Positions 1 to 64,000 of a stretch of DNA of 64,000 nucleotides are shown one piece after another. Made by a program: the position numbers and the translations under genes. The notes beneath the pieces were generated by a model. It did not search any database. It was not told the origin of the DNA and saw only the letters and a program-made list of their open reading frames with translations. The stretch lies in contig NZ_CP119145.1 of NCBI RefSeq assembly GCF_029167625.1, positions 6,138,001 to 6,202,000 of the forward strand. Direction: 5' to 3'. Numbering within the stretch: position 1 is the first letter of the stretch; each line of letters begins with the position of its first letter. Origin of the DNA: Streptomyces sp. AM 4-1-1. Its GTDB lineage: Bacteria; Actinomycetota; Actinomycetes; Streptomycetales; Streptomycetaceae.

Positions 1-413
1 GCGTGGAGGAACTGGACGCGCTCACCGCCGATCTGCGCACCGGAGGACGCTGGTCGGGACGGCTGTTCCGGACCGTCAGCGGAGTCTCCGCCTTCTCCGA
101 ACGGCTGCGCAGGGCCTGGCAGACCGAGCGGCTGCCGAAGCTCCTGCTGCCCGGCCCCGGCCCGTATCCGCTGTTCATCGGCCGTGACCCGGGGAACGGG
201 CTGCGGCTCAACCACGAGACCGTGTCCCGCACCCACGCCGAACTGACCGTGCGCGGCGGCTGCTGGTTCCTGCGCGACCTCGGCTCCACCAACGGGACCT
301 GCGTCAACGGCCGACGCGTCACCGGGGTGGTCGCCGTGCGCGACGGGGACCAGGTGAGCTTCGGACGGATGGGCTTCCGGCTCTCCGCGCCCCCGGCCCG
401 GCCGCCCGCCTGA
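1..413 (+). CDS. FHA domain protein, C-terminal part (5' end outside window)
   Basis: Only the C-terminal part lies in the window. The frame is open to the left edge, and the first visible residues (EELDALTADL) look like the end of the DUF1707/SHOCT-like N-terminal domain that precedes an FHA domain in Streptomyces proteins, so the GTG near the edge is probably internal. The rest is a forkhead-associated phosphothreonine-binding domain: the FIGRDPGNGLRL strand, the SRTHAEL core with its conserved Ser/Arg/His, and the DLGSTNGTCVNG motif are all present. The likely role is phosphopeptide recognition downstream of a Ser/Thr kinase. It converges on the secreted protease gene on the other strand. 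The identity of the missing N-terminus is inferred. Confidence 0.85.
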   Translation, partial: VEELDALTADLRTGGRWSGRLFRTVSGVSAFSERLRRAWQTERLPKLLLPGPGPYPLFIGRDPGNGLRLNHETVSRTHAELTVRGGCWFLRDLGSTNGTCVNGRRVTGVVAVRDGDQVSFGRMGFRLSAPPARPPA

Positions 414-720
414 GCGACCTCCGGACCCATCGACGCGGGCCGCGGCGAGGAGTACGGGACCCGGGGGCCGCCCGGGTCGCGGCGGTCCCGGCGCACATGG
501 TCCGGGGCGCGGTCGGAGAGGACCGCGCGGTCCTCGCCGTCGATCCGCCCCGGCGGCGACAGCTCGCGGTCTTCTCGCGGGTCGAACTGACGGGTGCGGC
601 GGCCGAGTTCACAGAACTGCCGCGCGCCTCCTGGCCGCACCGGGACCTCTGGGGGATCGGCCGGGGCCAGGCGGGTGAGGTGTCCGCCGGGCCCCGGCTC
701 TCGTCGTGCTGCTCTGTGTG
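414..720. other. Intergenic region between convergent genes
   Basis: About 300 bp between the FHA gene and the M4 protease gene. It holds a GC-rich hairpin (458-478). The 497-700 part keeps G/C-rich third positions in one plus-strand frame, but I recognise no protein there. Confidence 0.5.
458..478. terminator. Hairpin downstream of the FHA gene
   Basis: GACCCGGG and CCCGGGTC form a perfect 8-bp stem around a 5-base loop, 45 bp after the FHA stop codon. There is no T-run, as is usual in Streptomyces. Terminator function is inferred. Confidence 0.45.
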
Positions 721-3591
721 TCAGTCGCACCGGCCCGTCGGCCGGGTGCGGGTCACCAGGTTGGTCGTACCGGTCGTCGAGTCCAGCCACACCACCTGGC
801 TGCCGTCCACCGCCGCGCCCCACGTCTGCGTACCGCGGTTGCAGGAGACCCGGCCCTTACTGGTGCCCGGTTCGTCGACCGAGCCGTTCGCGTCGAACTG
901 GTAGAGCTTGGGCAGCGATTCATTGCGGATCTCGTCGTCGGGGACGTAGGCACCGACCGTGACCGCCGTCTCGGAGGCCGTCACGCTGCGCCCGTACAGC
1001 GCGTCCGGTCCGGTCGCCGGCGTGAGGTCCACCACGCCGGAACCGTCGAGTGCTGCGCTGCGCAGCACGATCGTGTCGTTCTCGCCCGACCAGTCCTCCA
1101 GGAGCCAGAAGACCCGCGTTCCGTTGATGGCTGTCGGGCCGAGAGTCGTCTCGTCCGGAGCCTGCTGGACCACCGTCTTCACACCGGTGGCGACATCGAT
1201 GACATTGGTGGTCAACGCGTACGTCACGCCGCGCACCCGGTTTCTGGACTGGTAGGCGACCTTGCCGTGGTTCGCGGACGAGCTGTGTGATCTCTGATAG
1301 GTGCCACCGCCGAAGTTGTGGATGTTCTGCGGGTCCTTCAGGCTCAGATAGGACACCGCCGCACGCCCGCCGATATTGGCGTGGTCGAAGGCCACCACGT
1401 CACCGTCGACGCTCACCGGACCACTCGCGCTCCTGCCGTGCCACAGGATCTTCACCGGACCGCCCGCGAGCGGTCTGGCCAGGAGGTCGACGCCGTCCAC
1501 GCCGTGTGCTGTCCACACCACGGTCTTGCCGTCGGTGGCGGGATTGTCGTGGTAGCGGCCGTCGTTGGGGCTGATCAGCTTGGGCTGGCCTTTGCCGTCG
1601 GTGCGCCCGGCCCATACCGAGTACGGTTCCGAACCGTCCTCGTTCGACTTGGACACCGCCCACCATCCGCCGCCCGCATCAGGCCCCGTACCGGTGGTGT
1701 TGATCCGGCCGAGGAGGACGTCCGAGTCGGAGCCGATGGCCAACTCCCAGCCGGGCACGATGCCGTGTGCGGTGAAGGCCCGCTGGAGCGTCTTCTGGTC
1801 CGCTGACTTGACACCCAGGTCCTTGGCGGCCGCGAGTACCGCCGCCCGTCCCTCTGTGAAGCCGTCGAGCGGGGTGAGGTACTCGGTGAGGGCTTTGTAG
1901 ACGATGCGGTCGGTGAGATCGGGGCCCAGGTCCTCGCGGGCGTCCCAGAGCGCGCCGCCGAAGATGGTCGAGTTCTGGTGGACGCCGCCATTGTCGTTGA
2001 TGAAGTCGAAACCGATGAACGACCTGGTCGTGGTCCGCCCGTCGTTGAGGTCACGCAACGCGCACTCGCGCGGGGCCTTCGTCCGGCAGAGCCGCTCGCC
2101 GACGAGTCCCGAGTCGGGGTCCGTCGCCGAGGTGCCGTGCACCTTCGCCTCGATGGTGTTACCGAAGTAGTCCGCGATGGCCTCGTTCATGGCGCCCGAC
2201 TGGCCCGCGTAGACGAGTCTCGCGGAGCGTTCGATCACGCCGTGCGTCATCTCGTGACCAGCCACGTCCACGGCTGCGGACAGCGGGCGGTACTCCTCGT
2301 CACCGATGCCGTACACCATCTTCTGCCCGTCCCAGAAGGCATTGACGTACGTACCCGAGTAACCGGTTACGCCCACGAGGGAGTTGATGCTCGTGCCGTG
2401 GCCGTCGAGGCTGTTGCGCCCGTGCTCGTCCCTGAAGTAGTCGTACACCTGCCCGGCCGCCCAGTGCGCGTCCACGGCGCCCGCATCGGTGGCCTCGGCG
2501 CCGAACGCGGGGGTCGGCGAACCGAACTCCTTGATGCCGTCCGGCCACCCGCCGGACACGTCACCGACCAGCTTGCCGCGGGCGTCCCAGGTGGAAAGAA
2601 CCTTGGTCGTGTACTCGTCGGCGGGGATGCGGGTGCGATCGCGCAACACGTACAGACCGCTGCTCGCGTCCTGCTCGACCTCAAGGGCGACGGATGTGCC
2701 GTCCAGCTTGACGCCGGTGCCCTGCTCGGCGACCGGCGTCCGCTGCCGGACGCTGGATGCGGCGGGCTTCCCGGCCGCTGTACGGGACTTCCCCGCAGAA
2801 GTGACGGGCGTGCCGAACGTCTGGATTCCGCTGTACTGGAAAACCGGGTATCCGGCGTGGGCGTCGATGTAGATCTCGCGCACGACGGGTTCCCCGCTCG
2901 CGGGGTCCGTGCCGTGCACGGTGATGTGGTGGGTGAGGACGCCCGGGCCTCTGGGCAGGACGACGAGTCCACGGGCGATGCCCTTGAGCGGGGGCGTGTC
3001 CTCCTCCGTCCCACCCCGGGACGATGTCCAGTTCTGCCTGTTGAGCTCCGCGAGCACGGCCTCGACGGCGCGTTCGACGGCGAGTGTTTCGGTGACCTCG
3101 GCGGTGGTGTCGGTGTGCAGTGCGGTGAAGTATTTGCCGGAGGTGCCGGTGACGGTGCGTGTGCCGTCCTTGTTCTGCATGCGGACGATGTATTCGCCGC
3201 CGAGGACGGGTATGCCGTGGTGTTTCTGTTGCAGGCGTACGGTTTCGTGGCCGTCGGTGACGGTGGTTCCGGCGGGTGTCAGGTCGCGTGGGGCGTTGGT
3301 GATCCGGTATCGGTCCTGTTTGGCGTTGAGGTAGGTGCGGGCGGCGTTTTCGGGGGTTGCGGCGGCCGGGGCCTGCTCCCGGATGCCCTGGACCAGCGCG
3401 GGTGTGTCGGTCCGCTGTCCCTGGACCACTTCTCCGGGGCTCGGCGGTAAGGGAGTTGGCACTGTGGCGGCGTCGGCGGGCAGAGCTGATACGACGAGTG
3501 CGGCGGCGCTGATCAGCGCCGCCGCACCCGATATGCCACTCAGCCGCGCTCTGCGGCCTCTCGCTCTTCTTGACTGCCGGGGATGACGCAT
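721..3591 (-). CDS. Secreted M4 (thermolysin-family) metallopeptidase with C-terminal propeller-like extension
   Basis: A 956-residue exported zinc endopeptidase. The ATG at 3591 follows a strong AAGGAGGT, and the next ~40 residues are a signal peptide (Arg-rich start, hydrophobic core, ALPADA). In order: an FTP/PepSY propeptide (about 75-260), then the M4 catalytic domain with zinc motif HEMTH at about 446-450 and the third ligand in NEAIADYFGN about 20 residues later. After residue about 650 there are roughly 300 further residues with recurring 'DG..VVW' blades (DGKTVVWTAHG, VDGDVVAFD, INGTRVFWL, VDGSQVVWLD), which I read as a TolB-like beta-propeller. Thermolysins usually end after the catalytic domain or carry a P/proprotein domain, so this tail is unusual. 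The gene stands alone with no visible operon partner. Family assignment is secure; the propeller is inferred from repeat pattern only. Confidence 0.93.
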   Translation of the reverse strand: MRHPRQSRRARGRRARLSGISGAAALISAAALVVSALPADAATVPTPLPPSPGEVVQGQRTDTPALVQGIREQAPAAATPENAARTYLNAKQDRYRITNAPRDLTPAGTTVTDGHETVRLQQKHHGIPVLGGEYIVRMQNKDGTRTVTGTSGKYFTALHTDTTAEVTETLAVERAVEAVLAELNRQNWTSSRGGTEEDTPPLKGIARGLVVLPRGPGVLTHHITVHGTDPASGEPVVREIYIDAHAGYPVFQYSGIQTFGTPVTSAGKSRTAAGKPAASSVRQRTPVAEQGTGVKLDGTSVALEVEQDASSGLYVLRDRTRIPADEYTTKVLSTWDARGKLVGDVSGGWPDGIKEFGSPTPAFGAEATDAGAVDAHWAAGQVYDYFRDEHGRNSLDGHGTSINSLVGVTGYSGTYVNAFWDGQKMVYGIGDEEYRPLSAAVDVAGHEMTHGVIERSARLVYAGQSGAMNEAIADYFGNTIEAKVHGTSATDPDSGLVGERLCRTKAPRECALRDLNDGRTTTRSFIGFDFINDNGGVHQNSTIFGGALWDAREDLGPDLTDRIVYKALTEYLTPLDGFTEGRAAVLAAAKDLGVKSADQKTLQRAFTAHGIVPGWELAIGSDSDVLLGRINTTGTGPDAGGGWWAVSKSNEDGSEPYSVWAGRTDGKGQPKLISPNDGRYHDNPATDGKTVVWTAHGVDGVDLLARPLAGGPVKILWHGRSASGPVSVDGDVVAFDHANIGGRAAVSYLSLKDPQNIHNFGGGTYQRSHSSSANHGKVAYQSRNRVRGVTYALTTNVIDVATGVKTVVQQAPDETTLGPTAINGTRVFWLLEDWSGENDTIVLRSAALDGSGVVDLTPATGPDALYGRSVTASETAVTVGAYVPDDEIRNESLPKLYQFDANGSVDEPGTSKGRVSCNRGTQTWGAAVDGSQVVWLDSTTGTTNLVTRTRPTGRCD

Positions 3592-3735
3592 CGTTTCCCG
3601 ACCTCCTTGTCGGTGGTGCCGGCGGCGGAGCGCCGTCGGCAGGGGCCATGGAAGCGGTGATGCACCGCTCCGTTCAATGGGGGCCGGACGCCCACTGATG
3701 ACTTCCGGCCACTCCTGCCCCACCGCTTCCGCGCC

Positions 3736-6111
3736 CTACCGCTCCACCCGGTGGAGCAGCGCCACCGGACGGTCGGCGAACAGCTCCGCCACCGCGACCG
3801 ATTCCCCGGCGAACTCCCGCCCCGGAGACAGCAGATCGGTCCATGGTCCGGCGTCCGGCAGCGTCAGCGCCGTATCGCGCCAGCCGCCCGCCTCCGCCAG
3901 CCGCAGCGACAGCCGGGTCACCGCCGTGACCACCGCGCCCGAGCGGCAGAAGGCCAGACAGTGCGCGGCGGCCGGACCGTGCGCGGTCAGCGGGGTGTAC
4001 GCCCCCGACTCGCCGAACACCTCCGGCCGCTCCCGGCGCAGCCGCAACGCGGCCACCGTCACCGCGGCCTTCTCGTCGGGCGGCTCTTCCCCGTCCGGTA
4101 CGCGCAACGGCCGCCGGTTGTCCGGGTCGACCAGCGCCACGTACTCCCGTTCCGTCCCCTGGTAGAGATCGGGCACGCCCGGCATCGTCAGATGGGTCAG
4201 CGCCGCGCCCAGCACATTGGCCCGGACGAACGGCGCCAACCCGTCCGCGAACCGCTCGGCCGCTTCCCGTACCGGCCCCGTGACGGCGGCCGGGCCCGCC
4301 GCGACGAAGTCCGTCACCGCGCGCTCGTACCCCGGATCGCGCTCGGTCCACCCGGTGAACAGGCCCGCCTCCCGCACCGCCTTCAGCAGCGCCGCGCCCA
4401 GCCGGCCGGCGAGCTCACCGGCCGGAACGCCCGAACAGCCGAAGGCGGTCTGCCACGCCTCCCAGGCCAGTCGGCGGTCCGGGGCCGCGACCGGGGCCGC
4501 CCGCTCCAGCGTCGCCACCTGCTCCGCCCAGCGGCCGGGACACTCGGACAGCGCCGCGATCCGGGCCCGTACCTCCGCGCTGCGCTTGGTGTCGTGCGTG
4601 CTCAGCACCGTCCCGGTGGCCGGCCAGTCGCGGGCGATCCGGGCGCAGAACGCGTGGAAGTCCACGGGATCGACGGCCGGGTGCCCGGGGTCACCGCCCA
4701 CCTCGTTCGCGGAGAGCAGCGGGGTGTACCGGTAGAACGCCGCGTCCTCGACCGACTTCGCGTGCAGCGCGGACGCGGTCTGCGCGAACCGGGTGCAGAA
4801 CGCCGACCGGTCCGCCCCACCACCCAGCCGCCCGAGCGCCAGCTGCCGCACCACATCGACGGCCGCGGCCTCCTCCGGCACCGGGAACACCGCCTTCGCG
4901 TCCCGGACCGCCTGCTCCGGGAGGGTCGCCTCCGCGGTGGCGGAACAGAGCCGCCCCGCCGTGACGTACGGACGGTAGACGGGCAGCCGTACGAGCAGTT
5001 CCCGCACCGCGGTGCGCAGCGCCCACGGGGCGTGATCGCGCAGCGCGGGGTCCGAGGCGCAGATCCGGGCGGCCAGACGGGTCAGTGTCCCGGTCTCGGC
5101 GGCGAGTTCGTGGGCCACCACCCGGTGGGCGGCCCGGCGGACCGTGGCGGGCCAGTGGCCGCCCCGGTCGCCCGGAGGACCGGCGAAGTCCTGGTAGTGG
5201 CCCAGCAGCTCCGCCGCGCCCGCCGGGTCGGTGAACACCCCGTCGATCCGGTGCAGCGCGTCGTAACCGGTCGTCCCCGCGACCGCCCAGCCCGCGGGCA
5301 ACCGCTCGTCACCGGTCAGGATCTTCTCCACGACCGTCCACCGCCCGTCGGTCGCCTCGCAGAGCCGGGCCAGATAGCCCGGCGGGTCGGCGAGCCCGTC
5401 CGGGTGGTCGACGCGCAGCCCGTCGACGATGCCGTCCCGGACCAGTTCGAGCACTTTCGTGTGGGTGGCGGCGAAGACCTCGGGGTCCTCCACCCGGACA
5501 CCGATCAGATCGGAGATCGTGAAGAACCGACGGTAGTTCAGCTCGGTACGGGCCAGCCGCCACCAGCCGAGCCGGTAGTGCTGCGCGTCCAGCAGCTCCG
5601 GCAGCGGCAGCCCGGCCGTACCCTCGCGCAGCGGGAACTCCTGCTCGCCGTGGCGCAGCACGTCGCCGTCGACCCGTAGCCGGGACATCTCGTCGCCGAT
5701 CCGCCCCGGGAGCACCGGCAGCAGCACCTTGCCGTCACCCGCCGCCCAGTCGATGTCGAACCAGGGGGCGAACGGCGACGCGGGCCCCTCGCGCAGCACC
5801 TCCCACAGGCGGCGGTTGTGCCGGGGCGCCAGGGCCATGTGGTTGGGCACGATGTCCAGCACCAGTCCCAGCCCGTGCGCACGGGCCGTACCTGCCAGTT
5901 TTCCCAGCCCCTCCTCGCCGCCCAGCTCGGCCCGCACCCGGCCGGGGTCGACGACGTCGTAGCCGTGCCGGGAGCCGGGCACCGCCTCCAGGACGGGGGA
6001 GAGATGCAGATGCGACACGCCGAGCGAGGCGATGTACGGCACGGCTTCCTCGGCGGCGGCGAAGGGGAAGTCCGGCTGGAGCTGAAGCCGGTAGGTGGCG
6101 GTGGGCGTCAT
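3736..6111 (-). CDS. treY: Malto-oligosyltrehalose synthase
   Basis: A 791-residue GH13 enzyme that isomerises the reducing-end alpha-1,4 bond of maltodextrins to the alpha-1,1 bond of maltooligosyl-trehalose. It begins MTPTATYRLQLQPDFPF, typical of TreY, and has the conserved VVDPGRVRAELGG and IVPNHMA segments. The GH13 nucleophile is in GLRVDHPDG (Asp at about 235), the acid/base region is in VVEKILTGDERLP, and the third carboxylate is in STHDTKRSAEVRAR. I chose the ATG at 6111 over upstream in-frame codons because homology begins there. It lies about 95 bp downstream of glgX on the same strand, so the two may be cotranscribed; together with TreZ they make trehalose from glycogen. No treZ is in the window. 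Cytoplasmic. Confidence 0.95.
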   Translation of the reverse strand: MTPTATYRLQLQPDFPFAAAEEAVPYIASLGVSHLHLSPVLEAVPGSRHGYDVVDPGRVRAELGGEEGLGKLAGTARAHGLGLVLDIVPNHMALAPRHNRRLWEVLREGPASPFAPWFDIDWAAGDGKVLLPVLPGRIGDEMSRLRVDGDVLRHGEQEFPLREGTAGLPLPELLDAQHYRLGWWRLARTELNYRRFFTISDLIGVRVEDPEVFAATHTKVLELVRDGIVDGLRVDHPDGLADPPGYLARLCEATDGRWTVVEKILTGDERLPAGWAVAGTTGYDALHRIDGVFTDPAGAAELLGHYQDFAGPPGDRGGHWPATVRRAAHRVVAHELAAETGTLTRLAARICASDPALRDHAPWALRTAVRELLVRLPVYRPYVTAGRLCSATAEATLPEQAVRDAKAVFPVPEEAAAVDVVRQLALGRLGGGADRSAFCTRFAQTASALHAKSVEDAAFYRYTPLLSANEVGGDPGHPAVDPVDFHAFCARIARDWPATGTVLSTHDTKRSAEVRARIAALSECPGRWAEQVATLERAAPVAAPDRRLAWEAWQTAFGCSGVPAGELAGRLGAALLKAVREAGLFTGWTERDPGYERAVTDFVAAGPAAVTGPVREAAERFADGLAPFVRANVLGAALTHLTMPGVPDLYQGTEREYVALVDPDNRRPLRVPDGEEPPDEKAAVTVAALRLRRERPEVFGESGAYTPLTAHGPAAAHCLAFCRSGAVVTAVTRLSLRLAEAGGWRDTALTLPDAGPWTDLLSPGREFAGESVAVAELFADRPVALLHRVER

Positions 6112-6205
6112 GCGGACGTACGTACCCTTCCTGACGGGTTCTCTGTCGCGGCACCCGGAGGAAGGACCCCACCGGGTGCCGCACGGCACGGTGACGCGGC
6201 AGCCC

Positions 6206-8428
6206 TCACGCCGGGCGTTGCAGCACCGCCATACTGCGGCCGATCAGTGTCAGCCGGTCGCCCGCCGACACCTTCGGCCCCGAGCCCGGCGCGATCCCCT
6301 CCGGGCGTGCGGTATCCACCACCACCCGCCACTGCCGCCCGTGATGGACCGGAACGGCGAATTCCAGCGTGTCGGCGCTCGCGTTGAACATCAGCAGGAA
6401 CGAGTCGTCGGAGATCCGCTCGCCCCGGGGCCCCGGCTCCGAGATCGCGTGCCCGTTCAGGAACACCGTCAGCGCCTTGGCGTGCGCGGCCTGCCAGTCC
6501 CGCTGCGTCATCTCGACGCCCTCGGGGGTGAACCAGGCGATGTCGGACAGCTCGTCATGCGTGCCCTCCACCGGCCGCCCGTGGAAGAACCGGCGGCGGC
6601 GGAACACGGGATGGTCCCGGCGGAGCCAGACCATGAACCGGGTGAACTCCAGCATCCCGGCGCTGTCCGGCCCCGCCGCGCCCCCTTTCCCCGTACCGTC
6701 CCCGTCCGTACCGTCCCCGTCCCCGTCTCTCTCCGTACGGTCCCCGTCCCCCTCCGCGCCGTCCTCGTCGCGCTTGGCCGGGGCCGGCCAGCGCACCCAC
6801 GACAGCTCGTTGTCCTGGCAGTACGCGTTGTTGTTGCCCCGCTGGGTACGCGCGAACTCGTCGCCGTGGCTGAGCATGGGCACACCCTGCGACAGCATCA
6901 GCGTGGCGATAAAGTTCCGCATCTGCCGGGCCCGCAGTTCGAGCACTTCCGGCTCGTCCGTCTCACCCTCGGCGCCGCAGTTCCACGACCGGTTGTGGCT
7001 CTCGCCGTCCCGGTTGCCCTCACCGTTGGCCTCGTTGTGCTTGTCGTTGTACGACACCAGGTCGTGCAGGGTGAACCCGTCGTGGCAGGTGGTGAAGTTG
7101 ATCGAGGCCAGCGGTCGCCGCCCGTCGTCCTGGTACAGATCGGACGAGCCGGTGAGCCGCCCCGCGAACTCCGCGAGTGTCCGGGGCTCGCCCCGCCACA
7201 GATCGCGCACCGTGTCGCGGTACTTGCCGTTCCACTCGGTCCACAGGGGCGGGAAGTTCCCCACCTGGTAGCCGCCCTCACCCACGTCCCACGGCTCGGC
7301 GATCAGCTTCACCTGGCTGACCACCGGGTCCTGCTGCACCAGGTCGAAGAACGACGACAGCCGGTCCACCTCGTGGAACTGCCGCGCGAGGGTCGCCGCG
7401 AGATCGAAGCGGAACCCGTCGACATGCATCTCGGTCACCCAGTACCGCAACGAGTCCATGATCAGTTGCAGGACGTGCGGCGACCGCATCAGCAGGGAGT
7501 TCCCGGTCCCGGTGGTGTCCGTGTAGTACCGCCGGTCGGCCGCCAGGCGGTAGTACGAGGCGTTGTCGAGCCCCCGGAAGGAGAGCGTCGGCCCAAGGTG
7601 GTTGCCCTCAGCCGTGTGGTTGTAGACCACGTCGAGGATCACCTCGATGCCCGCCTGGTGCAGTGCCCGGACCGCCTGCTTGAACTCCAGCACCTGTTCG
7701 CCGCGGTCGCCCCAGGAGGCGTACGCGTTGTGCGGGGCGAAGAACCCGATCGTGTTGTAACCCCAGTAGTTCGCCAGTCCCGCGTCCACCAGACGGTGGT
7801 CCTGGACGAACTGGTGGACCGGCATCAGCTCGATCGCCGTGACGCCCAGCTCCGTCAGATGCGCGATCACCTCCGGATGGGCCAGCCCCGCGTAGGTGCC
7901 CCGCAGCTCCTCCGGCAGCCCCGGATGGAGCATCGTCAGACCCTTCACATGGGCCTCGTAGATCACCGTCCGGTGGTAGTCCGTCCGGGGCCGCCGGTCG
8001 TCACCCCAGTCGAAGTACGGGTTGACCACCACCGACGACATGGCGTGCGGCGCCGAGTCGAGGTCGTTGCGCGCGTCGGGCCGCCCGAACGGATAGCCGT
8101 ACATCGCCTCCCCCCACCGGATCTGCCCGGCGACCGCCCGCGCGTACGGGTCGAGCAGCAGTTTCGCCGAGTTGCAGCGCCGACCGCGCTGGGGCTCGTA
8201 CGGTCCGTGCACCCGGAACCCGTAGCGCTGACCGGGCATCACCCCGGGCAGATACGCGTGGCGTACGAAGGCGTCGGTCTCCCTCAGCTCCACCGCCGTC
8301 TCGGAACCGTCGTCGTGCAGCAGGCACAACTCGATTCGGTGGGCGGCCTCCGAGAAGACCGCGAAATTGGTTCCGGCGCCGTCGTAGGTGGCGCCGAGGG
8401 GATATGTCTGTCCCGGCCAGACCTGCAT
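6206..8428 (-). CDS. glgX: Glycogen debranching enzyme GlgX/TreX
   Basis: A 740-residue GH13 isoamylase-type enzyme that cleaves alpha-1,6 branches in glycogen. The start MQVWPGQTYPLGATYDGAGT is diagnostic. An N-terminal CBM48 (about 10-110) precedes the (beta/alpha)8 domain with VVYNHTAEG, the nucleophile region DGFRFDLAATL, the acid in LIAEPWDVG and NFTTCHDGFTLHDLV. Between ELSWVRW and MLEFTRFM (residues about 550-585) there is a low-complexity insertion rich in Asp and Gly, encoded by runs of a GTCCCC/GTAC-type repeat and absent from the core family. It sits upstream of treY in a trehalose/glycogen pair. The start lacks a strong Shine-Dalgarno. A long divergent gap separates it from the HEPN gene. 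Confidence 0.95.
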   Translation of the reverse strand: MQVWPGQTYPLGATYDGAGTNFAVFSEAAHRIELCLLHDDGSETAVELRETDAFVRHAYLPGVMPGQRYGFRVHGPYEPQRGRRCNSAKLLLDPYARAVAGQIRWGEAMYGYPFGRPDARNDLDSAPHAMSSVVVNPYFDWGDDRRPRTDYHRTVIYEAHVKGLTMLHPGLPEELRGTYAGLAHPEVIAHLTELGVTAIELMPVHQFVQDHRLVDAGLANYWGYNTIGFFAPHNAYASWGDRGEQVLEFKQAVRALHQAGIEVILDVVYNHTAEGNHLGPTLSFRGLDNASYYRLAADRRYYTDTTGTGNSLLMRSPHVLQLIMDSLRYWVTEMHVDGFRFDLAATLARQFHEVDRLSSFFDLVQQDPVVSQVKLIAEPWDVGEGGYQVGNFPPLWTEWNGKYRDTVRDLWRGEPRTLAEFAGRLTGSSDLYQDDGRRPLASINFTTCHDGFTLHDLVSYNDKHNEANGEGNRDGESHNRSWNCGAEGETDEPEVLELRARQMRNFIATLMLSQGVPMLSHGDEFARTQRGNNNAYCQDNELSWVRWPAPAKRDEDGAEGDGDRTERDGDGDGTDGDGTGKGGAAGPDSAGMLEFTRFMVWLRRDHPVFRRRRFFHGRPVEGTHDELSDIAWFTPEGVEMTQRDWQAAHAKALTVFLNGHAISEPGPRGERISDDSFLLMFNASADTLEFAVPVHHGRQWRVVVDTARPEGIAPGSGPKVSAGDRLTLIGRSMAVLQRPA
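6681..6775. repeat. Short degenerate repeat encoding an Asp/Gly-rich GlgX insertion
   Basis: Reiterated 'ccgtccccgt'/'ccgtaccgt' units inside glgX. They encode alternating Asp-Gly (DGDGDGTDGDG) between catalytic-domain segments. The pattern suggests slippage expansion of a surface loop that keeps the frame. Confidence 0.7.
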
Positions 8429-8978
8429 AGATAGGACTCTTCCACTTCTGATCCGGGTGGTGCGGGCCAAGGGACGCGCCGTCGTCCCCGGCGGACGGGC
8501 GACGACAGCCACGGCGCCTCACGGCGTCGTCGGAGCGCCCGCATACATCCGGTATGCGAACGTTCCTCCGCCCCGCGACGCACCGCATCCGACGCCGCCC
8601 GCTGTTCTGCCCGGGACGACGGGACACCCCTTACTTCTTCCGATACTCCCCGAAAGTGGGGCAAGCTCCTAGTACCGCTCCCGGCAAGCTTTCGCCGGTC
8701 ACCGCGCGGGACGTCACCCGGACCGGTCAACACGGGGCCTCTCCGTGTCGCCCGGAACGGTCCCGTGGTGGCTCCTCGCCGGCCGTGTTCCCGTGCCCCG
8801 CACGGGGCCGCGGCGCCCAAACCCTATGAATCAGCTCACTTCCCCCGAACCGGGCCCCGGGAACGCGCCCACGCGTACGGGCAGTTGGCAAAGGGACCTG
8901 TCCATCCGGCTGCACCGGATACCGCTCGCGGAGTACCCTTCCTTGATCGTTGGTGGGGGAGTGGAAGGCGGTACGAGG
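8429..8978. other. Long divergent intergenic region
   Basis: About 550 bp between glgX (leftward) and the SAV2148-family gene (rightward). No reading frame here shows recognisable protein homology. There is a small hairpin (CCCC GAAAGT GGGG) near 8646-8660. Promoters for both genes must lie here, but I could not pick convincing -35/-10 pairs. Confidence 0.5.
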
Positions 8979-10211
8979 GTGAGCTCGGGAGGGTTCGAGC
9001 TGCCCCCAGGTGACGCGGGTCACGAGGGGGAGTCCAGCGATGCCCGCCCGGGGGCGGTGTCCCTCGCCCAGCCCATGGAGATCGGTGCGGCGCTGGACTG
9101 GGACGCGGAGTCCTGGAGCGAGGTGCGCACCCGCGCCCAGCGGGCCGGGCGGGCCTACATCTGGCTCAACCTGGTCGAACAACGGCTGCGGGCGGTGGTC
9201 GCCGCGGTGCTGCGGCCCGTCTACGAGCCGGTGCACGGCGAGGACTGGGTGGTGGCCGCCGCCGGACCCGCCGGCCAGGAGTGGGTGCAGCGCGCCGTCG
9301 CGGTGCGCGAGGTCTCCCGGCGCAAGGGCTACCTCCTCGACCCGGCCGACGACAACGTCCTGAGCTTCCTCACGCTGCCGCAACTGCGCGAGCTGATGGT
9401 CCAGCACTGGCCGTGCTTCGAGCCGTACTTCGACGACCGCCGCGATGTCGAGCTGGTCCTCGACGAGCTGGAGGTCGCCCGCAACGTGGTCTCCCGCAAC
9501 CGCGCGCTCAACGAGGCGGTCCTCGCCCAGGCGGAGCGGGCCTCCGCCCGGCTGCTGGAGATCCTGGGCAGCGGCGCCGCCGTCCCGTCCGCCGACCGGC
9601 TGCCCGTCGACGCCGTCGAGGAACTGGTCGGCGACCGGTACGCCGACGTGGTCTCCGTCCACGCGGACCGGGTGCGGCTGCAACGCCAGCTGCCCGCCGA
9701 GGACCTTTTCGGCGGCGCCCGGCGGCTCGACGCGATCGGCATCGGACTCAATCTGCTCGTGCAGAACTTCTCCGGCCGCCGCCTGGTCAGGCTCGCCGAG
9801 TCGGGATGCCGGGTCCGGCTGCTCTTCATCAATCCGGCGAGCAGCGCGGTGAAGCGCCGTGAGCGGGAACTGGCCCTGAAGAAGGGCGAGTTGAGCCGCA
9901 CCGTCGAGATGAACATCCTCCATATGCGGCGGGTACGGTCCAAGCTCCGCGACCCCGGCGCCTTCGAGATCCACGTCTTCGACGAGACGCCGCGCTTCAC
10001 CGCGTATCTGGTGGACGGCGACGGACCGGACGCGGTCGGCGTCGTCCAGCCGTATCTGCGCAGCGCCCGTGGCATGGAGTCACCCGTGCTGGTGCTGCGG
10101 GGCGGCGGCCGTGCGGTCGTCAGGTCCGGGCAGGACAGCGAGCACGGTCTGTTCGAAACGTACCGCGAGGAGTTCGAATCCGTGTGGACGGACTCCCGCC
10201 CCGTCTCCTGA
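8979..10211 (+). CDS. SAV2148-family HEPN domain protein
   Basis: A 410-residue cytoplasmic protein that closely follows the conserved Streptomyces 'SAV2148 family HEPN domain-containing' sequence (VSSGGFELPPGD..., AQRAGRAYIWLNLVEQRLRAVVAAVLRP, LLDPADDNVLSFLTLPQLRELM). The N-terminal half is helical HEPN-like. The C-terminal half (about 235-400) has a segment (RLVRLAESGCRVRLLFINPASSAVKRRE) resembling the phospholipase-D-like fold of DUF5919. HEPN proteins are often RNases or toxin/defence-related, but the function of this family is unknown. I chose GTG at 8979, where the conserved sequence begins, over an in-frame extension of 78 codons. It has its own promoter region and no obvious operon partner. 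Confidence 0.85.
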   Translation: MSSGGFELPPGDAGHEGESSDARPGAVSLAQPMEIGAALDWDAESWSEVRTRAQRAGRAYIWLNLVEQRLRAVVAAVLRPVYEPVHGEDWVVAAAGPAGQEWVQRAVAVREVSRRKGYLLDPADDNVLSFLTLPQLRELMVQHWPCFEPYFDDRRDVELVLDELEVARNVVSRNRALNEAVLAQAERASARLLEILGSGAAVPSADRLPVDAVEELVGDRYADVVSVHADRVRLQRQLPAEDLFGGARRLDAIGIGLNLLVQNFSGRRLVRLAESGCRVRLLFINPASSAVKRRERELALKKGELSRTVEMNILHMRRVRSKLRDPGAFEIHVFDETPRFTAYLVDGDGPDAVGVVQPYLRSARGMESPVLVLRGGGRAVVRSGQDSEHGLFETYREEFESVWTDSRPVS

Positions 10212-10289
10212 GGGATTCCCGAGGGGTGTTGTCAGTGCCGCGTGGGAAGGTGGTCATCACCTGGGGGAGCACCACGAAGGAGGTACGGG

Positions 10290-11027
10290 ATGAGCTGGCA
10301 CCGGCAGGCGCTGGTCGGCTTCGACCTGGAGACGACGGGGACCGAGCCGCTGGAGGCCCGGATCGTGACCGCGGCCGTCGTCGAGGTCGCGGACAGTGCG
10401 GGGGAGCCGGTGCGGCAGCGCACCTGGCTGGCCGATCCGGGGATTCGCATCCCGGCACAGGCATCGGCGATCCACGGCATCAGCAGTGAGCGGGCGGCGG
10501 CGGAGGGGCGGCCGGTGCGCGAGGTCGCGGACGAGGTCGCGGACACGCTCGCGGGGTACTGGCGCGAGGGCGTGCCGGTCGTGGCGTACAACGCGGCCTT
10601 CGATCTGACGCTGCTGACGGCGGAGTTGCGGCGGCACGGGCTGCCGTCGCTCACCGACCGGCTGGGCGGCGCGGAGATCGGCCCGGTCGTCGACCCGTAC
10701 ACCATCGACCGGGCGGTGGACCGCTACCGCAAGGGCAAGCGCACCCTCGAAGCGGCCTGCGCGGAGTACGGCGTGGTGCACGGCGGCGCCCACGACGCGG
10801 GTGCGGACGCGCTGGCAGCGGTGCGCGTGGCGTACGCGATAGCCGGCCGGCACGGCTCGGTGGCCGAGCTGACCGCCGTCGAGCTGCACGAGCGTCAGAT
10901 CGGGTGGTACGCCGAATGGGCGGCCGACTTCCAGCGGTTCCTGCGCCGCAAGGGGACGGCCGACGCGGTGATCGACGGCAACTGGCCGTTGCGCGCGCCG
11001 ACCCCGGTGCCGCCCGTCCCACGCTGA
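10290..11027 (+). CDS. DnaQ-like 3'-5' exonuclease (DEDDh family)
   Basis: A 245-residue RNase T/DnaQ-fold nuclease. Exo I is VGFDLETTGTEP (Asp, Glu), Exo II is VVAYNAAFDLTLL (Asp), and Exo III is GGAHDAGADALAAVRV (His, Asp), so all catalytic residues of the DEDDh class are present. The ATG at 10290 follows a near-perfect GAAGGAGGTACGGG Shine-Dalgarno. It is shorter than the epsilon subunit of Pol III and has no polymerase-binding tail, so it is probably a stand-alone nuclease in DNA repair or RNA turnover. It follows the HEPN gene on the same strand after about 80 bp. Confidence 0.9.
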   Translation: MSWHRQALVGFDLETTGTEPLEARIVTAAVVEVADSAGEPVRQRTWLADPGIRIPAQASAIHGISSERAAAEGRPVREVADEVADTLAGYWREGVPVVAYNAAFDLTLLTAELRRHGLPSLTDRLGGAEIGPVVDPYTIDRAVDRYRKGKRTLEAACAEYGVVHGGAHDAGADALAAVRVAYAIAGRHGSVAELTAVELHERQIGWYAEWAADFQRFLRRKGTADAVIDGNWPLRAPTPVPPVPR

Positions 11028-11072
11028 CCCGTGGGCCTCGGGTCGTGCGCGGGCGCTCGGGGGGCGGGGTCC

Positions 11073-11139
11073 GGTCAGAACGGGTACCAGCGGACCTCGG
11101 GATCGAGGTCAGAACGGGTACCAGCGGACCTCGGGATCG
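11073..11139. repeat. 34-bp tandem duplication at the 3' end of the phosphotransferase gene
   Basis: A 33-base stretch beginning GGTCAGAACGGGTACCAGCG occurs at 11073-11105 and again, unchanged, at 11107-11139, one base apart (period 34). The second copy encodes the last residues and stop of the phosphotransferase (DPEVRWYPF-stop). The first is a non-coding duplicate just downstream. Confidence 0.95.
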
Positions 11140-11975
11140 TTGTCGCGCAGCGACGCCACCCGGCGGCGGAACTCCACGAGCGCCTTCGGGTTGGCCGGGG
11201 CGTGCTGGGCCACCCAGGCACAGCTCGCGGTCTCGCGGGCGCCGCGCAGCACGGAGCAGCCGTCCCACTCGCGGACGTCCCAGCCGTAGGCCGTGGTGAA
11301 CGCGTCGTACGCCGCCGCGTCGAGACCGTACCGGTCGCGGGACAGCGCGAGGACCACCAGATCGTGTTCGCGCAGATCCGACGAGAAGGTCTCCAGATCC
11401 ACCAGGACCGGCCCGTCCGGCCCGACATGGACATTGCGGGGGAGCGCGTCGCCATGGATCGGACCCGGGGTCAGCCGGGGCACGAGCGCCGCCGCCGCGG
11501 CGGCGAAACCGTCGCGACGCTCACGCAGATAGTCGGCGTCGGCCGGGTCGATGACGTCCCCCGCCAGCCGCAGCCAGCGCTCCACCCCGCCCAGCAGCTC
11601 GCGGCGCGGCAGCGTGAAGCCCTCCGGGGCGGGCAGCGCGTGCACCAGGGTGAGGAGCCGCGCCACATCGAGCGGTTCGGCGGGGCGCACCGCGTCGGGA
11701 AGCCGGTGCCACACCGTCACCGGGTGGCCCGCGACCAGCCGGGCCGTCGGCTCGGCCGCGCGCACGGCGGGCACCCCGGAACCGGCGAGCCATCGGGCGA
11801 CGGCGACCTCGCGCTCGGCGCGTGCGCGCAGCTCCGGGTTCCGGACGGCGTCCCGGCCGACCTTGACCACCAGGTCCCCGACCGCGAACACCGCGTTCTC
11901 ACCCAGCGCGAGCAGTTCCGCTTCGCCGGACGTCCCGGCAGCGGTCAGTACCTCACGCGCACGCATCTCGTCCAT
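11109..11975 (-). CDS. Aminoglycoside-phosphotransferase-fold kinase (APH family)
   Basis: A 288-residue small-molecule kinase fold. The N-lobe has ALGENAVFAVGDLVVKVGRD with the ATP-binding Lys. The catalytic loop is PGPIHGDALPRNVHV (Brenner HGD.xx.N) and the metal-binding DLETF follows. The C-terminus ends DNDPEVRWYPF. Its substrate cannot be told from sequence; the family includes antibiotic kinases and many housekeeping kinases. The ATG at 11975 is preferred, and a second ATG three codons in is possible. Its last 33 bases are tandemly duplicated immediately downstream. Upstream lies a CTGC-rich microsatellite. Confidence 0.85.
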   Translation of the reverse strand: MDEMRAREVLTAAGTSGEAELLALGENAVFAVGDLVVKVGRDAVRNPELRARAEREVAVARWLAGSGVPAVRAAEPTARLVAGHPVTVWHRLPDAVRPAEPLDVARLLTLVHALPAPEGFTLPRRELLGGVERWLRLAGDVIDPADADYLRERRDGFAAAAAALVPRLTPGPIHGDALPRNVHVGPDGPVLVDLETFSSDLREHDLVVLALSRDRYGLDAAAYDAFTTAYGWDVREWDGCSVLRGARETASCAWVAQHAPANPKALVEFRRRVASLRDNDPEVRWYPF

Positions 11976-12017
11976 GGTCCGATTTTCGCATCCGTTCGGA
12001 CACTGGTGGACCGTCGG

Positions 12018-12081
12018 TGCCTGCCTGCCTGCCTGCACGCCCGCCTGCCTGCCTGCACGCCTGCCTGCACGCCCGCCTGCC
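12018..12081. repeat. CTGC/CACGCC microsatellite-like tract
   Basis: About 64 bp of interleaved TGCC and TGCACGCC units directly upstream of the phosphotransferase start. It is non-coding in any recognisable frame. Such tracts are prone to slippage and could alter promoter spacing. Confidence 0.85.
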
Positions 12082-12183
12082 GATGGAGGGACGAGGCCCG
12101 GCAGCCACAGTGGCCACCGGCCATGGACAACGGTGATCACGGCGGCTACGGCAGCGCCGGACGGCCCGCCCGGCCCTCGGCCG

Positions 12184-12594
12184 CTACAGCCGCGCCACCG
12201 CGGCCCTGGCGATGACCGTGTCCTCTTCCCCGGTGCCACCGCTGACCCCGATCGCCCCCACGATCCGCCCGTCCACCGCCAGCGGAAGCCCGCCGGCGAA
12301 CACGATCACCGTGCCGTACCCGGACAGCGCGATCCCCCACAGGGGCCCGCCGGGCCGGGAGTCCTCCGCGAGGTCACCGGTCGGCTTCCTGAAGAACATA
12401 CTGGTGCGCGCCTTGTCGATGGAGTGCTCGATACTGCCGAGCTGCGACCCGTCCATCCGCACATGGGCCACCAGATTTCCCCCGGTGTCGACCACGGCGA
12501 TGTTGCTGGGCGAGTCGATCTCCTCGGCCTTGGCGATACCGGCGTCGATGATCCGGCGTGCGTCGTCGAGGGAGACGGTCTGATAAGTCAGCAT
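12184..12594 (-). CDS. GlcG/HbpS-family heme-binding-type protein
   Basis: A 136-residue protein of the GlcG/HbpS (DUF336) fold: SLDDARRIIDAGIAKAEE, NIAVVDTGGNLVAHVRMDGS, SIEHSIDKARTSMFF, PLAVDGRIVGAIGVSGGTGEEDTVIA. HbpS of Streptomyces reticuli is an extracellular heme-binding redox sensor partner. This protein has no signal peptide from the ATG at 12594, so it is probably the cytosolic GlcG-like type, and the ligand is unknown. No two-component partner lies nearby. The 12595-12848 gap shows no recognisable gene. Confidence 0.85.
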   Translation of the reverse strand: MLTYQTVSLDDARRIIDAGIAKAEEIDSPSNIAVVDTGGNLVAHVRMDGSQLGSIEHSIDKARTSMFFRKPTGDLAEDSRPGGPLWGIALSGYGTVIVFAGGLPLAVDGRIVGAIGVSGGTGEEDTVIARAAVARL

Positions 12595-12848
12595 ATGCCT
12601 GACTCTAGGAGATGGCTGTGGCATAGCCGCGAACAGCGACGGCCGAGGGCGCCGTGTCGCCGACGACCGGCCCGCCCGAACCGGTCTTCGTGGTGCGCCC
12701 TTTGGGGCGGCGGGAGGCAGCCCGGGTGCTCCGCTTCCACGCCGACGATCCGCGGACTGCCCGGGTGGCGCTCACTTCGGTCAACGGCGTGATGCCCCGT
12801 GAGTCCTCCTGAGCCACCGGGCCCCTCCGCTCACAGGAGTCCGGGGGT

Positions 12849-13214
12849 TCAGTGGGTGGGCGGGGTGAACTCGGGCTGGTCGAGCAGGCGCAGCCAGCTT
12901 CCGTCGGGCTGGCGCCGGACGACCTGCGCGCGGGCGCCGGCCCCGTCCTTCGGCGGCGTCGAGGTGAGGGCGATGCCGCCGCTGATCAGGGTCGGCAGTG
13001 GTTGTTCCGGTTCGAAGCTGGGGCGGTTGGCCAGCACCTTCTCCCACAGCCCACGGATCGCCTCACGTCCCACCGTCAGTTCGCCGGGCGGGTAGGCCAT
13101 CACCGCGTCCTCCTCGTAGAGCGCGGCGACCCCGGCCGCGTCACCGGCGTTGGACCGTTCGACGAACAGGCGAGTGATGTCCTCGGGCCGCATGGCCTTC
13201 TCGTACTCCGGCAT
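12849..13214 (-). CDS. SnoaL-like/NTF2-family protein
   Basis: A 121-residue protein of the NTF2-like fold: ITRLFVERSNAGDAAGVAALYEEDAVMAYPPG, GREAIRGLWEKVLAN, WLRLLDQPEFTPP. It resembles the ketosteroid-isomerase-like 'DUF4440/YybH' group. The ATG at 13214 has AGGAGGA seven bases upstream. It is transcribed divergently from a LysR regulator, the classic arrangement in which the regulator controls its neighbour. Substrate unknown. Confidence 0.8.
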   Translation of the reverse strand: MPEYEKAMRPEDITRLFVERSNAGDAAGVAALYEEDAVMAYPPGELTVGREAIRGLWEKVLANRPSFEPEQPLPTLISGGIALTSTPPKDGAGARAQVVRRQPDGSWLRLLDQPEFTPPTH

Positions 13215-13303
13215 TGGTTCCTCCTGGCGTTGACGTGGGCTTCGGCGCTTCCCAGCCTGGCCACCCAGTGATCAGAAGTCCAACGGATGGTTGTGCTGGA
13301 AAC

Positions 13304-13309
13304 TAGAAT
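13304..13309 (+). promoter_or_regulatory. -10-like element for a leaderless LysR transcript
   Basis: TAGAAT lies eight bases before the LysR ATG, and no Shine-Dalgarno is present in that stretch, so transcription probably starts at or next to the ATG. No good -35 was found, which fits an activator- or regulator-dependent promoter. Confidence 0.45.
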
Positions 13310-13317
13310 CCACAGTC

Positions 13318-14208
13318 ATGGAACTGAGGCAGCTGGAGTACTTCGTCGCCGTCGCCGAAGAGCGGAACTTCACCCGGGCGGCCGAGCGAGTGCACATCAG
13401 CCAGTCCGGCGTCAGCGCGCAGATCCGTCGGCTGGAACGCGAACTCGGTGCCGAGCTGTTCGACCGGTCGGCGCGTATCACCACCCTCACCGTCGCGGGA
13501 GAGGCCGCGCTCGAACACGCCCGTGCCGCACTCGCCTCGGCCGGGGCGGTGGGCCAGGCGGTGGGTGAGGTGACCGGCCTCCTCCAGGGCCGGCTCACGG
13601 TCGGGATGGTCATCGGCTGCACCCTCACTCCGCTGTTCGACGCCCTCGCCGCGTTCCACCAGGCGTATCCCGGGGTGGAGATCTCGCTGCTGGAGGACAA
13701 TTCCGACCGGTTGGTCGAAGGGGTGCGCGCCGGCGCCGTCGACCTGGCCCTCATCGGGACGGCGACCGCCACCCCCGAAGGGCTGGACGCGCTGACCATC
13801 ATCAGCGAGCGGCTTGTCGCGGTGGTTCCGGCCGGACACCCCTTGGCGGACCAACGGCGCGTCGCTCTCCGCGACCTGACCGCCCACCCGATCGTGTGCA
13901 TGCCACCCGGTACGGGTCTTCGCGCGGTGTTCGACCGTGCCTGCGCCGCGCGGGGCCTCCAGCCCGTGATCGCGTTTCAGGCCAGTGCGGCGGAGGCGAT
14001 CGCCGACCTCGCCGTGCGAGGGCTCGGCGTCGCCGTCCTCAGTGAGTCGATGGCCGTGAGCCACCGTGACCGGCTCGTCGCCCGCACCGTCGAAGACGTC
14101 GAAGCACCGGCCTTGCTCGCCCTGATCTGGAAGAGCGCGCACAACCCCTCGGTGCGCGAGCTGCTGGTGCGGACCCGGAAGGCGTTCACCGATCCTGCTC
14201 GGCGGTGA
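13318..14208 (+). CDS. LysR-family transcriptional regulator
   Basis: A 296-residue LTTR. The N-terminal winged helix (MELRQLEYFVAVAEERNFTRAAERVHISQSGVSAQIRRLERELGAELFDR) is textbook. The effector domain spans about 90-295 (GRLTVGMVIGC..., VDLALIGTATATPEGL). It is divergent from the SnoaL-like gene across a 103-bp region, so it is likely to regulate that gene and itself. There is no Shine-Dalgarno; a TAGAAT box eight bases upstream suggests a leaderless message. Effector unknown. Confidence 0.93.
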   Translation: MELRQLEYFVAVAEERNFTRAAERVHISQSGVSAQIRRLERELGAELFDRSARITTLTVAGEAALEHARAALASAGAVGQAVGEVTGLLQGRLTVGMVIGCTLTPLFDALAAFHQAYPGVEISLLEDNSDRLVEGVRAGAVDLALIGTATATPEGLDALTIISERLVAVVPAGHPLADQRRVALRDLTAHPIVCMPPGTGLRAVFDRACAARGLQPVIAFQASAAEAIADLAVRGLGVAVLSESMAVSHRDRLVARTVEDVEAPALLALIWKSAHNPSVRELLVRTRKAFTDPARR

Positions 14209-14657
14209 CACCCGCAACGCCCGCTCGACGGTGCCTCGGTCCCACTCGGCCCGGGCCGGTGCGAACCGGCCGAGCGGCTTCGCCGGGGACCGACCACGGG
14301 CCAACCGCCTGATGTGAGTGGCGGATCGGATGTCCCCGCCGGAAGGCGGGGGCGGAATCAAGCCTTCTCCTTCCGTCGGCCGACGTGCCCGGTGGGGGTG
14401 CCGCGTCGCGCCCCGACGAAGGTGTCCAGCCCGGTGAGCGTGGTGCAACGCCTGTGCCGAGGCGGGTCGTTCATATCGGGCGCCGAACTCGGCCAGGCAT
14501 GGCTGATTTCTTTTTATGAAGCGTTGTTGTGTAAGTCACAACTGCAACAGGCTCTTGATCTGTGCGTGTCAATCGGTCAGGGTTTCGAGCCAACCCCCGG
14601 AGATCTTCCGGCCGAGGGTCAGTCCCCCCACAAAGAATGACGAGGAGATCCCTCTTC
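14209..14657. other. Intergenic region upstream of the secreted subtilase
   Basis: About 450 bp with no gene I can support. It becomes unusually A+T-rich around 14505-14560 and contains a 6-bp inverted repeat (14526-14542), which makes that part the probable promoter/operator of the protease. Confidence 0.5.
14526..14542. promoter_or_regulatory. Inverted repeat upstream of the subtilase
   Basis: GTTGTG-taagt-CACAAC, a perfect 6-bp dyad in the only A+T-rich part of the upstream region, about 115 bp before the start codon. It is a candidate operator; no cognate regulator is adjacent. Confidence 0.4.
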
Positions 14658-15869
14658 ATGGCAATTCACAAGCGCGCACGCCGGACGAAGCTCACCGCCG
14701 CCATCACCGCCGTCGCGGCGGCAGCCGGAGTGACCCTGTTCGGTACCTCTTCCGCCGGAGCGGCGCCCACCCCCACACTGGGCACCGTCTACGGCGCGGA
14801 CGCGGCAACCGCCGTGTCGGGCAGCTACATCGTGATGCTGGACCACAAGACCGACAAGGCGCACAAGGCCAAGCTCGCCAAAGAGTACGGCGGCCGGCTC
14901 AACCGCACCTACGACGCCGCCATCGACGGCTTCTCCGCCGGCGGACTCTCGGAGACCGAGGCCAAGCGACTGGCCGCCGACCCGGCCGTCTCCAAGGTCG
15001 TCCAGAACAAGACGTTCCACATCGACGCCACCCAGGAGAACCCGCCGTCCTGGGGCCTCGACCGGATCGACCAGACCGCGACCGCCGGCGACCAGAAGTA
15101 CACCTACCCGGACAGCGCGGGCGAAGGTGTCACCGCCTATGTCATCGACACCGGCGTCCGCACCACGCACAAGGAGTTCCAGGGCCGCGCCACCTCGGGC
15201 TTCGACGCCGTGGACAACGACGACAGCGCCGACGACGGCAACGGCCACGGCACCCATGTGGCGGGCACCATCGCGGGCGCCACCTACGGGGTCGCCAAGA
15301 AGGCGGACATCGTCGCGGTCCGTGTCCTCGACGACTCCGGTTCCGGCACCACCGAGCAGGTCGTCGCCGGAATCGACTGGGTCACCACGAACCACAAGGG
15401 CCCGTCCGTCGCCAACATGAGCCTCGGCGGAGGCGCCGACCCGGCCCTCGACGCCGCGGTCGAGAAGGCCATCGCGTCCGGGGTCACCTTCGCGGTGGCC
15501 GCCGGGAACGAGTCGAGCGACGCGGGACAGACCTCCCCGGCCCGCGTCGAGTCCGCCATCACCGTCGCCTCGTCCACGGTCGACGACCACCAGTCGTCGT
15601 TCTCCAACTACGGCCCCGTCGTGGACATCTACGCCCCCGGCTCGGACATCACGTCGTCCTGGAACGACAGCGACACCGGCTCGAACACCATCTCCGGTAC
15701 GTCCATGGCCACCCCGCACGTCGTCGGCGCCGCCGCCGTCTACCTCGGCGGCCACCAGGACGCCACCCCCGACCAGGTCGCCACGGCGCTCACCGAGGGG
15801 GCCACCCCCGACGCGATCAGCGACCCGACGCCGGGCACCGCCAACAAGCTGCTGAAGATCGTCGAGTGA
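14658..15869 (+). CDS. Secreted S8 family serine protease (proteinase K-like subtilase)
   Basis: A 403-residue exported protease. MAIHKRARRTKLTAAI begins a signal peptide ending near SSAGAAPTP. An I9 inhibitor propeptide follows (about 50-125, GSYIVMLDHKTDKAHKAKLAKEYGG). The mature domain starts near NPPSWGLDRIDQ. The catalytic triad is Asp about 164 (VIDTGVR), His about 197 (GHGTHVAGT) and Ser about 349 (GTSMATPHVVGAAA). It has the usual length of the Streptomyces extracellular proteinase-K group. The ATG at 14658 follows GAGGAGA. A GC hairpin follows the stop. It is probably a nutritional or developmental exoprotease. Confidence 0.95.
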   Translation: MAIHKRARRTKLTAAITAVAAAAGVTLFGTSSAGAAPTPTLGTVYGADAATAVSGSYIVMLDHKTDKAHKAKLAKEYGGRLNRTYDAAIDGFSAGGLSETEAKRLAADPAVSKVVQNKTFHIDATQENPPSWGLDRIDQTATAGDQKYTYPDSAGEGVTAYVIDTGVRTTHKEFQGRATSGFDAVDNDDSADDGNGHGTHVAGTIAGATYGVAKKADIVAVRVLDDSGSGTTEQVVAGIDWVTTNHKGPSVANMSLGGGADPALDAAVEKAIASGVTFAVAAGNESSDAGQTSPARVESAITVASSTVDDHQSSFSNYGPVVDIYAPGSDITSSWNDSDTGSNTISGTSMATPHVVGAAAVYLGGHQDATPDQVATALTEGATPDAISDPTPGTANKLLKIVE

Positions 15870-15923
15870 CCGACCCGCCCGTGCCCGCCGGACGGAGCAC
15901 ACCCGGCAGCACCTGACCGACGA

Positions 15924-15954
15924 CCGCCGCGCCCTCCCCCACGGGGCGCGGCGG
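15924..15954. terminator. Hairpin after the subtilase gene
   Basis: CCGCCGCGCCC pairs perfectly with GGGCGCGGCGG around a 9-base loop, 55 bp after the stop codon. Terminator function inferred. Confidence 0.6.
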
Positions 15955-16062
15955 CCGCGCGTCGCGGAGGGATCGTCCTATGGTGTCCAGCATGACCACG
16001 ACGTACACGGCACCGCACCAGCCGCGGCCGTACCTCCGCCGCCGGGCCCATGGAGCCGAGAC

Positions 16063-16446
16063 GTGACCGAGCCGTCCTCCGCCGTGGCCGCGGCCACGGA
16101 AGGCGAACTCCGCCTCCTCGACCCGATGGTGCGCGGCTCCGCCGAACTCCTCTCCGAACTGCTGCACCCCGAGTTCACGGAGATCGGCGCCAGTGGTCAG
16201 GTCTGGGACCGCGACACCCTCATCGACGAGCTGGTCTCGGACAAGGCCCCGCACCCGGGCCCGCTCACCGCGTCCCGGATGAAGGGCGTACAGCTCTCCG
16301 ACGACCTGGTGCAGCTCACCTTCGACACCGAGGACAAGGGGCGCCGGGCCCACCGCAGTTCACTGTGGCGGCTGACCGACGGACGCTGGCTCCTCTACTT
16401 CCACCAGGGCACACCCTTCACCGAGGACCGGTCCGGCCGGAGCTGA
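16063..16446 (+). CDS. DUF4440/NTF2-like protein
   Basis: A 127-residue protein: EGELRLLDPMVRGSAELLSELLHPEFTEIGASGQVWDRDTLIDEL, then SSLWRLTDGRWLLYFHQGTPF. This matches the DUF4440 'nuclear transport factor 2' type with a conserved cone-shaped fold. GTG start at 16063 with GGAG upstream. No signal peptide, no operon partner. Function unknown. Confidence 0.8.
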   Translation: MTEPSSAVAAATEGELRLLDPMVRGSAELLSELLHPEFTEIGASGQVWDRDTLIDELVSDKAPHPGPLTASRMKGVQLSDDLVQLTFDTEDKGRRAHRSSLWRLTDGRWLLYFHQGTPFTEDRSGRS

Positions 16447-16495
16447 CCGGGCTCGCAGGTCTCCCGGACCTTCCGGTTCTCCCGGACCGGCGGCC

Positions 16496-17440
16496 TCAGA
16501 CCGACGGCCTCCCTCGGCCGACCCGCTGCGCCCGCGCCGTCCACCTGCCGTCCGTGCGGCTTATCCGCACCGGGTGACCGAAGCACTCACTGACCTGATC
16601 GGTCGTCAGCACGTCGTCCGCCGGACCCGACGCCACGCATCGCCCGCCCCGCAGCAGCATCGCGTGCGTCGTCGACACCGGCAGCTCCTCCAGATGGTGC
16701 GTGACCAGGACGGTCGCCAGTTCCGGATGTTCCTCGCGCAGCGTGTCCAGACTGTCCAGCAGCTGCTCGCGGGCCGCGAGGTCGAGGCCGGTGGCGGGCT
16801 CGTCCAGCAGGAGCAGTCGAGGACTCGGCATCAGCGCGCGGGCGATGAGCGTACGGCCACGCTCGCCCTGGGAGAGCGAGGGCCAGCGCGAACCGGCCTT
16901 GCCGCCCATGCCCAGCATCTCCAGCAGCCGGTCGGCCCGCTCGCGCTGCTCGGCGGTCGCGGACCAACGGGGCACCGGTTCGATCGAGTTGGTCAGCCCG
17001 GTCAGCACCACATCGCGCACCGGCAGCGGGGACCGAAGCGGATGACGGGGGTTCACATGCCCGAGGAGCGTGCGCAGCTCGCGGAGATCGACCCGGCCCA
17101 GCGTCCGGCCCAGCACCTCCACCGTGCCACGGGTCGGATGGTTCACCGCGCCGAGCAGCCCCAGCAGGGTGCTCTTGCCCGCCCCGTTGGCACCGAGCAG
17201 GGCCCAGTGCTCCCCGGCGCGCACGGTCAGCGACACCGCGTCGAGCAGTACGTTGCCGTCCCGGACGACGGCCACCCCGTCGGCCCGGATCACCGGGGGC
17301 CCGGAGGCCGCCGGGCCGGTGGGGCCGGCGGTGGCCGTCACCGCGCCCGTCGGCGCGTCCGAGGGCGGGGGAGGGGGAACCACCGCCGCGTCAGCGCAGA
17401 CGCCGGCAGCGGTGGTGGCGGTGGTGGTACGGGTGGTCAC
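16496..17440 (-). CDS. ABC transporter ATP-binding protein
   Basis: A 314-residue ABC ATPase. Walker A is LLGANGAGKSTLL, the signature is LSQGERGRTLIARAL, Walker B is LLLLDEPATGL, and the switch His is in LVTHHLEELP. About 65 N-terminal residues are low-complexity Thr/Ala/Pro. The GTG at 17440 has GAAGGAG eight bases upstream, lying inside the end of the aldo/keto reductase gene, so translation of the two is likely coupled. It resembles the single-ATPase YlmA type, which lacks an adjacent permease; none is present here. Substrate unknown. Confidence 0.88.
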   Translation of the reverse strand: MTTRTTTATTAAGVCADAAVVPPPPPSDAPTGAVTATAGPTGPAASGPPVIRADGVAVVRDGNVLLDAVSLTVRAGEHWALLGANGAGKSTLLGLLGAVNHPTRGTVEVLGRTLGRVDLRELRTLLGHVNPRHPLRSPLPVRDVVLTGLTNSIEPVPRWSATAEQRERADRLLEMLGMGGKAGSRWPSLSQGERGRTLIARALMPSPRLLLLDEPATGLDLAAREQLLDSLDTLREEHPELATVLVTHHLEELPVSTTHAMLLRGGRCVASGPADDVLTTDQVSECFGHPVRISRTDGRWTARAQRVGRGRPSV

Positions 17441-17454
17441 GTTCGGGTACTCCT

Positions 17455-18414
17455 TCAAGCGGGTGCGAGCGCCGTCAGCCGGGCCATGTCCTCGGCGGAC
17501 AGCCGGATCTCCGCCGCACCGAGGTTCTCCGCCAGATGAGCGGGCGAACCGGTGCCCGGTGTCGGGCACAGCACGGGGGAGCGGTGCAGCAGCCAGGCGA
17601 GGGCGATCTGCCCGCGCGTGGCGCCGTACCGTTCGGCGATATCGGCGAGCGCCGCAGCGTCCTCACCGGTCAGCGCGCCGTTGGCCAGCGGAAACCAGGG
17701 CAGAAAGGCCAGGCCGTGGGCCTCGCACAGGTCCAGCACCGCGTCGGAGCCGCGGTCGAGGAGATTGAAGCGGTTCTGCACCGAGGCGATCCCGGTCAGG
17801 GAAAGGGCCTGCTCCAGCTGATCGGCGGTAAGCGTGTCCAGACCGATGAACCGGATCTTACCCTCCTGCCTCAGCGCGTCCAGGGCGCCCAACTGCTCCG
17901 CCATCGGCACGGCCGGATCGAACCGGTGGAGCTGGTAGAGATCGATCCGGTCCCTGCGCAGCCGCCGCAGGCTCGCCTCGCACATGGCCCGCAACCGCTC
18001 CGGTCGGCCCGCGACGTGCCAGGCGCTGTCGCTCGTACGCACCACACCGCCCTTGGTCGCCACCACCAGGTCGGCCGGGTACGGACGCAGCGCCTCGGCG
18101 ACCAGTTCCTCCGCCAGCCCGGGGCCGTAGTTGTCCGCGGTGTCGATCAGTGTCACGCCGCGCGACACCGCCCCCCGCAGCACGGCGACGGCGTCGGTAC
18201 GGTCGCCGCGCGGCCCCCAGTAGCCGGGCCCGGTCAGCTGGGCCGTACCGAAACCGAGCCGGCGCACCGGCAGCTCACCACCGAGCGCGAACACGTCACC
18301 GGAGGAGCGGGAGACATCCGGGAAGACGGAGAGACCGGCGGGACCGGCCGGATCAGCGGAACCGGCGGGACCGGAAGGACTCGAAGGAGCGGCGAAGGGG
18401 GGCACGCCACCCAC
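17455..18414 (-). CDS. Aldo/keto reductase
   Basis: A (beta/alpha)8 NADPH oxidoreductase: LPVRRLGFGTAQLTGPGYWG, VTLIDTADNYGPGLAEELVAEAL with catalytic Asp and Tyr, the VVATKGG lysine, DLYQLHRFDP and IRFIGLDTL. The start is uncertain. GTG at 18414 gives about 320 residues with a non-conserved Pro/Ala/Gly leader of roughly 40; homology really begins at DVFALGGELPVRRLGFG. It ends 14 bp before the ABC ATPase gene and is probably in the same message. Substrate unknown. Confidence 0.88.
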   Translation of the reverse strand: MGGVPPFAAPSSPSGPAGSADPAGPAGLSVFPDVSRSSGDVFALGGELPVRRLGFGTAQLTGPGYWGPRGDRTDAVAVLRGAVSRGVTLIDTADNYGPGLAEELVAEALRPYPADLVVATKGGVVRTSDSAWHVAGRPERLRAMCEASLRRLRRDRIDLYQLHRFDPAVPMAEQLGALDALRQEGKIRFIGLDTLTADQLEQALSLTGIASVQNRFNLLDRGSDAVLDLCEAHGLAFLPWFPLANGALTGEDAAALADIAERYGATRGQIALAWLLHRSPVLCPTPGTGSPAHLAENLGAAEIRLSAEDMARLTALAPA

Positions 18415-18454
18415 GGTAATCCCCGCCGCCGCGGCCCCCGTGTCGGCCCACCCG

Positions 18455-18522
18455 CCACCCCAGCCGCTCCAGCACCCCAGCCGCTCTACCACCCCGGTCG
18501 CTCCGCCACCCCGGTCGCGTTC
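18455..18522. repeat. Four 17-bp degenerate tandem repeats
   Basis: Units of the form CCACCCCAGCCGCTCCA occur four times in succession (18455, 18472, 18489, 18506), drifting from CAGCCGCTC to CGGTCGCTC. They lie in the divergent gap between the aldo/keto reductase and the DinB-like gene and are non-coding. Confidence 0.8.
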
Positions 18523-18602
18523 CGTCACCGTCCACCGTCCCCGGTCGTCCGCTGTCGCCTTTCTTCAAGACCGCCGCGAACCGTCGTCCTAGCGTGAAGC
18601 AC

Positions 18603-19187
18603 ATGAAGAACGCACACGCCCACCTGGCCGAATGCGCCGCCGAGGCCGCCCGCATCGCGCGCGGCGTCGACGCCGCACAGCTCACCTCGCCCGTCACTCC
18701 CTGCGCCGACTGGGACGTACGCGGGCTCGTCAACCACTGGGTGCTCTACACCTCGTACGGACTGGAGCACCGCGCCCGGCGCGCGGTGCTGCCGGACACG
18801 CTCACCACCCGCGACTTCACCGCGGACGGCGACTGGGCCGAGCGGTACGCCGCCGAGCTGGACCGGGCCGTCGCCGCCTGGGCCGACCCCGCGGTCTGGG
18901 AGGGTGAGATCGACCTCGGGGGCTCCCCGTCCCCGGCGCCGGCGGTCGCCGCCATGCTCACCGAGGAGCTGGCGCTGCACGGCTGGGACGTGGCCAGGGC
19001 CACCGGCCAGGACTTCCGGATCTCCGACGAAGCGGCGGCGTACCTCCTGGCGGGCGTCGACGAGCACGCCGCGCTCTACCGGCAGTACGAGGGCTACGCC
19101 GACGCGGTGCCCGTGGCCGGCCCGGCGACGCCCTTCACGCGCGCCCTGGCCCACAGCGGACGCGATCCGCACTGGACGGCCGCCTGA
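18603..19187 (+). CDS. TIGR03086/MDMPI-like DinB metal-binding protein
   Basis: A 194-residue protein of the mycothiol-dependent maleylpyruvate isomerase N-terminal family: CAAEAARIARGVDAAQL, TPCADWDVRGLVNHW and ELALHGWDVARATGQ carry the metal-ligand histidines. Many actinobacterial members are uncharacterised, and some use mycothiol. A GTG three codons upstream is possible. There is no Shine-Dalgarno, but TAGCGT lies seven bases before the ATG, suggesting a leaderless transcript. It converges with the sulfur operon end. Function otherwise unknown. Confidence 0.82.
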   Translation: MKNAHAHLAECAAEAARIARGVDAAQLTSPVTPCADWDVRGLVNHWVLYTSYGLEHRARRAVLPDTLTTRDFTADGDWAERYAAELDRAVAAWADPAVWEGEIDLGGSPSPAPAVAAMLTEELALHGWDVARATGQDFRISDEAAAYLLAGVDEHAALYRQYEGYADAVPVAGPATPFTRALAHSGRDPHWTAA

Positions 19188-19219
19188 GAACCCCGGCGCC
19201 CCGGTCCCGGCCGGCACCC

Positions 19220-19987
19220 TCAGGCGCCGGCCGAGACCGCCCGGTACGCCCGCGCCTCCTCGTACCGGTCCACCAGCAGTCGCGCCAGTTCCGGTGCCGG
19301 TCCCAGCACATCGGCGAGCACGTCCGCACCCGCCTCCCGGGCGCCCCGGGCGATGCGGTCCGGGAGGAAGCCGGGCGCGATGACATAGGGGGCCACGGCC
19401 ACCCGGCGCACACCGTCCGCCCGTAGCGCCCGCACCGCGTCCTCGGTCCGGGGCAGGGATGCGGAGGCGAACGCAGGCCGCACGGCGCACCAACCGGTGT
19501 GCCGCAGCTCCCGCGCGATTTCAGCGATCACTGCGATCGCCTCCGGGTCTGTGGAGCCCGCCGAGGCCAGGACGAGCCCGGTCGAGCTTCGGTCGCCGGG
19601 CCGCAGCCCGGCGAGATGGAGCCGCCACTGGAGCGCCGAGAGCAGCAGCGGTGACGGGCCCAGCACCTCGGCCTGCCTGACGCACAGCCGGGGCAGCCGC
19701 GGCCGGGCCTCGTCCAGCACCGCGGGGATGTCGGACTTGGCGTGGAACGCCCGGGTCAGCAGCAGCGGCAGGGCCACCACCTCCCGTACCCCCGGCTCCT
19801 TCGCCGCCTCGGCTTCCAGCCGGTCCAACACCTCCGTGACCGAAGGGGAGTTGAATTCGAGGAAGCCGGTCTCCACGCGCAGCTCGGGCCGCAGCGCACG
19901 CACCCGCGCGGTGAGCGCGCGCACGGTCGCGGCGTGCCGCGGGTCGCGGCTGCCGTGGGCGATGACTAGGAGGACCGGGGCGGGCAT
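19220..19987 (-). CDS. Sirohydrochlorin chelatase-like (CbiX/SirB family) protein
   Basis: A 255-residue two-domain chelatase fold. The N-terminal LLVIAHGSRDPRHAATV has the metal-binding His, and VALPLLLTRAFHAKSDIPAVL the second; the C-terminal half repeats the fold (VRRVAVAPYVIAPGFLPDRI). The family inserts Fe2+ (or Co2+) into sirohydrochlorin to make siroheme. It is the last gene of the sulfur operon, eight bases after the permease stop, so its likely job is supplying siroheme to the sulfite reductase encoded upstream. Cobalt chelation for B12 is the alternative, but no cob genes are near. Confidence 0.85.
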   Translation of the reverse strand: MPAPVLLVIAHGSRDPRHAATVRALTARVRALRPELRVETGFLEFNSPSVTEVLDRLEAEAAKEPGVREVVALPLLLTRAFHAKSDIPAVLDEARPRLPRLCVRQAEVLGPSPLLLSALQWRLHLAGLRPGDRSSTGLVLASAGSTDPEAIAVIAEIARELRHTGWCAVRPAFASASLPRTEDAVRALRADGVRRVAVAPYVIAPGFLPDRIARGAREAGADVLADVLGPAPELARLLVDRYEEARAYRAVSAGA

Positions 19988-19995
19988 GTCAGGAC

Positions 19996-20904
19996 TCAGT
20001 TCTTGACGAGGAGACCGCGGCTGCGCAGCACCCACCGCTCCAGCGGACTGAAGATCAGCAGGTCGATGGCGATACCGACGAACAGGATGAGGATGATCGC
20101 CAGGAAGACCCCGGGCATGTCGAAGTTGTTGCGGCCGTTCTCCAGCAACTGCCCGAGCCCCAGGCCGAGATCGGGTGACGAGGCGATGATCTCGGCGGCC
20201 ATCAGCGAGCGCCAGGAGAACGCCCAGCCCTGCTTGAGCCCCGCCAGATAGCCCGGCAGCGCGGCGGGCAGCACGATGTGCCAGGTCCCCCTGAGCCCGG
20301 TCGCGCCGAGCGTCCGGCCCGCCCGCAGGAACAGCGGCGGCACCTGGTCGACGCCGGACACCAGCCCGTTGGCGATCGAGGGGACCGCGCCCAGCAGGAT
20401 CACCGCGTACATCATCGAGTCGTTGAGCCCGAGCCAGATCACCGCCGGGGCCACCCACGCCACCGAGGGCAGCGACTGGAGCCCGGACAGGATCGGGCCG
20501 ATCGCCGCCCTGACGAGCTTCACCCGGGCGACCAGCAGACCCAGCGGCGTACCGATGGCGACGGCCAGCAGGAAACCGAGCAGGCCGCGCGACACACTGG
20601 TCCAGACGACCTCCAGCAAGGTCCCCTGCAACCACATGGTGGTCGCGCTGTCCCACACCGCGGACGGGGAGGGCAGCTTGTAGTCCTCGGTGACGTGCGC
20701 CTGGACCAGCAGCTGCCAGATGGCGAGCACCAGCACCACCGCGACCAGCGGCGGCAGCACCTTGCGGACCAGCACCTGGCCGATCGGGGTGCGACGCAGC
20801 TGCACGGCGTCCAGTGCGTCGAGACCGGCCTCAAGGCCGGCCAGATCGTCGGACTTGGCGCCGCCCGGCGTGATCTCGTCGGACTTGGTGTCAGTGCTGG
20901 CCAT
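19996..20904 (-). CDS. Sulfonate-type ABC transporter permease (SsuC-like)
   Basis: A 302-residue inner-membrane protein with about six helices. A cytoplasmic N-terminus of about 55 residues precedes VLPPLVAVVLVLAIWQLLV. The BPD_transp_1 motif with its EAA-loop is GRTLGATGLRGTWHIVLPAALPGYLAGLKQGWAFSWRSLMAAE. It matches the SsuC/TauC group for sulfonate, taurine or nitrate. Its ATG overlaps the end of the ATPase gene by 14 bases, so it is translationally coupled. Placement in the cys operon argues for organosulfur uptake. Confidence 0.92.
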   Translation of the reverse strand: MASTDTKSDEITPGGAKSDDLAGLEAGLDALDAVQLRRTPIGQVLVRKVLPPLVAVVLVLAIWQLLVQAHVTEDYKLPSPSAVWDSATTMWLQGTLLEVVWTSVSRGLLGFLLAVAIGTPLGLLVARVKLVRAAIGPILSGLQSLPSVAWVAPAVIWLGLNDSMMYAVILLGAVPSIANGLVSGVDQVPPLFLRAGRTLGATGLRGTWHIVLPAALPGYLAGLKQGWAFSWRSLMAAEIIASSPDLGLGLGQLLENGRNNFDMPGVFLAIILILFVGIAIDLLIFSPLERWVLRSRGLLVKN

Positions 20905-21682
20905 GACGGCGGATCTCCCCACGGAGTTGTTCGGTGATCTCGACGGACAGCTCCGCGACGGCGGTGTCCTCGATGCGGCGCGGGTGATCGATGTCGACCG
21001 TCCACTCCCGGGCGATCCGGCCCGGCCGGGACGACAGGAGCACGACCCGCTGGGCGAGCCGCACCGCCTCCCGGACGTTGTGGGTGACGAACAGCACGGC
21101 GGCGTTCGTCTCCCGCCAGATCCGGGTCAGTTCGTCGTGCAGCACGTCCCGGGTGATCGCGTCGAGCGCGGCGAACGGCTCGTCCATCAGCAGCAGTTGG
21201 CTGTCCTGGGCGAGCGCGCGGGCCATCGCGACGCGCTGCCGCATACCACCGGACAGCTCGTGCACCCGCTTTCCGTACGCCCCGCCGAGCCGGACGAGTT
21301 CGAGCAGCCGCTCCGCCTCCGGACGGCGGTCCGCCTTGGGCACGCCGCGCAGCCGCAGCGCGAGTTCGACGTTCTTGCCCGCGCTCAGCCACGGGAAGAG
21401 GGCGTGCTCCTGGAACATCAGGGCGGGCCGCCCGCCGGGGGTCTCGATCGACCCCGCGGTCGGACGGTCGAGCCCGGCCACCAGATTGAGCAGCGTCGAC
21501 TTCCCGCACCCGGAGGCCCCCAGGAGGGTGACGAACTCGCCGGGAGCGACATCGAGTGTGATGTCGTCCAGGACGAGCTGCTGCCCCGCCGGTCCGGAGA
21601 AGGACTTGGACACGTGCGCGATGCGAGCGGCGTGCTCGACCGCGAGACGGTCCTCGGACGTGGTGAGGGTGGTGGTCGCCAT
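20891..21682 (-). CDS. Sulfonate-type ABC transporter ATP-binding protein (SsuB-like)
   Basis: A 263-residue ABC ATPase. Walker A is LLGASGCGKSTLLN, the signature is HELSGGMRQRVAMARAL, Walker B is LLLMDEPFAALD, and the switch His is in VLFVTHNVREAV. RPALMFQEHALFPWLS is typical of SsuB/TauB/NrtD. I chose ATG at 21682, nine bases after AGGAGG; an in-frame GTG three codons upstream overlaps that site. It works with the adjacent permease and lipoprotein. Confidence 0.93.
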   Translation of the reverse strand: MATTTLTTSEDRLAVEHAARIAHVSKSFSGPAGQQLVLDDITLDVAPGEFVTLLGASGCGKSTLLNLVAGLDRPTAGSIETPGGRPALMFQEHALFPWLSAGKNVELALRLRGVPKADRRPEAERLLELVRLGGAYGKRVHELSGGMRQRVAMARALAQDSQLLLMDEPFAALDAITRDVLHDELTRIWRETNAAVLFVTHNVREAVRLAQRVVLLSSRPGRIAREWTVDIDHPRRIEDTAVAELSVEITEQLRGEIRRHGQH

Positions 21683-21739
21683 GGTCGTCACCTCCTGGGA
21701 ATCCTGGATCGGGTACGGGATCGGAATCGGTATCGGGCT

Positions 21740-22855
21740 CTACTCGGCGCCGAGGCCGGCGTCCGCGACCTCGGGCCTGCCCGCGGCCTTCAGGATCTTG
21801 TTCAGCGGCCTGAGGTCGTAGATGCCCTTCAGGTCGGGCTTCTCCAGCAGCCCGGCCTTCACCGCGTGGCCGGCCTGCGCGTCGAGAGTGGCGGCCAGCG
21901 GGTCGTCGGTGATCTGGATCGACTTCCACGCCGGGTCGAGGATCTCCGGCGCCAGCGCCTTGCCGGTCAGCGCCTTGAGCGCGGCGTTGGCGGACGCCTT
22001 CGCCTTCTCCGGGTTGGCGTTGATCCACGCGTTGGTGTTCACCGACCCGCGCAGCACCGCCTCGACGACGTCCGGGTGCTCCTTGAGGAACTTCTGCGAC
22101 ACGATGATGTTGGTGATCACGAACTTGTCGTCCGGCCACAGCGACGTCTCGTCGAGCAGTACCTTCGCGCCCTCCGAGACCAGCTTCGACGCGGTCGGTT
22201 CCGGCACCCACGCGCCGTCGATGGAGCCCGATCTGTACGCGTCCGGGGTGACCTTGTTGTCCGAGCGGACCACGGAGACGTCACCCTTGCCGCTCTGGGC
22301 GTCGACCTTCCAGCCCTTCTCGGCGATCCAGTTGAGGAACGCCACGTCCTGGGTGTTGCCGAGCTGCGGGGTGGCGATCTTCTTGCCCTTGAGGTCGTCC
22401 AGGGACTTGATCTTCTTGGGGTTGACGACCAGCCGTACCCCGCCGGACGCCGAACCTCCGATGATCCGCAGACTCTTGCCCTTGGACTTGGTGTAGCCGT
22501 TGATGGAGGGCGAGGGGCCGATGAAGCCGATGTCGATCGAACCGGCGTTCAACGCCTCGATCTCGGACGGCCCCGCGTTGAACGTCGAGGGCCGGACCGC
22601 CGTGCCGCCCAACTCCTTGGCTATCAGGCCCTCCTGGATACCCACCAGCGCGGTGGCGTGGGTCAGGTTGGGGAAGTAGCCGATCTTGACGGTGTCGGTG
22701 GAGAGCTTCTTGCCTCCGGCGGAGACGTTCGCCTTCTTGGCGTCGTCGTCCTTCGCCTCGGAGCCGTAACCGCAGGCGGTCAGCGCCACGGCGAGCAGCG
22801 GCAGGGCGGCGACGGCGGCGATGCCGCGGCGCAGGGGGGCGTGGGTGGCAGGCAC
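21740..22855 (-). CDS. Sulfonate-type ABC transporter substrate-binding lipoprotein (SsuA-like)
   Basis: A 371-residue lipoprotein. The signal peptide RRGIAAVAALPLLAVALTAC carries an LTAC lipobox, so the mature protein is anchored by Cys at about 28. It has the SsuA/THI5-like fold: VKIGYFPNLTHATALVGIQEGLIAKELG, AGPSEIEALNAGSIDIGFIGPSPSINGY, DGAWVPEPTASKLV. The family binds sulfonates, taurine, nitrate or thiamine precursors. Its place behind cysN points to sulfonates, but the ligand is inferred. GTG start at 22855 with GAGAGG upstream. Confidence 0.92.
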   Translation of the reverse strand: MPATHAPLRRGIAAVAALPLLAVALTACGYGSEAKDDDAKKANVSAGGKKLSTDTVKIGYFPNLTHATALVGIQEGLIAKELGGTAVRPSTFNAGPSEIEALNAGSIDIGFIGPSPSINGYTKSKGKSLRIIGGSASGGVRLVVNPKKIKSLDDLKGKKIATPQLGNTQDVAFLNWIAEKGWKVDAQSGKGDVSVVRSDNKVTPDAYRSGSIDGAWVPEPTASKLVSEGAKVLLDETSLWPDDKFVITNIIVSQKFLKEHPDVVEAVLRGSVNTNAWINANPEKAKASANAALKALTGKALAPEILDPAWKSIQITDDPLAATLDAQAGHAVKAGLLEKPDLKGIYDLRPLNKILKAAGRPEVADAGLGAE

Positions 22856-22979
22856 GGGAGGTGGTCCTCTCGTTGGCCCGGAACTCACGTCCCTCGGAAA
22901 TCCGGGGACGCGGCCGGGAAGTCGGCAGGTCTGCGTCTGAACGGGTGGTACGAGCGGGCGCGCAGGCAGTGCGCGTACG

Positions 22980-23081
22980 TCAGCGCGCACATCGTGCGAC
23001 CCCGCCCTGACCGCTGCCGAGGGCGCCGCTGCCGACCCGGCCGCCCTCCTTCGCGAACGTCGCGTACATGTCGATGCTCAT
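22980..23081 (-). CDS. Candidate 33-residue ORF coupled to cysN
   Basis: ATG at 23081 overlaps the cysN stop as TGATG. The frame runs 33 codons (starting MSIDMYATFAKEGGRVGS) to a TGA at 22980, in the 225-bp gap before the binding-protein gene. The composition is Gly-rich with one Cys near the end. I recognise no family. Overlap-coupled position and acceptable codon use support it; short length and lack of homology argue against. It may be a real small protein, or chance. Confidence 0.35.
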   Translation of the reverse strand: MSIDMYATFAKEGGRVGSGALGSGQGGVARCAR

Positions 23082-24412
23082 CAGAAGTCCCACTCCGCGT
23101 CGTCGTCCGGGGCGGCTTCGGTGACGACCGCGGCGAACGACTCGCCCGCCATGCCGGCGGCGAGCGTCGTGCCGTCCGCCGGATCGATCAGCAGGAACGA
23201 ACCGGTGCGCCGGGAGTCCGAGTAGGCGTCGAGCGCCAGCGGCTCGGCGGTACGGACGACGACGCGGCCGATGTCGTTGGCGACCAGCTGTCCGGGCGCC
23301 GGGTGCTGGGACAGATCGTCCAGGGTGAGCCTGGACGGGATGTCCTTGACGATCGCCTTGACCGTGCGGGTGGTGTGCTTGAGCAGCACCCGACGGCCGA
23401 CGGTGAGCGGCTGGTCGGCGACGTGGCAGACGGTCGCGAGGACGTCCTGGGTGACGGGCGGCACCGACGCGCTCGGCGCGATCAGGTCGCCGCGCGAGAC
23501 GTCCAGGTCGTCGGCGAGCCGCACGGTCACCGACTGCGGCGCCCACGCGACGTCGACGCTCTCGCCGAGCGCGTCGATCCCGGCGATCGTCGACGTCAGA
23601 CCCGAGGGCAGCACCGTGACGGGCTCACCGACCCGCAGCACACCGGAGGCGATCTGGCCGGCGTATCCCCGGTAGTCCGGGTGCTCCGCGGTCTGCGGAC
23701 GGATCACGTACTGCACCGGGAACCGGGCCGGGCACGCCGTCAGGTCATGGCTGACCGGGACGGTCTCCAGGTGCTCCAGAACGGTCGGGCCGCCGTACCA
23801 GTCCATGTTCGCGGACGGCTCCACCACGTTGTCGCCGGCCAGCGCGGAGATCGGGATGGCGGTGATCTCGGGCACGCCCAGCGTGGCGGCGTACGCGGTG
23901 AACTCCTCGGCTATCGCGGCGAACACGGGCTCCGCGTACTCGACGAGGTCCATCTTGTTGACCGCGAGCACGACGTGCGGGACGCGCAGCAGCGCGGCGA
24001 CGGCGGCGTGGCGGCGGGTCTGCTCGACGACACCGTTGCGGGCGTCGACGAGCACGACGGCCAGCTCCGCCGTCGACGCGCCCGTCACCATGTTGCGGGT
24101 GTACTGCACATGGCCCGGGGTGTCGGCGAGGATGAACCGGCGCCGGGGCGTGGCGAAGTAGCGGTACGCGACATCGATGGTGATGCCCTGCTCGCGCTCG
24201 GCCCGCAGCCCGTCCGTCAGGAGAGCGAGGTCGGGTGCCTCCTGGCCGCGGCCGAGCGAGACCCGCTCGACGGCTTCGAGCTGGTCCGTGAGGACCGACT
24301 TGGAGTCGTGCAGCAGACGTCCGACGAGGGTGGACTTGCCGTCGTCGACCGATCCCGCGGTGGCGAACCGCAGCAGCGTCGTGGTCGACAACGTCTCGGT
24401 GGTGGTGGTCAT
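23081..24412 (-). CDS. cysN: Sulfate adenylyltransferase, GTPase subunit
   Basis: A 443-residue GTPase partner of CysD that drives ATP + sulfate to APS. G1 is TAGSVDDGKSTLVGRLL, G3 is ADTPGHVQYTRNM, and G4 is VLAVNKMDLV. EF-Tu-like domains 2 and 3 follow (AGQIASGVLRVGEPVTVLPSG, IDPADGTTLAAGMAGESF). There is no C-terminal APS kinase domain, consistent with a separate cysC upstream. Its ATG directly abuts the cysD TAA, with no gap. Confidence 0.97.
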   Translation of the reverse strand: MTTTTETLSTTTLLRFATAGSVDDGKSTLVGRLLHDSKSVLTDQLEAVERVSLGRGQEAPDLALLTDGLRAEREQGITIDVAYRYFATPRRRFILADTPGHVQYTRNMVTGASTAELAVVLVDARNGVVEQTRRHAAVAALLRVPHVVLAVNKMDLVEYAEPVFAAIAEEFTAYAATLGVPEITAIPISALAGDNVVEPSANMDWYGGPTVLEHLETVPVSHDLTACPARFPVQYVIRPQTAEHPDYRGYAGQIASGVLRVGEPVTVLPSGLTSTIAGIDALGESVDVAWAPQSVTVRLADDLDVSRGDLIAPSASVPPVTQDVLATVCHVADQPLTVGRRVLLKHTTRTVKAIVKDIPSRLTLDDLSQHPAPGQLVANDIGRVVVRTAEPLALDAYSDSRRTGSFLLIDPADGTTLAAGMAGESFAAVVTEAAPDDDAEWDF

Positions 24413-25348
24413 TTAGAAGTACCCCTCGCGCTTGCGGTCTTCCATCGCGGCCTCGGACATCTTGTCGTCGGCGCGGGTCGCGCCCCGCTCGGTGAGCCGG
24501 GAGGCGGCGATCTCGGTGATCACGGCGGTCAGCGTGGTCGCGTCGGAGTCGACGGCGCCGGTGCAGGACATGTCGCCGACCGTGCGGTAGCGCACCGTGC
24601 GGGTCTCGACGTGCTCGCCGTCCTTGGGGCCGCCCCAGTCGCCGGCGGTCAGCCACATGCCGGACCGGTTGAAGACCTCGCGCTCGTGGGCGAAGTAGAT
24701 CTCGGGGAGCTCGATGCCCTCGCGCTCGATGTACTGCCAGACGTCCAGCTCGGTCCAGTTGGAGATCGGGAAGACCCGGACGTGCTCGCCGGGGGCGTGG
24801 CGGCCGTTGTACAGCTGCCACAGCTCGGGACGCTGGCGGCGCGGGTCCCACTGCGAGAACTCGTCGCGCAGCGAGAACACCCGCTCCTTCGCCCGTGCCT
24901 TCTCCTCGTCACGCCGGCCGCCGCCGAACACGGCGTCGAAGCGGTGCTGCTGGATCGCCTCGGTCAACGGCACGGTCTGGAGCGGGTTGCGGGTGCCGTC
25001 GGGCCGCTCGCGCAGCTTCCCGGCGTCTATGTACTCCTGTACGGAGGCGACGTGCAGCCGCAGTCCGTGCTCGGCGACGGTCCGGTCGCGGTAGGCCAGG
25101 ACCTCGGGGAAGTTGTGCCCGGTGTCGACGTGCAGCAGCGTGAACGGCACGGGCGCGGGTGCGAACGCCTTGAGCGCCAGGTGCAGCATCAGGATCGAGT
25201 CCTTGCCGCCGGAGAACAGGATCACCGGCCGCTCGAACTCCCCCGCCACCTCACGGAAGATGTGCACCGCCTCCGACTCCAGCGAGTCGAGGTGGCTCAG
25301 TGCGTAGGGATTGTCGGTGCCTTCCGACAGCGTGGTGGCGGTCGTCAT
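24413..25348 (-). CDS. cysD: Sulfate adenylyltransferase, small subunit
   Basis: A 311-residue PP-loop ATP pyrophosphatase. The PP-loop is VILFSGGKDSILMLHLALKAF, with LLHVDTGHNFPEVLAYRDR, FGGGRRDEEKARAKERVFS and PISNWTELDVWQYI, all diagnostic of CysD. It makes APS together with CysN. The start overlaps the cysC stop by four bases (ATGA). Confidence 0.97.
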   Translation of the reverse strand: MTTATTLSEGTDNPYALSHLDSLESEAVHIFREVAGEFERPVILFSGGKDSILMLHLALKAFAPAPVPFTLLHVDTGHNFPEVLAYRDRTVAEHGLRLHVASVQEYIDAGKLRERPDGTRNPLQTVPLTEAIQQHRFDAVFGGGRRDEEKARAKERVFSLRDEFSQWDPRRQRPELWQLYNGRHAPGEHVRVFPISNWTELDVWQYIEREGIELPEIYFAHEREVFNRSGMWLTAGDWGGPKDGEHVETRTVRYRTVGDMSCTGAVDSDATTLTAVITEIAASRLTERGATRADDKMSEAAMEDRKREGYF

Positions 25349-25890
25349 GCCGCGCCCCTCTCGATGAGCAGCGCGTGAAGCGCCGCGGCGGACTCCTGCA
25401 CGGTCTGCTGGTGCGACTCGATCCGCAGATCCGGGGACTCGGGCTCCTCGTAGGGGTCGTCCACCCCGGTGAGGCCGCTGAGTTCACCCGCGGCCTGCTT
25501 GGCGTACAGCCCCTTCACGTCCCGTTCGGAGCAGACCTCGACCGGTGTCGCGACGTGCACTTCGAGGTAGGGGGTGCCTTCCGTCCGGTGGCGCTTGCGC
25601 ACCGCGTCCCGGCTGTCCGCGTACGGTGCGATGACCGGCACGAGCACCTTCACGCCGTTGGCCGCGAGCAGTTCGGCGACGAAGCCGATCCGCTGCACAT
25701 TGGTGTGCCGGTCCTCGCGGGAGAAGCCGAGGCCCGCGGAGAGGAATTCCCTGACCTCGTCGCCGTCGAGGACCTCCACCCGGTGGCCGTCGGCCCGCAG
25801 CCGTCCCGCCAGCTCGTACGCGATGGTGGTCTTGCCCGCGCTCGGCAGTCCGGTGAGCCAGACGGTGGCGCCCGTCTCCGTCACGCTCAT
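25345..25890 (-). CDS. cysC: Adenylylsulfate kinase
   Basis: A 181-residue APS kinase. P-loop is VWLTGLPSAGKTTIA, then VEVLDGDEVREFLSAGLGFSREDR and a C-terminal DDPYEEPESPDLRI. It phosphorylates APS to PAPS. I chose ATG at 25890, seven bases after AGGAGAT; an ATG at 25914 overlapping the cysH stop lacks a ribosome site. CysH here looks like the APS-reducing type, so PAPS may be made mainly for sulfation rather than assimilation. Confidence 0.95.
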   Translation of the reverse strand: MSVTETGATVWLTGLPSAGKTTIAYELAGRLRADGHRVEVLDGDEVREFLSAGLGFSREDRHTNVQRIGFVAELLAANGVKVLVPVIAPYADSRDAVRKRHRTEGTPYLEVHVATPVEVCSERDVKGLYAKQAAGELSGLTGVDDPYEEPESPDLRIESHQQTVQESAAALHALLIERGAA

Positions 25891-25913
25891 CGATATCTCC
25901 TGATCGTTCGTCA

Positions 25914-26615
25914 TCAGCCGTGCAGTCCGCACTCGGTCTTCGTCCGTCCGGCCCAGCGGCCGGCCCTCGCGTCCTCGCCCTCCAGCACCCTGCGGGTGCA
26001 GGGCGCGCAGCCCACGGAGGCGTAACCGTCCATCAGCAGCGGGTTGGTGAGGACGCCGTGTTCCGTGACGTACGTGTCCACGTCGTCCTGCGTCCAGCGG
26101 GCGATCGGCGAGACCTTGACCTTCCGGCGCTTCTCGTCCCAGCCGACCACCGGGGTGTTCGCCCGGGTCGGGGACTCGTCGCGGCGCAGTCCGGTCGCCC
26201 AGGCCGCGTACGAGGTCAGGCCCTCCTCAAGGGGGCGGACCTTGCGCAGCGCGCAGCACAGGTCGGGGTCGCGGTCGTGGAGCCTCGGTCCGTGCTCGGC
26301 GTCCTGCTCGGCCACGGTCCGGCGCGGTGTCAGCGTGATGACACGGACGTCCATCACGGCCTCGACCGCGTCCCTGGTCCCGATGGTCTCGGGGAAGTGG
26401 TAGCCGGTGTCCAGGAAGACCACGTCGACCCCGGGGGAGACCCGGGAGGCCAGGTGGGCGACCACCGCGTCCTCCATCGAGGAGGTCACGCAGAAGCGCT
26501 TGCCGAAGGTGTCGACGGCCCATTTCAGGATCTCCGGCGCGGACGCGTCCTCCAGCTCCCGGCCGGCCCGCTCGGCGAGCTCCTTGAGATCGTCCGTCCG
26601 CAGAGTGTCCGTCAT
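25914..26615 (-). CDS. cysH: Assimilatory APS reductase (CysH family, Fe-S type)
   Basis: A 233-residue PP-loop reductase that makes sulfite and AMP from APS. The nucleotide loop is VTSSMEDAVVAHLA, with VFLDTGYHFPET. The cysteine pairs DLCCALRKVRPLEE and GCAPCTRRV would hold a [4Fe-4S] cluster, which marks the APS-specific type rather than the PAPS type, and the catalytic Cys is in the C-terminal TECGLHG. Its start overlaps the small CysX-like gene by four bases (ATGA). Confidence 0.95.
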   Translation of the reverse strand: MTDTLRTDDLKELAERAGRELEDASAPEILKWAVDTFGKRFCVTSSMEDAVVAHLASRVSPGVDVVFLDTGYHFPETIGTRDAVEAVMDVRVITLTPRRTVAEQDAEHGPRLHDRDPDLCCALRKVRPLEEGLTSYAAWATGLRRDESPTRANTPVVGWDEKRRKVKVSPIARWTQDDVDTYVTEHGVLTNPLLMDGYASVGCAPCTRRVLEGEDARAGRWAGRTKTECGLHG

Positions 26616-26791
26616 GTCCGTTCCCCTCCCGGGTCGTCGGTCCGAAGCCCCCGGGCGAGGAGCCCGAGGAACTTCAGCTGGAACGCCCGGTTGCAGGAGG
26701 CACATTCCCAGGCGCCGTGGCCCGCCTCGTGCGGACGGAGGTCCTCGTCGCCGCAGTACGGGCAGTGGAACGGCGCGGCACGCTCGCTCAC
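26612..26791 (-). CDS. cysX: CysX-like small four-cysteine (zinc-ribbon/ferredoxin-like) protein
   Basis: A 59-residue protein between sir and cysH. It starts GTG at 26791, overlapping the sir stop as GTGA, and its TGA overlaps the cysH ATG as ATGA. Two CxxC knuckles, FHCPYCGDEDL and WECASCNRAF, are spaced as in zinc ribbons or rubredoxin-like folds, followed by QLKFLGLLARG. In Corynebacterium glutamicum a small ferredoxin-like gene, cysX, occupies the same slot between the sulfite reductase and cysH genes, and is thought to be an electron carrier. By position and cysteine pattern this is its counterpart. Metal (Zn or Fe) and role are inferred. Confidence 0.85.
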   Translation of the reverse strand: MSERAAPFHCPYCGDEDLRPHEAGHGAWECASCNRAFQLKFLGLLARGLRTDDPGGERT

Positions 26792-28485
26792 GACAGGGAC
26801 TCCGCACTGGCCCGCGCGGCCCAGGTCGCGAACCGCTCGTCGTCCTCGCGCTCCGCCTGGAACCGCCCCAGGACGCGCTCGACGTAGTCCGGAAGCTCGG
26901 CCGAAGTGACCTTCAGGCCACGGACCTTGCGGCCGAACGCGGCGTCCAGGCCCAGCGCGCCACCGAGGTGGACCTGGTAGCCCTCGACCTGGTTTCCCTC
27001 GTCGTCGAGCATGAGCTGGCCCTTGAGCCCGATGTCCGCCGTCTGGATGCGGGCGCAGGCGTTGGGGCAGCCGTTGACGTTGATGGTGAGCGGTTCCCCG
27101 AAGTCCGGGAGCCTGCGCTCCAGTTCGTCGATGAGCGCGGCGGCCCGCCCCTTGGTCTCGACGATCGCGAGCTTGCAGAACTCGATACCGGTGCAGGCCA
27201 TCGTGCCGCGCCGGAACGGTGAGGGCTTCACCTGGAAGCCCAGTGCCTCCAGACCGGCGGACAGCGATTCGACGCGGTCCTGCTCCACGTCAAGGATGAT
27301 CATCTTCTGCTCGACGGTGGTCCGTACCCGGCCGGAGCCGTGCTCCTCCGCCAGCTCCGCGATCTTGGTCAGCGTGGAGCCGTCGACCCGCCCGACCCGG
27401 GGGGCGAAGCCCACGTAGAACCGGCCGTCCCGCTGCTGGTGGACACCGATGTGGTCGCGCCAGCGGCTGCTGGGCTCCGCGGGGGCGGGCCCGTCGACCA
27501 GGGGGCGCTTCAGGTACTCGTCCTCCAGCACCTGGCGGAACTTGGCGACGCCCCAGTCGGCGATCAGGAACTTCAACCGGGCGCGGTTGCGGAGCCGGCG
27601 GTAACCGTAGTCGCGGAATATGCCGACGACGCCGGCCCAGACGTCCGCCACCTCGTCCAACGGCACCCAGGCGCCGAGGCGTTCGGCCATCCGCGGGTTG
27701 GTGGAGAGACCGCCGCCGACCCAGAGGTCGAAGCCGGGCCCGTGCTCGGGGTGCTCGACACCGACGAACGCGATGTCGTTGATCTCGTGCACGACGTCCT
27801 GCACCGGGGAACCGGAGATCGCCGTCTTGAACTTGCGGGGGAGGTTGGAGAATTCCTTGTTGCCGATGTACCGCTCGTGGATCTCGTCGAGGGCCGGGGT
27901 TCCGTCGATGATCTCGTCGGCGGCGATCCCGGCCACCGGCGAACCGATCATGGTGCGCGGGCAGTCGCCACAGGCTTCCGTGGTGGAGAGCCCCACGGCC
28001 TCCAGCTTCTCCCAGATCGCGGGAACGTCCTCGATGCGAATCCAGTGCAGCTGGAAGTTCTGCCGGTCGGTGATGTCGGCGGTGCCGCGGGCGTACTGCT
28101 GCGAGATCTCGCCGATGACCTGGAGTTGACGGGTCGTCAGCCGACCGCCGTCGATGCGGACCCGGAGCATGAAGAACTTGTCCTCCAGCTCCTCCGGCTC
28201 CAGCACCGCGGTCTTCCCGCCGTCGATCCCGGCCTTGCGCTGCGTGTACAGGCCCCACCAGCGCATGCGTCCGCGCAGGTCACTCGGGTCGATCGAGTCG
28301 AAACCACGTTTGGCGTAGATCGTCTCAATGCGTGTCCGCACATTGAGACTGTCGTCGTCCTTCTTCAGCTGCTCGTTGGCGTTGAGCGGAGTGAAGTGCC
28401 CCAGGGCCCACTGGCCTTCGCCACGGTGGCGGCCGGCCTTGCGGCGGGGTGCGGTGGTCGCAGGCTGGTCCGAGGTGGCGGCCAT
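26788..28485 (-). CDS. sir: Ferredoxin-dependent sulfite reductase
   Basis: A 565-residue siroheme/[4Fe-4S] reductase turning sulfite into sulfide. Two ferrite-type halves repeat (LRVRIDGGRLTTRQLQVIGEISQQYARG; FYVGFAPRVGRVDGSTLTKIAELAEEHG). The cluster ligands are MACTGIEFCKLAIVETK and NGCPNACARIQTADIGLKG. GDCPRTMIGSPVAGI lies in the first half. The actinobacterial Sir/NirA group can be annotated as nitrite reductase; the cys context decides for sulfite. ATG at 28485 after GAAGGACG. It is first in the operon, 135 bp downstream of a leader peptide. Confidence 0.95.
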   Translation of the reverse strand: MAATSDQPATTAPRRKAGRHRGEGQWALGHFTPLNANEQLKKDDDSLNVRTRIETIYAKRGFDSIDPSDLRGRMRWWGLYTQRKAGIDGGKTAVLEPEELEDKFFMLRVRIDGGRLTTRQLQVIGEISQQYARGTADITDRQNFQLHWIRIEDVPAIWEKLEAVGLSTTEACGDCPRTMIGSPVAGIAADEIIDGTPALDEIHERYIGNKEFSNLPRKFKTAISGSPVQDVVHEINDIAFVGVEHPEHGPGFDLWVGGGLSTNPRMAERLGAWVPLDEVADVWAGVVGIFRDYGYRRLRNRARLKFLIADWGVAKFRQVLEDEYLKRPLVDGPAPAEPSSRWRDHIGVHQQRDGRFYVGFAPRVGRVDGSTLTKIAELAEEHGSGRVRTTVEQKMIILDVEQDRVESLSAGLEALGFQVKPSPFRRGTMACTGIEFCKLAIVETKGRAAALIDELERRLPDFGEPLTINVNGCPNACARIQTADIGLKGQLMLDDEGNQVEGYQVHLGGALGLDAAFGRKVRGLKVTSAELPDYVERVLGRFQAEREDDERFATWAARASAESLS

Positions 28486-28620
28486 GACAATACGTCCTTC
28501 GGGACTGCGGGTGGGCGGCTCTGAGCTGCACACTCGCGATGAGGCGCGGCGGTGCGCAGGGGTGAACAGAGGAGAACGAGGGAACTGCGGGACAGCGGGA
28601 ACGCGGCGGTGCTGGGACTC

Positions 28621-28704
28621 TCAGCCGGCCGGACAGATGGCGCTGGACACGCGGACGAGGTCGACGTGGCGTCGACTCACCAAGGCAATTCCAGTTCCAG
28701 ACAT
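28621..28704 (-). CDS. Putative cysteine-responsive leader peptide of the sulfur operon
   Basis: A 27-residue ORF starting ATG at 28704, ending in RRHVDLVRVSSAICPAG. This motif (RRHVDL..SAxC) is that of the 'putative leader peptide' family found before sulfur genes in Streptomyces. In mycobacteria comparable Cys-containing upstream ORFs attenuate cys genes when cysteine is plentiful. It has a single Cys codon near the end and no clear Shine-Dalgarno, so it may be leaderless. It lies 135 bp before sir. Attenuation is inferred. Confidence 0.85.
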   Translation of the reverse strand: MSGTGIALVSRRHVDLVRVSSAICPAG

Positions 28705-28766
28705 GACGGAAGCGTGGCACGTGGATCTCGGACCAGTCCACCACTATCCATGATGTGGACGACATG

Positions 28767-28783
28767 GTCTCGACAGGCGAGAC
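28767..28783. promoter_or_regulatory. Dyad upstream of the sulfur operon leader
   Basis: GTCTCG-acagg-CGAGAC, a perfect 6-bp inverted repeat about 60 bp upstream of the leader peptide start, immediately followed by GACA-gtg-TGTC. A candidate operator for a sulfur regulator; the regulator is not in the window. Confidence 0.45.
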
Positions 28784-28823
28784 AGTGTGTCATCGGTCAC
28801 TGTCCAATTGTCGCCTTGGTCGG

Positions 28824-29426
28824 CTATCGGAGGTCTGCGCCGGGCCAGGGTCCCGGGTTCGCCACGTCCGGCTCGGTCACGGTCCTGGTGTCGAAGAGAC
28901 GGAATCCGCGGCGCAGATAGTTGTCCATGGCGTGCGGCCCGTCCTTGGAGCAGGTGTGCAGCCAGACGCGCTCGGTGGGCTTCCGCTCCGGCCACCGTCG
29001 CGCCAGGTCCCAGGCGCGCGCCGTCCCGTACGAGAGGAGGTGGCCGCCGATCCGCCGACCCCGGAAGGCGGGTATCAGTCCGAAGTACACGATCTCGACG
29101 GCCCCGTCGTCCTGCGCGTCCAGCTCGACGTATCCGGCCGGTGTGCCGTTCTCGTACGCCACCCAGGTCTCCGCGCCCGGCCGCTCCAGGGCCTCCTGCC
29201 ACTGCGCGTACGTCATGCCCAGCCGGTCGGTCCACCGGATGTCGCCGCCGACGGCCGTGTACAGGAAACGGCTGAACTCGGGCAGCGGCACCTGCGACCG
29301 CACGATCCGCAGATCCCCGTCCGGCGCTGTGGCGGGCCGCAGGTCCGCGGGCGAGGTCTGCTCCAGGGACCAGATGGTCACCTCGGTCGTGGCGGGCCCC
29401 GGGGCGTGGCGTGTCGTGTCGCTCAT
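28824..29426 (-). CDS. GNAT family N-acetyltransferase
   Basis: A 200-residue acyltransferase. The acetyl-CoA-binding core is VEIVYFGLIPAFRGRRIGGHLLSYGTARAWDL, with the R/QxxGxG/A-type loop in RGRRIGG, and KDGPHAMDNYLRRGFRLFDTRTV near the C-terminus. Substrate unknown. ATG at 29426. It lies upstream of the sulfur operon on the same strand but is probably separate, because the sir promoter region intervenes. Confidence 0.88.
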   Translation of the reverse strand: MSDTTRHAPGPATTEVTIWSLEQTSPADLRPATAPDGDLRIVRSQVPLPEFSRFLYTAVGGDIRWTDRLGMTYAQWQEALERPGAETWVAYENGTPAGYVELDAQDDGAVEIVYFGLIPAFRGRRIGGHLLSYGTARAWDLARRWPERKPTERVWLHTCSKDGPHAMDNYLRRGFRLFDTRTVTEPDVANPGPWPGADLR

Positions 29427-29540
29427 GGCGCCCAGGGAATCATGCCGCCCGGTCACGCCCCGAGCCGGGCCCGGGGACGCGTACGCGGCGGGGTCCCGCT
29501 GCCGCGCGGGGCCGCGGAACCGCCCCGCGCGGGCGGCCAC

Positions 29541-29642
29541 GCGCCGGCGGCCCGGCCCATCCTGATCCGGCCCCGCGCCGGCGGCCCGGCCCATCCTGAT
29601 CCGGCCCCGCGCCGGCGGCCCGGCCCATCCCGGCCCGGCCCC
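29541..29642. repeat. Three 34-bp tandem repeats
   Basis: A 34-base unit starting GCGCCGGCGGCCCGGCCCAT is repeated exactly at 29541-29574 and 29575-29608, with a diverged third copy at 29609-29642. It lies between the GNAT gene start and the GAF regulator gene end and is not in a recognisable coding frame. Confidence 0.9.
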
Positions 29643-29656
29643 GCGCGGGGCGCGCG

Positions 29657-30952
29657 TCAGACGCCGGTCCCCGGTGCGCGCGCCCCGACCACCACCGGAG
29701 CCGTCGAACGCGGCAGCAGGTCCGCCGGATGCTCCGGGTGGATCACCTCCACCTCGACCCCCTCGCCGAACCGGTACGGGCGGTGCGCGAGCACTTCCGC
29801 CAGATCACGCCGCATCCGGGAGATCTCCGCCCGCACCGTCACCGTCCGGGTCGGATCGCCGAAGATGTCCTCCGCGAGCTCGGAGGCCGTACGCCCCTCC
29901 CGGCGCAGCGCGAGCGCGAACAGCAGCTCGGCGTGGCGCGGCGAGAGCCGGCGCGTCCAGGTGCCGACCGGGCCCACCACGTTCACCACCAGCGCCCGGG
30001 GCCTGCTCAGATCCAGCACCACCCTGCGCGGCGGCGCGTCCTGATGACCGTCCGCCACCCGCACCAGCCAGCCGCCCGCCAGCGGCTCCACCCCGCACAT
30101 GCCGAGCGACGGCAGCCAGACCCGGCCGGGGCGCAACGCCTTCGGCAGCGACAGCCGGTCGACCGGCGGCATCCCGGTGACCGCGGCCAGCCAGCCGTGG
30201 GCGTCCACGACCAGCGCCCGGCCGCCGATCCGGCACAGTATCGGCGCCGCCACCGAACGCAGCCGCTCGATGGCGTACAGGTGCCGGGTCCTGAGGTCGC
30301 TCTCGGCGAGCCGGGCGACCGACCCCACCAGGCCCAGGGTCGTGGGGTGGAAGGTGGCGGCCGGGCCGCTGATGTCGACGATGCCGAGCAGCCGCCCGCT
30401 GCGCGGGTCGCGCACCGGAGCCGCCGCGCACGTCCAGTCGTGCAGCGAGCGCACGAAGTGCTCCGCCGAGTGCACCTGTACGGGGACCCGCGCGACGAGG
30501 GCCGTGCCGATGGCGTTCGTGCCCGTCGCGGTCTCCGCCCACGCGGCGCCCTCCTCCAGACAGATGCCGCGCGCCCGGCGCATCACCCCGCGATCGCCCT
30601 GACGCCACAGCACCCGGCCCTCGACATCCGTGACGACCATGATCTGCCGGGACGCGTCGGCCACCGACGCCAGGCCGTCGCGTAACACCGGCATCACCTC
30701 GCCGAGCGCCGAACTCCTGCGCCGGTGCTCGATCTCGTCGGTCTCCAGCAACGCGCTCTCCGTGGACTGCTCCGGGTCGACGCCGCTGCGCAGCATCCGG
30801 GCCCAGGAGGCACCGATCTCGGCGCGCGGAGCGAACCCGGAGCGGTCCCCGCTCAGTCCGGCCTCCCGCGCCTCGCGCAGCGCGCGCCGGGCGCGGGAGG
30901 TGTCCGCGCGCAGCGCGGCGGACCGGACCGCCCCGCCAGAGTCCGTCTCCAC
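29657..30952 (-). CDS. GAF-domain transcriptional regulator
   Basis: A 432-residue regulator of the AcoR-like actinobacterial group. The N-terminal GAF region includes IGASWARMLRSGVDPEQ, VVTDVEGRVLWRQGD, GAAWAETATGTNAIGTAL and HDWTCAAAPVRDPRSGRLLGIVDISG. There is no AAA+ domain. The C-terminus (about 340-410) is a winged-helix-like stretch, RLSPRHAELLFALALRREGRTASELAEDIFGD. Relatives often control alcohol or aldehyde dehydrogenase genes; none is adjacent. GTG start at 30952. A strong dyad lies 40 bp upstream, possibly for autoregulation. Confidence 0.85.
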   Translation of the reverse strand: METDSGGAVRSAALRADTSRARRALREAREAGLSGDRSGFAPRAEIGASWARMLRSGVDPEQSTESALLETDEIEHRRRSSALGEVMPVLRDGLASVADASRQIMVVTDVEGRVLWRQGDRGVMRRARGICLEEGAAWAETATGTNAIGTALVARVPVQVHSAEHFVRSLHDWTCAAAPVRDPRSGRLLGIVDISGPAATFHPTTLGLVGSVARLAESDLRTRHLYAIERLRSVAAPILCRIGGRALVVDAHGWLAAVTGMPPVDRLSLPKALRPGRVWLPSLGMCGVEPLAGGWLVRVADGHQDAPPRRVVLDLSRPRALVVNVVGPVGTWTRRLSPRHAELLFALALRREGRTASELAEDIFGDPTRTVTVRAEISRMRRDLAEVLAHRPYRFGEGVEVEVIHPEHPADLLPRSTAPVVVGARAPGTGV

Positions 30953-30992
30953 TCCACACCCCCGGTGCCCATTACCGCGCACACCTCGCAAT

Positions 30993-31012
30993 GGTTGCAA
31001 CCCCCTGCAACC
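30993..31012. promoter_or_regulatory. Inverted repeat upstream of the GAF regulator
   Basis: GGTTGCA-acccc c-TGCAACC: perfect 7-bp arms around six bases, preceded by an overlapping GCAA-tgg-TTGC. It lies 41-60 bp upstream of the GTG, a typical autoregulatory operator position. Confidence 0.55.
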
Positions 31013-31184
31013 CTGGCCACCGGCCCGGATCGCGTACGACAGTGGGGAACACCGTACGACGGAGCCTGTGCCCCGCCGTCCGGTGTGCGAAAGCGCGGGG
31101 GTGGTGCCGTGTCGGCGCAGCACCACCCCCCCGTCGCCCGCCCGGGGCGGGGAACCCCCGCCGTCCGCCGGGACGGCCCCCCGG

Positions 31185-32825
31185 CTACCGGTCGGTGAAC
31201 GCCCGCGCCCGCTCGACGACGACGCCGAGCCCCGCCCCGTGGGGCAGCGTCCCGAACGCCGACCCCCAGTCCCCGCCGAGCCGCGACGCGCAGAACGCGT
31301 CCGCGACCTCCGGCGGCGCCCAGCGCACCAGCAGCGCCCCCTGGAGCACCAGCGCCATCCGCTCGACGAGCCTGCGTGCCCGCGCCTCCACGGCGTCGAG
31401 ATCGGCCAGCTCCGTCAGCAGATCCCTGATCGCCCGGTCGAGCCGGTGATCGGCCCCCCGCGCCAGGCCCACCTCCTGGAGGAACGCGTTCAACGCGTCC
31501 GGCTCGCGCTGGAGCGCCCGCAGCACGTCCAGCGCCTGGACGTTCCCCGAACCCTCCCAGATCGAGTTGAGCGGCGCCTCGCGCAGCAGCCGGGGCATCC
31601 CCGACTCCTCCACGTACCCGTTGCCGCCGAGGCATTCGAGAGCTTCGGCGACCGCCGGCGTGCAGCGCTTCGTCACCCAGTACTTGGCCGCGGGCACCGC
31701 GATCCGCAGGAACGCCCGCTCCTCCTCGGTGTCCGCGTCGTACGCCGCCGCGAGCCGCAGCGCGAGCACCGTCGCCGCCTCCGACTCCAGCGCCAGGTCC
31801 GCCAGCACGTTGCGCATCAGGGGCTTCTCGATCAGCGGACCGCCGAACACGTCGCGGTACGCGCAGTGGTGGATCGCCTGAGCCACCGCCTGCCGCACCA
31901 GCGCCGCCGACCCGACCACACAGTCCAGCCGGGTCGCCGCCACCATCCCGATGATGGTGCGCACCCCACGCCCCTCGTCACCGACCCGGCGCGCCCACGT
32001 CCCGTCGAACTCGACCTCGGCCGAGGCGTTGGACCGGCCGCCCAGCTTGTCCTTGAGGCGCTGGATCGCGAACACGTTGCGCCCGCCGTCGGGCAGCACC
32101 CGGGGCACCAGGAAACACGTCGGCCCTTCGGCCGCCCGCGCCAGCACCAGGAACCCGTCGGACATCGGCGCGGAACAGAACCACTTGTGCCCGGTGAGCA
32201 GATAGGTCCCGTCCTCCGCCAGCGGTTCGGCGCGTGTCGTGTTGGACCGCACGTCGGTGCCGCCCTGCTTCTCCGTCATCCCCATCCCGAGGAGGGCCCC
32301 GGCCTTCAGCGCGGCCGGCCGCAGCTCCTCGTCGTACACCGAGGACGTCAGCCGCGGCTCCCACTCGGCCGCCAGCGCCGGATCGGTCCGCAGCGAGGGC
32401 ACCGCGGCGTGCGTCATCGACAGCGGACAGCCGTGCCCCGCCTCGACCTGTGTCCAGACCAGGAACCCGGCCGCGCGCCGCACATGGCCCCCCGGCCTGC
32501 CCCAGGCGTTGGTCAGCCCGGCCGAGACCGCGTGCCCCAGCAGCCGGTGCCAGGCCGGGTGGAACTCGACCTCGTCGACGCGGTTCCCGTACCGGTCGTG
32601 GGTGCGCAGCCCCGGCGGGTTCTCGTTCGCCAGCCTGCCCCATCTCTGGACCTGCGCGGAACCGGCGGCCCGGCCGAGCGCTCCGAGTTCTTCGCGCACC
32701 TCGCCCAGGAGTCCGGGCGCGACGTGCCGTTCCACCGCCTCGGTGAGGGCCCGGTCGGCGGCGAAGACGTCATAGCCGACCAGGGGCGGAACCTGATTGG
32801 TCACTGTGTGGGTGGTGGCTGCCAT
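31185..32825 (-). CDS. Acyl-CoA dehydrogenase, AidB-like
   Basis: A 546-residue FAD enzyme. GMGMTEKQGGTDVRSNTTRAEP, LTGHKWFCSAPMSDGFLVLARA and the C-terminal LGGNGYVEESGMPRLLREAPLNSIWEGSGNVQALDVLRAL match the AidB branch of acyl-CoA dehydrogenases, which has an extra C-terminal domain. E. coli AidB is induced by alkylation stress; catalytic substrates are poorly defined. The ATG at 32825 has no Shine-Dalgarno, and TACCGT lies six bases upstream. It is divergent from the YihY gene with start codons only 17 bp apart. Confidence 0.92.
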   Translation of the reverse strand: MAATTHTVTNQVPPLVGYDVFAADRALTEAVERHVAPGLLGEVREELGALGRAAGSAQVQRWGRLANENPPGLRTHDRYGNRVDEVEFHPAWHRLLGHAVSAGLTNAWGRPGGHVRRAAGFLVWTQVEAGHGCPLSMTHAAVPSLRTDPALAAEWEPRLTSSVYDEELRPAALKAGALLGMGMTEKQGGTDVRSNTTRAEPLAEDGTYLLTGHKWFCSAPMSDGFLVLARAAEGPTCFLVPRVLPDGGRNVFAIQRLKDKLGGRSNASAEVEFDGTWARRVGDEGRGVRTIIGMVAATRLDCVVGSAALVRQAVAQAIHHCAYRDVFGGPLIEKPLMRNVLADLALESEAATVLALRLAAAYDADTEEERAFLRIAVPAAKYWVTKRCTPAVAEALECLGGNGYVEESGMPRLLREAPLNSIWEGSGNVQALDVLRALQREPDALNAFLQEVGLARGADHRLDRAIRDLLTELADLDAVEARARRLVERMALVLQGALLVRWAPPEVADAFCASRLGGDWGSAFGTLPHGAGLGVVVERARAFTDR

Positions 32826-32842
32826 GCCGCTACGGTAAGGAG
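32826..32842. promoter_or_regulatory. Symmetric -10 shared by two divergent leaderless genes
   Basis: The 17 bp between the two start codons contains TACGGTA (32831-32837). Read rightward it is a TACGGT -10, six bases before the GTG; read leftward it is TACCGT, six bases before the ATG. The only Shine-Dalgarno-like string, AAGGAG, abuts the GTG and is too close to work. -35 elements would lie inside the opposing coding regions. Confidence 0.5.
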
Positions 32843-33982
32843 GTGCAGGCAGCAAACGAAACACCCGAGCGGCCACGCGGCCGGTTCCACCGGGCCCGGG
32901 TCCTCTATCGCAACGTGTCCAAGCGGCAGATGGCCTGGCAGTTGCTCAAGGACACGGTCAATTCCTGCATGGAATACCGCATCCTGGGCCTCGCGGCGGA
33001 GGCGGCGTTCTTCACGCTGCTCTCCCTGCCCCCGCTGCTCCTCGGTCTGATCGGGCTGCTCGGTTACGTCGACGAATGGACCAGCACCACCACGGTCGCC
33101 TCCATCGAACGGAACATCCTCAACGCGGCGCAGACCGTCCTGTCCGAACGGGGCGTCAACGACTTCGCCAAGCCGCTCCTGGAGGATGTCACCACCGGGG
33201 CCCGGCCGGACGTCATCTCGATCGGGTTCGCGATCGCGCTCTGGTCCGGATCGCGCGCGGTCAACGTCTTCATCGAGACCATCACCGTGATGTACGGGCT
33301 CGACGGCCAGCGCGGCATCGTCAAGACCCGGTTGCTGTCCTTCCTGCTGTACGTCGTCGCGCTGCTGCTGGGCGCGGTGGTCCTGCCGGTGCTCGTGGTC
33401 GGTCCCGACCGGGTCGTGGAGTTCGTCCCCTGGGGCACGGAGGTGGTCAGCGTCCTGTACTGGCCGATGGTCATCATGCTGACCATCGCCTTCCTGACCA
33501 CGCTCTACCACGTGTCGGTGCCGGTGCGTTCACCGTGGATGGAGGACGTGCCGGGAGCACTGGTGGCGCTCGGGATGTGGGTGATCGGCAGCTTCCTGCT
33601 GCGGATCTATCTGACCAGCACGGTCGAGGGCCCCACCATCTACGGGTCCCTGGCCGCCCCGATCGCCGTGCTGCTGTGGATCGGCGTCTCCGCCTTCGCG
33701 GTACTGGTGGGCGCGGCGGTCAACGCCGCCATCGACCGGGTGTGGCCCTCGATGGCGACGGCCGCGGCCCGCGCGGCCAACGACCGCATCCGCGCCGCGC
33801 AGGCCGCCGAGTTCGTCGCCAGGACGCAGTCGGAGACCTGGTCCTGGGACGACGGGGAGGACGGCGACGACCTGGAGGACAGCCCGTACATGCCGTCCGA
33901 GTTCCCCGAGCGCTGGTCGCGGTTCCTGCCACCGGACGATGTGAGGTCCCGGCTGCACACCGGACGCGAGAAGGACAGCTGA
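32843..33982 (+). CDS. YihY/virulence factor BrkB family membrane protein
   Basis: A 379-residue integral membrane protein with about six helices: [84 protein letters not shown] and [23 protein letters not shown] are visible. The conserved [14 protein letters not shown] and [12 protein letters not shown] loops fit BrkB. An acidic cytoplasmic tail follows. The family's role is unsettled; the old RNase BN label was wrong. GTG start at 32843 is based on homologue starts ([13 protein letters not shown]). Confidence 0.92.
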
Positions 33983-34025
33983 GACACCGGCACGAGAGGG
34001 ACGACCAGGGTTTCCCGGGAGCGTC

Positions 34026-34796
34026 GTGGACATGCGTGAGCGGTACGAGGAGCGGGCGTCGCGGTTCGACGGCGCGACCGTCTGGACCCTGGACGCCCCG
34101 GCCGGGCGGCCCCGGCCGGTGCTGCCCGACGGCTGCATGGATCTGCTCTGGAGCGGTGACCGGCTGCTGGTGGCGGGCCCCGACACCCGCGCCTTCGAGG
34201 CGTCGGACGTGGGCGGCGGCCGCTTCACCGGCATCCGCTTCGCGCCCGGGACGGCGCCCGTACTCCTCGGTGTACCGGCGCACGAACTCCGCGACAGCCG
34301 CGTCGACCTCGCCGACCTGTGGCCGGGAGCCGCGACCCGTCGGCTCGTCGAGCGGATCGGGGACGCGCCGGACCCGGCGGTGGCGCTGGAGGAACTGGCC
34401 CTGCGCCGGGCGGCCGACACCGGACCGCCCGACCCGCTGATGACGGCCGTGGCCGCCCGACTGGGGCGCGGCCGGTCCGTCGCCGCCACCGCCGGGTCGG
34501 TCGGACTCGGGGTCCGTCAGCTGCACCGCCGCTCCCGGGCGGCCTTCGGATACGGCCCGAAGACGCTGGCCCGGGTGCTGCGGCTGCAACGCGCGCTGGC
34601 TCTCGTACGGTCCGCCACGCCGTACGCGGAGGCGGCGCTCGCGGCCGGCTGCGCCGACCAGGCCCATCTCGCCAGGGAGATGCGGGATCTGACCGGTATG
34701 ACGCTCGGCGCCTACCTGGCGGGTACGCGTACGGGCTACGAGGCGTCCGCGAACAGCGAGACCGCGCACCCGTCCGGGTCGAGCACCATCGCGTAG
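34026..34796 (+). CDS. AraC-family transcriptional regulator
   Basis: A 256-residue regulator. The N-terminal DUF6597-type sensor region includes [25 protein letters not shown] and [20 protein letters not shown]. The C-terminal AraC double helix-turn-helix runs from [37 protein letters not shown] through [32 protein letters not shown] at 34026 or ATG at 34032 could start it. Its last 61 bases overlap, tail to tail, the end of the VOC gene, so its final 20 residues ([18 protein letters not shown]) are shaped by the opposite gene. Confidence 0.9.
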
Positions 34797-35128
34797 CGCT
34801 GTCCCCAGACGGCGTCCCAGGGCGCGAGATGCCCCCGGTACCCGGCGCCGGTCAGGTCCGCGTACACCGCGTCGACCTCGGCCGGGCCGGTGCAGCGGAA
34901 GGCGAGCCCCAGCCGTTCGCCGCCCTTCGACCCAGGCCACCCGGGGTCGAAGGACCGGACGATGTCCTCGGTGTCCCACAGCAGGCGCTGCCCGCCCGGC
35001 AGGGTCACCTCGACATGGGGTGCGGAGTCCGCGTCGGCGGGGATGTCGAGCCCGAGCCGACGGTAGAAGGCGAGCGAGGCGGTCAGGTCGCCGGTGGTGA
35101 CGCCGATCGCGTCAAGTCGTGGAGTCAT
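34736..35128 (-). CDS. VOC-family (glyoxalase-like) protein
   Basis: A 130-residue protein of two beta-alpha-beta-beta-beta modules: [70 protein letters not shown]. It resembles glyoxalase/bleomycin-resistance proteins; the ligand is unknown. There is no Shine-Dalgarno; AAGACC and TACGTT are spaced by 17 bases with TACGTT six bases before the ATG, so the message is probably leaderless. It is probably a target of the overlapping AraC regulator. Confidence 0.9.
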
Positions 35129-35226
35129 GAACCGAACGTAGAACGGCTGTGCCCACCGGTCTTGTACGAAACGGTCACGGGGACCGGCCGCCGCCCGTCC
35201 GGCCGCTCCGCGGCGCCCCGCCCGCG

Positions 35227-36795
35227 TCAGCCGTCGCACGTCCCGGGCGCCGTCCCCGGGTCGGTCAGCGCCAGCCCGAGCTGGGCCCGTTCGGTGACCC
35301 AGCGGGTCGGGCGGTGGCGCGGGTCGCCGGTCGTCGCGTGCAGCGCCCGGTGCAGCTCCAGCATCCGCCCCGCACCGATCCGGTCCCCCCAGGCCAGCGG
35401 GCCCACCGGGTAGCCGAGCCCGGCCGTCACGGCCAGGTCGATGTCCCCGGGCGCGGCGAGCGAGCGTTCCGCGATCGACGCGGCGACCGACACGATCGAG
35501 GCGAGCAGCCGCTGCGCCACCGAACCGGCCGTGTCCCGTACGACCGACACGGCGTAGGGGTCCTCGCCGTCCGCCGCCCGTGCCAGGACCGCTCGGGCGT
35601 CCCGGGCGGCGGACGGGTCCGACGCCGCCGTCACCGCGAGCACCCGACGGCGCCCGGCCGCCGCGAGCGGGTCGACAGCGAAGGTGCGGGCGGCGGGCAG
35701 TCCGAGCGCGGCCACGGCCGCCGCCACCGTGGTGCCCCAGACCGGCACCAGCACCAGGGCGTCCGCGGCGGGGGCCGCGCCGGTCCGGACGGTGGCGCCC
35801 GAAGCCGTCAGCGCGTCCCGCAGCGCCGCCGCCCGCTCCGTGCGCCAGGAGCCGCCGGAGCCCGGACCGCCCGGCTCGGCCACCACCTGGACCGGACGGT
35901 CCGCGTCACCCGTGACCGGCCGCTCAGGGGCGGGGCCCGGCGCGTCGGCGCCGTACCCGAACCAGCCGCGCCCGGTCTTGCGGCCGTGCAGACCCGCGAC
36001 GACCCGGTTCGGGGTGAGGTACGAGGGGCGGAGCCGGTCCTCGTACCGGAACCCCTGCCAGATCGAGTCGATCACGGCGGCCGTCACATCGAGACCGGTG
36101 AGGTCCATCAGCTCGAACGGACCCATCCGCAGCCCGAGCACGTCACGGGCGATCCGGTCGATGCCCGCCGGGTCCGCGACCGACTCCTCCAGCAGCGCCA
36201 GAGCCTCCGTCACCAGACCGCGCCCGGCGTGGTTGACGAGGAAACCGGGGGTGTCCGCGACCGTCACCGCCCGGTGACCGCAGCTCTCCACCAGCGCGGT
36301 GAGAGCGCCCGGGATCTCCGGACGGGTGGCGGCGCCCGGCACCACCTCGACGATCCTCATCAGCGGTACGGGATTGAAGAAGTGCAGGCCCGCCAGCCGG
36401 GACGGGTCCTTCAGGGCCGTGGCGATCCGGGTGACCGACAGGGAGGAGGTGTTGGTCGCGAAGACGGTGGAGGCGGGCAGCGCCCGCTCCAGCCTGCCGA
36501 AGACCTCCGCCTTGGTCCCCAGGTCCTCCCGCACGGCTTCGACGACCAGCTCGACGTCCGCGCTCTCCGCCCAGGGGTCGGCCAGCGGGATCAGCCGGTC
36601 CGAGGTGGCCGCCGCCTCCTCAGCGGACAGCCGCCCCTTCCGCACGGCCCGCTCCAGCATGGACCGTACGAACTCCAGCGCCTCCGTCACCGCCTCGGGC
36701 CGTACGTCGCACAACTCGACGGTGTGGCCCCCGGACGCCGCCCACTGGGCGATGCCCCGGCCCATGGCTCCGGCGCCGACGATTCTGATACGCAT
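35227..36795 (-). CDS. 3-hydroxyacyl-CoA dehydrogenase (PaaH-like, two C-terminal domains)
   Basis: A 522-residue NAD enzyme of beta-oxidation type. The Rossmann start is MRIRIVGAGAMGRGIAQWAASGG, with ATNTSSLSVTRIA, GLHFFNPVPLMRIVEVV and DTPGFLVNHAGRGLVTEALALLEE. One 3HCDH C-domain includes GPFELMDLTGLDVTAAVIDSIW, and a second near the end includes GLGYPVGPLAWGDRIGAGRMLELH. The duplicated C-domain is typical of PaaH (3-hydroxyadipyl-CoA dehydrogenase) and some butyryl-CoA enzymes. It is divergent from a thiolase across a TetR-type palindrome, which supports a shared catabolic role, possibly the last steps of phenylacetate breakdown. Confidence 0.92.
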   Translation of the reverse strand: MRIRIVGAGAMGRGIAQWAASGGHTVELCDVRPEAVTEALEFVRSMLERAVRKGRLSAEEAAATSDRLIPLADPWAESADVELVVEAVREDLGTKAEVFGRLERALPASTVFATNTSSLSVTRIATALKDPSRLAGLHFFNPVPLMRIVEVVPGAATRPEIPGALTALVESCGHRAVTVADTPGFLVNHAGRGLVTEALALLEESVADPAGIDRIARDVLGLRMGPFELMDLTGLDVTAAVIDSIWQGFRYEDRLRPSYLTPNRVVAGLHGRKTGRGWFGYGADAPGPAPERPVTGDADRPVQVVAEPGGPGSGGSWRTERAAALRDALTASGATVRTGAAPAADALVLVPVWGTTVAAAVAALGLPAARTFAVDPLAAAGRRRVLAVTAASDPSAARDARAVLARAADGEDPYAVSVVRDTAGSVAQRLLASIVSVAASIAERSLAAPGDIDLAVTAGLGYPVGPLAWGDRIGAGRMLELHRALHATTGDPRHRPTRWVTERAQLGLALTDPGTAPGTCDG

Positions 36796-36944
36796 GACGG
36801 TCCACGGTCCTCTCGGCTGATCCTGACGCGGTACGCCCGCCCCGCCCCGGCCTGTGGCCGCCGGGTCCATGGGCGTGCGTCGCCACCGTGTCAGCGCCCA
36901 TTGATCGCTGTCCACCACCCGCATAAGGTCGTGACCGAACTGCT

Positions 36945-36960
36945 GACCGATCGATCGGTC
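36945..36960. promoter_or_regulatory. Perfect 16-bp palindrome between divergent hydroxyacyl-CoA dehydrogenase and thiolase genes
   Basis: GACCGATCGATCGGTC, perfectly self-complementary. The inner ACCGnnCGnnCGGT agrees with the motif I recall for TetR-family phenylacetate regulators (PaaR) of actinobacteria. It sits midway in the 296-bp divergent region. No TetR gene is in the window. The rest of the gap shows no gene. Confidence 0.7.
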
Positions 36961-37091
36961 GGCGCGCGCACGGCCGTCGTGGAGCGGGTGGACGGGGCGG
37001 GCGCCACCGTCCGTCGTTCACCACCCTTCGCCTGTCACCACCGCCACTGACACCGTCACCGCCACCGCCGCCGTCGTCGAAAGGCCCCGCC

Positions 37092-38333
37092 GTGCCCCTG
37101 TCCGCGCCCGACCCGTCCGACGTCGTCGTCTGCGAACCGCTGCGCACCCCCATCGGCCGCTTCGGCGGCGTCTTCGCCCAGCAGACCCCGGCGTCGCTCG
37201 CCGCGCGCGTCATCGCCGAGGTGGTGGCCCGAACCGGCATCGACCCGGCCAGGGTCGACGAGGTGATCCTCGGGCACGCCTACCCTTCCGCCGACGCCCC
37301 GGCCATCGGCCGCGTCGCCGCGCTCGACGCCGGACTCCCCGAGTCGGTGACCGGAATCCAGATCGACCGCCGCTGCGGTTCCGGCCTCCAGGCCGTCCTC
37401 GACGCGGCGATGCAGATCCGGGCCGGTTTCAGCGAGGTCGTCCTCGCGGGCGGCGCCGATGTGATGAGCGGCGCCCCCTACTACACGCACGACGGACGCT
37501 GGGGCATCAAGGGACCCGGCCTCCAGCTCCACGACTCGCTCGCCCGCGGCCGGGTCACGGCGGGCGGCCTCCACCACCCCGTCCCGGGCGGCATGATCGA
37601 GACCGCCGAGAACCTGCGGCGGACGTACGGGATCAGCCGCGCCGACCAGGACGCCCTGGCGCTGCGCTCCCAGCGGCGCGCCGCCCGCGCGGCGGAGGAA
37701 GGACGGTACGCGGCGGAGACCGTGCCCGTCACCGTACGGACCCGCGAGGGCGAGACGGTCGTCACCGACGACGAGCACCCGCGCCCCGGCACCACCGCCG
37801 AACAGCTCGCCGCGCTGCGCCCCGTCCTGCTGGCCTCGGACCCGGAGGCGACCGTCACCGCGGGCAACGCCAGCGGGCAGAACGACGCGGCCGCCGTCTG
37901 CCTGGTCACCAGCGCCGCCACCGCCGCCCGGCTCGGTCTGACCCCGCTGGTCCGGCTGGTCTCCTTCGCCCGCGCAGGGGTGCCGGCGGCCACCATGGGC
38001 CTCGGGCCCGTCCCCGCGACCCGCGAGGCGCTGGGCCGGGCCGGTCTCGGCCTGGCCGACCTGGATCTGATCGAGATCAACGAGGCGTTCGCCGCCCAGG
38101 TGCTGGCGTGCACCCGGGAACTGGGCCTGGGGGAGACCGATCACGAGCAGCGGATCAACGTCAACGGCTCGGGGGTCTCCCTCGGCCACCCGGTCGGTGC
38201 CACGGGCGCCCGTGTTCTCGCGACCCTGACCAGGGAACTCCACCGCCGTGGGGCGCGCTACGGGTTGGAGACGATGTGCGTCGGCGGCGGCCAGGGACTC
38301 GCCGCCGTGTTCGAACGGATCGACGCCGGCTGA
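37092..38333 (+). CDS. Acetyl-CoA C-acyltransferase (thiolase)
   Basis: A 413-residue thiolase. The nucleophile Cys is in IDRRCGSGLQAVLDAAMQI, HPVPGGMIETAENL follows, EINEAFAAQVLACTREL and NVNGSGVSLGHPVGATGARVL hold the catalytic His, and the second Cys is in METMCVGGGQG-type sequence (LETMCVGGGQGLAAVFE). It cleaves 3-ketoacyl-CoA. It pairs divergently with the hydroxyacyl-CoA dehydrogenase, and could act as PaaJ. GTG start at 37092. Confidence 0.95.
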   Translation: MPLSAPDPSDVVVCEPLRTPIGRFGGVFAQQTPASLAARVIAEVVARTGIDPARVDEVILGHAYPSADAPAIGRVAALDAGLPESVTGIQIDRRCGSGLQAVLDAAMQIRAGFSEVVLAGGADVMSGAPYYTHDGRWGIKGPGLQLHDSLARGRVTAGGLHHPVPGGMIETAENLRRTYGISRADQDALALRSQRRAARAAEEGRYAAETVPVTVRTREGETVVTDDEHPRPGTTAEQLAALRPVLLASDPEATVTAGNASGQNDAAAVCLVTSAATAARLGLTPLVRLVSFARAGVPAATMGLGPVPATREALGRAGLGLADLDLIEINEAFAAQVLACTRELGLGETDHEQRINVNGSGVSLGHPVGATGARVLATLTRELHRRGARYGLETMCVGGGQGLAAVFERIDAG

Positions 38334-38354
38334 GGACCCTCCCGTGATCCGTGG

Positions 38355-39824
38355 TCAGCCGATCCCGGTGGTGCTCGCCCGGGGCACGCGCTCGCGCGGT
38401 GCCGGTTCCGCCAGGTGGTCCGCCGGCCCGTCCGGGTCCGTCAGCCGGTTCAGCCGGGCCGGGACATCGAGGCCGACCAGCAGGACGACGATCACCGTGC
38501 CCGCGAACGTCAGCACGGCCAGGGCCCGCCCCAGGTCCATCCCGGACGCGAGGTGCGCGCCGAGGACGGGGGCGACGGCTCCGCCGAGCGCGCCCACGTT
38601 GTACGTGAAGCCGAGCGCCGCACCACGGCTCTCGGTCGGGAAGTGGCCGCCGATGTAGCGGGGGAGGAGCCCGGAGATGCCGAAGCTGGTCGCCTGGAGC
38701 AGGAACAGCAGTATGCCGAGGAGCAACAGGTTGTTCCGCACGGCGAACACCGGGAAGACGAAGGCGAGCGACGCGAGCAGCGTCAGCGCGTACGCCTTCT
38801 TCGCTCCGATCCGGTCACCGAGGAAGCCCGCCGCCCAGCAGCCCACCATGGTGCCGAAGCCGGCGAAGTAGAGGACATCGGTGACCTGGTCGGTGGTGTA
38901 GCCCAGATCGGTCTTCAGATAGGTCGGCAACAGGGCCTGGGTCGGCCACGAGTACAGGAACGCGAAGAACAGCGTCACGATCATCGAGACGTACAGCACC
39001 CAGCCGCGCCGTCCGCCGAGCTGCACGGCGAGCGCGAGGAGCGCGAGCCCGGCGACCACCGAGAGCGCCGGGACCATTCCGGCGCCGCCCGGGGTGAAGA
39101 CCAGGAAGAGCGCGACGGTGGCGACGACGACCACGACGGTGTTGATGGTGGCCGACCGGCGGGTCCTGAACAGGGGCCGGAACGGGTTGGGCCTGGCGTC
39201 CCGCTCCGCGACGGACTCGGTCCACTCCTCCGCCTCGGGGAGTGAGCGGCGCATCCACAGCGCGACACCGATCGGGATCAGGCCCAGGTAGAACATCCAC
39301 CGCCAGCCGAGCGAGGGCACCACCCAGCCGTAGACCTGCGCGGCGAGCACCGAGCCGACCGAGAACCCGGAGATCAGGAAGCCGCTGGCGCGGGCGCGGA
39401 GCCGGGCGGGCCAGCTCTCCATGACGTACGTGGCACTGGCGCTGTACTCACCGGCCATACCCATGCCGATGGCGAGCCGGGCGGCGAACAGGCTCTGGTA
39501 GTTCCAGGCGAAACCGCACGCGAAGGTCCCCAGCGAGTACAGGAGGATGCTCAGCACCATGGACAGCTTGCGTCCGTAGCGGTCACCGATGGCGCCGAGC
39601 ACGGCGCCGCCGAGCCAGCGGGTGATGAACGCGCCGGAGATCAGGCCGGCCGCCTGGACCGTGCTCAGACCGAAGTCGTCACTGATCTCGGTGAGGACGA
39701 GAGTGATCAGCACGAAGTCGAAGCCGTCGAGGACATAGCCGATCCAGGCGGCGAAGAACGCCTTCCACTGGGTTCGGCTCACCTCGCGGTACCAGGGAGG
39801 CGCGGGGGGTGGTGTGGTGTGCAC
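38355..39824 (-). CDS. nanT: MFS transporter, NanT-like (sialate:H+ symporter type)
   Basis: A 489-residue 12-helix major-facilitator protein. TQWKAFFAAWIGYVLDGFDFVLITLVLTEI, the motif-A loop GAIGDRYGRKLSMV and GMAGEYSASATYVMESWPARLRARASGF resemble the NanT/metabolite:H+ symporter group. A middle loop plus extra helices (ATVALFLVFTPGG...) fits NanT, which has 14 segments in E. coli. It is the last gene of the nanA-nanK-nanE-nanT series, 60 bp after nanE. Sialic acid as substrate is inferred from context. GTG start with TGGAGA. It converges with the thiolase gene, 21 bp apart. Confidence 0.85.
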   Translation of the reverse strand: MHTTPPPAPPWYREVSRTQWKAFFAAWIGYVLDGFDFVLITLVLTEISDDFGLSTVQAAGLISGAFITRWLGGAVLGAIGDRYGRKLSMVLSILLYSLGTFACGFAWNYQSLFAARLAIGMGMAGEYSASATYVMESWPARLRARASGFLISGFSVGSVLAAQVYGWVVPSLGWRWMFYLGLIPIGVALWMRRSLPEAEEWTESVAERDARPNPFRPLFRTRRSATINTVVVVVATVALFLVFTPGGAGMVPALSVVAGLALLALAVQLGGRRGWVLYVSMIVTLFFAFLYSWPTQALLPTYLKTDLGYTTDQVTDVLYFAGFGTMVGCWAAGFLGDRIGAKKAYALTLLASLAFVFPVFAVRNNLLLLGILLFLLQATSFGISGLLPRYIGGHFPTESRGAALGFTYNVGALGGAVAPVLGAHLASGMDLGRALAVLTFAGTVIVVLLVGLDVPARLNRLTDPDGPADHLAEPAPRERVPRASTTGIG

Positions 39825-39884
39825 GGTGTCTCCAGGATGCGGGACGGCGCCCGCCGGCGAGCGGCCGCCCCGCGTGGGGGTGGG

Positions 39885-40637
39885 TCAGGGCCGGACGATC
39901 CCGGCGACGAAGCGCGCGGTCAGCGCGGTGGGGGCGGTGATGGCGGTGCCGACGACGACGCTGTGGGCGCCCCTGGCCAGGGCCGCCGCGGCCTCCTCGG
40001 GGGTGCCGATCCGGCCCTCGGCGACGACCGGCACGTCGATGGCGGCGGAGAGCGCGGCGACCAGGTCGAGGTCGGGGCCGTCCCGCTTCGGGGTGCCCGG
40101 CACATAGCCGGAGAGCGTGGTGGAGACGAAGTCGGCGCCCTGCGCGGCGGCGGTCACTCCTTCGGCGAGTGTGGAGACGTCGGCCATGACCAGCGCACCG
40201 GCCGCGTGGACGGCGGCGACCAGGTCCGCGAAGGCCGATCCGTCGGGGCGCGGTCGGTCGGTGGCGTCGGCCGCGACGATGTGCGCACCGGCCTCGGCGA
40301 CCGCCACGGCGTGCCGGGGGGTGGGCGTGATGTAGACACCGACGTCACCGTCCTTCCACAGCCCGATCAGCGGCAGATCGACGGCGGCGGAGATCGCGGC
40401 GACGACCTCGGGTTCGTTGGCGCGGATCGCCGCGCCGCCCCCGGCCGCGGCGGCCCGCGCGAGCCGTACGAGCGTGTCCGTCTCACGCATCGGGTCCCCG
40501 GGAGGGGCCTGGCAGGACACGATCAGCGTGCCCCGGAGCCGTTCGGCCAGCTCGGCGGCGGTCAGCGGCGCGCGGCGGCCGGCCGCCGCGGTGGTGGTCG
40601 GCCGTCCTGGGGTGGTCGTGGCGTCGGGTTCGTTCAT
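39885..40637 (-). CDS. nanE: N-acetylmannosamine-6-phosphate 2-epimerase
   Basis: A 250-residue TIM-barrel epimerase converting ManNAc-6-P to GlcNAc-6-P. LRGTLIVSCQAPPGDPMRETD, AIRANEPEVVAAI, LIGLWKDGD, HIVAADATDRPRPDG, MADVSTLAEGVTAAAQGADFVSTTLSGY and VVAEGRIGTPEEAAAAL are the NanE signature strands. Its first ~25 residues are a non-conserved Thr/Ala tail. Its start overlaps the nanK stop by four bases (ATGA), so it is cotranscribed and coupled. Confidence 0.95.
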   Translation of the reverse strand: MNEPDATTTPGRPTTTAAAGRRAPLTAAELAERLRGTLIVSCQAPPGDPMRETDTLVRLARAAAAGGGAAIRANEPEVVAAISAAVDLPLIGLWKDGDVGVYITPTPRHAVAVAEAGAHIVAADATDRPRPDGSAFADLVAAVHAAGALVMADVSTLAEGVTAAAQGADFVSTTLSGYVPGTPKRDGPDLDLVAALSAAIDVPVVAEGRIGTPEEAAAALARGAHSVVVGTAITAPTALTARFVAGIVRP

Positions 40638-41644
40638 CGGAGGGCTCCCGGGTGGTGGAGGGGAAGAGTGGTGGTCAGCGCGGCGGCGCCGAGCACGGCC
40701 GCGTCGTGCCCGAACAGTGGCGGTACGGGGACGAGCCCCCGCAGCGGAGGCATCAGCTCGGCGGTGAAGGCGGCGGTCAGGGCGTCCGCGTACAGCGGTC
40801 CGATCCGGGGGACCCCGCCGCCCACGACGACCCGGTCGGGGCCGAGGGCGTTGGCGAGCCCGCCCAGGACCTGGCCGACGGCCGCGGCACCGGTCGTGAT
40901 GGCCCGGACGGCGTGGTCGTCGCCTCGGGCGGCCCGTGCGGCGACGGTCTCCAGCCGGTCCACCGACGTGCCGGCCAGCCGCTCGTAGTGCGCGGTGACG
41001 GCGGGCCCGGAGGCGATGACCTCCAGATGGCCGCTCGCGCCGCAGGTGCAGGGCAGCCCGGCCGCCGCCGGGCTCGGCAGGTGCCCCAGATGCCCGGCGA
41101 CCCCCGAGGCGCCGTGCAGCATCCGGCCGTCCACGGCGACCGCGCCGCCCACCCCGGTCCCGACCGCGGCGAAGATCAGCGACGCCGTGCCGGGGCCGCC
41201 GGGCGGGCGGAGCGCGGCCAGTTCCGGACCGGCCGTGGCGCGTACGTCGTTGTCGCAGGCGACCGGCAGCCCGGTGCGGTCCGCGAGCCCGGTACCCAGC
41301 GCGGTACCGGCCCAGCCGAGGATGGAGTCGGTCGCGCTGGTGACCATGCCGGTACGGGGGTCGACCACCCCGGCCGCCGCGACGCCCACCGCCGTGGCCA
41401 GCCGGGCGGGGTCCACCTCGGCGGCGGTGGCCGCGAGCGCGTCCAGCACGGCCGCCGCGCCGTCCCGGGCGGGGGTGGCCCGGGTGGCACGGGCCAGCAC
41501 GCCACCGTCCGAGTCGAGGAGCGCGGCGGCGATCTTCGTACCCCCGAGGTCCAGCCCGATCACCGGCCCGGCGAACGCCGTGGCCGCCGCGCCGGGGCGG
41601 TCCCCCGCGCCGGGGGATTCCCCCGTGGAGAACGGCCGGTTCAT
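40634..41644 (-). CDS. nanK: ROK-family N-acetylmannosamine kinase
   Basis: A 336-residue sugar kinase. ATP motif is VIGLDLGGTKIAAALLD, with ATDSILGWAGTALG, ACDNDVRATAG and FAAVGTGVGGAVAVDG. The ROK zinc site is AGLPCTCGASGHLEV, although the last Cys of the usual CxCGxxGC is His here. ROK kinases act on glucose, ManNAc and others; the nanE/nanA context makes ManNAc the likely substrate. Its start overlaps the nanA stop by four bases. Confidence 0.92.
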   Translation of the reverse strand: MNRPFSTGESPGAGDRPGAAATAFAGPVIGLDLGGTKIAAALLDSDGGVLARATRATPARDGAAAVLDALAATAAEVDPARLATAVGVAAAGVVDPRTGMVTSATDSILGWAGTALGTGLADRTGLPVACDNDVRATAGPELAALRPPGGPGTASLIFAAVGTGVGGAVAVDGRMLHGASGVAGHLGHLPSPAAAGLPCTCGASGHLEVIASGPAVTAHYERLAGTSVDRLETVAARAARGDDHAVRAITTGAAAVGQVLGGLANALGPDRVVVGGGVPRIGPLYADALTAAFTAELMPPLRGLVPVPPLFGHDAAVLGAAALTTTLPLHHPGALR

Positions 41645-42600
41645 CGGACCGGCGGCAGACCGGCGGCGCGCAGCCGGCGGGCGACCAGGGCGACCGACTC
41701 GGCCGACAGCTGGATCTGCGGGAACGCCGTGTCACCGCGGTCGATGACACCGAGCAGCCGCAGCGCCGCCTTGAACGAACCGAGCGCCGACGAGCTGCGG
41801 CCCATGTCCGCCTCCGGACCCGCGTCGACCATGGCGAACAGCTCCACGAGCCGCTCCTGCTCCTTCGCGGCGAGCGACCAGTCCCCGGCCCGCGCCGCGT
41901 CGTACAGCCGGACGTATCCGGCCGGGTCCACATTCCCGATGCCCGGCACGACCCCGTCCACGCCTGCCAACAGGGCCGCGTCGACGGTGAGTTCGGAACC
42001 GGTCAGGATGCTGAACCGGGGCGCCGGACCCTCCGCGCGGCCGGTGCGCCCGCCCAGCTCGACGATCAGCCTGCGCAGACCGCCCTCGTCGCCGCTGCTG
42101 TCCTTGAGACCGGCGAGGGTGCCCTCCTCGGCCAGTTCGCGCACCAGCTCGGGGGCGAGCTCGCTGTGCACGGCGACCGGGATGTCGTACGCGAAGAGCG
42201 GCAGATCGACGCTCTCACGCAGCCGCCTGAAGTGCCCGGCGACCTCCTTGCCGTGGGTGCGGGTGTAGAACGGCGCGGTCGCGACCAGTGCGTCGGCGCC
42301 CAGTTCGGCGGCGGACCGCGCGTGCTCGGCGACACGGGCGGTCGTCGTGTCGATGACACCGGCGAGCACCGGCACCCGTCCGTCCGCCACGTTGATCACC
42401 GTCTCCAGCGCCGTGGCGCGCTGCTCGTCGGTCAGATAGGCGACCTCGCCGGTCGAACCGAGCGCGAAGAGGCCGTGCACGCCCCCGCCGACGAGGTGCT
42501 CCACGAGCCTCGCCAGGGACGCGGTGTCGACGTCCCCCCGCGAGTCGAGCGGGGTGCAGACCGGCGGTACTACGCCGTGCAGCGGTGCGGTCAGAGGCAT
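41641..42600 (-). CDS. nanA: N-acetylneuraminate lyase-type aldolase (first copy)
   Basis: A 319-residue DHDPS/NAL-superfamily class I aldolase that would split sialic acid to pyruvate and ManNAc. Key parts are VVPPVCTPLDSRGDVD, FALGSTGEVAYLT (GSTGE pyruvate site), LFAYDIPVAV with the catalytic Tyr, and the Schiff-base Lys about 166 in GLKDSSGDEGG. ATG at 42600 where homology begins. It heads the nanAKET operon; an operator dyad lies 71-88 bp upstream. A close paralogue occurs at 51318. Superfamily members also use other keto acids, so substrate rests on context. Confidence 0.9.
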   Translation of the reverse strand: MPLTAPLHGVVPPVCTPLDSRGDVDTASLARLVEHLVGGGVHGLFALGSTGEVAYLTDEQRATALETVINVADGRVPVLAGVIDTTTARVAEHARSAAELGADALVATAPFYTRTHGKEVAGHFRRLRESVDLPLFAYDIPVAVHSELAPELVRELAEEGTLAGLKDSSGDEGGLRRLIVELGGRTGRAEGPAPRFSILTGSELTVDAALLAGVDGVVPGIGNVDPAGYVRLYDAARAGDWSLAAKEQERLVELFAMVDAGPEADMGRSSSALGSFKAALRLLGVIDRGDTAFPQIQLSAESVALVARRLRAAGLPPVR

Positions 42601-42670
42601 GGTGAAGGGCTCCAGCGTGTCGAAACACCGGCCACGGCCGCAATGGCCGCGCAACCGGGACATGGGACGT

Positions 42671-42688
42671 AAGATGTCTGATGTCTTG
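42671..42688. promoter_or_regulatory. GntR-type operator copy 1 (nanA / gntR divergent promoter)
   Basis: AAGATGTCTGATGTCTTG, one of three copies of nAGAYRTCTGAYGTCTkn, a dyad around a central T. For nanA it lies just downstream of a TAAGGT -10 (42693-42698, minus strand); for the rightward gntR gene it overlaps TAAGAT (42670-42675). Confidence 0.85.
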
Positions 42689-42750
42689 TTTCACCTTAAG
42701 CAGATGCTCCGGCGACCGGTCAAGGGGCACCGAGAACTCAGGAGGACGCC

Positions 42751-43497
42751 GTGGCGCGGCCCACCATGGCTCAGGACGTCGAGCGCGGAATCAAGGAACT
42801 CATCCTGGACCGCAGGCTGGCGCCCGGAGACGCGCTGCCGACCGAGGCCGAGCTGATGGAGGTCTTCGGCGTCGGACGGGTCTCGGTGCGTGAAGCGCTC
42901 AAGTCGCTCCAGGCCGTCAACGTGGTCGAGATCCGCCGGGGTTCCGGGACGTTCGTCGGCTCGCTGTCCCTGTCACCGTTCGCCGAAGGGCTCGCCTTCC
43001 GGGCCGCCGTCCGCCACCGGCAGGGCGCGCCGGGACTCGCCGAGCTGACGGAGGTGCGGGAGGCGCTGGAGACGGGCCTCGTCGGGGCCGTCGCGGCCGG
43101 TGTCCCGGCGGCCGATCTCGACGTGCTGCGTGGGCTGGTGGCCACGATGGAGACCGAGGCGCACACCGGCCGGGTCGCCCGCTCGACCGACCGCGCCTTC
43201 CATCTGGCGCTCTACGCCTCGTTCGACAACCACCTGCTCAGCGAGGTGCTGGACGCCTTCTGGGCGGCCATGGACCGGGTGCGGGAAGACCTCGACGACG
43301 GACACCAGGACCCGGCGACCACCTGCGCCCAGCACCGCGAGATCGTCGACGCGGTCGCGGCGGCCGACGGCGAACGCGCGGTACGGGCCATGCGGACGCA
43401 CTTCGACGGAATCCGCGCCCGCCTGAACGCCCCGCCGCGCGGTCCGGACACCCGGGCCCGACGGCCCGGGAACGCGCTTCCGGACGTACGGACCTGA
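42751..43497 (+). CDS. FadR-subfamily GntR transcriptional regulator (probable nan regulator)
   Basis: A 248-residue regulator. The winged helix is RLAPGDALPTEAELMEVFGVGRVSVREALKSLQAVNVVEIRRGSGTFVG. The FCD effector domain has the metal-binding His/Asp pattern around DRAFHLALYASFDNHLL and CAQHREIVDAV. GTG start with CAGGAGGA. It is divergent from nanA with the shared operator between. It or the second FadR-type protein at 44849 should bind the three operators; sialic acid or ManNAc-6-P would be the expected inducer. Confidence 0.92.
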   Translation: MARPTMAQDVERGIKELILDRRLAPGDALPTEAELMEVFGVGRVSVREALKSLQAVNVVEIRRGSGTFVGSLSLSPFAEGLAFRAAVRHRQGAPGLAELTEVREALETGLVGAVAAGVPAADLDVLRGLVATMETEAHTGRVARSTDRAFHLALYASFDNHLLSEVLDAFWAAMDRVREDLDDGHQDPATTCAQHREIVDAVAAADGERAVRAMRTHFDGIRARLNAPPRGPDTRARRPGNALPDVRT

Positions 43498-43504
43498 CGC
43501 CCCC

Positions 43505-43538
43505 GGGGCGGCAGTGGGCCTGGGTCCACCGCCGCCCC
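43505..43538. terminator. Hairpin after the gntR gene
   Basis: GGGGCGGCAGTGG pairs with CCACCGCCGCCCC (one mismatch) eight bases after the stop codon; it may end both convergent transcripts. Confidence 0.6.
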
Positions 43539-43674
43539 GCACCGGCTCCGCCGGAGCGCGGTCCCGGAGGCGTCTCCGGCTCGGCGCCGGGAGGGAGGAA
43601 GGATTCGGCGGACCGGCCGGGGTCACGGCGTGGCCGGGGGCCCCACCGCGCGTCCGGGGCCGGGCGGCGGGCCG

Positions 43675-44655
43675 TCAGCCGAGGAGCGCCCGCACCCAGA
43701 CCAGTTGCTCACGCTGCTGGTACTCCGCACCGCCCTCGTGCCCGTTGAACGCGTACACCCGGACGTCCTTCGGGCCCGCGTAACGGTTGTAGGCGGTGAA
43801 GCAGGTGGAGGGCGGGCAGACCTCGTCCATCATCGCGATCGAGAACAGCGCCGGGGCGGTGGCGCGTTCGGCGAGCAGCGCGGCGTCGAAGTAGGACAGG
43901 GTGGTGAACACGGCCTCGGTGCGGTCGCGGTGGAGCTTCAGATAGTCGGCGATCTCGGTGTACGGCGGTCTGCCGCTGATCTCCGCCGCACGCCGGAAGT
44001 TGCACAGGAACGGCACATCGGGCATCACCCCCGCCAGCCCCGGCACCAGCCCGGACACCGCCAGCGCGATACCGCCGCCCTGGCTGACCCCGGTGACGAC
44101 GACCCGGCCGGGGTCGACCTCCGGGTGGCCACGCACGGCCTCGACGCAGCGCACCGCGTCGACGAACACCCGGCGGTAGTAGTGGGTACGCGGACTCTCG
44201 ATGCCCCGGGTCACGAACCCGGGCACGGTTCCGGCGCCCCCGGCGTCCGTGTCGGCGGTGGCGCCACCTGCCGCGGACCAGCCCTGACCGCGGGTGTCCA
44301 TGACCAGGTGCGCGTAACCGGCGGACGACCACAGCAGCTTCTCGTGGGGCAGCCCACGGCCTCGCCCGTATCCCAGGAACTCCACCACGCAGCCGAGCGG
44401 ACGGGCGTCCCCGGTGGGCAGGTGGAGCCAGCCGCGCACCGGCCGCCCCGCGAACCCGGGGACGGTGACGTCGTACGTCCGGATCAGGGGCAGCCCGGTG
44501 TCGACACGCGTGAACTCCGGCTTGTCCAGGCTCTCCTGACGGGACGTCGGGGAATCGTCCAGGGTCCGCGCCCAGAACTCGTCGAAATCGGCGGGCACCG
44601 GGAGGTCCGGGCGGAAGGCGCGGCAGTCCGCGAGCGGGAGATCGGTCAGAGGCAT
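43675..44655 (-). CDS. Acetylxylan esterase/cephalosporin-C deacetylase-family esterase
   Basis: A 326-residue alpha/beta hydrolase of the AXE1/Cah family. The nucleophile Ser about 191 is in VVVTGVSQGGGIALA; acid Asp is in IAMMDEVCPPSTCFTAYN; His is in NGHEGGAEYQ. HLVMDTRGQGWS and THYYRRVFVDAVRCVEAVR are family hallmarks. No signal peptide, so it acts inside the cell on small acetylated sugars. It carries its own copy of the nan operator, so a role in removing O-acetyl groups from imported sialic acids is attractive, but is inferred. ATG after AGGAGGG. Confidence 0.92.
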   Translation of the reverse strand: MPLTDLPLADCRAFRPDLPVPADFDEFWARTLDDSPTSRQESLDKPEFTRVDTGLPLIRTYDVTVPGFAGRPVRGWLHLPTGDARPLGCVVEFLGYGRGRGLPHEKLLWSSAGYAHLVMDTRGQGWSAAGGATADTDAGGAGTVPGFVTRGIESPRTHYYRRVFVDAVRCVEAVRGHPEVDPGRVVVTGVSQGGGIALAVSGLVPGLAGVMPDVPFLCNFRRAAEISGRPPYTEIADYLKLHRDRTEAVFTTLSYFDAALLAERATAPALFSIAMMDEVCPPSTCFTAYNRYAGPKDVRVYAFNGHEGGAEYQQREQLVWVRALLG

Positions 44656-44697
44656 GGAGGTGCCCTCCTGGGGCGGGTCCGGGAAGCGCCAGGACAG

Positions 44698-44715
44698 AAG
44701 ACGTCTGATGTCTTG
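44698..44715. promoter_or_regulatory. GntR-type operator copy 2 (esterase promoter)
   Basis: AAGACGTCTGATGTCTTG, differing from copy 1 at one base. It lies directly downstream of the predicted esterase transcription start, where a bound repressor would block initiation or elongation. Confidence 0.88.
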
Positions 44716-44726
44716 GCGGCACACGG

Positions 44727-44755
44727 ACCTTAGGCACCGGCGCGGGGGCCGTCAA
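44727..44755 (-). promoter_or_regulatory. Sigma-HrdB-type promoter of the esterase gene
   Basis: On the minus strand TTGACG (44755-44750) and TAAGGT (44732-44727) are separated by exactly 17 bases, a near-consensus vegetative promoter. The start would fall near 44720, with the operator just downstream. Confidence 0.75.
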
Positions 44756-44848
44756 GGGCTCGCCCCGCCCGCCGGGCTCGGTGGCGGGGTCGCCGGACGG
44801 GCGGTGCTCCGCTCCCGGGGCGGTCCTTCCGGGCCGGGGGCCCGGCGG

Positions 44849-45568
44849 TCAGCCCCGGGCGCGGGCCTCGGAGATCCGGCGCCTGACCGGCGCGTAGTGC
44901 TCCCCCAGCGCCTTGATGAATCCGGGGGTGTCCCCGGCCCGCGCCGCGTCCACGATGTTCTGGTGGGCGGCGACCGTCGCCGTCTCGTCGGCGTGCGTGA
45001 AACCGTCCAGATGCGGTGCGACGATCGTGTACACGTCCCAGAACGCCATCGAGAGCTGGCCGATCAGCTGATTGCCGAGCGGCGCCACCAGCAGTGCGTG
45101 AAAGGCCCGGTCGGCCTCCACGAACCCGTGCCCCTCCCGGGCGCCGGTCTCCCGCATGGTCGCCACCAGGGCGTCCATGCGGTCGAGCTGTTCCGGGCTG
45201 AGCAGCGAGACGATCCGGTCGGCCATGCCGCGCTCGAAGAGTTCGCGGACGTCGACGAGGTCCGCCAGCACCTGGAAGTCGTCGTCGGGGGAGAGGAGCC
45301 CCCGGAACGTCAGGCTCTCCACCAGCGCGGACAGACTGAGCCTGCCGACGTACGTGCCGTGTCCGTGCCGCACCTCCACGATGTCCAGCGCGTCCAGGAT
45401 CTTCATCGCCTCCCGGACGCTCGAACGGCTCGCGCCCAGCGCCTCGCACAGGGCGGGTTCGGTGGGCAGCGAGTCCCCGGGGCGGAGCTGTTTTTCGAGG
45501 ATGTAGCGCTTGATCCCCTCGACGACTTCCTGTCTGAGCAACTGCCGGCCGGGCCGCGTACCGGACAT
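44849..45568 (-). CDS. Second FadR-subfamily GntR regulator
   Basis: A 239-residue regulator. Winged helix: EKQLRPGDSLPTEPALCEALGASRSSVREAMKILDALDIVEVRHGHGTYVG. FCD domain: DRAFHALLVAPLGNQLIGQL, AHQNIVDAARAGD. ATG at 45568 is preceded by GGGGAG. It is divergent from the ABC transporter operon whose promoter region holds operator copy 3. It resembles the regulator at 42751 in length and recognition helix region (SVREA), suggesting related DNA targets. Confidence 0.92.
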   Translation of the reverse strand: MSGTRPGRQLLRQEVVEGIKRYILEKQLRPGDSLPTEPALCEALGASRSSVREAMKILDALDIVEVRHGHGTYVGRLSLSALVESLTFRGLLSPDDDFQVLADLVDVRELFERGMADRIVSLLSPEQLDRMDALVATMRETGAREGHGFVEADRAFHALLVAPLGNQLIGQLSMAFWDVYTIVAPHLDGFTHADETATVAAHQNIVDAARAGDTPGFIKALGEHYAPVRRRISEARARG

Positions 45569-45586
45569 ATGTGAACTCCCCACCTC

Positions 45587-45615
45587 TTGACCCCTCTCGA
45601 TTGTCAAGCTACGTT
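45587..45615 (+). promoter_or_regulatory. Sigma-HrdB-type promoter of the ABC transporter operon
   Basis: TTGACC (45587-45592) and TACGTT (45610-45615) are 17 bases apart. The transcription start would be near 45622, about 12 bases before operator copy 3. Confidence 0.72.
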
Positions 45616-45633
45616 CCCACGCTATCAAGGCAT

Positions 45634-45651
45634 CAGACATCTGACGTCTGA
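45634..45651. promoter_or_regulatory. GntR-type operator copy 3 (ABC transporter promoter)
   Basis: CAGACATCTGACGTCTGA, with the same 15-bp core dyad as copies 1 and 2. A further half site (ATCAGAC) overlaps its left edge. It lies in the 5' untranslated region downstream of the TTGACC/TACGTT promoter. Confidence 0.85.
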
Positions 45652-45739
45652 CGCTACGTACTCCACCGGTCCCCGAGACCACGCCGATCCCCCCACGCCC
45701 CGCCCCTTCCGCCCCACCCTCAACGTCCCTGGAGGACCC

Positions 45740-47335
45740 GTGCCCGAGCTGAGATCAGCCGGTGTCGAGCGCCGCACCTTCCTGCGTTACACCAGTGCCA
45801 TCGGCGCGGCCGCCGCCATCACGGCGAGCCTCGCCGCCTGCGGCGGCCCGTCCTCGACCGCCGACGGCTCGGCCGGGAAGGGCGACGGCGCGGGCACCAT
45901 CGAAGCCGGGCTCTCGTACCCCCTGTCGACCGGCTTCGACCCGATGATCACCTCCGGTGCCACCCCGTACGCCGCCAACATGCACATCTTCGAGGGCCTG
46001 GTCGATCTCGATCCGGCGACACTCGTGGCCCGTCCCGCGCTCGCCACCGAGGTGCCGAAGAAGATCAACGCCACCACCTACCGCGCCACGCTCCGCGAGG
46101 GCGCCACCTTCCACGACGGATCACCGGTCACCGCCGACGACGTGGTGTTCAGCTTCGAACGCATCCTGGACCCCAAGAACTCCTCGCTGATGGCCCAGTT
46201 CGTGCCGTTCGTCGACAAGGTCACGGCCGTCGACGCGAGCACCGTCGAGTTCAAGCTCAAGTACGCCTTCGCGCTCTTCCCCTCGCGCATAGCCGTCGCC
46301 CGGATCGTCCCGAAGAAGATCGTCTCGGCCGACCCCAAGGCGTTCGACGCCAAGCCGGTCGGCTCCGGTCCGTACCGGTTCGTCGAGGCGACCCGCGAGG
46401 ACAAGATCGTCTTCGAGGCGTACGGCAAGTACAACGGCCCCCACCCGGCCAAGGCCAAGAAGATGATCTGGCGCCTGATGTCCGACCAGTCGGCCCGCGT
46501 CAGCGCCATGGAGTCCGGCCGCGTCCAGGCCATCGAGGACGTCCCGTACATCGACGTCAAGCGGCTCTCCGGCAGCGCGAAGACGGAGTCCGTGCAGTCC
46601 TTCGGCCTGCTCTTCCTGATGTTCAACACCGCCGACAAGCGCTTCGCCGACAAGCGGGTGCGCCAGGCGCTGCACTACGCCCTGGACACCGAGAAGATCA
46701 TCTCCACCGCGATGGTCGGCAACGCCGCCGCCGCCACCGGCTACGTCCCCGCGACCCACCCGGACTACACCAAGGCCGCGACCGTCTACACCCACGACGT
46801 GGCCAAGGCCGAGCGGTTGCTCGCGGAGGCCGGCGCGAAGAACCTCTCCTTCACCGTCCTCACCACCGACACCGGCTGGGTCAAGGACATCGCACCGCTG
46901 CTGAAGGAGAGCTGGGAGGCGGCCGGGGTCAAGGTCACCCTGAACATCGCCCAGTCCCCGGCCCAGTACGCCAAGGTCGACAAGGGCGACTTCGACGTCC
47001 TCGTCGCCCCCGGGGACCCCTCCGTCTTCGGCAACGACGCCGACCTGCTGCTGCGCTGGTTCTACTACGGATTCTGGCCCGAGAAGCGCTACGGCTGGGC
47101 CGGATCGGCCGCGTACAAGCAGGTCAAGCAGACCCTCGACAAGGCTGCCCAGGCCGCCGACGAGGCCAAGCGCAGGGAGCTGTGGGGCCAGGTCACCGAC
47201 CTCGTCGCCGACGAGGCCGCGCTCTACCCGATCCTCCACCGCAAGCTCCCCACCGCGTGGAACGAGAAGGCCCTCCCCGGCTTCAAGCCGCTGCCCACCA
47301 CGGGCCTGTCCTTCGTGGACGTCGGCCGCGCCTGA
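45740..47335 (+). CDS. ABC transporter substrate-binding lipoprotein (SBP family 5; Sat-like)
   Basis: A 531-residue binding protein. It begins with a twin-arginine-type signal (VERRTFLRYTSAIGAAAA) ending at an LAAC lipobox, so it is probably a Tat-exported lipoprotein. The SBP_bac_5 motifs are ATYRATLREGATFHDGSPVTADDVVFSFERILDP and VRQALHYALDTEKI. The family binds peptides, nickel or, in the SatABCD system of Haemophilus ducreyi, sialic acid. The shared operator and adjoining NanA paralogue argue for sialic acid. GTG start at 45740 after GGAGGA. Confidence 0.9.
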   Translation: MPELRSAGVERRTFLRYTSAIGAAAAITASLAACGGPSSTADGSAGKGDGAGTIEAGLSYPLSTGFDPMITSGATPYAANMHIFEGLVDLDPATLVARPALATEVPKKINATTYRATLREGATFHDGSPVTADDVVFSFERILDPKNSSLMAQFVPFVDKVTAVDASTVEFKLKYAFALFPSRIAVARIVPKKIVSADPKAFDAKPVGSGPYRFVEATREDKIVFEAYGKYNGPHPAKAKKMIWRLMSDQSARVSAMESGRVQAIEDVPYIDVKRLSGSAKTESVQSFGLLFLMFNTADKRFADKRVRQALHYALDTEKIISTAMVGNAAAATGYVPATHPDYTKAATVYTHDVAKAERLLAEAGAKNLSFTVLTTDTGWVKDIAPLLKESWEAAGVKVTLNIAQSPAQYAKVDKGDFDVLVAPGDPSVFGNDADLLLRWFYYGFWPEKRYGWAGSAAYKQVKQTLDKAAQAADEAKRRELWGQVTDLVADEAALYPILHRKLPTAWNEKALPGFKPLPTTGLSFVDVGRA

Positions 47336-47343
47336 CCGATCAC

Positions 47344-47373
47344 GGCCCGGGCCCCGCACCGGGGGCCCGGGCC
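47344..47373. terminator. Intra-operon hairpin after the binding-protein gene
   Basis: GGCCCGGGCCCC and GGGGCCCGGGCC form a 12-bp perfect stem, nine bases after the stop and 28 bases before the permease start. It probably reduces read-through or stabilises upstream mRNA, giving more binding protein than permease. Confidence 0.65.
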
Positions 47374-47401
47374 CGCCCGCCCAATCCCAAGGAACCCGAC
47401 G

Positions 47402-48352
47402 ATGGTTGCTTTTCTCCGGCTCGCGCTGCGCCGCGTCGCGATGATGCCGGTGATGATCCTCGGCATCGCGCTGCTGGTCTTCGTGGTGCTGCAGTTCTCG
47501 CCGGCCGACCCGGCCTTCAACGCGCTCGGGGAGAGCGCCACCCCCGAGGCCCGCGCGGCCTTCGCCGACGCCAACGGCCTCAACGACCCGCTGCCCGTGC
47601 GGTACTTCCACTTCCTCGGCCAACTGCTCCACTTCGACCTCGGCATGACCGTGCCGCCGAGCGTGCCCGTGGTCGACCGGATCACCGCCGCCTTCCCGCT
47701 CACCCTCCAGCTGACGGTCCTCGGACTGATCATCGCGGTCGTCCTCGCCGTCCTGCTCGGCGTCGTCGGAGCCATGTACCGCGACCGCTGGCCCGACCAG
47801 CTCTTCCGGGTGCTCTCCATGGCCGGGGTCGCCATCCCCTCGTTCTGGCTCGGCGTACTCCTCATCCAGCAGTTCGCGCTGAACACACCGCTCTTCCCGA
47901 CCGGCGGCTACACCAACCCGGGCGACTCCTTCGGCGGCTGGCTCAGGACCATGGCCCTGCCCTCGATCTCGCTCGCGGTGCCCGTGGCCGCGTCCCTCGC
48001 CCGGCTCGTCCGCACCTCGATGGTCGCCGAACTCGACCGTGACTACGTCCGTACCGCCCGCGGCAGCGGCCTGCCGTCGTCCATGGTGATCCGCTCGGTG
48101 CTGCGCAACGCGCTCGTCACCCCGCTCACCGTGCTCGGCGTCAAGGTCGGCTATCTGCTCAGCGGCGCCGTCGTCATCGAAGCGATCTTCGACCTGCCCG
48201 GCATGGGCAAACTCATCCTCGAAGGTGTCACCGGCGGCGATGTCGCCCTGGTCCAGGGCACCGTACTGACCATCGCCATCGCCTTCCTGGTGGTCAACGT
48301 CATCGTCGACCTGCTCTACCTGCTGGTCAACCCGCGCATCAGGACGGTGTGA
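47402..48352 (+). CDS. ABC transporter permease (DppB/SatB-like)
   Basis: A 316-residue inner-membrane protein with six helices: an N-terminal LALRRVAMMPVMILGIALLVFVVLQF, the periplasmic DPFA-type loop, then LTLQLTVLGLIIAVVLAVLLGVV. The EAA motif is VRTARGSGLPSSMVIRSVLRNALVTPLTVLG. GAVVIEAIFDLPGMGKLILEGV is typical of DppB. Pairs with the next permease. ATG with AAGGA upstream; one base separates it from the following gene. Confidence 0.93.
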   Translation: MVAFLRLALRRVAMMPVMILGIALLVFVVLQFSPADPAFNALGESATPEARAAFADANGLNDPLPVRYFHFLGQLLHFDLGMTVPPSVPVVDRITAAFPLTLQLTVLGLIIAVVLAVLLGVVGAMYRDRWPDQLFRVLSMAGVAIPSFWLGVLLIQQFALNTPLFPTGGYTNPGDSFGGWLRTMALPSISLAVPVAASLARLVRTSMVAELDRDYVRTARGSGLPSSMVIRSVLRNALVTPLTVLGVKVGYLLSGAVVIEAIFDLPGMGKLILEGVTGGDVALVQGTVLTIAIAFLVVNVIVDLLYLLVNPRIRTV

Positions 48353-48353
48353 C

Positions 48354-49811
48354 ATGTTCGCCACGGGCCGTCTGGCCGCCAAGCTCTCCCGCCCCGGAAT
48401 CGCGTTCCGCGCCCTCCCGGTCACCTCCCGCGTCGCCCTCGGCGTCCTGCTCGTCGTCATCCTCGGAGCCGTGTTCGCGCCCCTGCTCACCCAGGACCCG
48501 CTGACCACCGGCACCCCGGTCCAAGCCCCCGGCGGCGCCCACTGGTTCGGCACCGACCGGGCGGGCCGCGACGTGTTCGCCCGCGTCGTCCACGGCTCCC
48601 GCTACTCCCTGATCATCGGACTCGGCGCCACCGCCCTCGCCCTCGTCGCGGGCGCGCTCCTCGGGGCGCTCGCCGCCACCTCGCGCAAACTCGGCGACGA
48701 ATCCGTGATGCGCACCCTCGACATCGTGATGTCGTTCCCGCCGATCGCGCTGGCCGCCGTCCTCGTCGCGGTCTTCGGCACCAGCATCCCGGTGATCATC
48801 TTCACGATCGCCTTCGTCTACACCCCGTCGCTCGCCCGCGTCGTCCGCGCCAACGTGCTGTCCCAGTACGGGGAGGACTACGTCGCCGCCGAGAAGGTCA
48901 TCGGCGCCCGCCGCGGCTACATCGTGCTCCGGCACGTCGCCGTCAACTGCATGGCCCCGGTCATGGTCTTCGCCACCGTGATGGTCGCCGAGGCCATCAT
49001 CTTCGAGGCGAGCCTGTCCTTCATCGGCGCCGGAGTGCAGGACCCCGACCCCAGCTGGGGCAGCGTCCTCGCGTACGGCCGGCAGATCCTCCTCGCCGGC
49101 GGCTGGTGGGCCACCTTCTTCCCCGGCCTCGCCCTGCTGATCACCGTCCTCGCGCTCAACATCCTCTCCGAAGGACTCACCGACGCCTCCGCCGCGCCGA
49201 AGAGCGCCCGCGTCACGCCCGGACCCACGGCGGCCGGCGCCGACCCGCTCGTGGCCCGCTCGGCCGAATCCGTCGACGCCGCCCTCGACAAGCTCGCCCG
49301 GCGCGTCAACGCCACCGAACCCACCATCGTCCCGGTACCGGAGGACGCCGGCGAACTCCTCGTCGTACGCGACCTCGCGATCCGCTTCCCCGACCGCTAC
49401 GGCACCGTCCCCGTCGTCGACTCCCTCGACTTCACCGTCCACGAGGGCGAAACACTCGGTCTGGTCGGCGAGTCCGGCTGCGGCAAATCCATCACCAGCC
49501 TCGCCGTCATGGGCCTCCTCGCCCGCAACGCCGAGATCAGCGGCGAGATCATCTACCGGGGCCGCGACCTGCTGAAGCTCTCGACCAAGGAACGGCGCGC
49601 CCTGATGGGCCCCGAGATCGCCATGGTCTACCAGGACGCGCTCTCCTCCCTCAACCCGTCCGTCCTCGTCGGCACCCAGCTCCGCAGGCTCACCTCACGC
49701 GGCGGTACGAAGACCCCGCCGAACTCCTCGAACTCGTCGGCCTCTCGCCCGGACGCACCCTGCGCAGCTACCCGCACGAACTCTCCGGCGGCCAGCGCCA
49801 GCGCGTCCTGA
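48354..49811 (+). pseudogene. Fused ABC permease-ATPase, frameshifted (5' part)
   Basis: As read, 485 codons. Residues 1-285 are a DppC-like permease (FGTDRAGRDVFARVVHGSRYSLIIGLG; EAA loop AEKVIGARRGYIVLRHVAVNC). After a linker, about 335-455 are the start of a DppD-like ATPase fused to it (LGLVGESGCGKSITSLAVMGLL, Q-loop IAMVYQDALSSLNPS). The frame then breaks at a CCCC run (49714-49717) after TSRGGTKT and ends in unrelated sequence. Adding one C restores TPAELLELVG and joins the 49712-50317 frame. Permease-ATPase fusions of this type are common in actinobacteria, so the intact gene would run 48354-50317. This is either a true mutation or a sequencing error. Confidence 0.9.
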
Positions 49812-50317
49812 TCGCCATGGCCCTGTCCCGCAGCCCCCGCCTCCTCATCGCCGACGAGCCCACCACCGCGCTCGACGTCACCGTGCAGGCCCAGGTCGTC
49901 GAACTCCTCATCAAGCTGCGCGAGGAACTCGGCTTCGCCATGGTCCTCGTCTCGCACGACCTCGCCCTGGTCGGAGACCTCTCCCACCGCGTCGCCGTGA
50001 TGTACGCCGGCCGTCTCGCCGAGATCGGCGACACCCGCTCCGTACTCACCGCCCCCACCCACCACTACAGCCGCGGCCTGCTCGGCTCCGTCGTCTCGCT
50101 GGAAGCGGGCGCCGACCGGCTGCACCAGATCCACGGCGTGGTCCCGGCGCCCCAGGGCTTCGGCGACGGCTGCCGCTTCGCCTCCCGCTGCGCCGCCGCC
50201 ACCGAACTCTGCCGCACCACCGTCCCCCCGCTCGCCCGGCACGGCGCCACGCACGACCACGACTACGCCTGCCACCACCCGGCGAGGACCGCACAGCTGG
50301 AAGGGAGCGCCCTGTGA
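49712..50317 (+). pseudogene. Fused ABC permease-ATPase (3' part, other frame)
   Basis: The rest of the ATPase domain in the -1 frame: PAELLELVGLSPGRTLRSYP, the signature HELSGGQRQRVLIAMAL, Walker B RLLIADEPTTALD, and switch FAMVLVSHDLALVGDL. The C-terminal oligopeptide-transporter domain has cysteines in DGCRFASRCAAATELCR. The signature and Walker B motifs here, and the Walker A upstream of the break, are all needed for ATP hydrolysis, so the transporter is dead if the shift is real. Its TGA overlaps the next gene start (GTGA), showing that the original operon reading was in this frame. Confidence 0.88.
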
Positions 50318-51321
50318 TCAGGCTCGACGGCGTTCACGTACGCCACAAGGCACGCAGCGGCGGGGTCTTCCGCCGGGACGCGGTGCACGCCCTCACCGAC
50401 GCAACCCTGGAGATCGAGCGCGGCGAGATCGTCGGACTGGTCGGCGAGTCCGGCTGCGGCAAGTCCACGCTGGCCCGGGTCCTCACCGGCCTCCAGAAGC
50501 CCACCGAGGGAGAGGTGCGCTTCCACGGACGCGACCTCTGGGAGATGTCGGCGGCCCAGCGCCGCGACGACTTCGGCTCCGCCGTCGGCGTCGTCTTCCA
50601 GGACCCCTCCACCGCGCTCAACCCACGACTGACGGTACGTCAGATCCTGCGCGACCCGCTCGACGTGCACCGGCGTGGCACCCGCGACGAGCGCGAACGG
50701 CGCGTCGAGGAACTCCTCGACCTGGTCGGCCTGCCCGGCCACACCCTCGCCGCCCTGCCCGGCCAGCTCTCCGGTGGCCAGCGCCAACGCGTCGCCATCG
50801 CCCGCGCCCTGGCCCTCGAACCCGAACTGATCGTCGCCGACGAACCGACCTCCGCACTCGACGTCTCCGTCCGCGCCCAGGTCCTCAACCTCCTCGTCGA
50901 CCTCCGGGAACGCCTCGGCCTCGGCATGGTGTTCATCTCCCACGACATCCAGACCGTGCGCTACCTCGCCGACCGCATCGCCGTCCTCTACCTAGGCCGG
51001 ATCGTCGAGCAGGGCCGCGCCGCCGACGTCGCGGGCGCCCCCAGCCACCCGTACACCGAGGCACTGCTCTCCGCCACGCCCAGCCTGCTGGAGACCACCG
51101 AACGGATCGTGCTCACCGGCCCCGTGCCGTCGGCCACCAACCCTCCGTCCGGCTGCCCGTTCCGCACCCGCTGCTGGAAGGCGGACGACGCCTGCGCCAC
51201 GGTCTTCCCCGCCGAGAGCGCCGGCGCCGACGGACACCGCTGGCACTGCGTCCACCCCCAGACACCCGCCGGCCTCCCCGGGGAGGCGGCCTCCGTACCG
51301 TCCGCAAGGAGCACCGCATGA
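50314..51321 (+). CDS. ABC transporter ATP-binding protein (DppF/SatD-like)
   Basis: A 335-residue ATPase. Walker A is GLVGESGCGKSTLARVL, Q-loop GVVFQDPSTALNPRLTV, signature GQLSGGQRQRVAIARAL, Walker B LIVADEPTSALD, switch MVFISHDIQTVRYL. The C-terminal oligo_HPY domain has SGCPFRTRCWKADDACATV. Second ATPase of the Sat-like transporter. GTG start overlaps the frameshifted gene by four bases, and its stop overlaps the second nanA start by four. Confidence 0.93.
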   Translation: MIRLDGVHVRHKARSGGVFRRDAVHALTDATLEIERGEIVGLVGESGCGKSTLARVLTGLQKPTEGEVRFHGRDLWEMSAAQRRDDFGSAVGVVFQDPSTALNPRLTVRQILRDPLDVHRRGTRDERERRVEELLDLVGLPGHTLAALPGQLSGGQRQRVAIARALALEPELIVADEPTSALDVSVRAQVLNLLVDLRERLGLGMVFISHDIQTVRYLADRIAVLYLGRIVEQGRAADVAGAPSHPYTEALLSATPSLLETTERIVLTGPVPSATNPPSGCPFRTRCWKADDACATVFPAESAGADGHRWHCVHPQTPAGLPGEAASVPSARSTA

Positions 51322-52253
51322 CCGCCCGCACCCCCCGTCACAGCGGAGTGATCCCGCCCGTCGTCACCCCCCTCACCACGGACGGCGAGCTCGACCGCGC
51401 GTCCCTGGAACGGGTCGTCGGCCACCTCATCGACGGCGGTGTCAACGGCCTGTTCGCGCTCGGCAGTTCCGGCGAGACCGCCTATCTGACCCCCGGCCGC
51501 CAGGACGAGGTCATCGAGGTGATCACCGCCACCGCGGCCGGACAGGTCCCCGTCCTCGTCGGCGCGATCGAGACCACCACCGACCGCGCGATCGAACGCG
51601 CCCACGCAGCCGCCGCGCGCGGCGCCGACGCCGTCGTCGTCACCGCCCCCTTCTACACCCGGACGGACGACACCGAGATCGACCGGCACTTCCGCCTGGT
51701 CGCCGCCGCCGTCGACCTGCCGCTCCTCGCGTACGACGTACCGGTCTGCGTCCACAGCAAGCTCGACCCGGACCTGCTGCTGCGGCTCGCCGCGGACGGC
51801 GTCCTGGCGGGTGTCAAGGACTCCAGCGGCGACGACGGGGCGTTCCGCCGCCTCGCCATCGGCGCCCGCGAAATGCCCGGCTTCGCCGTGCTCACCGGAC
51901 ACGAACTCGTCGTCGACGCGATGATGCTCAGCGGCGCCGACGGCTCGGTTCCCGGACTCGGCAACGTCGACCCGCACGGATACGTCCGGCTCCACGAGGC
52001 CGCGGTACGGGGCGACTGGGCGGCGGCGAAGGCCGAACAGGACCGCCTCGTCGCCCTCTTCGACATCGTCCGCGCGGCCCGCCCCGGCACCGCCTCCGCG
52101 ACGGCCGCCGGACTCGGCGCGTTCAAGACGGCGCTCATGCTGCGCGGTGTGATCGCCACCAATGTGATGAGCCCGCCGATGCGCCGGCTCGACGCCGAGG
52201 AGACCGCGGCCGTCGCCGCCTGCCTGGACCGCGCCGGACTGTCCCGGACCTGA
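51318..52253 (+). CDS. nanA: N-acetylneuraminate lyase-type aldolase (second copy)
   Basis: A 311-residue DHDPS/NAL aldolase. GVIPPVVTPLTTDGELD, FALGSSGETAYLT, LLAYDVPVCVHSK and Schiff-base Lys about 167 in GVKDSSGDDGAF. It is similar along its whole length to the 41641-42600 gene, sharing VTAPFYTRT-like and GNVDP.GYVRL segments. It is coupled to the ABC operon by a four-base overlap, so import and cleavage are made together. It may serve a different sialic acid or keto-sugar than the first copy. Confidence 0.88.
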   Translation: MTARTPRHSGVIPPVVTPLTTDGELDRASLERVVGHLIDGGVNGLFALGSSGETAYLTPGRQDEVIEVITATAAGQVPVLVGAIETTTDRAIERAHAAAARGADAVVVTAPFYTRTDDTEIDRHFRLVAAAVDLPLLAYDVPVCVHSKLDPDLLLRLAADGVLAGVKDSSGDDGAFRRLAIGAREMPGFAVLTGHELVVDAMMLSGADGSVPGLGNVDPHGYVRLHEAAVRGDWAAAKAEQDRLVALFDIVRAARPGTASATAAGLGAFKTALMLRGVIATNVMSPPMRRLDAEETAAVAACLDRAGLSRT

Positions 52254-52396
52254 CGTCCGGTCAGCCCCGGTGCCCCGGCCTTCCCCCGGCGCCCGCCCCG
52301 GCTCGCGGATGCCGCCGACCGGCCCTGGTGCGCGCCGCCCGGAGAGGTGACATCGGAGGGCGACCGTGTGACACGTCCGGCACGCGGGGCACTGTC

Positions 52397-52418
52397 CTGT
52401 TTGTTCGTGAACAGACAG
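52397..52418. promoter_or_regulatory. Near-perfect inverted repeat before the metzincin gene
   Basis: CTGTtTGTTC and GAACAgACAG flank GT: ten-base arms with one mismatch, ending 11 bases before the ATG and overlapping the ribosome-site region. A candidate operator or translation-controlling hairpin. Confidence 0.5.
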
Positions 52419-52429
52419 AAAGGCAGTGC

Positions 52430-54493
52430 ATGTCCGTAAGAAGATGGACCAGTGGCGTCGCGGTGGGGGCGATGGTGCTCGGCGCCACCGCCTTCGCCCC
52501 GCCGCCCCCGGCCGCCGTTGCGGCGGCCGGGGGCCACCGCACGATCCTCACCGCCCCCGCGAGCACCGATCCGGAGGTCGGTGCCGCCGACGACATCGGC
52601 GGCGCGGCGACGCGCGTGCGGCACGCCCGGATCGACTCGGCGGCCCTCGGCCCGCTCTGCGGCGACCAGTACGGCCGCCCGGCGACGTTCCCGCTCTTCG
52701 ACGACGTCTCGATCCAGCTCACCGAGCAGAGCCGGTACACCTCGGGCGGCACCCTCCTGTGGACCGGCGGCGTGGGCGGCGGGTCCGGGCAGCGCGGGTT
52801 CGTGACCCTGGAGGGAGGCTGCGACGGCGTCCCGGACAACGAGCGGATGAACGCCGAGTTCATGCTGGGTGGTGACGTCTACACGGTCGAGACCACCGGT
52901 CCGGGCACCGTACGGATCAGCCAGGTCACCCCGCTGACCGACGAGAACGAACCCGGGCTCGGAACACCACCGGCCGGACCCCGCGGAGCGGCGGCTGACA
53001 CCGCCGTCACCCCGCGCGCGGCGGCCGCGTGCAAAGGCGGACAGGGCATCACCCTCATCGACCTGCTGATCGGTTACACCCCGAAGGCCACCACGGAGGC
53101 GGGCGGTGACAAGCAGATCAGGGCCGAGATCACCCGGGCCGTGGCGCTCGCCAACGAGGCGTTCGCGGTGAGCGGCACCAAGGCCAGACTGCGGCTGGTC
53201 CACGTCACCCCGGTCAAGGTGACGGCCGCCCAGGACGGGGTCACCCAGGAACTCATCAAGGCCGTCGCCGCGACCAACGACAAGGTCGCCGACGAACTGC
53301 ACCCGCTGCGCGACAAGTACGGCGCCGACCTGGTCTCCGTCATCGCCGGAGGCAACGCGGCGGGTGGCCTCGCCTACACGCCCACCGCACCGTCGGTCAA
53401 CACCAGCAACTACGGGTTCTCGGTCGTCGCCCGGTCGGCGCTCAGCCACTTCTCCCTCGTGCACGAGATCGGACACAACCTCGGCGCCTCGCACGACCGC
53501 GTCACCCAGCCCAAGCAGCCGCCGCCCCGGGGCGCCAACGGCTACTTCCCCAAGTCCGGCAACTGGTCGTCGCTGATGGCGTACGAATCGGGCTGCCGCA
53601 AGGCCACCAAGGGCCGCTGCGGGCGGATCAACCACTTCGCCAACGCCCACGAGACGTACCGCGGCGAAGCCCTGGGCGTCCCGCTCGGCAGGCCCGACGA
53701 GGCCGACACCGGCGAGGTGTTCAACACGACGGTCAAGGGGGTCGCGGCCTACCGCGCGGCGAAGAGCACCGAGGCCCTGTGCGGGGTCACCACCTCCGTG
53801 TCCCCCAAGTCGTCCGGCACGGTCGCGGCGGCCCGCACCGGTCCGTACCCGAAGGGCACCACCGCGGTGTTCACCGCCAAGCCGGCCAAGGGGTACGTCT
53901 TCTCGCACTGGATCCTCGACGGCAAGCGGGTCGCCGGCACGTCGGCCACCGCGCGCGTCCCGGTCGGCTTCGACCGGAAGCTGGTCGCCTTCTTCGTCAA
54001 GGGGAAGACTCCCGCCCCCAAGGTCGTCACCAGGACGACACGCGGCGGCGCGGTCAAGCAGGCCCCCGCGGCGAAGGCCGCCGCGATGGGCGTCGGACTG
54101 CTGTACAGCGCGGTCCCGGAACCCGGCTACCACTTCGTGGGCTGGGAACTGGGCGATTCGTACGCGGGTGACACGGCCGACGTCGGAGTGGACCTGGGCG
54201 ACGAGGACCTGGTCCTCAGCGCCACGTTCGCGCCCGCCGTCCATCCGCTGATGCCGGCCGTCGAAGGCGGTCTCGGCACGATCGAGCCGTCGCGGCCAGG
54301 CCTGTTCGCCGAGGGGGACACCGTCATCGTGACGGCCACGCCGTCACGCGGGTACCGCTTCGTCGGCTGGTTCATGGACGGCAAGAAGTACGGCGGGAGG
54401 GTGACCCCGGGCATCGGACAGACGGCCGTCACCTTCGGCGCGGACAGTCATCTGATCACCGCTCGTTTCGCTCCGGTGCTCACGAAGCGCTGA
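52430..54493 (+). CDS. Secreted reprolysin-like metzincin protease with C-terminal InlB-B-like repeats
   Basis: A 687-residue exported zinc protease. The signal peptide is MSVRRWTSGVAVGAMVLGA.. with a Pro/Ala cleavage region. An N-terminal domain (about 40-200) precedes the catalytic domain with HEIGHNLGASHD at about 345-356 (three His ligands, Glu 346) and a Met-turn candidate in SLMAYESGC. From about 465 three 'divergent InlB B-repeat' units follow (GPYPKGTTAVFTAKPAKGYVFSHWILDGKRV; VPEPGYHFVGWELGDSYAG; EGDTVIVTATPSRGYRFVGWFMDGKKYG), likely for surface or polymer contact. It lies directly after the sialic-acid operon, raising a possible link to host glycoproteins, which is speculative. ATG at 52430. 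Confidence 0.9.
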   Translation: MSVRRWTSGVAVGAMVLGATAFAPPPPAAVAAAGGHRTILTAPASTDPEVGAADDIGGAATRVRHARIDSAALGPLCGDQYGRPATFPLFDDVSIQLTEQSRYTSGGTLLWTGGVGGGSGQRGFVTLEGGCDGVPDNERMNAEFMLGGDVYTVETTGPGTVRISQVTPLTDENEPGLGTPPAGPRGAAADTAVTPRAAAACKGGQGITLIDLLIGYTPKATTEAGGDKQIRAEITRAVALANEAFAVSGTKARLRLVHVTPVKVTAAQDGVTQELIKAVAATNDKVADELHPLRDKYGADLVSVIAGGNAAGGLAYTPTAPSVNTSNYGFSVVARSALSHFSLVHEIGHNLGASHDRVTQPKQPPPRGANGYFPKSGNWSSLMAYESGCRKATKGRCGRINHFANAHETYRGEALGVPLGRPDEADTGEVFNTTVKGVAAYRAAKSTEALCGVTTSVSPKSSGTVAAARTGPYPKGTTAVFTAKPAKGYVFSHWILDGKRVAGTSATARVPVGFDRKLVAFFVKGKTPAPKVVTRTTRGGAVKQAPAAKAAAMGVGLLYSAVPEPGYHFVGWELGDSYAGDTADVGVDLGDEDLVLSATFAPAVHPLMPAVEGGLGTIEPSRPGLFAEGDTVIVTATPSRGYRFVGWFMDGKKYGGRVTPGIGQTAVTFGADSHLITARFAPVLTKR

Positions 54494-54538
54494 CGACGCG
54501 GCCCAGCGGCCGCGTGAAGGCCCCGGTGCCCTGGAACA

Positions 54539-54584
54539 CGAAGGGTCCGGTCGGACAGCCGAGGCTGTCCGACCGGACCCTTCG
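54539..54584. terminator. Strong bidirectional terminator
   Basis: A perfect 22-bp stem with a two-base loop: the left arm starts CGAAGGGTCCGGTCGGACAG and the right arm is its exact complement. It lies between the convergent metzincin and long chaplin genes. Confidence 0.9.
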
Positions 54585-54614
54585 CAGGTCAGCCGGGGAG
54601 GGCGGACGGTCGGT

Positions 54615-55394
54615 TCAGTTCCTGGAGGCGCGGGTACGGCGCATCAGCACCGTGCCGCCGAGCAGCAGAGCGGCGCCGGCCCCGGCCGCCAGGCCCACCT
54701 GTCCGGCTCCGGTGTCCGCCAGGAGCGCAGCGGTCGCCGCGGGCGAGGCCGCGGGGTCGTCCGCGGCGAGCGCCGGCTCGTCAGCGGCGAGCGGCGGCTC
54801 CTCCGGAGTGGCCGGAGGGGTCTCCGGGGTGATGGGCGGCTCGTCCGGAGTGAGGGGGGGCTCGGCCGGAGGTGTGTGATGCGTGGGCGGAGTGGTGTGC
54901 GTGGGGGGCTGGTGGTGTGTCGGCGGCTGGCGGGGCGGGTCGACCGGCGGGCGGCCCACGGGGTCGGACGCGTTGACGCATCCGTTGCCGAAGGTGGGGT
55001 TGAGCACGCCCACGACGTCGACGGAGTTGCCACAGGCGTTGACCGGGACGTCCACCGGCACCTGGACGACGTTGCCGGACAGCACGCCGGGGGAGTTGGT
55101 GGCCACGGCCTCCGCGTCGGCGCCCTGCGCGGAGTGGCTGCCGCCACCGCCGGAGACGTTGGCGCAGCTGTTGCCGAAGGCGGGGTTCAGCAGGCCGACG
55201 ACGTCGACCGTGTTGCCGCAGAGGTTCACCGGAATGTGCACCGGCACCTGGACGGCGTTGCCCGAACCGACGCCCGGTGACCCCACGGCGGCGCCTCCTG
55301 CCGACGCGTCCGCGTATGCGTGACCGCCGGTCGCGGTCAGGATGCCTGACGCCGCCGCCATGATGAGCATGCTTTTGTTCAAAGCCTGTCGCAT
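54615..55394 (-). CDS. Long chaplin with sortase signal
   Basis: A 259-residue cell-wall-anchored hydrophobin-like protein of aerial hyphae. Signal peptide MRQALNKSMLIMAAASGILT..HAYA. Two chaplin domains follow: GSPGVGSGNAVQVPVHIPVN / LCGNTVDVVGLLNPAFGNSC and NSPGVLSGNVVQVPVDVPVN / ACGNSVDVVGVLNPTFGNGC, each with two Cys. A Pro/Thr/His and Pro/Glu spacer (about 150-215) reaches through the wall. The end is LADTG, a hydrophobic helix and RRTRASRN, a class E sortase signal (LAxTG). Homologous to ChpA/B/C. ATG after AAGGAAGGG. Divergent from the first rodlin. Confidence 0.96.
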   Translation of the reverse strand: MRQALNKSMLIMAAASGILTATGGHAYADASAGGAAVGSPGVGSGNAVQVPVHIPVNLCGNTVDVVGLLNPAFGNSCANVSGGGGSHSAQGADAEAVATNSPGVLSGNVVQVPVDVPVNACGNSVDVVGVLNPTFGNGCVNASDPVGRPPVDPPRQPPTHHQPPTHTTPPTHHTPPAEPPLTPDEPPITPETPPATPEEPPLAADEPALAADDPAASPAATAALLADTGAGQVGLAAGAGAALLLGGTVLMRRTRASRN

Positions 55395-55729
55395 GTACTG
55401 CCCTTCCTTAGGACACTTCGTGCGGGCCGACGGCCCGTCGTTCTTTCCCGTTTCCGGGACGGAGCAGCCCCGTGGTGGGGCACGGAGACGTTGACGACAG
55501 CCATAACGACGGCTGATTGCGGAGGAAACTTGAAATCGGGTGGAAATTCCGTAACCACTCGAACGAGGGACGAGCGGACGGTCCTTGGCGAGGCCGCGGT
55601 TGACGCCGTCCGTTCCGGTCGTGGTCCGGGTGTCCGGCATTCGGGTGAATGGCGAGAACCAAACGTGCGGAGGTGAGTTGGGCAGGGCGCGCTCCGGCAC
55701 GGGGCATTCAGGAACGAGAAGGGTTCATC
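55395..55729. other. Divergent promoter region of long chaplin and rodlin
   Basis: 335 bp without a gene. Its right side has the rodlin promoter (55654-55681). I could not find a matching promoter for the chaplin. It is less G+C-rich than flanking genes. Confidence 0.5.
55654..55681 (+). promoter_or_regulatory. Sigma-BldN-like promoter of the first rodlin
   Basis: GAGAAC-N16-AGTTGG, against the sigma-BldN consensus CGTAAC-N16-CGTTGA as I recall it. The AAC and GTTG cores and the 16-base spacing agree, and the same arrangement precedes both other rodlins. Confidence 0.6.
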
Positions 55730-56140
55730 GTGATCAAGAAGGTTCTTGCTACGGGCGCCGTCGCGGCCTCCATCGTCGGCCTCTCGGCGGCCATGGCTCC
55801 GCAGGCCCTGGCGATCGGCAACGACACCGGCACCACCTCCGTCAACGGCAACGCCGCCTCGCAGGCGTTCGGCAACGCCGAGACCCGCGGCGACTGGAGC
55901 CCGCAGTTCGGCCTGGTCCAGGGTTCGCTGAACAAGCCCTGCATCGGTCTCCCGCTCAAGGGCAACCTCGGTTCGCTGGTCGGCGTCGTGCCGGTCACGG
56001 TCCAGGACATCAACGTCCTGTCCTCGCCGCAGAACCAGCAGTGCACCGAGAACTCCACCCAGACCAAGGGCGACGAGCCGCTGTCGCACATCCTCGACAA
56101 CATCCCGGTCCTCTCCGGCAACGGCGTCGCCAACCGCTGA
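55730..56140 (+). CDS. Rodlin (first copy)
   Basis: A 136-residue secreted protein that helps order chaplin fibrils into the rodlet layer of aerial hyphae and spores. Signal peptide IKKVLATGAVAASIVGLSAA..ALA. The mature part is [21 protein letters not shown], then VQGSLNKPCIGLPLKGNLGSLVG, VPVTVQDINVLSSPQNQQC and [18 protein letters not shown]. Two conserved Cys and the NQQC motif fit RdlA/RdlB. GTG start after AGAAGGG. Confidence 0.95.
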   Translation: MIKKVLATGAVAASIVGLSAAMAPQALAIGNDTGTTSVNGNAASQAFGNAETRGDWSPQFGLVQGSLNKPCIGLPLKGNLGSLVGVVPVTVQDINVLSSPQNQQCTENSTQTKGDEPLSHILDNIPVLSGNGVANR

Positions 56141-56154
56141 GCCCGACGCGACGA

Positions 56155-56195
56155 CGGGCCCGGCCGCGCACTCCTCGACGCGGTGGCCGGGCCCG
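56155..56195. terminator. Hairpin after the first rodlin
   Basis: CGGGCCCGGCC and GGCCGGGCCCG form an 11-bp perfect stem, 14 bases after the stop codon. Confidence 0.65.
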
Positions 56196-56301
56196 CCGCC
56201 GCGTCCCGGACGCCACTCGGTGATCCGGGTGGGCCCGTTGCGTCATTCGGGCGGTTTTTCAGCAAACCGCTCCTGCAATAGTTTCGATCCCGGTCTTAAA
56301 T

Positions 56302-56328
56302 CGTTACGAAATACAGCCGTGGAGTTAC
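56302..56328 (+). promoter_or_regulatory. Possible sigma-BldN-like promoter of the short chaplin
   Basis: CGTTAC-N15-AGTTAC. It keeps five of six -35 bases of the remembered consensus, but the spacing is one short and the -10 is weaker than at the rodlins. Confidence 0.3.
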
Positions 56329-56401
56329 GAGTGATCAGGACACCGCTCGTGCGGCGCGAAAATCGTGACCGCTTCGGACTCCACTGTCGAAAGGGACAAA
56401 A

Positions 56402-56635
56402 GTGAAGTACACCAAGATCGCCGCCGTCGCCGCCGGAACCCTCATGGCGATGGGCGCCGCCGCTCCCGCGTTCGCCGACTCCGGCGCCGAAGGCCTCGCC
56501 GCCGGCTCCCCGGGCGTGCTGTCCGGCAACGTGCTCCAGGTTCCGGTGCACGTTCCGATCAACCTCTGTGGCAACACCATCGACGTCATCGGTCTGCTGA
56601 ACCCCGCCTTCGGCAACACCTGCGTCAACAGCTGA
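56402..56635 (+). CDS. Short chaplin
   Basis: A 77-residue secreted hydrophobin-like peptide: signal peptide VKYTKIAAVAAGTLMAMGAAAPAFA, then one chaplin domain (GSPGVLSGNVLQVPVHVPIN / LCGNTIDVIGLLNPAFGNTC) with two Cys, so it is of the ChpD/F/G/H type rather than Cys-less ChpE. It assembles at the air-water interface into amyloid fibrils that lower surface tension. GTG start after AAAGGGAC, and a strong terminator follows. Confidence 0.95.
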   Translation: MKYTKIAAVAAGTLMAMGAAAPAFADSGAEGLAAGSPGVLSGNVLQVPVHVPINLCGNTIDVIGLLNPAFGNTCVNS

Positions 56636-57077
56636 CCGTCGGTCCGCCGACACGGTCGTTCACAGCGGAAGGCCCCGGAGCGCACAAAGCGCGCTCCGGG
56701 GCCTTCCCCTTTTCCTCGGGGCCCGTTCCGGCTGTGTTCTCCCGCCCGGACGCGGCGGACGGCCGGAGGCATTCCGCCGGCCCGAGGCGCTGTGCGCCCG
56801 GCGGCTGGTGGGCGGACGTCCGGGCGGACATCCGGAACGGTGCGGGACAAGTGCACCACCAATTCCCGCCCGATGTCCTGCGGTGCACCCGATCCAGTGA
56901 TTAGTCATGCAAGCGTGCCGCGTATCCGGGCTGTCCGAGAAATGTCGGAGCACGCAGTTGCCGCGGCTCCGAAGAATCGTTAGCCAGAGGGAAAGCGGCA
57001 GAAGTCACGGGTCAAGGATGGCCTGTGCGGCGCGAGACGCGACCGAAGCAGCTGCCGCTGGAGAAGGGAACCTGAAA
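56636..57077. other. Intergenic region between short chaplin and small secreted protein
   Basis: About 440 bp. It holds the short-chaplin terminator at its left and, presumably, the promoter of the next gene at its right. No gene or promoter of the rodlin type was found in it. Confidence 0.5.
56667..56707. terminator. Rho-independent terminator after the short chaplin
   Basis: GGAAGGCCCCGGAGCGC pairs perfectly with its 17-base complement around a 7-base loop and is followed by CCTTTTCC. Confidence 0.9.
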
Positions 57078-57368
57078 GTGAAGTACGCGAAGACCGCCGC
57101 CCTCGTCGCCGGCTCCTTGGTCGCCCTCGGAACGGCTGCTCCCGCCTTCGCCGTCACTGACGCCACGGCCCCCAACTTCAGCCTCGACGGCGGCATCCAG
57201 CAGGTGCTGACCAGGGCGCCGCAGGGTATCGACCCCGTGGTCGGAACCGTCGCGAAGGCGGCCGAGACGGCGAAGAAGGACGGCACCGTCGGAAGGCTGG
57301 CCGGCGAGGCCACCGGAGTGGCCAAGAGCGCCGCCCCGCTGCTCGGCGGGGTGGCACTCGGCCGCTGA
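57078..57368 (+). CDS. Small secreted protein of the chaplin/rodlin cluster
   Basis: A 96-residue exported protein. The signal peptide VKYAKTAALVAGSLVALGTAAPAFA is nearly the same as that of the neighbouring short chaplin (VKYTKIAAVAAGTLMAMGAAAPAFA). The mature 70 residues are unrelated: no Cys and no chaplin motif, but Ala/Lys-rich amphipathic stretches (VVGTVAKAAETAKKDGTVGRLAGEATGVAKSAAPLLGGVALG). I recognise no function. GTG start with GAGAAGGGA. The shared signal sequence and place between rodlins suggest secretion in aerial growth. Confidence 0.8.
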   Translation: MKYAKTAALVAGSLVALGTAAPAFAVTDATAPNFSLDGGIQQVLTRAPQGIDPVVGTVAKAAETAKKDGTVGRLAGEATGVAKSAAPLLGGVALGR

Positions 57369-57499
57369 CCGGACCGGGGGCGGCGCGTTCGTCGCCGATG
57401 AACCGCTCGCCTGAAGCGGTCAGCTCACGCGTTTCGCATTTCCCGTTCACGCTCGTCCGGAGATCACCCGGACGAGAGAGCACCGTTCGGGTGAAACTC

Positions 57500-57527
57500 C
57501 ACAACCATTCCCGCCGGAACGAGTTGG
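57500..57527 (+). promoter_or_regulatory. Sigma-BldN-like promoter of the second rodlin
   Basis: CACAAC-N16-AGTTGG, with the same -10 as the first rodlin. The bases after the -10 (GTTGGnCAGnGCGC) are also shared with the first rodlin upstream region. Confidence 0.6.
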
Positions 57528-57578
57528 TCAGTGCGCTCCGGATAGGCGGGCACACAGAAAAACCAGAAGGGCTATTTC

Positions 57579-57989
57579 ATGATCAAGAAGATTATGGCTT
57601 CGGCAGCCATCGCTGCCTCCGTCGTCGGTGTCTCCGCCGCGATGGCTCCGCAGGCGCTGGCCGTCGGCGACAGCAACGGCACGACCTCCATCAACGGAAA
57701 CGGTGCCTCGCAGGCGTTCGGCAACTCCGCCACCCACGGCAACTGGAGCCCGCAGTTCGCCCTGATCCAGGGTTCGCTCAACAAGCCCTGCATCGCCCTC
57801 CCGGCCAAGGCCAACCTCGGCTCGCTGGTCGGCGTCGTGCCGGTCACGGTCCAGGACATCAACGTCCTGTCCTCGCCGCAGAACCAGCAGTGCACCGAGA
57901 ACTCCACACAGGCCAAGGGCGACGAGGCGCTGTCGCACATCCTGGACAACATCCCGATCCTCTCCGGCAACGGTGCGGGCAACCGCTAG
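57579..57989 (+). CDS. Rodlin (second copy)
   Basis: A 136-residue secreted rodlin: MIKKIMASAAIAASVVGVSAA signal, then TTSINGNGASQAFGN, IQGSLNKPCIALPAKANLGSLVG, VPVTVQDINVLSSPQNQQC, SHILDNIPILSGNGAGNR. It is closer to the first rodlin (shared DINVLSSPQNQQCTENSTQ) than to the third, pointing to local duplication. ATG with AGAAGGG upstream. Confidence 0.95.
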   Translation: MIKKIMASAAIAASVVGVSAAMAPQALAVGDSNGTTSINGNGASQAFGNSATHGNWSPQFALIQGSLNKPCIALPAKANLGSLVGVVPVTVQDINVLSSPQNQQCTENSTQAKGDEALSHILDNIPILSGNGAGNR

Positions 57990-58312
57990 TCCCCGGAGGG
58001 GCACCAGTACCGCTTCCCCGCACCGACGTCGCGACCGGCGTGGTGCGGTGACCGGCGCGGGGACCGTACGGCTCCGGACCTCACCCGCTGATCTCGAATT
58101 CCGCGGGGACGGCCCGGCCGCTGCCTGTCCGTAGTGGTCCGAAGTGCTCGGAACACGAGGGGCCGGTCCGTCCAACGCGGCAGCCGTTACCCGGCAGCCC
58201 GGACGGGCCGGCCCTTCGGCGTGCCTCCACCGTCCGCATCCGGCCCGACGCCCGTTGGGCCGGATGCCGCAGCGGTTGCCGATCCGGTCCGAAGAGCGGG
58301 TACAGCCCCTCC

Positions 58313-58513
58313 ATGGACCAGTACGACAGTCGCGGCCCGTCGGGCGGACCGCAGCACCCGGGGGACGCCACACCGATCTATGACCGGCTGCTCGCCGAGT
58401 GGCAGGCCGCCTCGTGCGCCCCCGGGCCCACTTCTTCCACGAGCGCGGCACCGTCCCGTGCGAGCGGGCTCGTTCCCGCGGCCCGGACCTCGGGCGACGC
58501 CCATGGCAGCTGA
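58313..58513 (+). CDS. Candidate small protein, possibly degraded
   Basis: A 66-residue ORF, MDQYDSRGPSGGPQHPGDAT then PIYDRLLAEWQAA. The TPIYDRLxAEW segment looks like the N-terminus of small Streptomyces proteins I have seen with 'TPIYDxLxxE', but after residue about 35 the sequence becomes low complexity, and another frame (AHFFHERGTVPCERARSRG) looks equally coding. No ribosome site. It may be a decayed or frameshifted gene; evidence is weak. Confidence 0.3.
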   Translation: MDQYDSRGPSGGPQHPGDATPIYDRLLAEWQAASCAPGPTSSTSAAPSRASGLVPAARTSGDAHGS

Positions 58514-58559
58514 GCCGGACGTCCATGTGCGGCAAAATCAACCCGTTTGAGTGGTACTG

Positions 58560-58587
58560 CGGAACCGATCTGTCCGTACGCGGTTGA
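58560..58587 (+). promoter_or_regulatory. Sigma-BldN-like promoter of the third rodlin
   Basis: CGGAAC-N16-GGTTGA, the closest of the three to CGTAAC-N16-CGTTGA (four or five of six bases in each box). It lies 43 bases before the start codon. Confidence 0.65.
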
Positions 58588-58629
58588 TCAGTACGTTCCA
58601 GAACGGAACGCTCCGAAAGGTGAAGCTTG

Positions 58630-59037
58630 ATGAAGAAGATGATGGCCGGTGCGGCCGTGGCCGCGTCCCTGGTCGGCCTCTCGGCCGCCCTGGCCCCCAC
58701 GGCCATGGCGATCGGCAACGACACCGGCACCACGTCGTTCAACGGCAACGGCGCCACCCAGGCCTACGGCAACGCCGCCACCCAGGGAGACGGCAGCCCG
58801 CAGTCGCAGCTCATCCAGGGCACGCTGAACGACCTCTGCCTCGGTGTGCCGGTCAAGGCCAACCTCGGTTCGCTGATCGGCGTCGTGCCGATCACGGTCC
58901 AGGACGTCAACGTGCTGGCCTCCCCGCAGAACCAGCAGTGCGCGGACAACTCCACGCAGGCGAAGGGTGACGAGGCGCTGTCGCACCTCGTCGACGGCAT
59001 CCCGGTGCTCTCCGGCAACGGCGTCGCCAACCGCTGA
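58630..59037 (+). CDS. Rodlin (third copy)
   Basis: A 135-residue secreted rodlin, more diverged: signal [23 protein letters not shown], then [67 protein letters not shown]. An in-frame TTG lies one codon upstream; ATG at 58630 fits the ribosome site GAAAGGTGAAGC better. Two hairpins follow. Three rodlins in one cluster exceed the rdlA/rdlB pair of S. coelicolor. Confidence 0.94.
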
Positions 59038-59047
59038 TGTAGTCACC

Positions 59048-59085
59048 TGCGGGCGGCACGAGGTGACATCCTCGTGCCGCCCGCA
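59048..59085. terminator. Terminator after the third rodlin
   Basis: A perfect 16-bp stem (left arm TGCGGGCGGCACGAGG) around a six-base loop, ten bases after the stop. Confidence 0.9.
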
Positions 59086-59110
59086 CATCTCTGTGCGGTA
59101 TCGCTCATGA

Positions 59111-59146
59111 CGATGCCCACCGCTCTACGGGGGGCGGTGGGCATCG
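59111..59146. terminator. Second hairpin, probably for the DUF5949 gene
   Basis: CGATGCCCACCGC and GCGGTGGGCATCG form a 13-bp perfect stem, 49 bp past the stop of the leftward DUF5949 gene. Confidence 0.8.
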
Positions 59147-59194
59147 CGGCGTATCGGGCGCGGGGACACTGATGTCCGGAGGTGGAGCCGGGCG

Positions 59195-59695
59195 TCAGGC
59201 CAGGGCGCTCACCGGCAACAGGCAGTGGGCCGAGGTCCTGATGACCTCCTCGTCGGCCGCGAACGAACGCAGCAGTTCCTCGGTGACCGGCCGTCCGGGC
59301 GCGGCCTCCGGCCAGGGACGGGTCGCGAAGATCGCGTACGCCTCGCCCTGCTCGGTGGCCGCGGACAGCCACTCGGCGGGCGCCGGGTACTGGGCGGTGA
59401 AGTGAGGCAGCGTCAGCACCGCCTGCCCGGCCTGGACCAGGAGCTTCACCGGAAGACCGGGGGTCTCCGCGGCCTTGACGAGGCTGCCGTCGACGGGCAG
59501 TCCGCTGCGCTCCAGGGCGGCGCGCATCGCCGCCTCACCGGCCTCGGGTCCGTCCCTCCCGTCGCCGAGGGAGTAGCTGAGCAGAAAAGCGACGTCCTGG
59601 CCGTTCTCCGGGTGCGGGCCGCTCCAGCCGATCACGACGAGCGTGCCCAACTGGCTAGCTGTGAAAGGGGCGGTGGCGGTCTGGGGTGAGGTCAT
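59195..59695 (-). CDS. DUF5949 family protein
   Basis: A 166-residue cytoplasmic protein matching the Streptomyces-restricted DUF5949 pattern: TAPFTASQLGTLVVIGWSGPHPE, YSLGDGRDGPEAGEAAMRAALE, GLPVKLLVQAGQAVLTLPH, FATRPWPEAAPGRPVTEELLRSF. Function unknown. The ATG at 59695 has no Shine-Dalgarno; TATGGT lies seven bases upstream, so the message may be leaderless. Confidence 0.85.
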   Translation of the reverse strand: MTSPQTATAPFTASQLGTLVVIGWSGPHPENGQDVAFLLSYSLGDGRDGPEAGEAAMRAALERSGLPVDGSLVKAAETPGLPVKLLVQAGQAVLTLPHFTAQYPAPAEWLSAATEQGEAYAIFATRPWPEAAPGRPVTEELLRSFAADEEVIRTSAHCLLPVSALA

Positions 59696-59837
59696 GTCCG
59701 GCACCATAACCGCCAGGGAACGGGCGTAGTGCACGCGTATCACCTGATCGGGGGACTTCCCTGACAACTTCGGCGAACATGACTGGCACGACGCCCGGTT
59801 CGGGAGCGGGCAGGGGGTCGGGGCGGGCCGAAATCCG

Positions 59838-59868
59838 TTGGCGCCACCCTCGGACCCCGGGCTAAAAT
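59838..59868 (+). promoter_or_regulatory. Predicted promoter of the rsgA transcript
   Basis: TAAAAT (59863-59868) is a near-consensus -10 in otherwise very G+C-rich DNA; TTGGCG lies 19 bases upstream. It would give a leader of about 230 bases before rsgA that includes the small ORF. Confidence 0.5.
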
Positions 59869-59958
59869 CCGCGGTGTTCCGGACAGTGGCCTCGGCCGCT
59901 GCCGTCAGCCGGGTGCGGAGGACCGCACGCGTCGCGTGAATCAGGAGGTGAGGACTTG

Positions 59959-60030
59959 ATGACTGTCGTTGCGACGGGCACTGCCCACGACCGGAAGTGT
60001 GTCGTTCTCATCCCCGTGGTCACCGGCTGA
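59959..60030 (+). CDS. Candidate 23-residue upstream ORF of rsgA
   Basis: ATG at 59959 follows a near-perfect AGGAGGTGAGG at ideal spacing and runs 23 codons (MTVVATGTAHDRK, then CVVLIPVVTG) to TGA at 60030, ending 75 bp before the rsgA TTG. Its ribosome site is stronger than that of rsgA. It may be a regulatory leader peptide for the ribosome-assembly GTPase, or a small membrane-associated peptide (hydrophobic C-terminus). No family recognised. Confidence 0.5.
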   Translation: MTVVATGTAHDRKCVVLIPVVTG

Positions 60031-60105
60031 TCCGTTCCGGATCTCCTTCGCGTTCGTCCGCGCCTGTGTGCGCGTGGCCGGGGCCACTCCTTCGAAGGGT
60101 TCCCC

Positions 60106-61260
60106 TTGTCTTTCTCGTTCCTGTCGGCTTCCTCGCCGTCGCACCCGCTGTCCCGCTACGGCTGGGACGACGGCTGGGCCGCCGCGTTCACCCCGTACGC
60201 CGAGCAGGGCCTGGTGCCCGGCCGGGTGGTGCGGGTGGACCGTGGGCAGGCCGATGTCGTCACCCCGGACGGCACCGTCCGCGCCGACACCGCCTTCGTG
60301 GTGCCCCGCGATCCCATGCGGATCATCTGCACGGGTGACTGGGTGGCCGTCGACCCCGGCGGTGATCCGCGGTTCGTGCGGACGCTGCTGCCCCGGCGCA
60401 CCGCCTTCGTACGCTCGACGACCTCCCAGCGCTCCGAGGGGCAGGTGCTCGCGACCAACATCGACCACGTCGCCATCTGTGTGTCGATCGCCGCCGAACT
60501 CGACCTGGGGCGCCTGGAACGGTTCCTGGCGCTCGCGATGTCCAGCTCCGAGGGTGACGCGCTGCTGCGGGACGGCCCGGACGCCTCCGGCTCCGCCGCC
60601 GAACCGCTCGTGGTGCTCACCAAGTCCGACCTGGTGCCGGACGCGGCCACGGTGGCGCATCTCGTCCAGGACGTCGAGTCCGTCGCGCCCGGTGTGCAGG
60701 TGCTGCCGGTCAGTTCCGCCACCGGGGAAGGGCTCGATGTGCTGGCCGCCGTCATCTCCGGTGGGGCGAGCGTGCTGATCGGAGTGTCCGGCGCGGGCAA
60801 GTCGACCCTCGCCAACTCGCTGCTCGGACAGGACGCGATGGCGGTCCGGGCCACCCGCGAGGCCGACGGCAAGGGCCGGCACACCACCACGACCCGCAAC
60901 CTCCTGGTGCTGCCCGGCGGCGGCGTACTCATCGACACCCCAGGGCTGCGCGGTGTCGGGCTCTGGGACGCGCAGACCGGGGTCGGGCGGCTCTTCTCGG
61001 AGATCGAGGAACTGGCCCGGGGGTGCAGGTTCCACGACTGCGGCCATGTCTCCGAGCCCGGGTGCGCGGTGCTGTCCGCCGTCGAGGACGGAGCGCTGCC
61101 CGAGCGGCGGCTCGACAGCTACCGCGGGCTGCTGCGGGAGAACCAGCGCCTCGTCGCCAGGACCGACACCAGGGTGCGGTCCGAGCTGCGGAACGTATGG
61201 AAGCGCAGGGAGGCCGAAGGACGGGCCGCCCTGGCGGCGAAGCGGGGCAGGCTGCGGTAG
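60106..61260 (+). CDS. rsgA: Ribosome small-subunit maturation GTPase
   Basis: A 384-residue circularly permuted GTPase (RsgA/YjeQ) acting in late 30S assembly. An N-terminal OB fold (about 35-90, GRVVRVDRGQADVVTPDG) precedes the permuted G domain: G4 VVLTKSDLV at about 172, then G1 IGVSGAGKSTLANSLLG at about 226, then G3 IDTPGLRGVG at about 277. The C-terminal zinc site is CRFHDCGHVSEPGCAV. TTG start at 60106 with GAAGGG seven bases upstream. An upstream small ORF lies in its leader. Confidence 0.95.
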   Translation: MSFSFLSASSPSHPLSRYGWDDGWAAAFTPYAEQGLVPGRVVRVDRGQADVVTPDGTVRADTAFVVPRDPMRIICTGDWVAVDPGGDPRFVRTLLPRRTAFVRSTTSQRSEGQVLATNIDHVAICVSIAAELDLGRLERFLALAMSSSEGDALLRDGPDASGSAAEPLVVLTKSDLVPDAATVAHLVQDVESVAPGVQVLPVSSATGEGLDVLAAVISGGASVLIGVSGAGKSTLANSLLGQDAMAVRATREADGKGRHTTTTRNLLVLPGGGVLIDTPGLRGVGLWDAQTGVGRLFSEIEELARGCRFHDCGHVSEPGCAVLSAVEDGALPERRLDSYRGLLRENQRLVARTDTRVRSELRNVWKRREAEGRAALAAKRGRLR

Positions 61261-61317
61261 GCCGCACGCCTTCCGGGCCCCGGAACCCCCTTCGGGGCCG
61301 ACGTCCGAAAGCCGCGA

Positions 61318-61341
61318 GTGCACCGGTCCCGGCCGGTGCAC
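61318..61341. promoter_or_regulatory. Inverted repeat before the Ada-AlkA gene
   Basis: GTGCACCGG-tcccgg-CCGGTGCAC, perfect 9-bp arms, ending 13 bases before the ATG. It overlaps a CACACT -10-like box (61339-61344). It could be an operator for the leaderless repair gene or the rsgA terminator. Confidence 0.5.
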
Positions 61342-61354
61342 ACTGGACGGTGTG

Positions 61355-62740
61355 ATGGACGACGAGACCAGGTACGAGGCGGTGAGCAGCCGCGACGCGC
61401 GGTTCGACGGGGAGTTCTTCTTCGCCGTCGAGACGACCGGGATCTACTGCCGCCCGAGCTGCCCCGCCGTCACCCCCAAACGGAAGAACGTCCGCTTCTT
61501 CCCGACCGCGGCAGCCGCCCAGCGGGGCGGCTTCCGGGCCTGCCGGCGCTGCCGCCCGGACGCCGTCCCCGGTTCGGCGGCCTGGAACGTACGGGCCGAT
61601 GTCGTCGGACGGGCCATGCGCATGATCAGCGACGGCGTGGTCGACAGGGAAGGGGTGCCCGGCCTGGCCCACCGGCTCGGCTACAGCACACGCCAGACGC
61701 AGCGGCAGCTCACCGCCGAACTGGGTGCCGGTCCCGTCGCTCTCGCCCGAGCCCAGCGGGCCCACACCGCCCGGGTCCTGCTCCAGACCACGGACCTGCC
61801 GGTCACCGAGATCGCCTTCGCGTCGGGGTTCGCGAGCGTGCGCCAGTTCAACGACACGGTCCGGAAGATCTACTCCCGCACCCCCAGCGGTCTGCGGGCC
61901 GAGTCCGGGGCCGGGCCGGTGGGCGGTCCGGACGGGGCGAGCCGGGCCGGCATCCCGCTGCGGCTCGCGCACCGGGGCCCGTACGCGGCCCGGGAGGTCT
62001 TCGACCTCTTCGCGGAGGAGACGGTTCCGCTGGTCGAGGAGATGACGGGGACACCCGGCGACCGTGTCTACCGGCGCACCCTCCGGCTGCCGTACGGCTC
62101 CGGTGTCGTCGCCGTCGACGAGCGGTCCGCCGGGGCGTGGCTGGACGCCCGGATCCAGCTCACCGATCTGCGTGATCTGACGACGGCGGTCCAGCGGCTG
62201 CGCCGGCTCCTCGATCTCGACGCCGATCCGTACGCCGTGGACGAGGCGCTGGGCGCCGATCCCCGGCTCGCCCCGCTCGTCGCCGCCAGGCCCGGACTGC
62301 GCTCGCCGGGAGTGGCCGACCCGGAGGAGTTCGCCGTGCGGGCGCTGCTGGGGCGTGCCGAGGCCGGGCGACTCGTGGAGGCGTACGGGAAGCGCCTCGA
62401 CGCGCCGTGCGGTGGTCTCAGCCACGTCTTCCCGGAGCCGGGGGCGCTGGCCGGTGCGGGGGAGGAGCGGCCGGAACTGCGGACGCTGGCGTCCGCGCTC
62501 GCCGACGGGACCGTACGGCTCGACGCCGGGGCCGACCGGGACGAGGCCGAGCGGGCCCTGCTGCGGCTGCCGGGGATCGGACCGAGGGCCGCGGCCCTGA
62601 TCAGGATGCGGGCACTGGGCGATCCGGACGTCGATCCCGACGACATCCCGGGGGCCGGGGCGTGGCGACCGTGGCGGTCGTACGCCGTACGCCATCTGGA
62701 GCACGCCCGCCGGGCCCAGGCCGGTGCCGGAGCGCGGTGA
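61355..62740 (+). CDS. Ada-AlkA fusion: DNA-alkylation sensor and 3-methyladenine glycosylase
   Basis: A 461-residue repair/regulatory protein. The N-terminal Ada zinc domain has Cys 32, 36, 63 and 66 (TTGIYCRPSCPA; FRACRRCRPD), where Cys 32 would accept methyl groups from phosphotriesters. An AraC-type double helix-turn-helix follows (GVPGLAHRLGYSTRQTQRQLTAELG; ITEIAFASGFASVRQFNDTVRKIY region). The C-terminal half is AlkA: an N-terminal fold, then the HhH motif LPGIGPRAAALIRMRALGDPD with the catalytic Asp. The O6-methylguanine transferase domain is absent. No Shine-Dalgarno; likely leaderless and possibly autoregulated through the adjacent dyad. Confidence 0.93.
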   Translation: MDDETRYEAVSSRDARFDGEFFFAVETTGIYCRPSCPAVTPKRKNVRFFPTAAAAQRGGFRACRRCRPDAVPGSAAWNVRADVVGRAMRMISDGVVDREGVPGLAHRLGYSTRQTQRQLTAELGAGPVALARAQRAHTARVLLQTTDLPVTEIAFASGFASVRQFNDTVRKIYSRTPSGLRAESGAGPVGGPDGASRAGIPLRLAHRGPYAAREVFDLFAEETVPLVEEMTGTPGDRVYRRTLRLPYGSGVVAVDERSAGAWLDARIQLTDLRDLTTAVQRLRRLLDLDADPYAVDEALGADPRLAPLVAARPGLRSPGVADPEEFAVRALLGRAEAGRLVEAYGKRLDAPCGGLSHVFPEPGALAGAGEERPELRTLASALADGTVRLDAGADRDEAERALLRLPGIGPRAAALIRMRALGDPDVDPDDIPGAGAWRPWRSYAVRHLEHARRAQAGAGAR

Positions 62741-62748
62741 GGGGCGGG

Positions 62749-63231
62749 TCAGCCCCGGATGACCGTGCCGAGCCAGGCGCCCGTGACCAGCAGACAGGCG
62801 AACAGCTCCACCAGTACGGAGACACCGGTGGCCCGGATCACCGAGCGCACCGACGACCAGCCCGCCGCGTGGCTGCCGAGCCGCAGCCGCTCGGCGCCGT
62901 AGACCGCGCCGACGTATCCCAGGACGCAGCCCACCACCGGCACCACGAAGAAGCCGACGATCCCGGCGAGACCACCGAGCATCAGCGTCCCGCGAGGCGC
63001 ACCCGACTCGCCCCGCCGACGCGACGGCAGCAACGGCTTCAGCGCCTGGTTCAGCAACAGCAGGGCCGTCGCCCCGATCAGCACCCCCCAGGCCACCGGG
63101 GTCGTGTCCGTCAGTGCCCACCAGAGCACCGCGGCCCAGACGATCGCCTGGCCCGGCACCCCCGGCACCAGCACTCCGATCAGGCCGAGCAGCATGACCA
63201 GACCGACGGCGACGAGCTGCCACACACTCAT
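62749..63231 (-). CDS. DUF456 family membrane protein
   Basis: A 160-residue protein with about four helices in the DUF456 pattern: LVAVGLVMLLGLIGVLVPGVPGQAIVWAAVLWWALT, WGVLIGATALLLLNQALKPLLP, GGLAGIVGFFVVPVVGCVLGYVGAVYGAE and VLVELFACLLVTGAWL. The small Gly/Pro-rich helices and GxPG motif fit the family. Function unknown. It converges with the Ada-AlkA gene with eight bases between the stops. Confidence 0.9.
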   Translation of the reverse strand: MSVWQLVAVGLVMLLGLIGVLVPGVPGQAIVWAAVLWWALTDTTPVAWGVLIGATALLLLNQALKPLLPSRRRGESGAPRGTLMLGGLAGIVGFFVVPVVGCVLGYVGAVYGAERLRLGSHAAGWSSVRSVIRATGVSVLVELFACLLVTGAWLGTVIRG

Positions 63232-63300
63232 CCGGCCAGCCTGCCGGACTCCGTCACGTCCCGCTCGCCGGCCGCGACCCGGGTGGGGAGAGCCCTCGGT

Positions 63301-64000
63301 TCAGCCCCGTCCTCCCCGGGACACCCAGCCCCGCTCGTACGCGTGCCAGCCCAGCTGGAGCCTCGTCGACACCCCGGCCAGCTCCATCAGACCCTTCACC
63401 CGCCGCTGCACGGTACGCAGCCCCAGCTCCAGTTGTTTGGCCACGCTCGCGTCCGTCAGTCCCGCCAGCAGCAGCGACAGGATCTCCAGATCGGTGGGGT
63501 CGGGTCCCGCCGGGCCCTCCCGTTCCCAGCCGCTCCCGCCGAGTCGCAGCGGCATCGCCTCCCGCCACACCGCCTCGAACAGTCCCGTGAGCGATTCCAG
63601 CAGACCGGAGGCGTGGACGACGAGTGCGGCGGGCTCCGTGCCGTGCCCGGTCATCGGCACCATCGCCAGACGGCCGTCGGCGACGACCAACTCGGTCGGC
63701 AACCGGTCGACGGACCTGATCCGCGCGTCGCGGTTCCGCGCGGTCGGCAGTTCCAGGACCGCGACGGGCAGCGCCAGCACCTCACGCTCGATCACCGCCC
63801 GGAACGTCACGCCCCGGTCGGCCGCCCGTCTCCGTGATCCGTCGGCCGCGCCGCTCATCGCGACCGGTTTGCCGGTGATCAGCGCGCAGACCTCGTCGGC
63901 CGCCCCCAGCTGGAGCTGCTGGAACCGGTACGCCACCGCGCTCGCCCCCGTGACCACCTCCACCAGGTCGTGCAGGGCCGGTTCGGCGGCCTCCGCCCGG
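63301..64000 (-). CDS. LuxR-type helix-turn-helix regulator (5' end outside window)
   Basis: At least 230 residues; the frame stays open to the right edge (HDLVEVVTGASAVAYRFQQL), so the N-terminus is missing. The C-terminal LuxR-type helix-turn-helix is PTDLEILSLLLAGLTDASVAKQLELGLRTVQRRVKGLMELAGVSTRLQLGWHAYERGW. The preceding region resembles a TrmB/ArsR-plus-LuxR architecture common in Streptomyces, in which the middle section (VFRAVIEREVLALPVAVLE-like) is a sensor. Target unknown. Confidence 0.85.
   Translation of the reverse strand, partial: RAEAAEPALHDLVEVVTGASAVAYRFQQLQLGAADEVCALITGKPVAMSGAADGSRRRAADRGVTFRAVIEREVLALPVAVLELPTARNRDARIRSVDRLPTELVVADGRLAMVPMTGHGTEPAALVVHASGLLESLTGLFEAVWREAMPLRLGGSGWEREGPAGPDPTDLEILSLLLAGLTDASVAKQLELGLRTVQRRVKGLMELAGVSTRLQLGWHAYERGWVSRGGRG

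Follow-up and report, generated by a model that had tools for sequence, protein, structure and literature searches.

Three copies of a 15-bp dyad in the sialic-acid island of Streptomyces sp. AM 4-1-1 are quite probably operators through which FCD-type GntR repressors control sialic-acid catabolism, with the protein GntR2 predicted to act at two of them (sites 2 and 3) and its paralogue GntR1 at the other (site 1). The sites were located at the promoters of transport, lyase, kinase, and epimerase genes. The window referred to below is the whole stretch of DNA analysed, 64,000 nucleotides in length.

Gene content of the island and its two regulators

On the minus strand, a transcription unit running from 42600 to 38355 consisted of nanA1 (41641-42600), a candidate N-acetylneuraminate lyase of the DHDPS family (PF00701, below the nanA equivalog cut-off), nanK (40634-41644), a candidate ManNAc kinase of the ROK family (PF00480; NF003461 126.9 bits, cut-off 283), nanE (39885-40637), the ManNAc-6-P 2-epimerase (NF002231 257.6 bits, cut-off 189), and nanT (38355-39824), a sialate:H+ symporter of the MFS type (NF003024 659.5 bits, cut-off 604). 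Since NanT and NanE exceeded curated cut-offs, the cluster is, by its profiles, a nan cluster. On the plus strand, a second unit (45740-52253) encoded the SBP_bac_5 substrate-binding protein of an ABC importer (45740-47335; PF00496, 276.3 bits), a permease (47402-48352), a permease-ATPase fusion broken at about 49.7 kb by a frame change, either a true frameshift or an assembly error (48354-49811 and 49106-50317), an ATPase (50314-51321), and nanA2 (51318-52253), a second lyase of the DHDPS family (PF00701, 172.1 bits). The fusion was a single ORF of 651-684 amino acids in all 66 relatives assessed. GntR1 (42751-43497, plus strand, 248 amino acids), an AXE1-family esterase (43675-44655, minus strand; PF05448, 343.8 bits), and GntR2 (44849-45568, minus strand, 239 amino acids) were also encoded in the island. 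The esterase had no NCBIfam match in the profile search and is possibly a sialate O-acetylesterase. The Pfam and NCBIfam profiles upheld the gene assignments of an earlier sequence-only reading, which had placed the sites in front of nanAKET/gntR, the esterase, and the ABC transporter-nanA2 operon. Seven ORFs without a Pfam family (four and three) were left out, some of which are probably wrong-strand frames. The sole BNR_2 (sialidase) gene of the genome, at C1:5450031, was rejected as a fourth target, as the best dyad match in its 3.9 kb locus had 4 mismatches.

Both regulators contained the GntR winged helix (PF00392) and the FCD domain (PF07729) above cut-off, which places them in the FadR/FCD subfamily of the GntR family and agrees with the earlier recognition of two FadR-type GntR proteins in the island. 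GntR1 is a 41%-identical paralogue of GntR2. The best NCBIfam family for both was the NanR model NF003011 (122.9 bits for GntR1 and 103.1 bits for GntR2, below its cut-off of 260 bits). In an alignment mapped by eye, the zinc ligands D172, H176, H222, and H244 of E. coli NanR corresponded to D153, H157, H202, and H224 of GntR2, and R128 corresponded to R108. The Neu5Ac contacts R203, H214, N215, and Q221 of E. coli NanR were not conserved in GntR2 in the same alignment.

The three sites and their promoters

All three sequences singled out by the sequence-only reading were found in the window letters where it had placed them, and the 15-bp dyad that they were said to share, AGAYRTCNGAYGTCT, had three matches in the window at 0 mismatches, namely 42672-42686, 44699-44713, and 45635-45649, and no others. 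No fourth copy at 0 mismatches was present in the whole genome (7,465,012 bases, 7.47 Mb), so that the claim of its absence elsewhere was also borne out; with 1 mismatch, six additional positions were found (C1: 749458, 924523, 2177945, 2827178, 3911452, and 6911375). A genome scan with the reversed pattern gave 0 matches, but in high-GC DNA this control is undemanding because the reversed pattern contains TAG/CTA-like words, and shuffles were therefore added. The pattern AGAYRTCWGAYGTCT gave 5 strand-matches in the window versus 0 in its dinucleotide shuffles. Unique in the genome and absent from the window shuffles, the dyad did not occur at random frequency. The 13-bp core GAYRTCWGAYRTC had a fourth perfect copy at contig C2:8074, and with at most 1 mismatch it gave 49 forward matches in the genome versus 3 for the backwards control. 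The sites were longer than 15 bp and were built of GAYRTC hexamers, some degenerate, repeated every 7 bp. Four hexamers formed site 1 in the nanA1/gntR1 gap (42659-42685; GACATG-G-GACGTA-A-GATGTC-T-GATGTC), three formed site 2 at the esterase promoter (44693-44712; GACAGA-A-GACGTC-T-GATGTC), and four formed site 3 in the gap between gntR2 and the ABC operon (45629-45655; GGCATC-A-GACATC-T-GACGTC-T-GACGCT).

Promoters were read by eye, with alignments of relatives used for conservation. The predicted nanA1 promoter (42695-42723, minus strand) had a -35 element TTGACC (42723-42718) and a -10 element CTTAAG (42700-42695) separated by 17 bp; it was partly conserved in 36 aligned loci and would place site 1 at about +4 to +30. 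The predicted esterase promoter (44727-44755, minus strand) had TTGACG (44755-44750) and TAAGGT (44732-44727) at the same spacing of 17 bp, with TTGAC and TAGGGT-type blocks partly conserved in the aligned loci, and site 2 would lie at about +9 to +28. The predicted ABC-operon promoter (45587-45615, plus strand), with TTGACC (45587-45592), 17 bp, and TACGTT (45610-45615), was a conserved block in 40 + 32 aligned loci and would put site 3 between about +8 and +34. By eye, every site was thus just downstream of a promoter of the TTGACC/G-17-bp type; the 17-spaced vegetative promoters proposed earlier were readable, but they preceded all three sites and not just two. This geometry would be compatible with repression from the early transcribed region at all three sites. 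A possible divergent promoter of gntR2 (45600-45628, minus strand; -35 TTGATA at 45628-45623, 17 bp, -10 GACAAT at 45605-45600), suggested by the letters only, has its -35 element abutted by site 3.

Conservation with GntR2 and GntR1 across Streptomyces

The sites of relatives were grouped as class A (gntR2/importer, as site 3), class B (esterase promoter, as site 2), and class C (nanA1/gntR1, as site 1). Of 73 Streptomyces loci, 72 had a class A dyad within 2 mismatches upstream of GntR2 (55 perfect). The loci were found by GntR2 similarity, so that their conservation partly reflects shared ancestry. The dyad usually comprised four half-sites at 7-bp steps, GCATCAGACRTCWGAYGTCTGATGC. Among 1,460 shuffled promoters, 2 reached the same threshold, and scanning with the reversed pattern gave none in 73. 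All 60 esterase promoters examined carried a class B dyad within 2 mismatches (22 perfect). The regulators at the conserved loci were 66-92% identical. On the importer side conservation ended at the operator, and toward gntR2 it also took in the promoter block, strongly among close relatives; the one-genome-per-species scan covers close relatives only. No dyad within 2 mismatches was found upstream of the GntR2 relatives in G348, G197, and locus L147. In L261, related at the phylum level only, GntR2 (40-41%), the importer, and nanA-K-E were retained, and a perfect dyad lay between the first two importer genes, with no match within 2 mismatches in the gntR2/binding-protein gap. The conservation upstream of orthologous nan genes that the operator proposal called for was thus found, and in this distant relative too the motif was kept together with nan genes.

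For the genus-wide co-occurrence count, a 23-bp extended motif replaced the 15-mer. Among 392 genomes, which overlap with the 73 loci (for example, L123 and G072 contig 9) and are not independent of them, the motif was present in 42 of 49 with GntR2 versus 30 of 343 others (Fisher p 1.3e-29). Five of the seven GntR2 genomes without it kept the core within 2 mismatches upstream of GntR2. The motif was present in 16 of the 21 genomes with GntR2 only; of the 325 genomes that lacked both regulators, 25 also had it.

Class C followed GntR1. Between nanA1 and gntR1, 33 of 33 orthologues of site 1 were within 2 mismatches of the dyad and 0 were perfect, and the class recurred in genomes with GntR1 only, typically as GACATRGGACATGGGATGTCCTATGTC. 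GntR1 occurred without GntR2 in 18 of 392 genomes; in 14 of them nanA was adjacent, and 12 of these 14 kept GATGTCCTATGTC within 2 mismatches. The proposal of one operator family was therefore retained for sites 2 and 3, which were of the GntR2 type, whereas the orthologues of site 1 formed a related second class. A strict assignment of one protein to one class was too strong, given that G367 encoded GntR1 (72%) and no GntR2 and had a TGA-type core at nanA, with G264 similar; the specificities of GntR1 and GntR2 may overlap. In G148 (L090), the position of GntR1 beside nanA was taken by a second GntR2-like protein (65%); a perfect dyad lay upstream of the gene for this protein, and a 1-mismatch dyad upstream of nanA.

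Proposed mechanism and alternative explanations

In the proposed mechanism, GntR2 would be the core nan regulator and would bind sites 2 and 3, recognizing arrays of GAYRTC half-sites at 7-bp steps with an RTC-W-GAY core. Because these sites fall within about the first 35 transcribed bases, bound GntR2 would block transcription of the esterase and importer genes, and also that of its own divergent gene. GntR1 would act through site 1 on the nanA-K-E-T promoter and on its own gene. Since site 1, a member of a related operator class, has become GntR2-like in the window species, both proteins may read it. A pathway compound, such as Neu5Ac, ManNAc-6-P, or similar, would release both repressors. 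A more detailed form of this scheme, which we put forward tentatively, is that the two paralogous NanR-like repressors use separate but overlapping codes, RTC-W-GAY of GntR2 for uptake, deacetylation, and GntR2 itself and GACATRGGACATGGGATGTCC of GntR1 for catabolism, with site 1 as a hybrid readable by both, which in the window species would already have switched codes. With the 7-bp spacing, dimers may be able to stack as they do in E. coli NanR, through a different interface.

It is unlikely that GntR2 alone controls all three sites in the window species, with GntR1 a remnant or acting elsewhere. Site 1 has a perfect GntR2-type core here, unlike its 33 orthologues, and the clusters with GntR2 and without GntR1 would fit such control, but GntR1 is an open frame with both domains, and the invariable presence of class C sites beside gntR1 and their retention in the GntR1-only genomes argue for a role of its own.

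An improbable alternative, which shares with the preferred two-repressor scheme the binding of the regulators to the sites, is that the signal is not sialic acid and that the island serves the uptake and breakdown of a different acylated sugar acid. It would accommodate the scores of both lyases and of the kinase, below the nanA and nanK cut-offs, and the breadth of SBP_bac_5 importers. In G475 (L260, 53%) the importer and the sites were conserved and no nanAKE match was found in the 16 kb searched, so the ancestral cargo may differ. This alternative is opposed by the curated matches of NanT and NanE and by the orthologous cluster of S. olivaceus (L162), where a class B site lay 5' of the esterase, a BNR sialidase, nanA, nanK, and nanE. 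Free-living S. olivaceus strains are reported to use sialic acid (PMC8749437), and SBP_bac_5 is described as the commonest actinobacterial sialic-acid ABC type (PMC8754123).

A mobile or structural repeat is a very improbable explanation of the dyads. The 15-mer was present in 55 of 150 genus genomes, and of 30 genus loci inspected by eye, 16 had it inside a multicopy element with inverted arms of the gcgaggcccccggg...cgggggcctcg type, one copy (L102) being at the start of a DDE-transposase frame. Nevertheless, the flanks at the nan sites differed from those of the element, and the nan sites were promoter-positioned and conserved with the regulator. Elsewhere the 15-mer had as neighbours other FadR-type regulators, at L099 and L105, or, at L099 and L101, a four-carbon-acid kinase. 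Raw genus matches of the 15-mer were consequently rejected as operators, and outside the window genome the dyad alone is insufficient to mark a sialic-acid regulon. The earlier claim that it defines such a regulon thus stood for the window genome but not across the genus; the comparison strongly supports a specific nan operator for the GntR proteins encoded in the island, whereas it spoke against the three sites being a single family by descent. Chance resemblance, for which only the small number of sites and the shortness of the half-sites could speak, was already refuted by the absence of the pattern from shuffles, its uniqueness in the genome, and its conservation with the regulators.

Comparison with known systems

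E. coli NanR is likewise a GntR/FCD repressor of sialic-acid genes; it has operators in three operons and binds repeats that lie downstream of the RNA-polymerase site (PMC8012715). The family model and zinc ligands described above add to the likeness, and the unconserved Neu5Ac contacts detract from it. However, its operator is reported as (GGTATA)3 direct repeats, which were absent from the three sites, whereas the latter are palindromic arrays of GAYRTC at 7-bp steps with a GTC-W-GAC core. It is also reported to need a 32-residue N-terminal extension for cooperativity, whereas GntR2 starts later, its residue 7 aligning with NanR residue 28, and E. coli has one NanR whereas the island has two paralogous regulators. 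For the FadR subfamily, the reported operator consensus is GTM-N0-1-KAC, from which E. coli NanR was excluded as non-conforming (PMC4494728). The RTC-W-GAY / GTC-W-GAC core of classes A and B fits this consensus, but the Streptomyces sites go beyond it, with as many as four half-sites repeated every 7 bp.

Among actinobacteria, NanR of C. glutamicum is described as a GntR-family repressor in a sialic-acid transport and utilisation cluster (PMC4974736, PMC8861201), and its operator (Uhde et al. 2016) may resemble the Streptomyces dyad. The NanR of B. breve is similarly reported as a GntR-type, N-acetylneuraminate-responsive nan repressor (PMC4746261), in a cluster with a gene order different from that of the island. 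A survey of actinobacterial nan clusters (PMC8754123) likewise reported SBP_bac_5 transporters; of its 234 Actinomycetia clusters, 226 had a fadR-type (COG2186) gene, and in seven Streptomyces species an additional nanA adjoined the cluster. The words operator, GntR, and NanR were absent from its main text, and no binding site was found there. In the published literature found, no operator for Streptomyces nan genes was described. Taken from sequence, the system is most likely an ordinary GntR/FCD catabolic regulon with two repressors and an operator not found in print.

Sialic-acid use is reported to separate free-living from insect-associated lineages of one Streptomyces species (PMC8749437), and the present analysis gives exact sites and the likely protein for each. 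The genomes with GntR2 only, GntR1 only, both, or one replacement provide a natural series in which the division of an operator between paralogous repressors can be studied, and the sites could double as sugar-responsive promoter parts in Streptomyces.

Occurrence and conservation of the predicted operator family

Three sites in the nan island, located in the nanA1/gntR1 gap (site 1), at the esterase promoter (site 2) and in the gap between gntR2 and the ABC operon (site 3), had been put forward by the sequence-only reading as one operator family of a sialic-acid regulon, sharing a 15-bp dyad. The three sequences it quoted were present in the window where it had placed them, and the genome-wide scan it had proposed found AGAYRTCNGAYGTCT without mismatch only at the island sites, three times in the window and three times, at identical places, in the 7,465,012-base genome. 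With one mismatch allowed, six further genome places were found. The backwards AGAYRTCNGAYGTCT, used as a control, had no match in the whole genome, and 100 dinucleotide-shuffled versions of the window contained no AGAYRTCNGAYGTCT. A fourth perfect copy of the 13-bp core GAYRTCWGAYRTC was located at 8074-8086 of the second contig, C2 (L183).

A GntR2 scan with one genome per species yielded 74 loci. Of these, 73 were from Streptomyces, at 66-92% identity and including one titled [Kitasatospora] papulosa; the remaining one, a 28% match from another phylum, was excluded from the counts of conserved sites. The dyad proved to be conserved in related Streptomyces, being found within two mismatches upstream of gntR2 in 72 of 73 loci (55 perfect; L147 was the sole locus without it), and only 2 of 1,460 shuffled GntR2 promoters (20 per promoter) reached this level. 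Across all 74 loci (1,417,130 bases), 178 places matched the dyad perfectly or with a single mismatch, and no place matched its reversed form. The consensus of the site-3 orthologues (class A) was GCATCAGACRTCWGAYGTCTGATGC; conservation fell sharply on the importer side, and the promoter on the gntR2 side was also conserved. The site-2 type (class B) was present in all 60 esterase promoters examined, with 22 perfect, 27 with one mismatch and 11 with two.

An extended 23-bp motif, allowing up to three mismatches, was found in 72 of 392 genus genomes, and its reversed pattern in none of the 392. GntR2 (E 1e-75 or better) was found in 49 genomes, 42 of which carried the motif, versus 30 of the 343 without GntR2 (Fisher p 1.3e-29, relatedness ignored). 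In five of the remaining seven GntR2 genomes (G052, G105, G160, G183, G307), the region upstream of gntR2 contained the 15-bp core with two mismatches or fewer; in G197 and G348 it did not. The motif was carried by 16 of the 21 genomes with GntR2 and no GntR1, and by 25 of the 325 with neither regulator; those of the latter that were inspected had it in other FadR-type or sugar-acid loci (L099, L101, L105). Taken together, the predicted operators are genuine conserved sites with predictive value.

In 16 of the 30 loci L006-L035, 15-mers matching the dyad pattern, chiefly AGATGTCTGACGTCT, sat in a multicopy element that has gcgaggcccccggg...cgggggcctcg arms, so that genus-wide dyad counts are inflated. 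In L102, a 15-mer site at 8015 overlapped the start of a DDE-transposase frame (from 8024).

The nan island and its counterparts

The minus-strand genes for nanA1 (a DHDPS-family lyase), nanK (a ROK kinase), the ManNAc-6-P epimerase and the sialate:H+ symporter NanT ran from 42600 to 38355. The epimerase (NF002231, 257.6 bits, cut-off 189) and NanT (NF003024, 659.5 bits, cut-off 604) passed their models, and nanA1 and nanK scored under their equivalog cut-offs. GntR and FCD domains were found in both GntR1 (42751..43497, plus strand) and GntR2 (44849..45568, minus strand), and the esterase was of the AXE1 type. The plus-strand operon from 45740 comprised the genes of an SBP_bac_5 importer and of another lyase, nanA2. 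This layout agrees with the part of a survey used here (PMC8754123), in which SBP_bac_5 systems were the majority of actinobacterial sialic-acid ABC transporters, 226 of 234 Actinomycetia nan clusters had a fadR-type gene, and seven Streptomyces species had an extra nanA adjoining the cluster. In the permease-ATPase fusion of the importer (48354-50317), the reading frame changed at about 49.7 kb, leaving a 485-aa ORF; the fusion was a single ORF of 651-684 aa in all 66 relatives assessed. Either the break is an assembly error, or the importer is disabled and NanT is left for uptake. Downstream of nanA2 lay a metalloprotease-like gene (52430-54493; Mep72 model, 98.3 bits, cut-off 645), and a gene for a ChpA-C domain (chaplin-type) protein (54618-55700) adjoined the island. 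The only BNR_2 (sialidase-type) gene of the genome was about 0.73 Mb away (C1:5450031-5450918, L186), with no dyad within three mismatches in the 3.9 kb around it.

In S. olivaceus NRRL B-3009 (L162), a class A site lay between gntR2 and the importer, and a class B site lay 5' of the esterase, a BNR-type sialidase, nanA, nanK and nanE. At species level, the portion of PMC8749437 used here reports that free-living strains use sialic acid, that insect-associated strains do not, and that the nan cluster is not alike in the two lineages. A phylum sample of 396 genomes (E 1e-42 or better) gave six GntR2 matches: the window genome, G133, G067, G095, G475 and G429, with G067 and G095 being genus members whose matches, at 42-43%, are other paralogues. 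G429 (L261) is a relative only at the level of the phylum; its GntR2, at 40-41%, adjoined importer, nanA, nanK and nanE genes, and a perfect dyad lay between the first and second importer genes; the gntR2/binding-protein gap had no dyad within two mismatches, and a weaker related array was seen there by eye. In G475 (L260, 53% GntR2), the importer and sites were conserved, one site with one mismatch and two with two, and no nanAKE match was found within the stretch examined around the locus.

Site 1 as a probable second operator class

The grouping of all three sites as one family held for sites 2 and 3, which were of the GntR2 type, but site 1 belonged to a separate, related class in which every orthologue was imperfect. 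Where gntR1 adjoined nanA1, an upstream site within two mismatches was present in 33 of 33 loci (nine with one, 24 with two), none of them perfect, with the consensus GACATRGGACATCTTACGTCTCATGTC. Of 27 nanA1 genes without adjacent gntR1, mostly downstream of the esterase, three had the site and 24 lacked it. GntR1 occurred without GntR2 in 18 of 392 genomes. Twelve of the 14 with nanA adjacent carried GATGTCCTATGTC with no more than two mismatches, usually in the form GACATRGGACATGGGATGTCCTATGTC, and G264 and G367 had a TGA-type core instead; of the other four, with the importer adjacent, three matched with up to two mismatches and the fourth with three. The site-1 centre was GTAAGAT, ATCAGAT or GTCAGAT in 16 of 18 dual-regulator genomes read, GTAGGAT in G288, and ATGGGAT, the GntR1-only form, in G348. 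The outer part of site 1 is also altered in the window species, hence the perfect dyad noticed by the sequence-only reading. In G148 (L090), the place of GntR1 next to nanA was taken by a second GntR2-like protein (65%), whose gene was not divergent from nanA; a perfect dyad preceded this gene, and a dyad with one mismatch preceded nanA. The recognition-helix region differed mildly by eye (GASRSSVREA in GntR2 versus AGRVSVREA or VSRNSVREA in GntR1). On these observations, GntR1 and GntR2 are read as having two related, overlapping specificities rather than exclusive ones. Further GntR1-like regulators (43-56% identity) occurred in many genus genomes, two of them (L237, L240) with elements like GACGTCCTACGTC or GACGTAGGACGTC nearby.

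Site architecture and relation to known regulators

Each site is an array of copies, some degenerate, of the self-complementary consensus hexamer GAYRTC at 7-bp steps: site 1 has four copies (42659-42685), site 2 has three (44693-44712) and site 3 has four (45629-45655). The dyad centre RTC-W-GAY fits the FadR-subfamily consensus GTM-N0-1-KAC as it stands in the part of PMC4494728 used. Upstream of every site, reading in the direction of the target operon, TTGACC or TTGACG was recognized by eye, followed after 17 bp by CTTAAG (site 1), TAAGGT (site 2) or TACGTT (site 3). Relatives kept these predicted promoter blocks at least in part, and the conservation was strongest at site 3, which also adjoined a possible divergent gntR2 promoter. 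Because the predicted promoters precede each site, all three predicted operators would lie no further than about 35 bases into the transcript.

The NanR model scored best for both GntR1 and GntR2, yet far under its cut-off. By eye, the zinc ligands D172, H176, H222 and H244 of E. coli NanR, as listed in the section of PMC8012715 used, aligned with D153, H157, H202 and H224 of GntR2, and R128 with R108, whereas the contacts R203, H214, N215 and Q221 had no counterpart; GntR2 also lacked the 32-residue extension reported there as required for cooperativity. No operator for Streptomyces nan genes was found in the passages of open-access PMC papers that were searched, although a comparable motif may already have been published; the 13- to 15-mers tried matched a single paper there, which concerned a human cancer.

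Heptad arrays of this kind, in overlapping copies, were also located at L099:7858, L101:8146 and L105:8365, beside FadR-type regulators (L099, L105), an SBD_N/NBD_C four-carbon-acid kinase (L099, L101) and an amidohydrolase (L105). Judged from its sequences, the nan system is under catabolic regulators of the known GntR/FCD kind and has an unusual pair of putative repressors, and these arrays suggest that related FCD regulators may share a heptad operator code.
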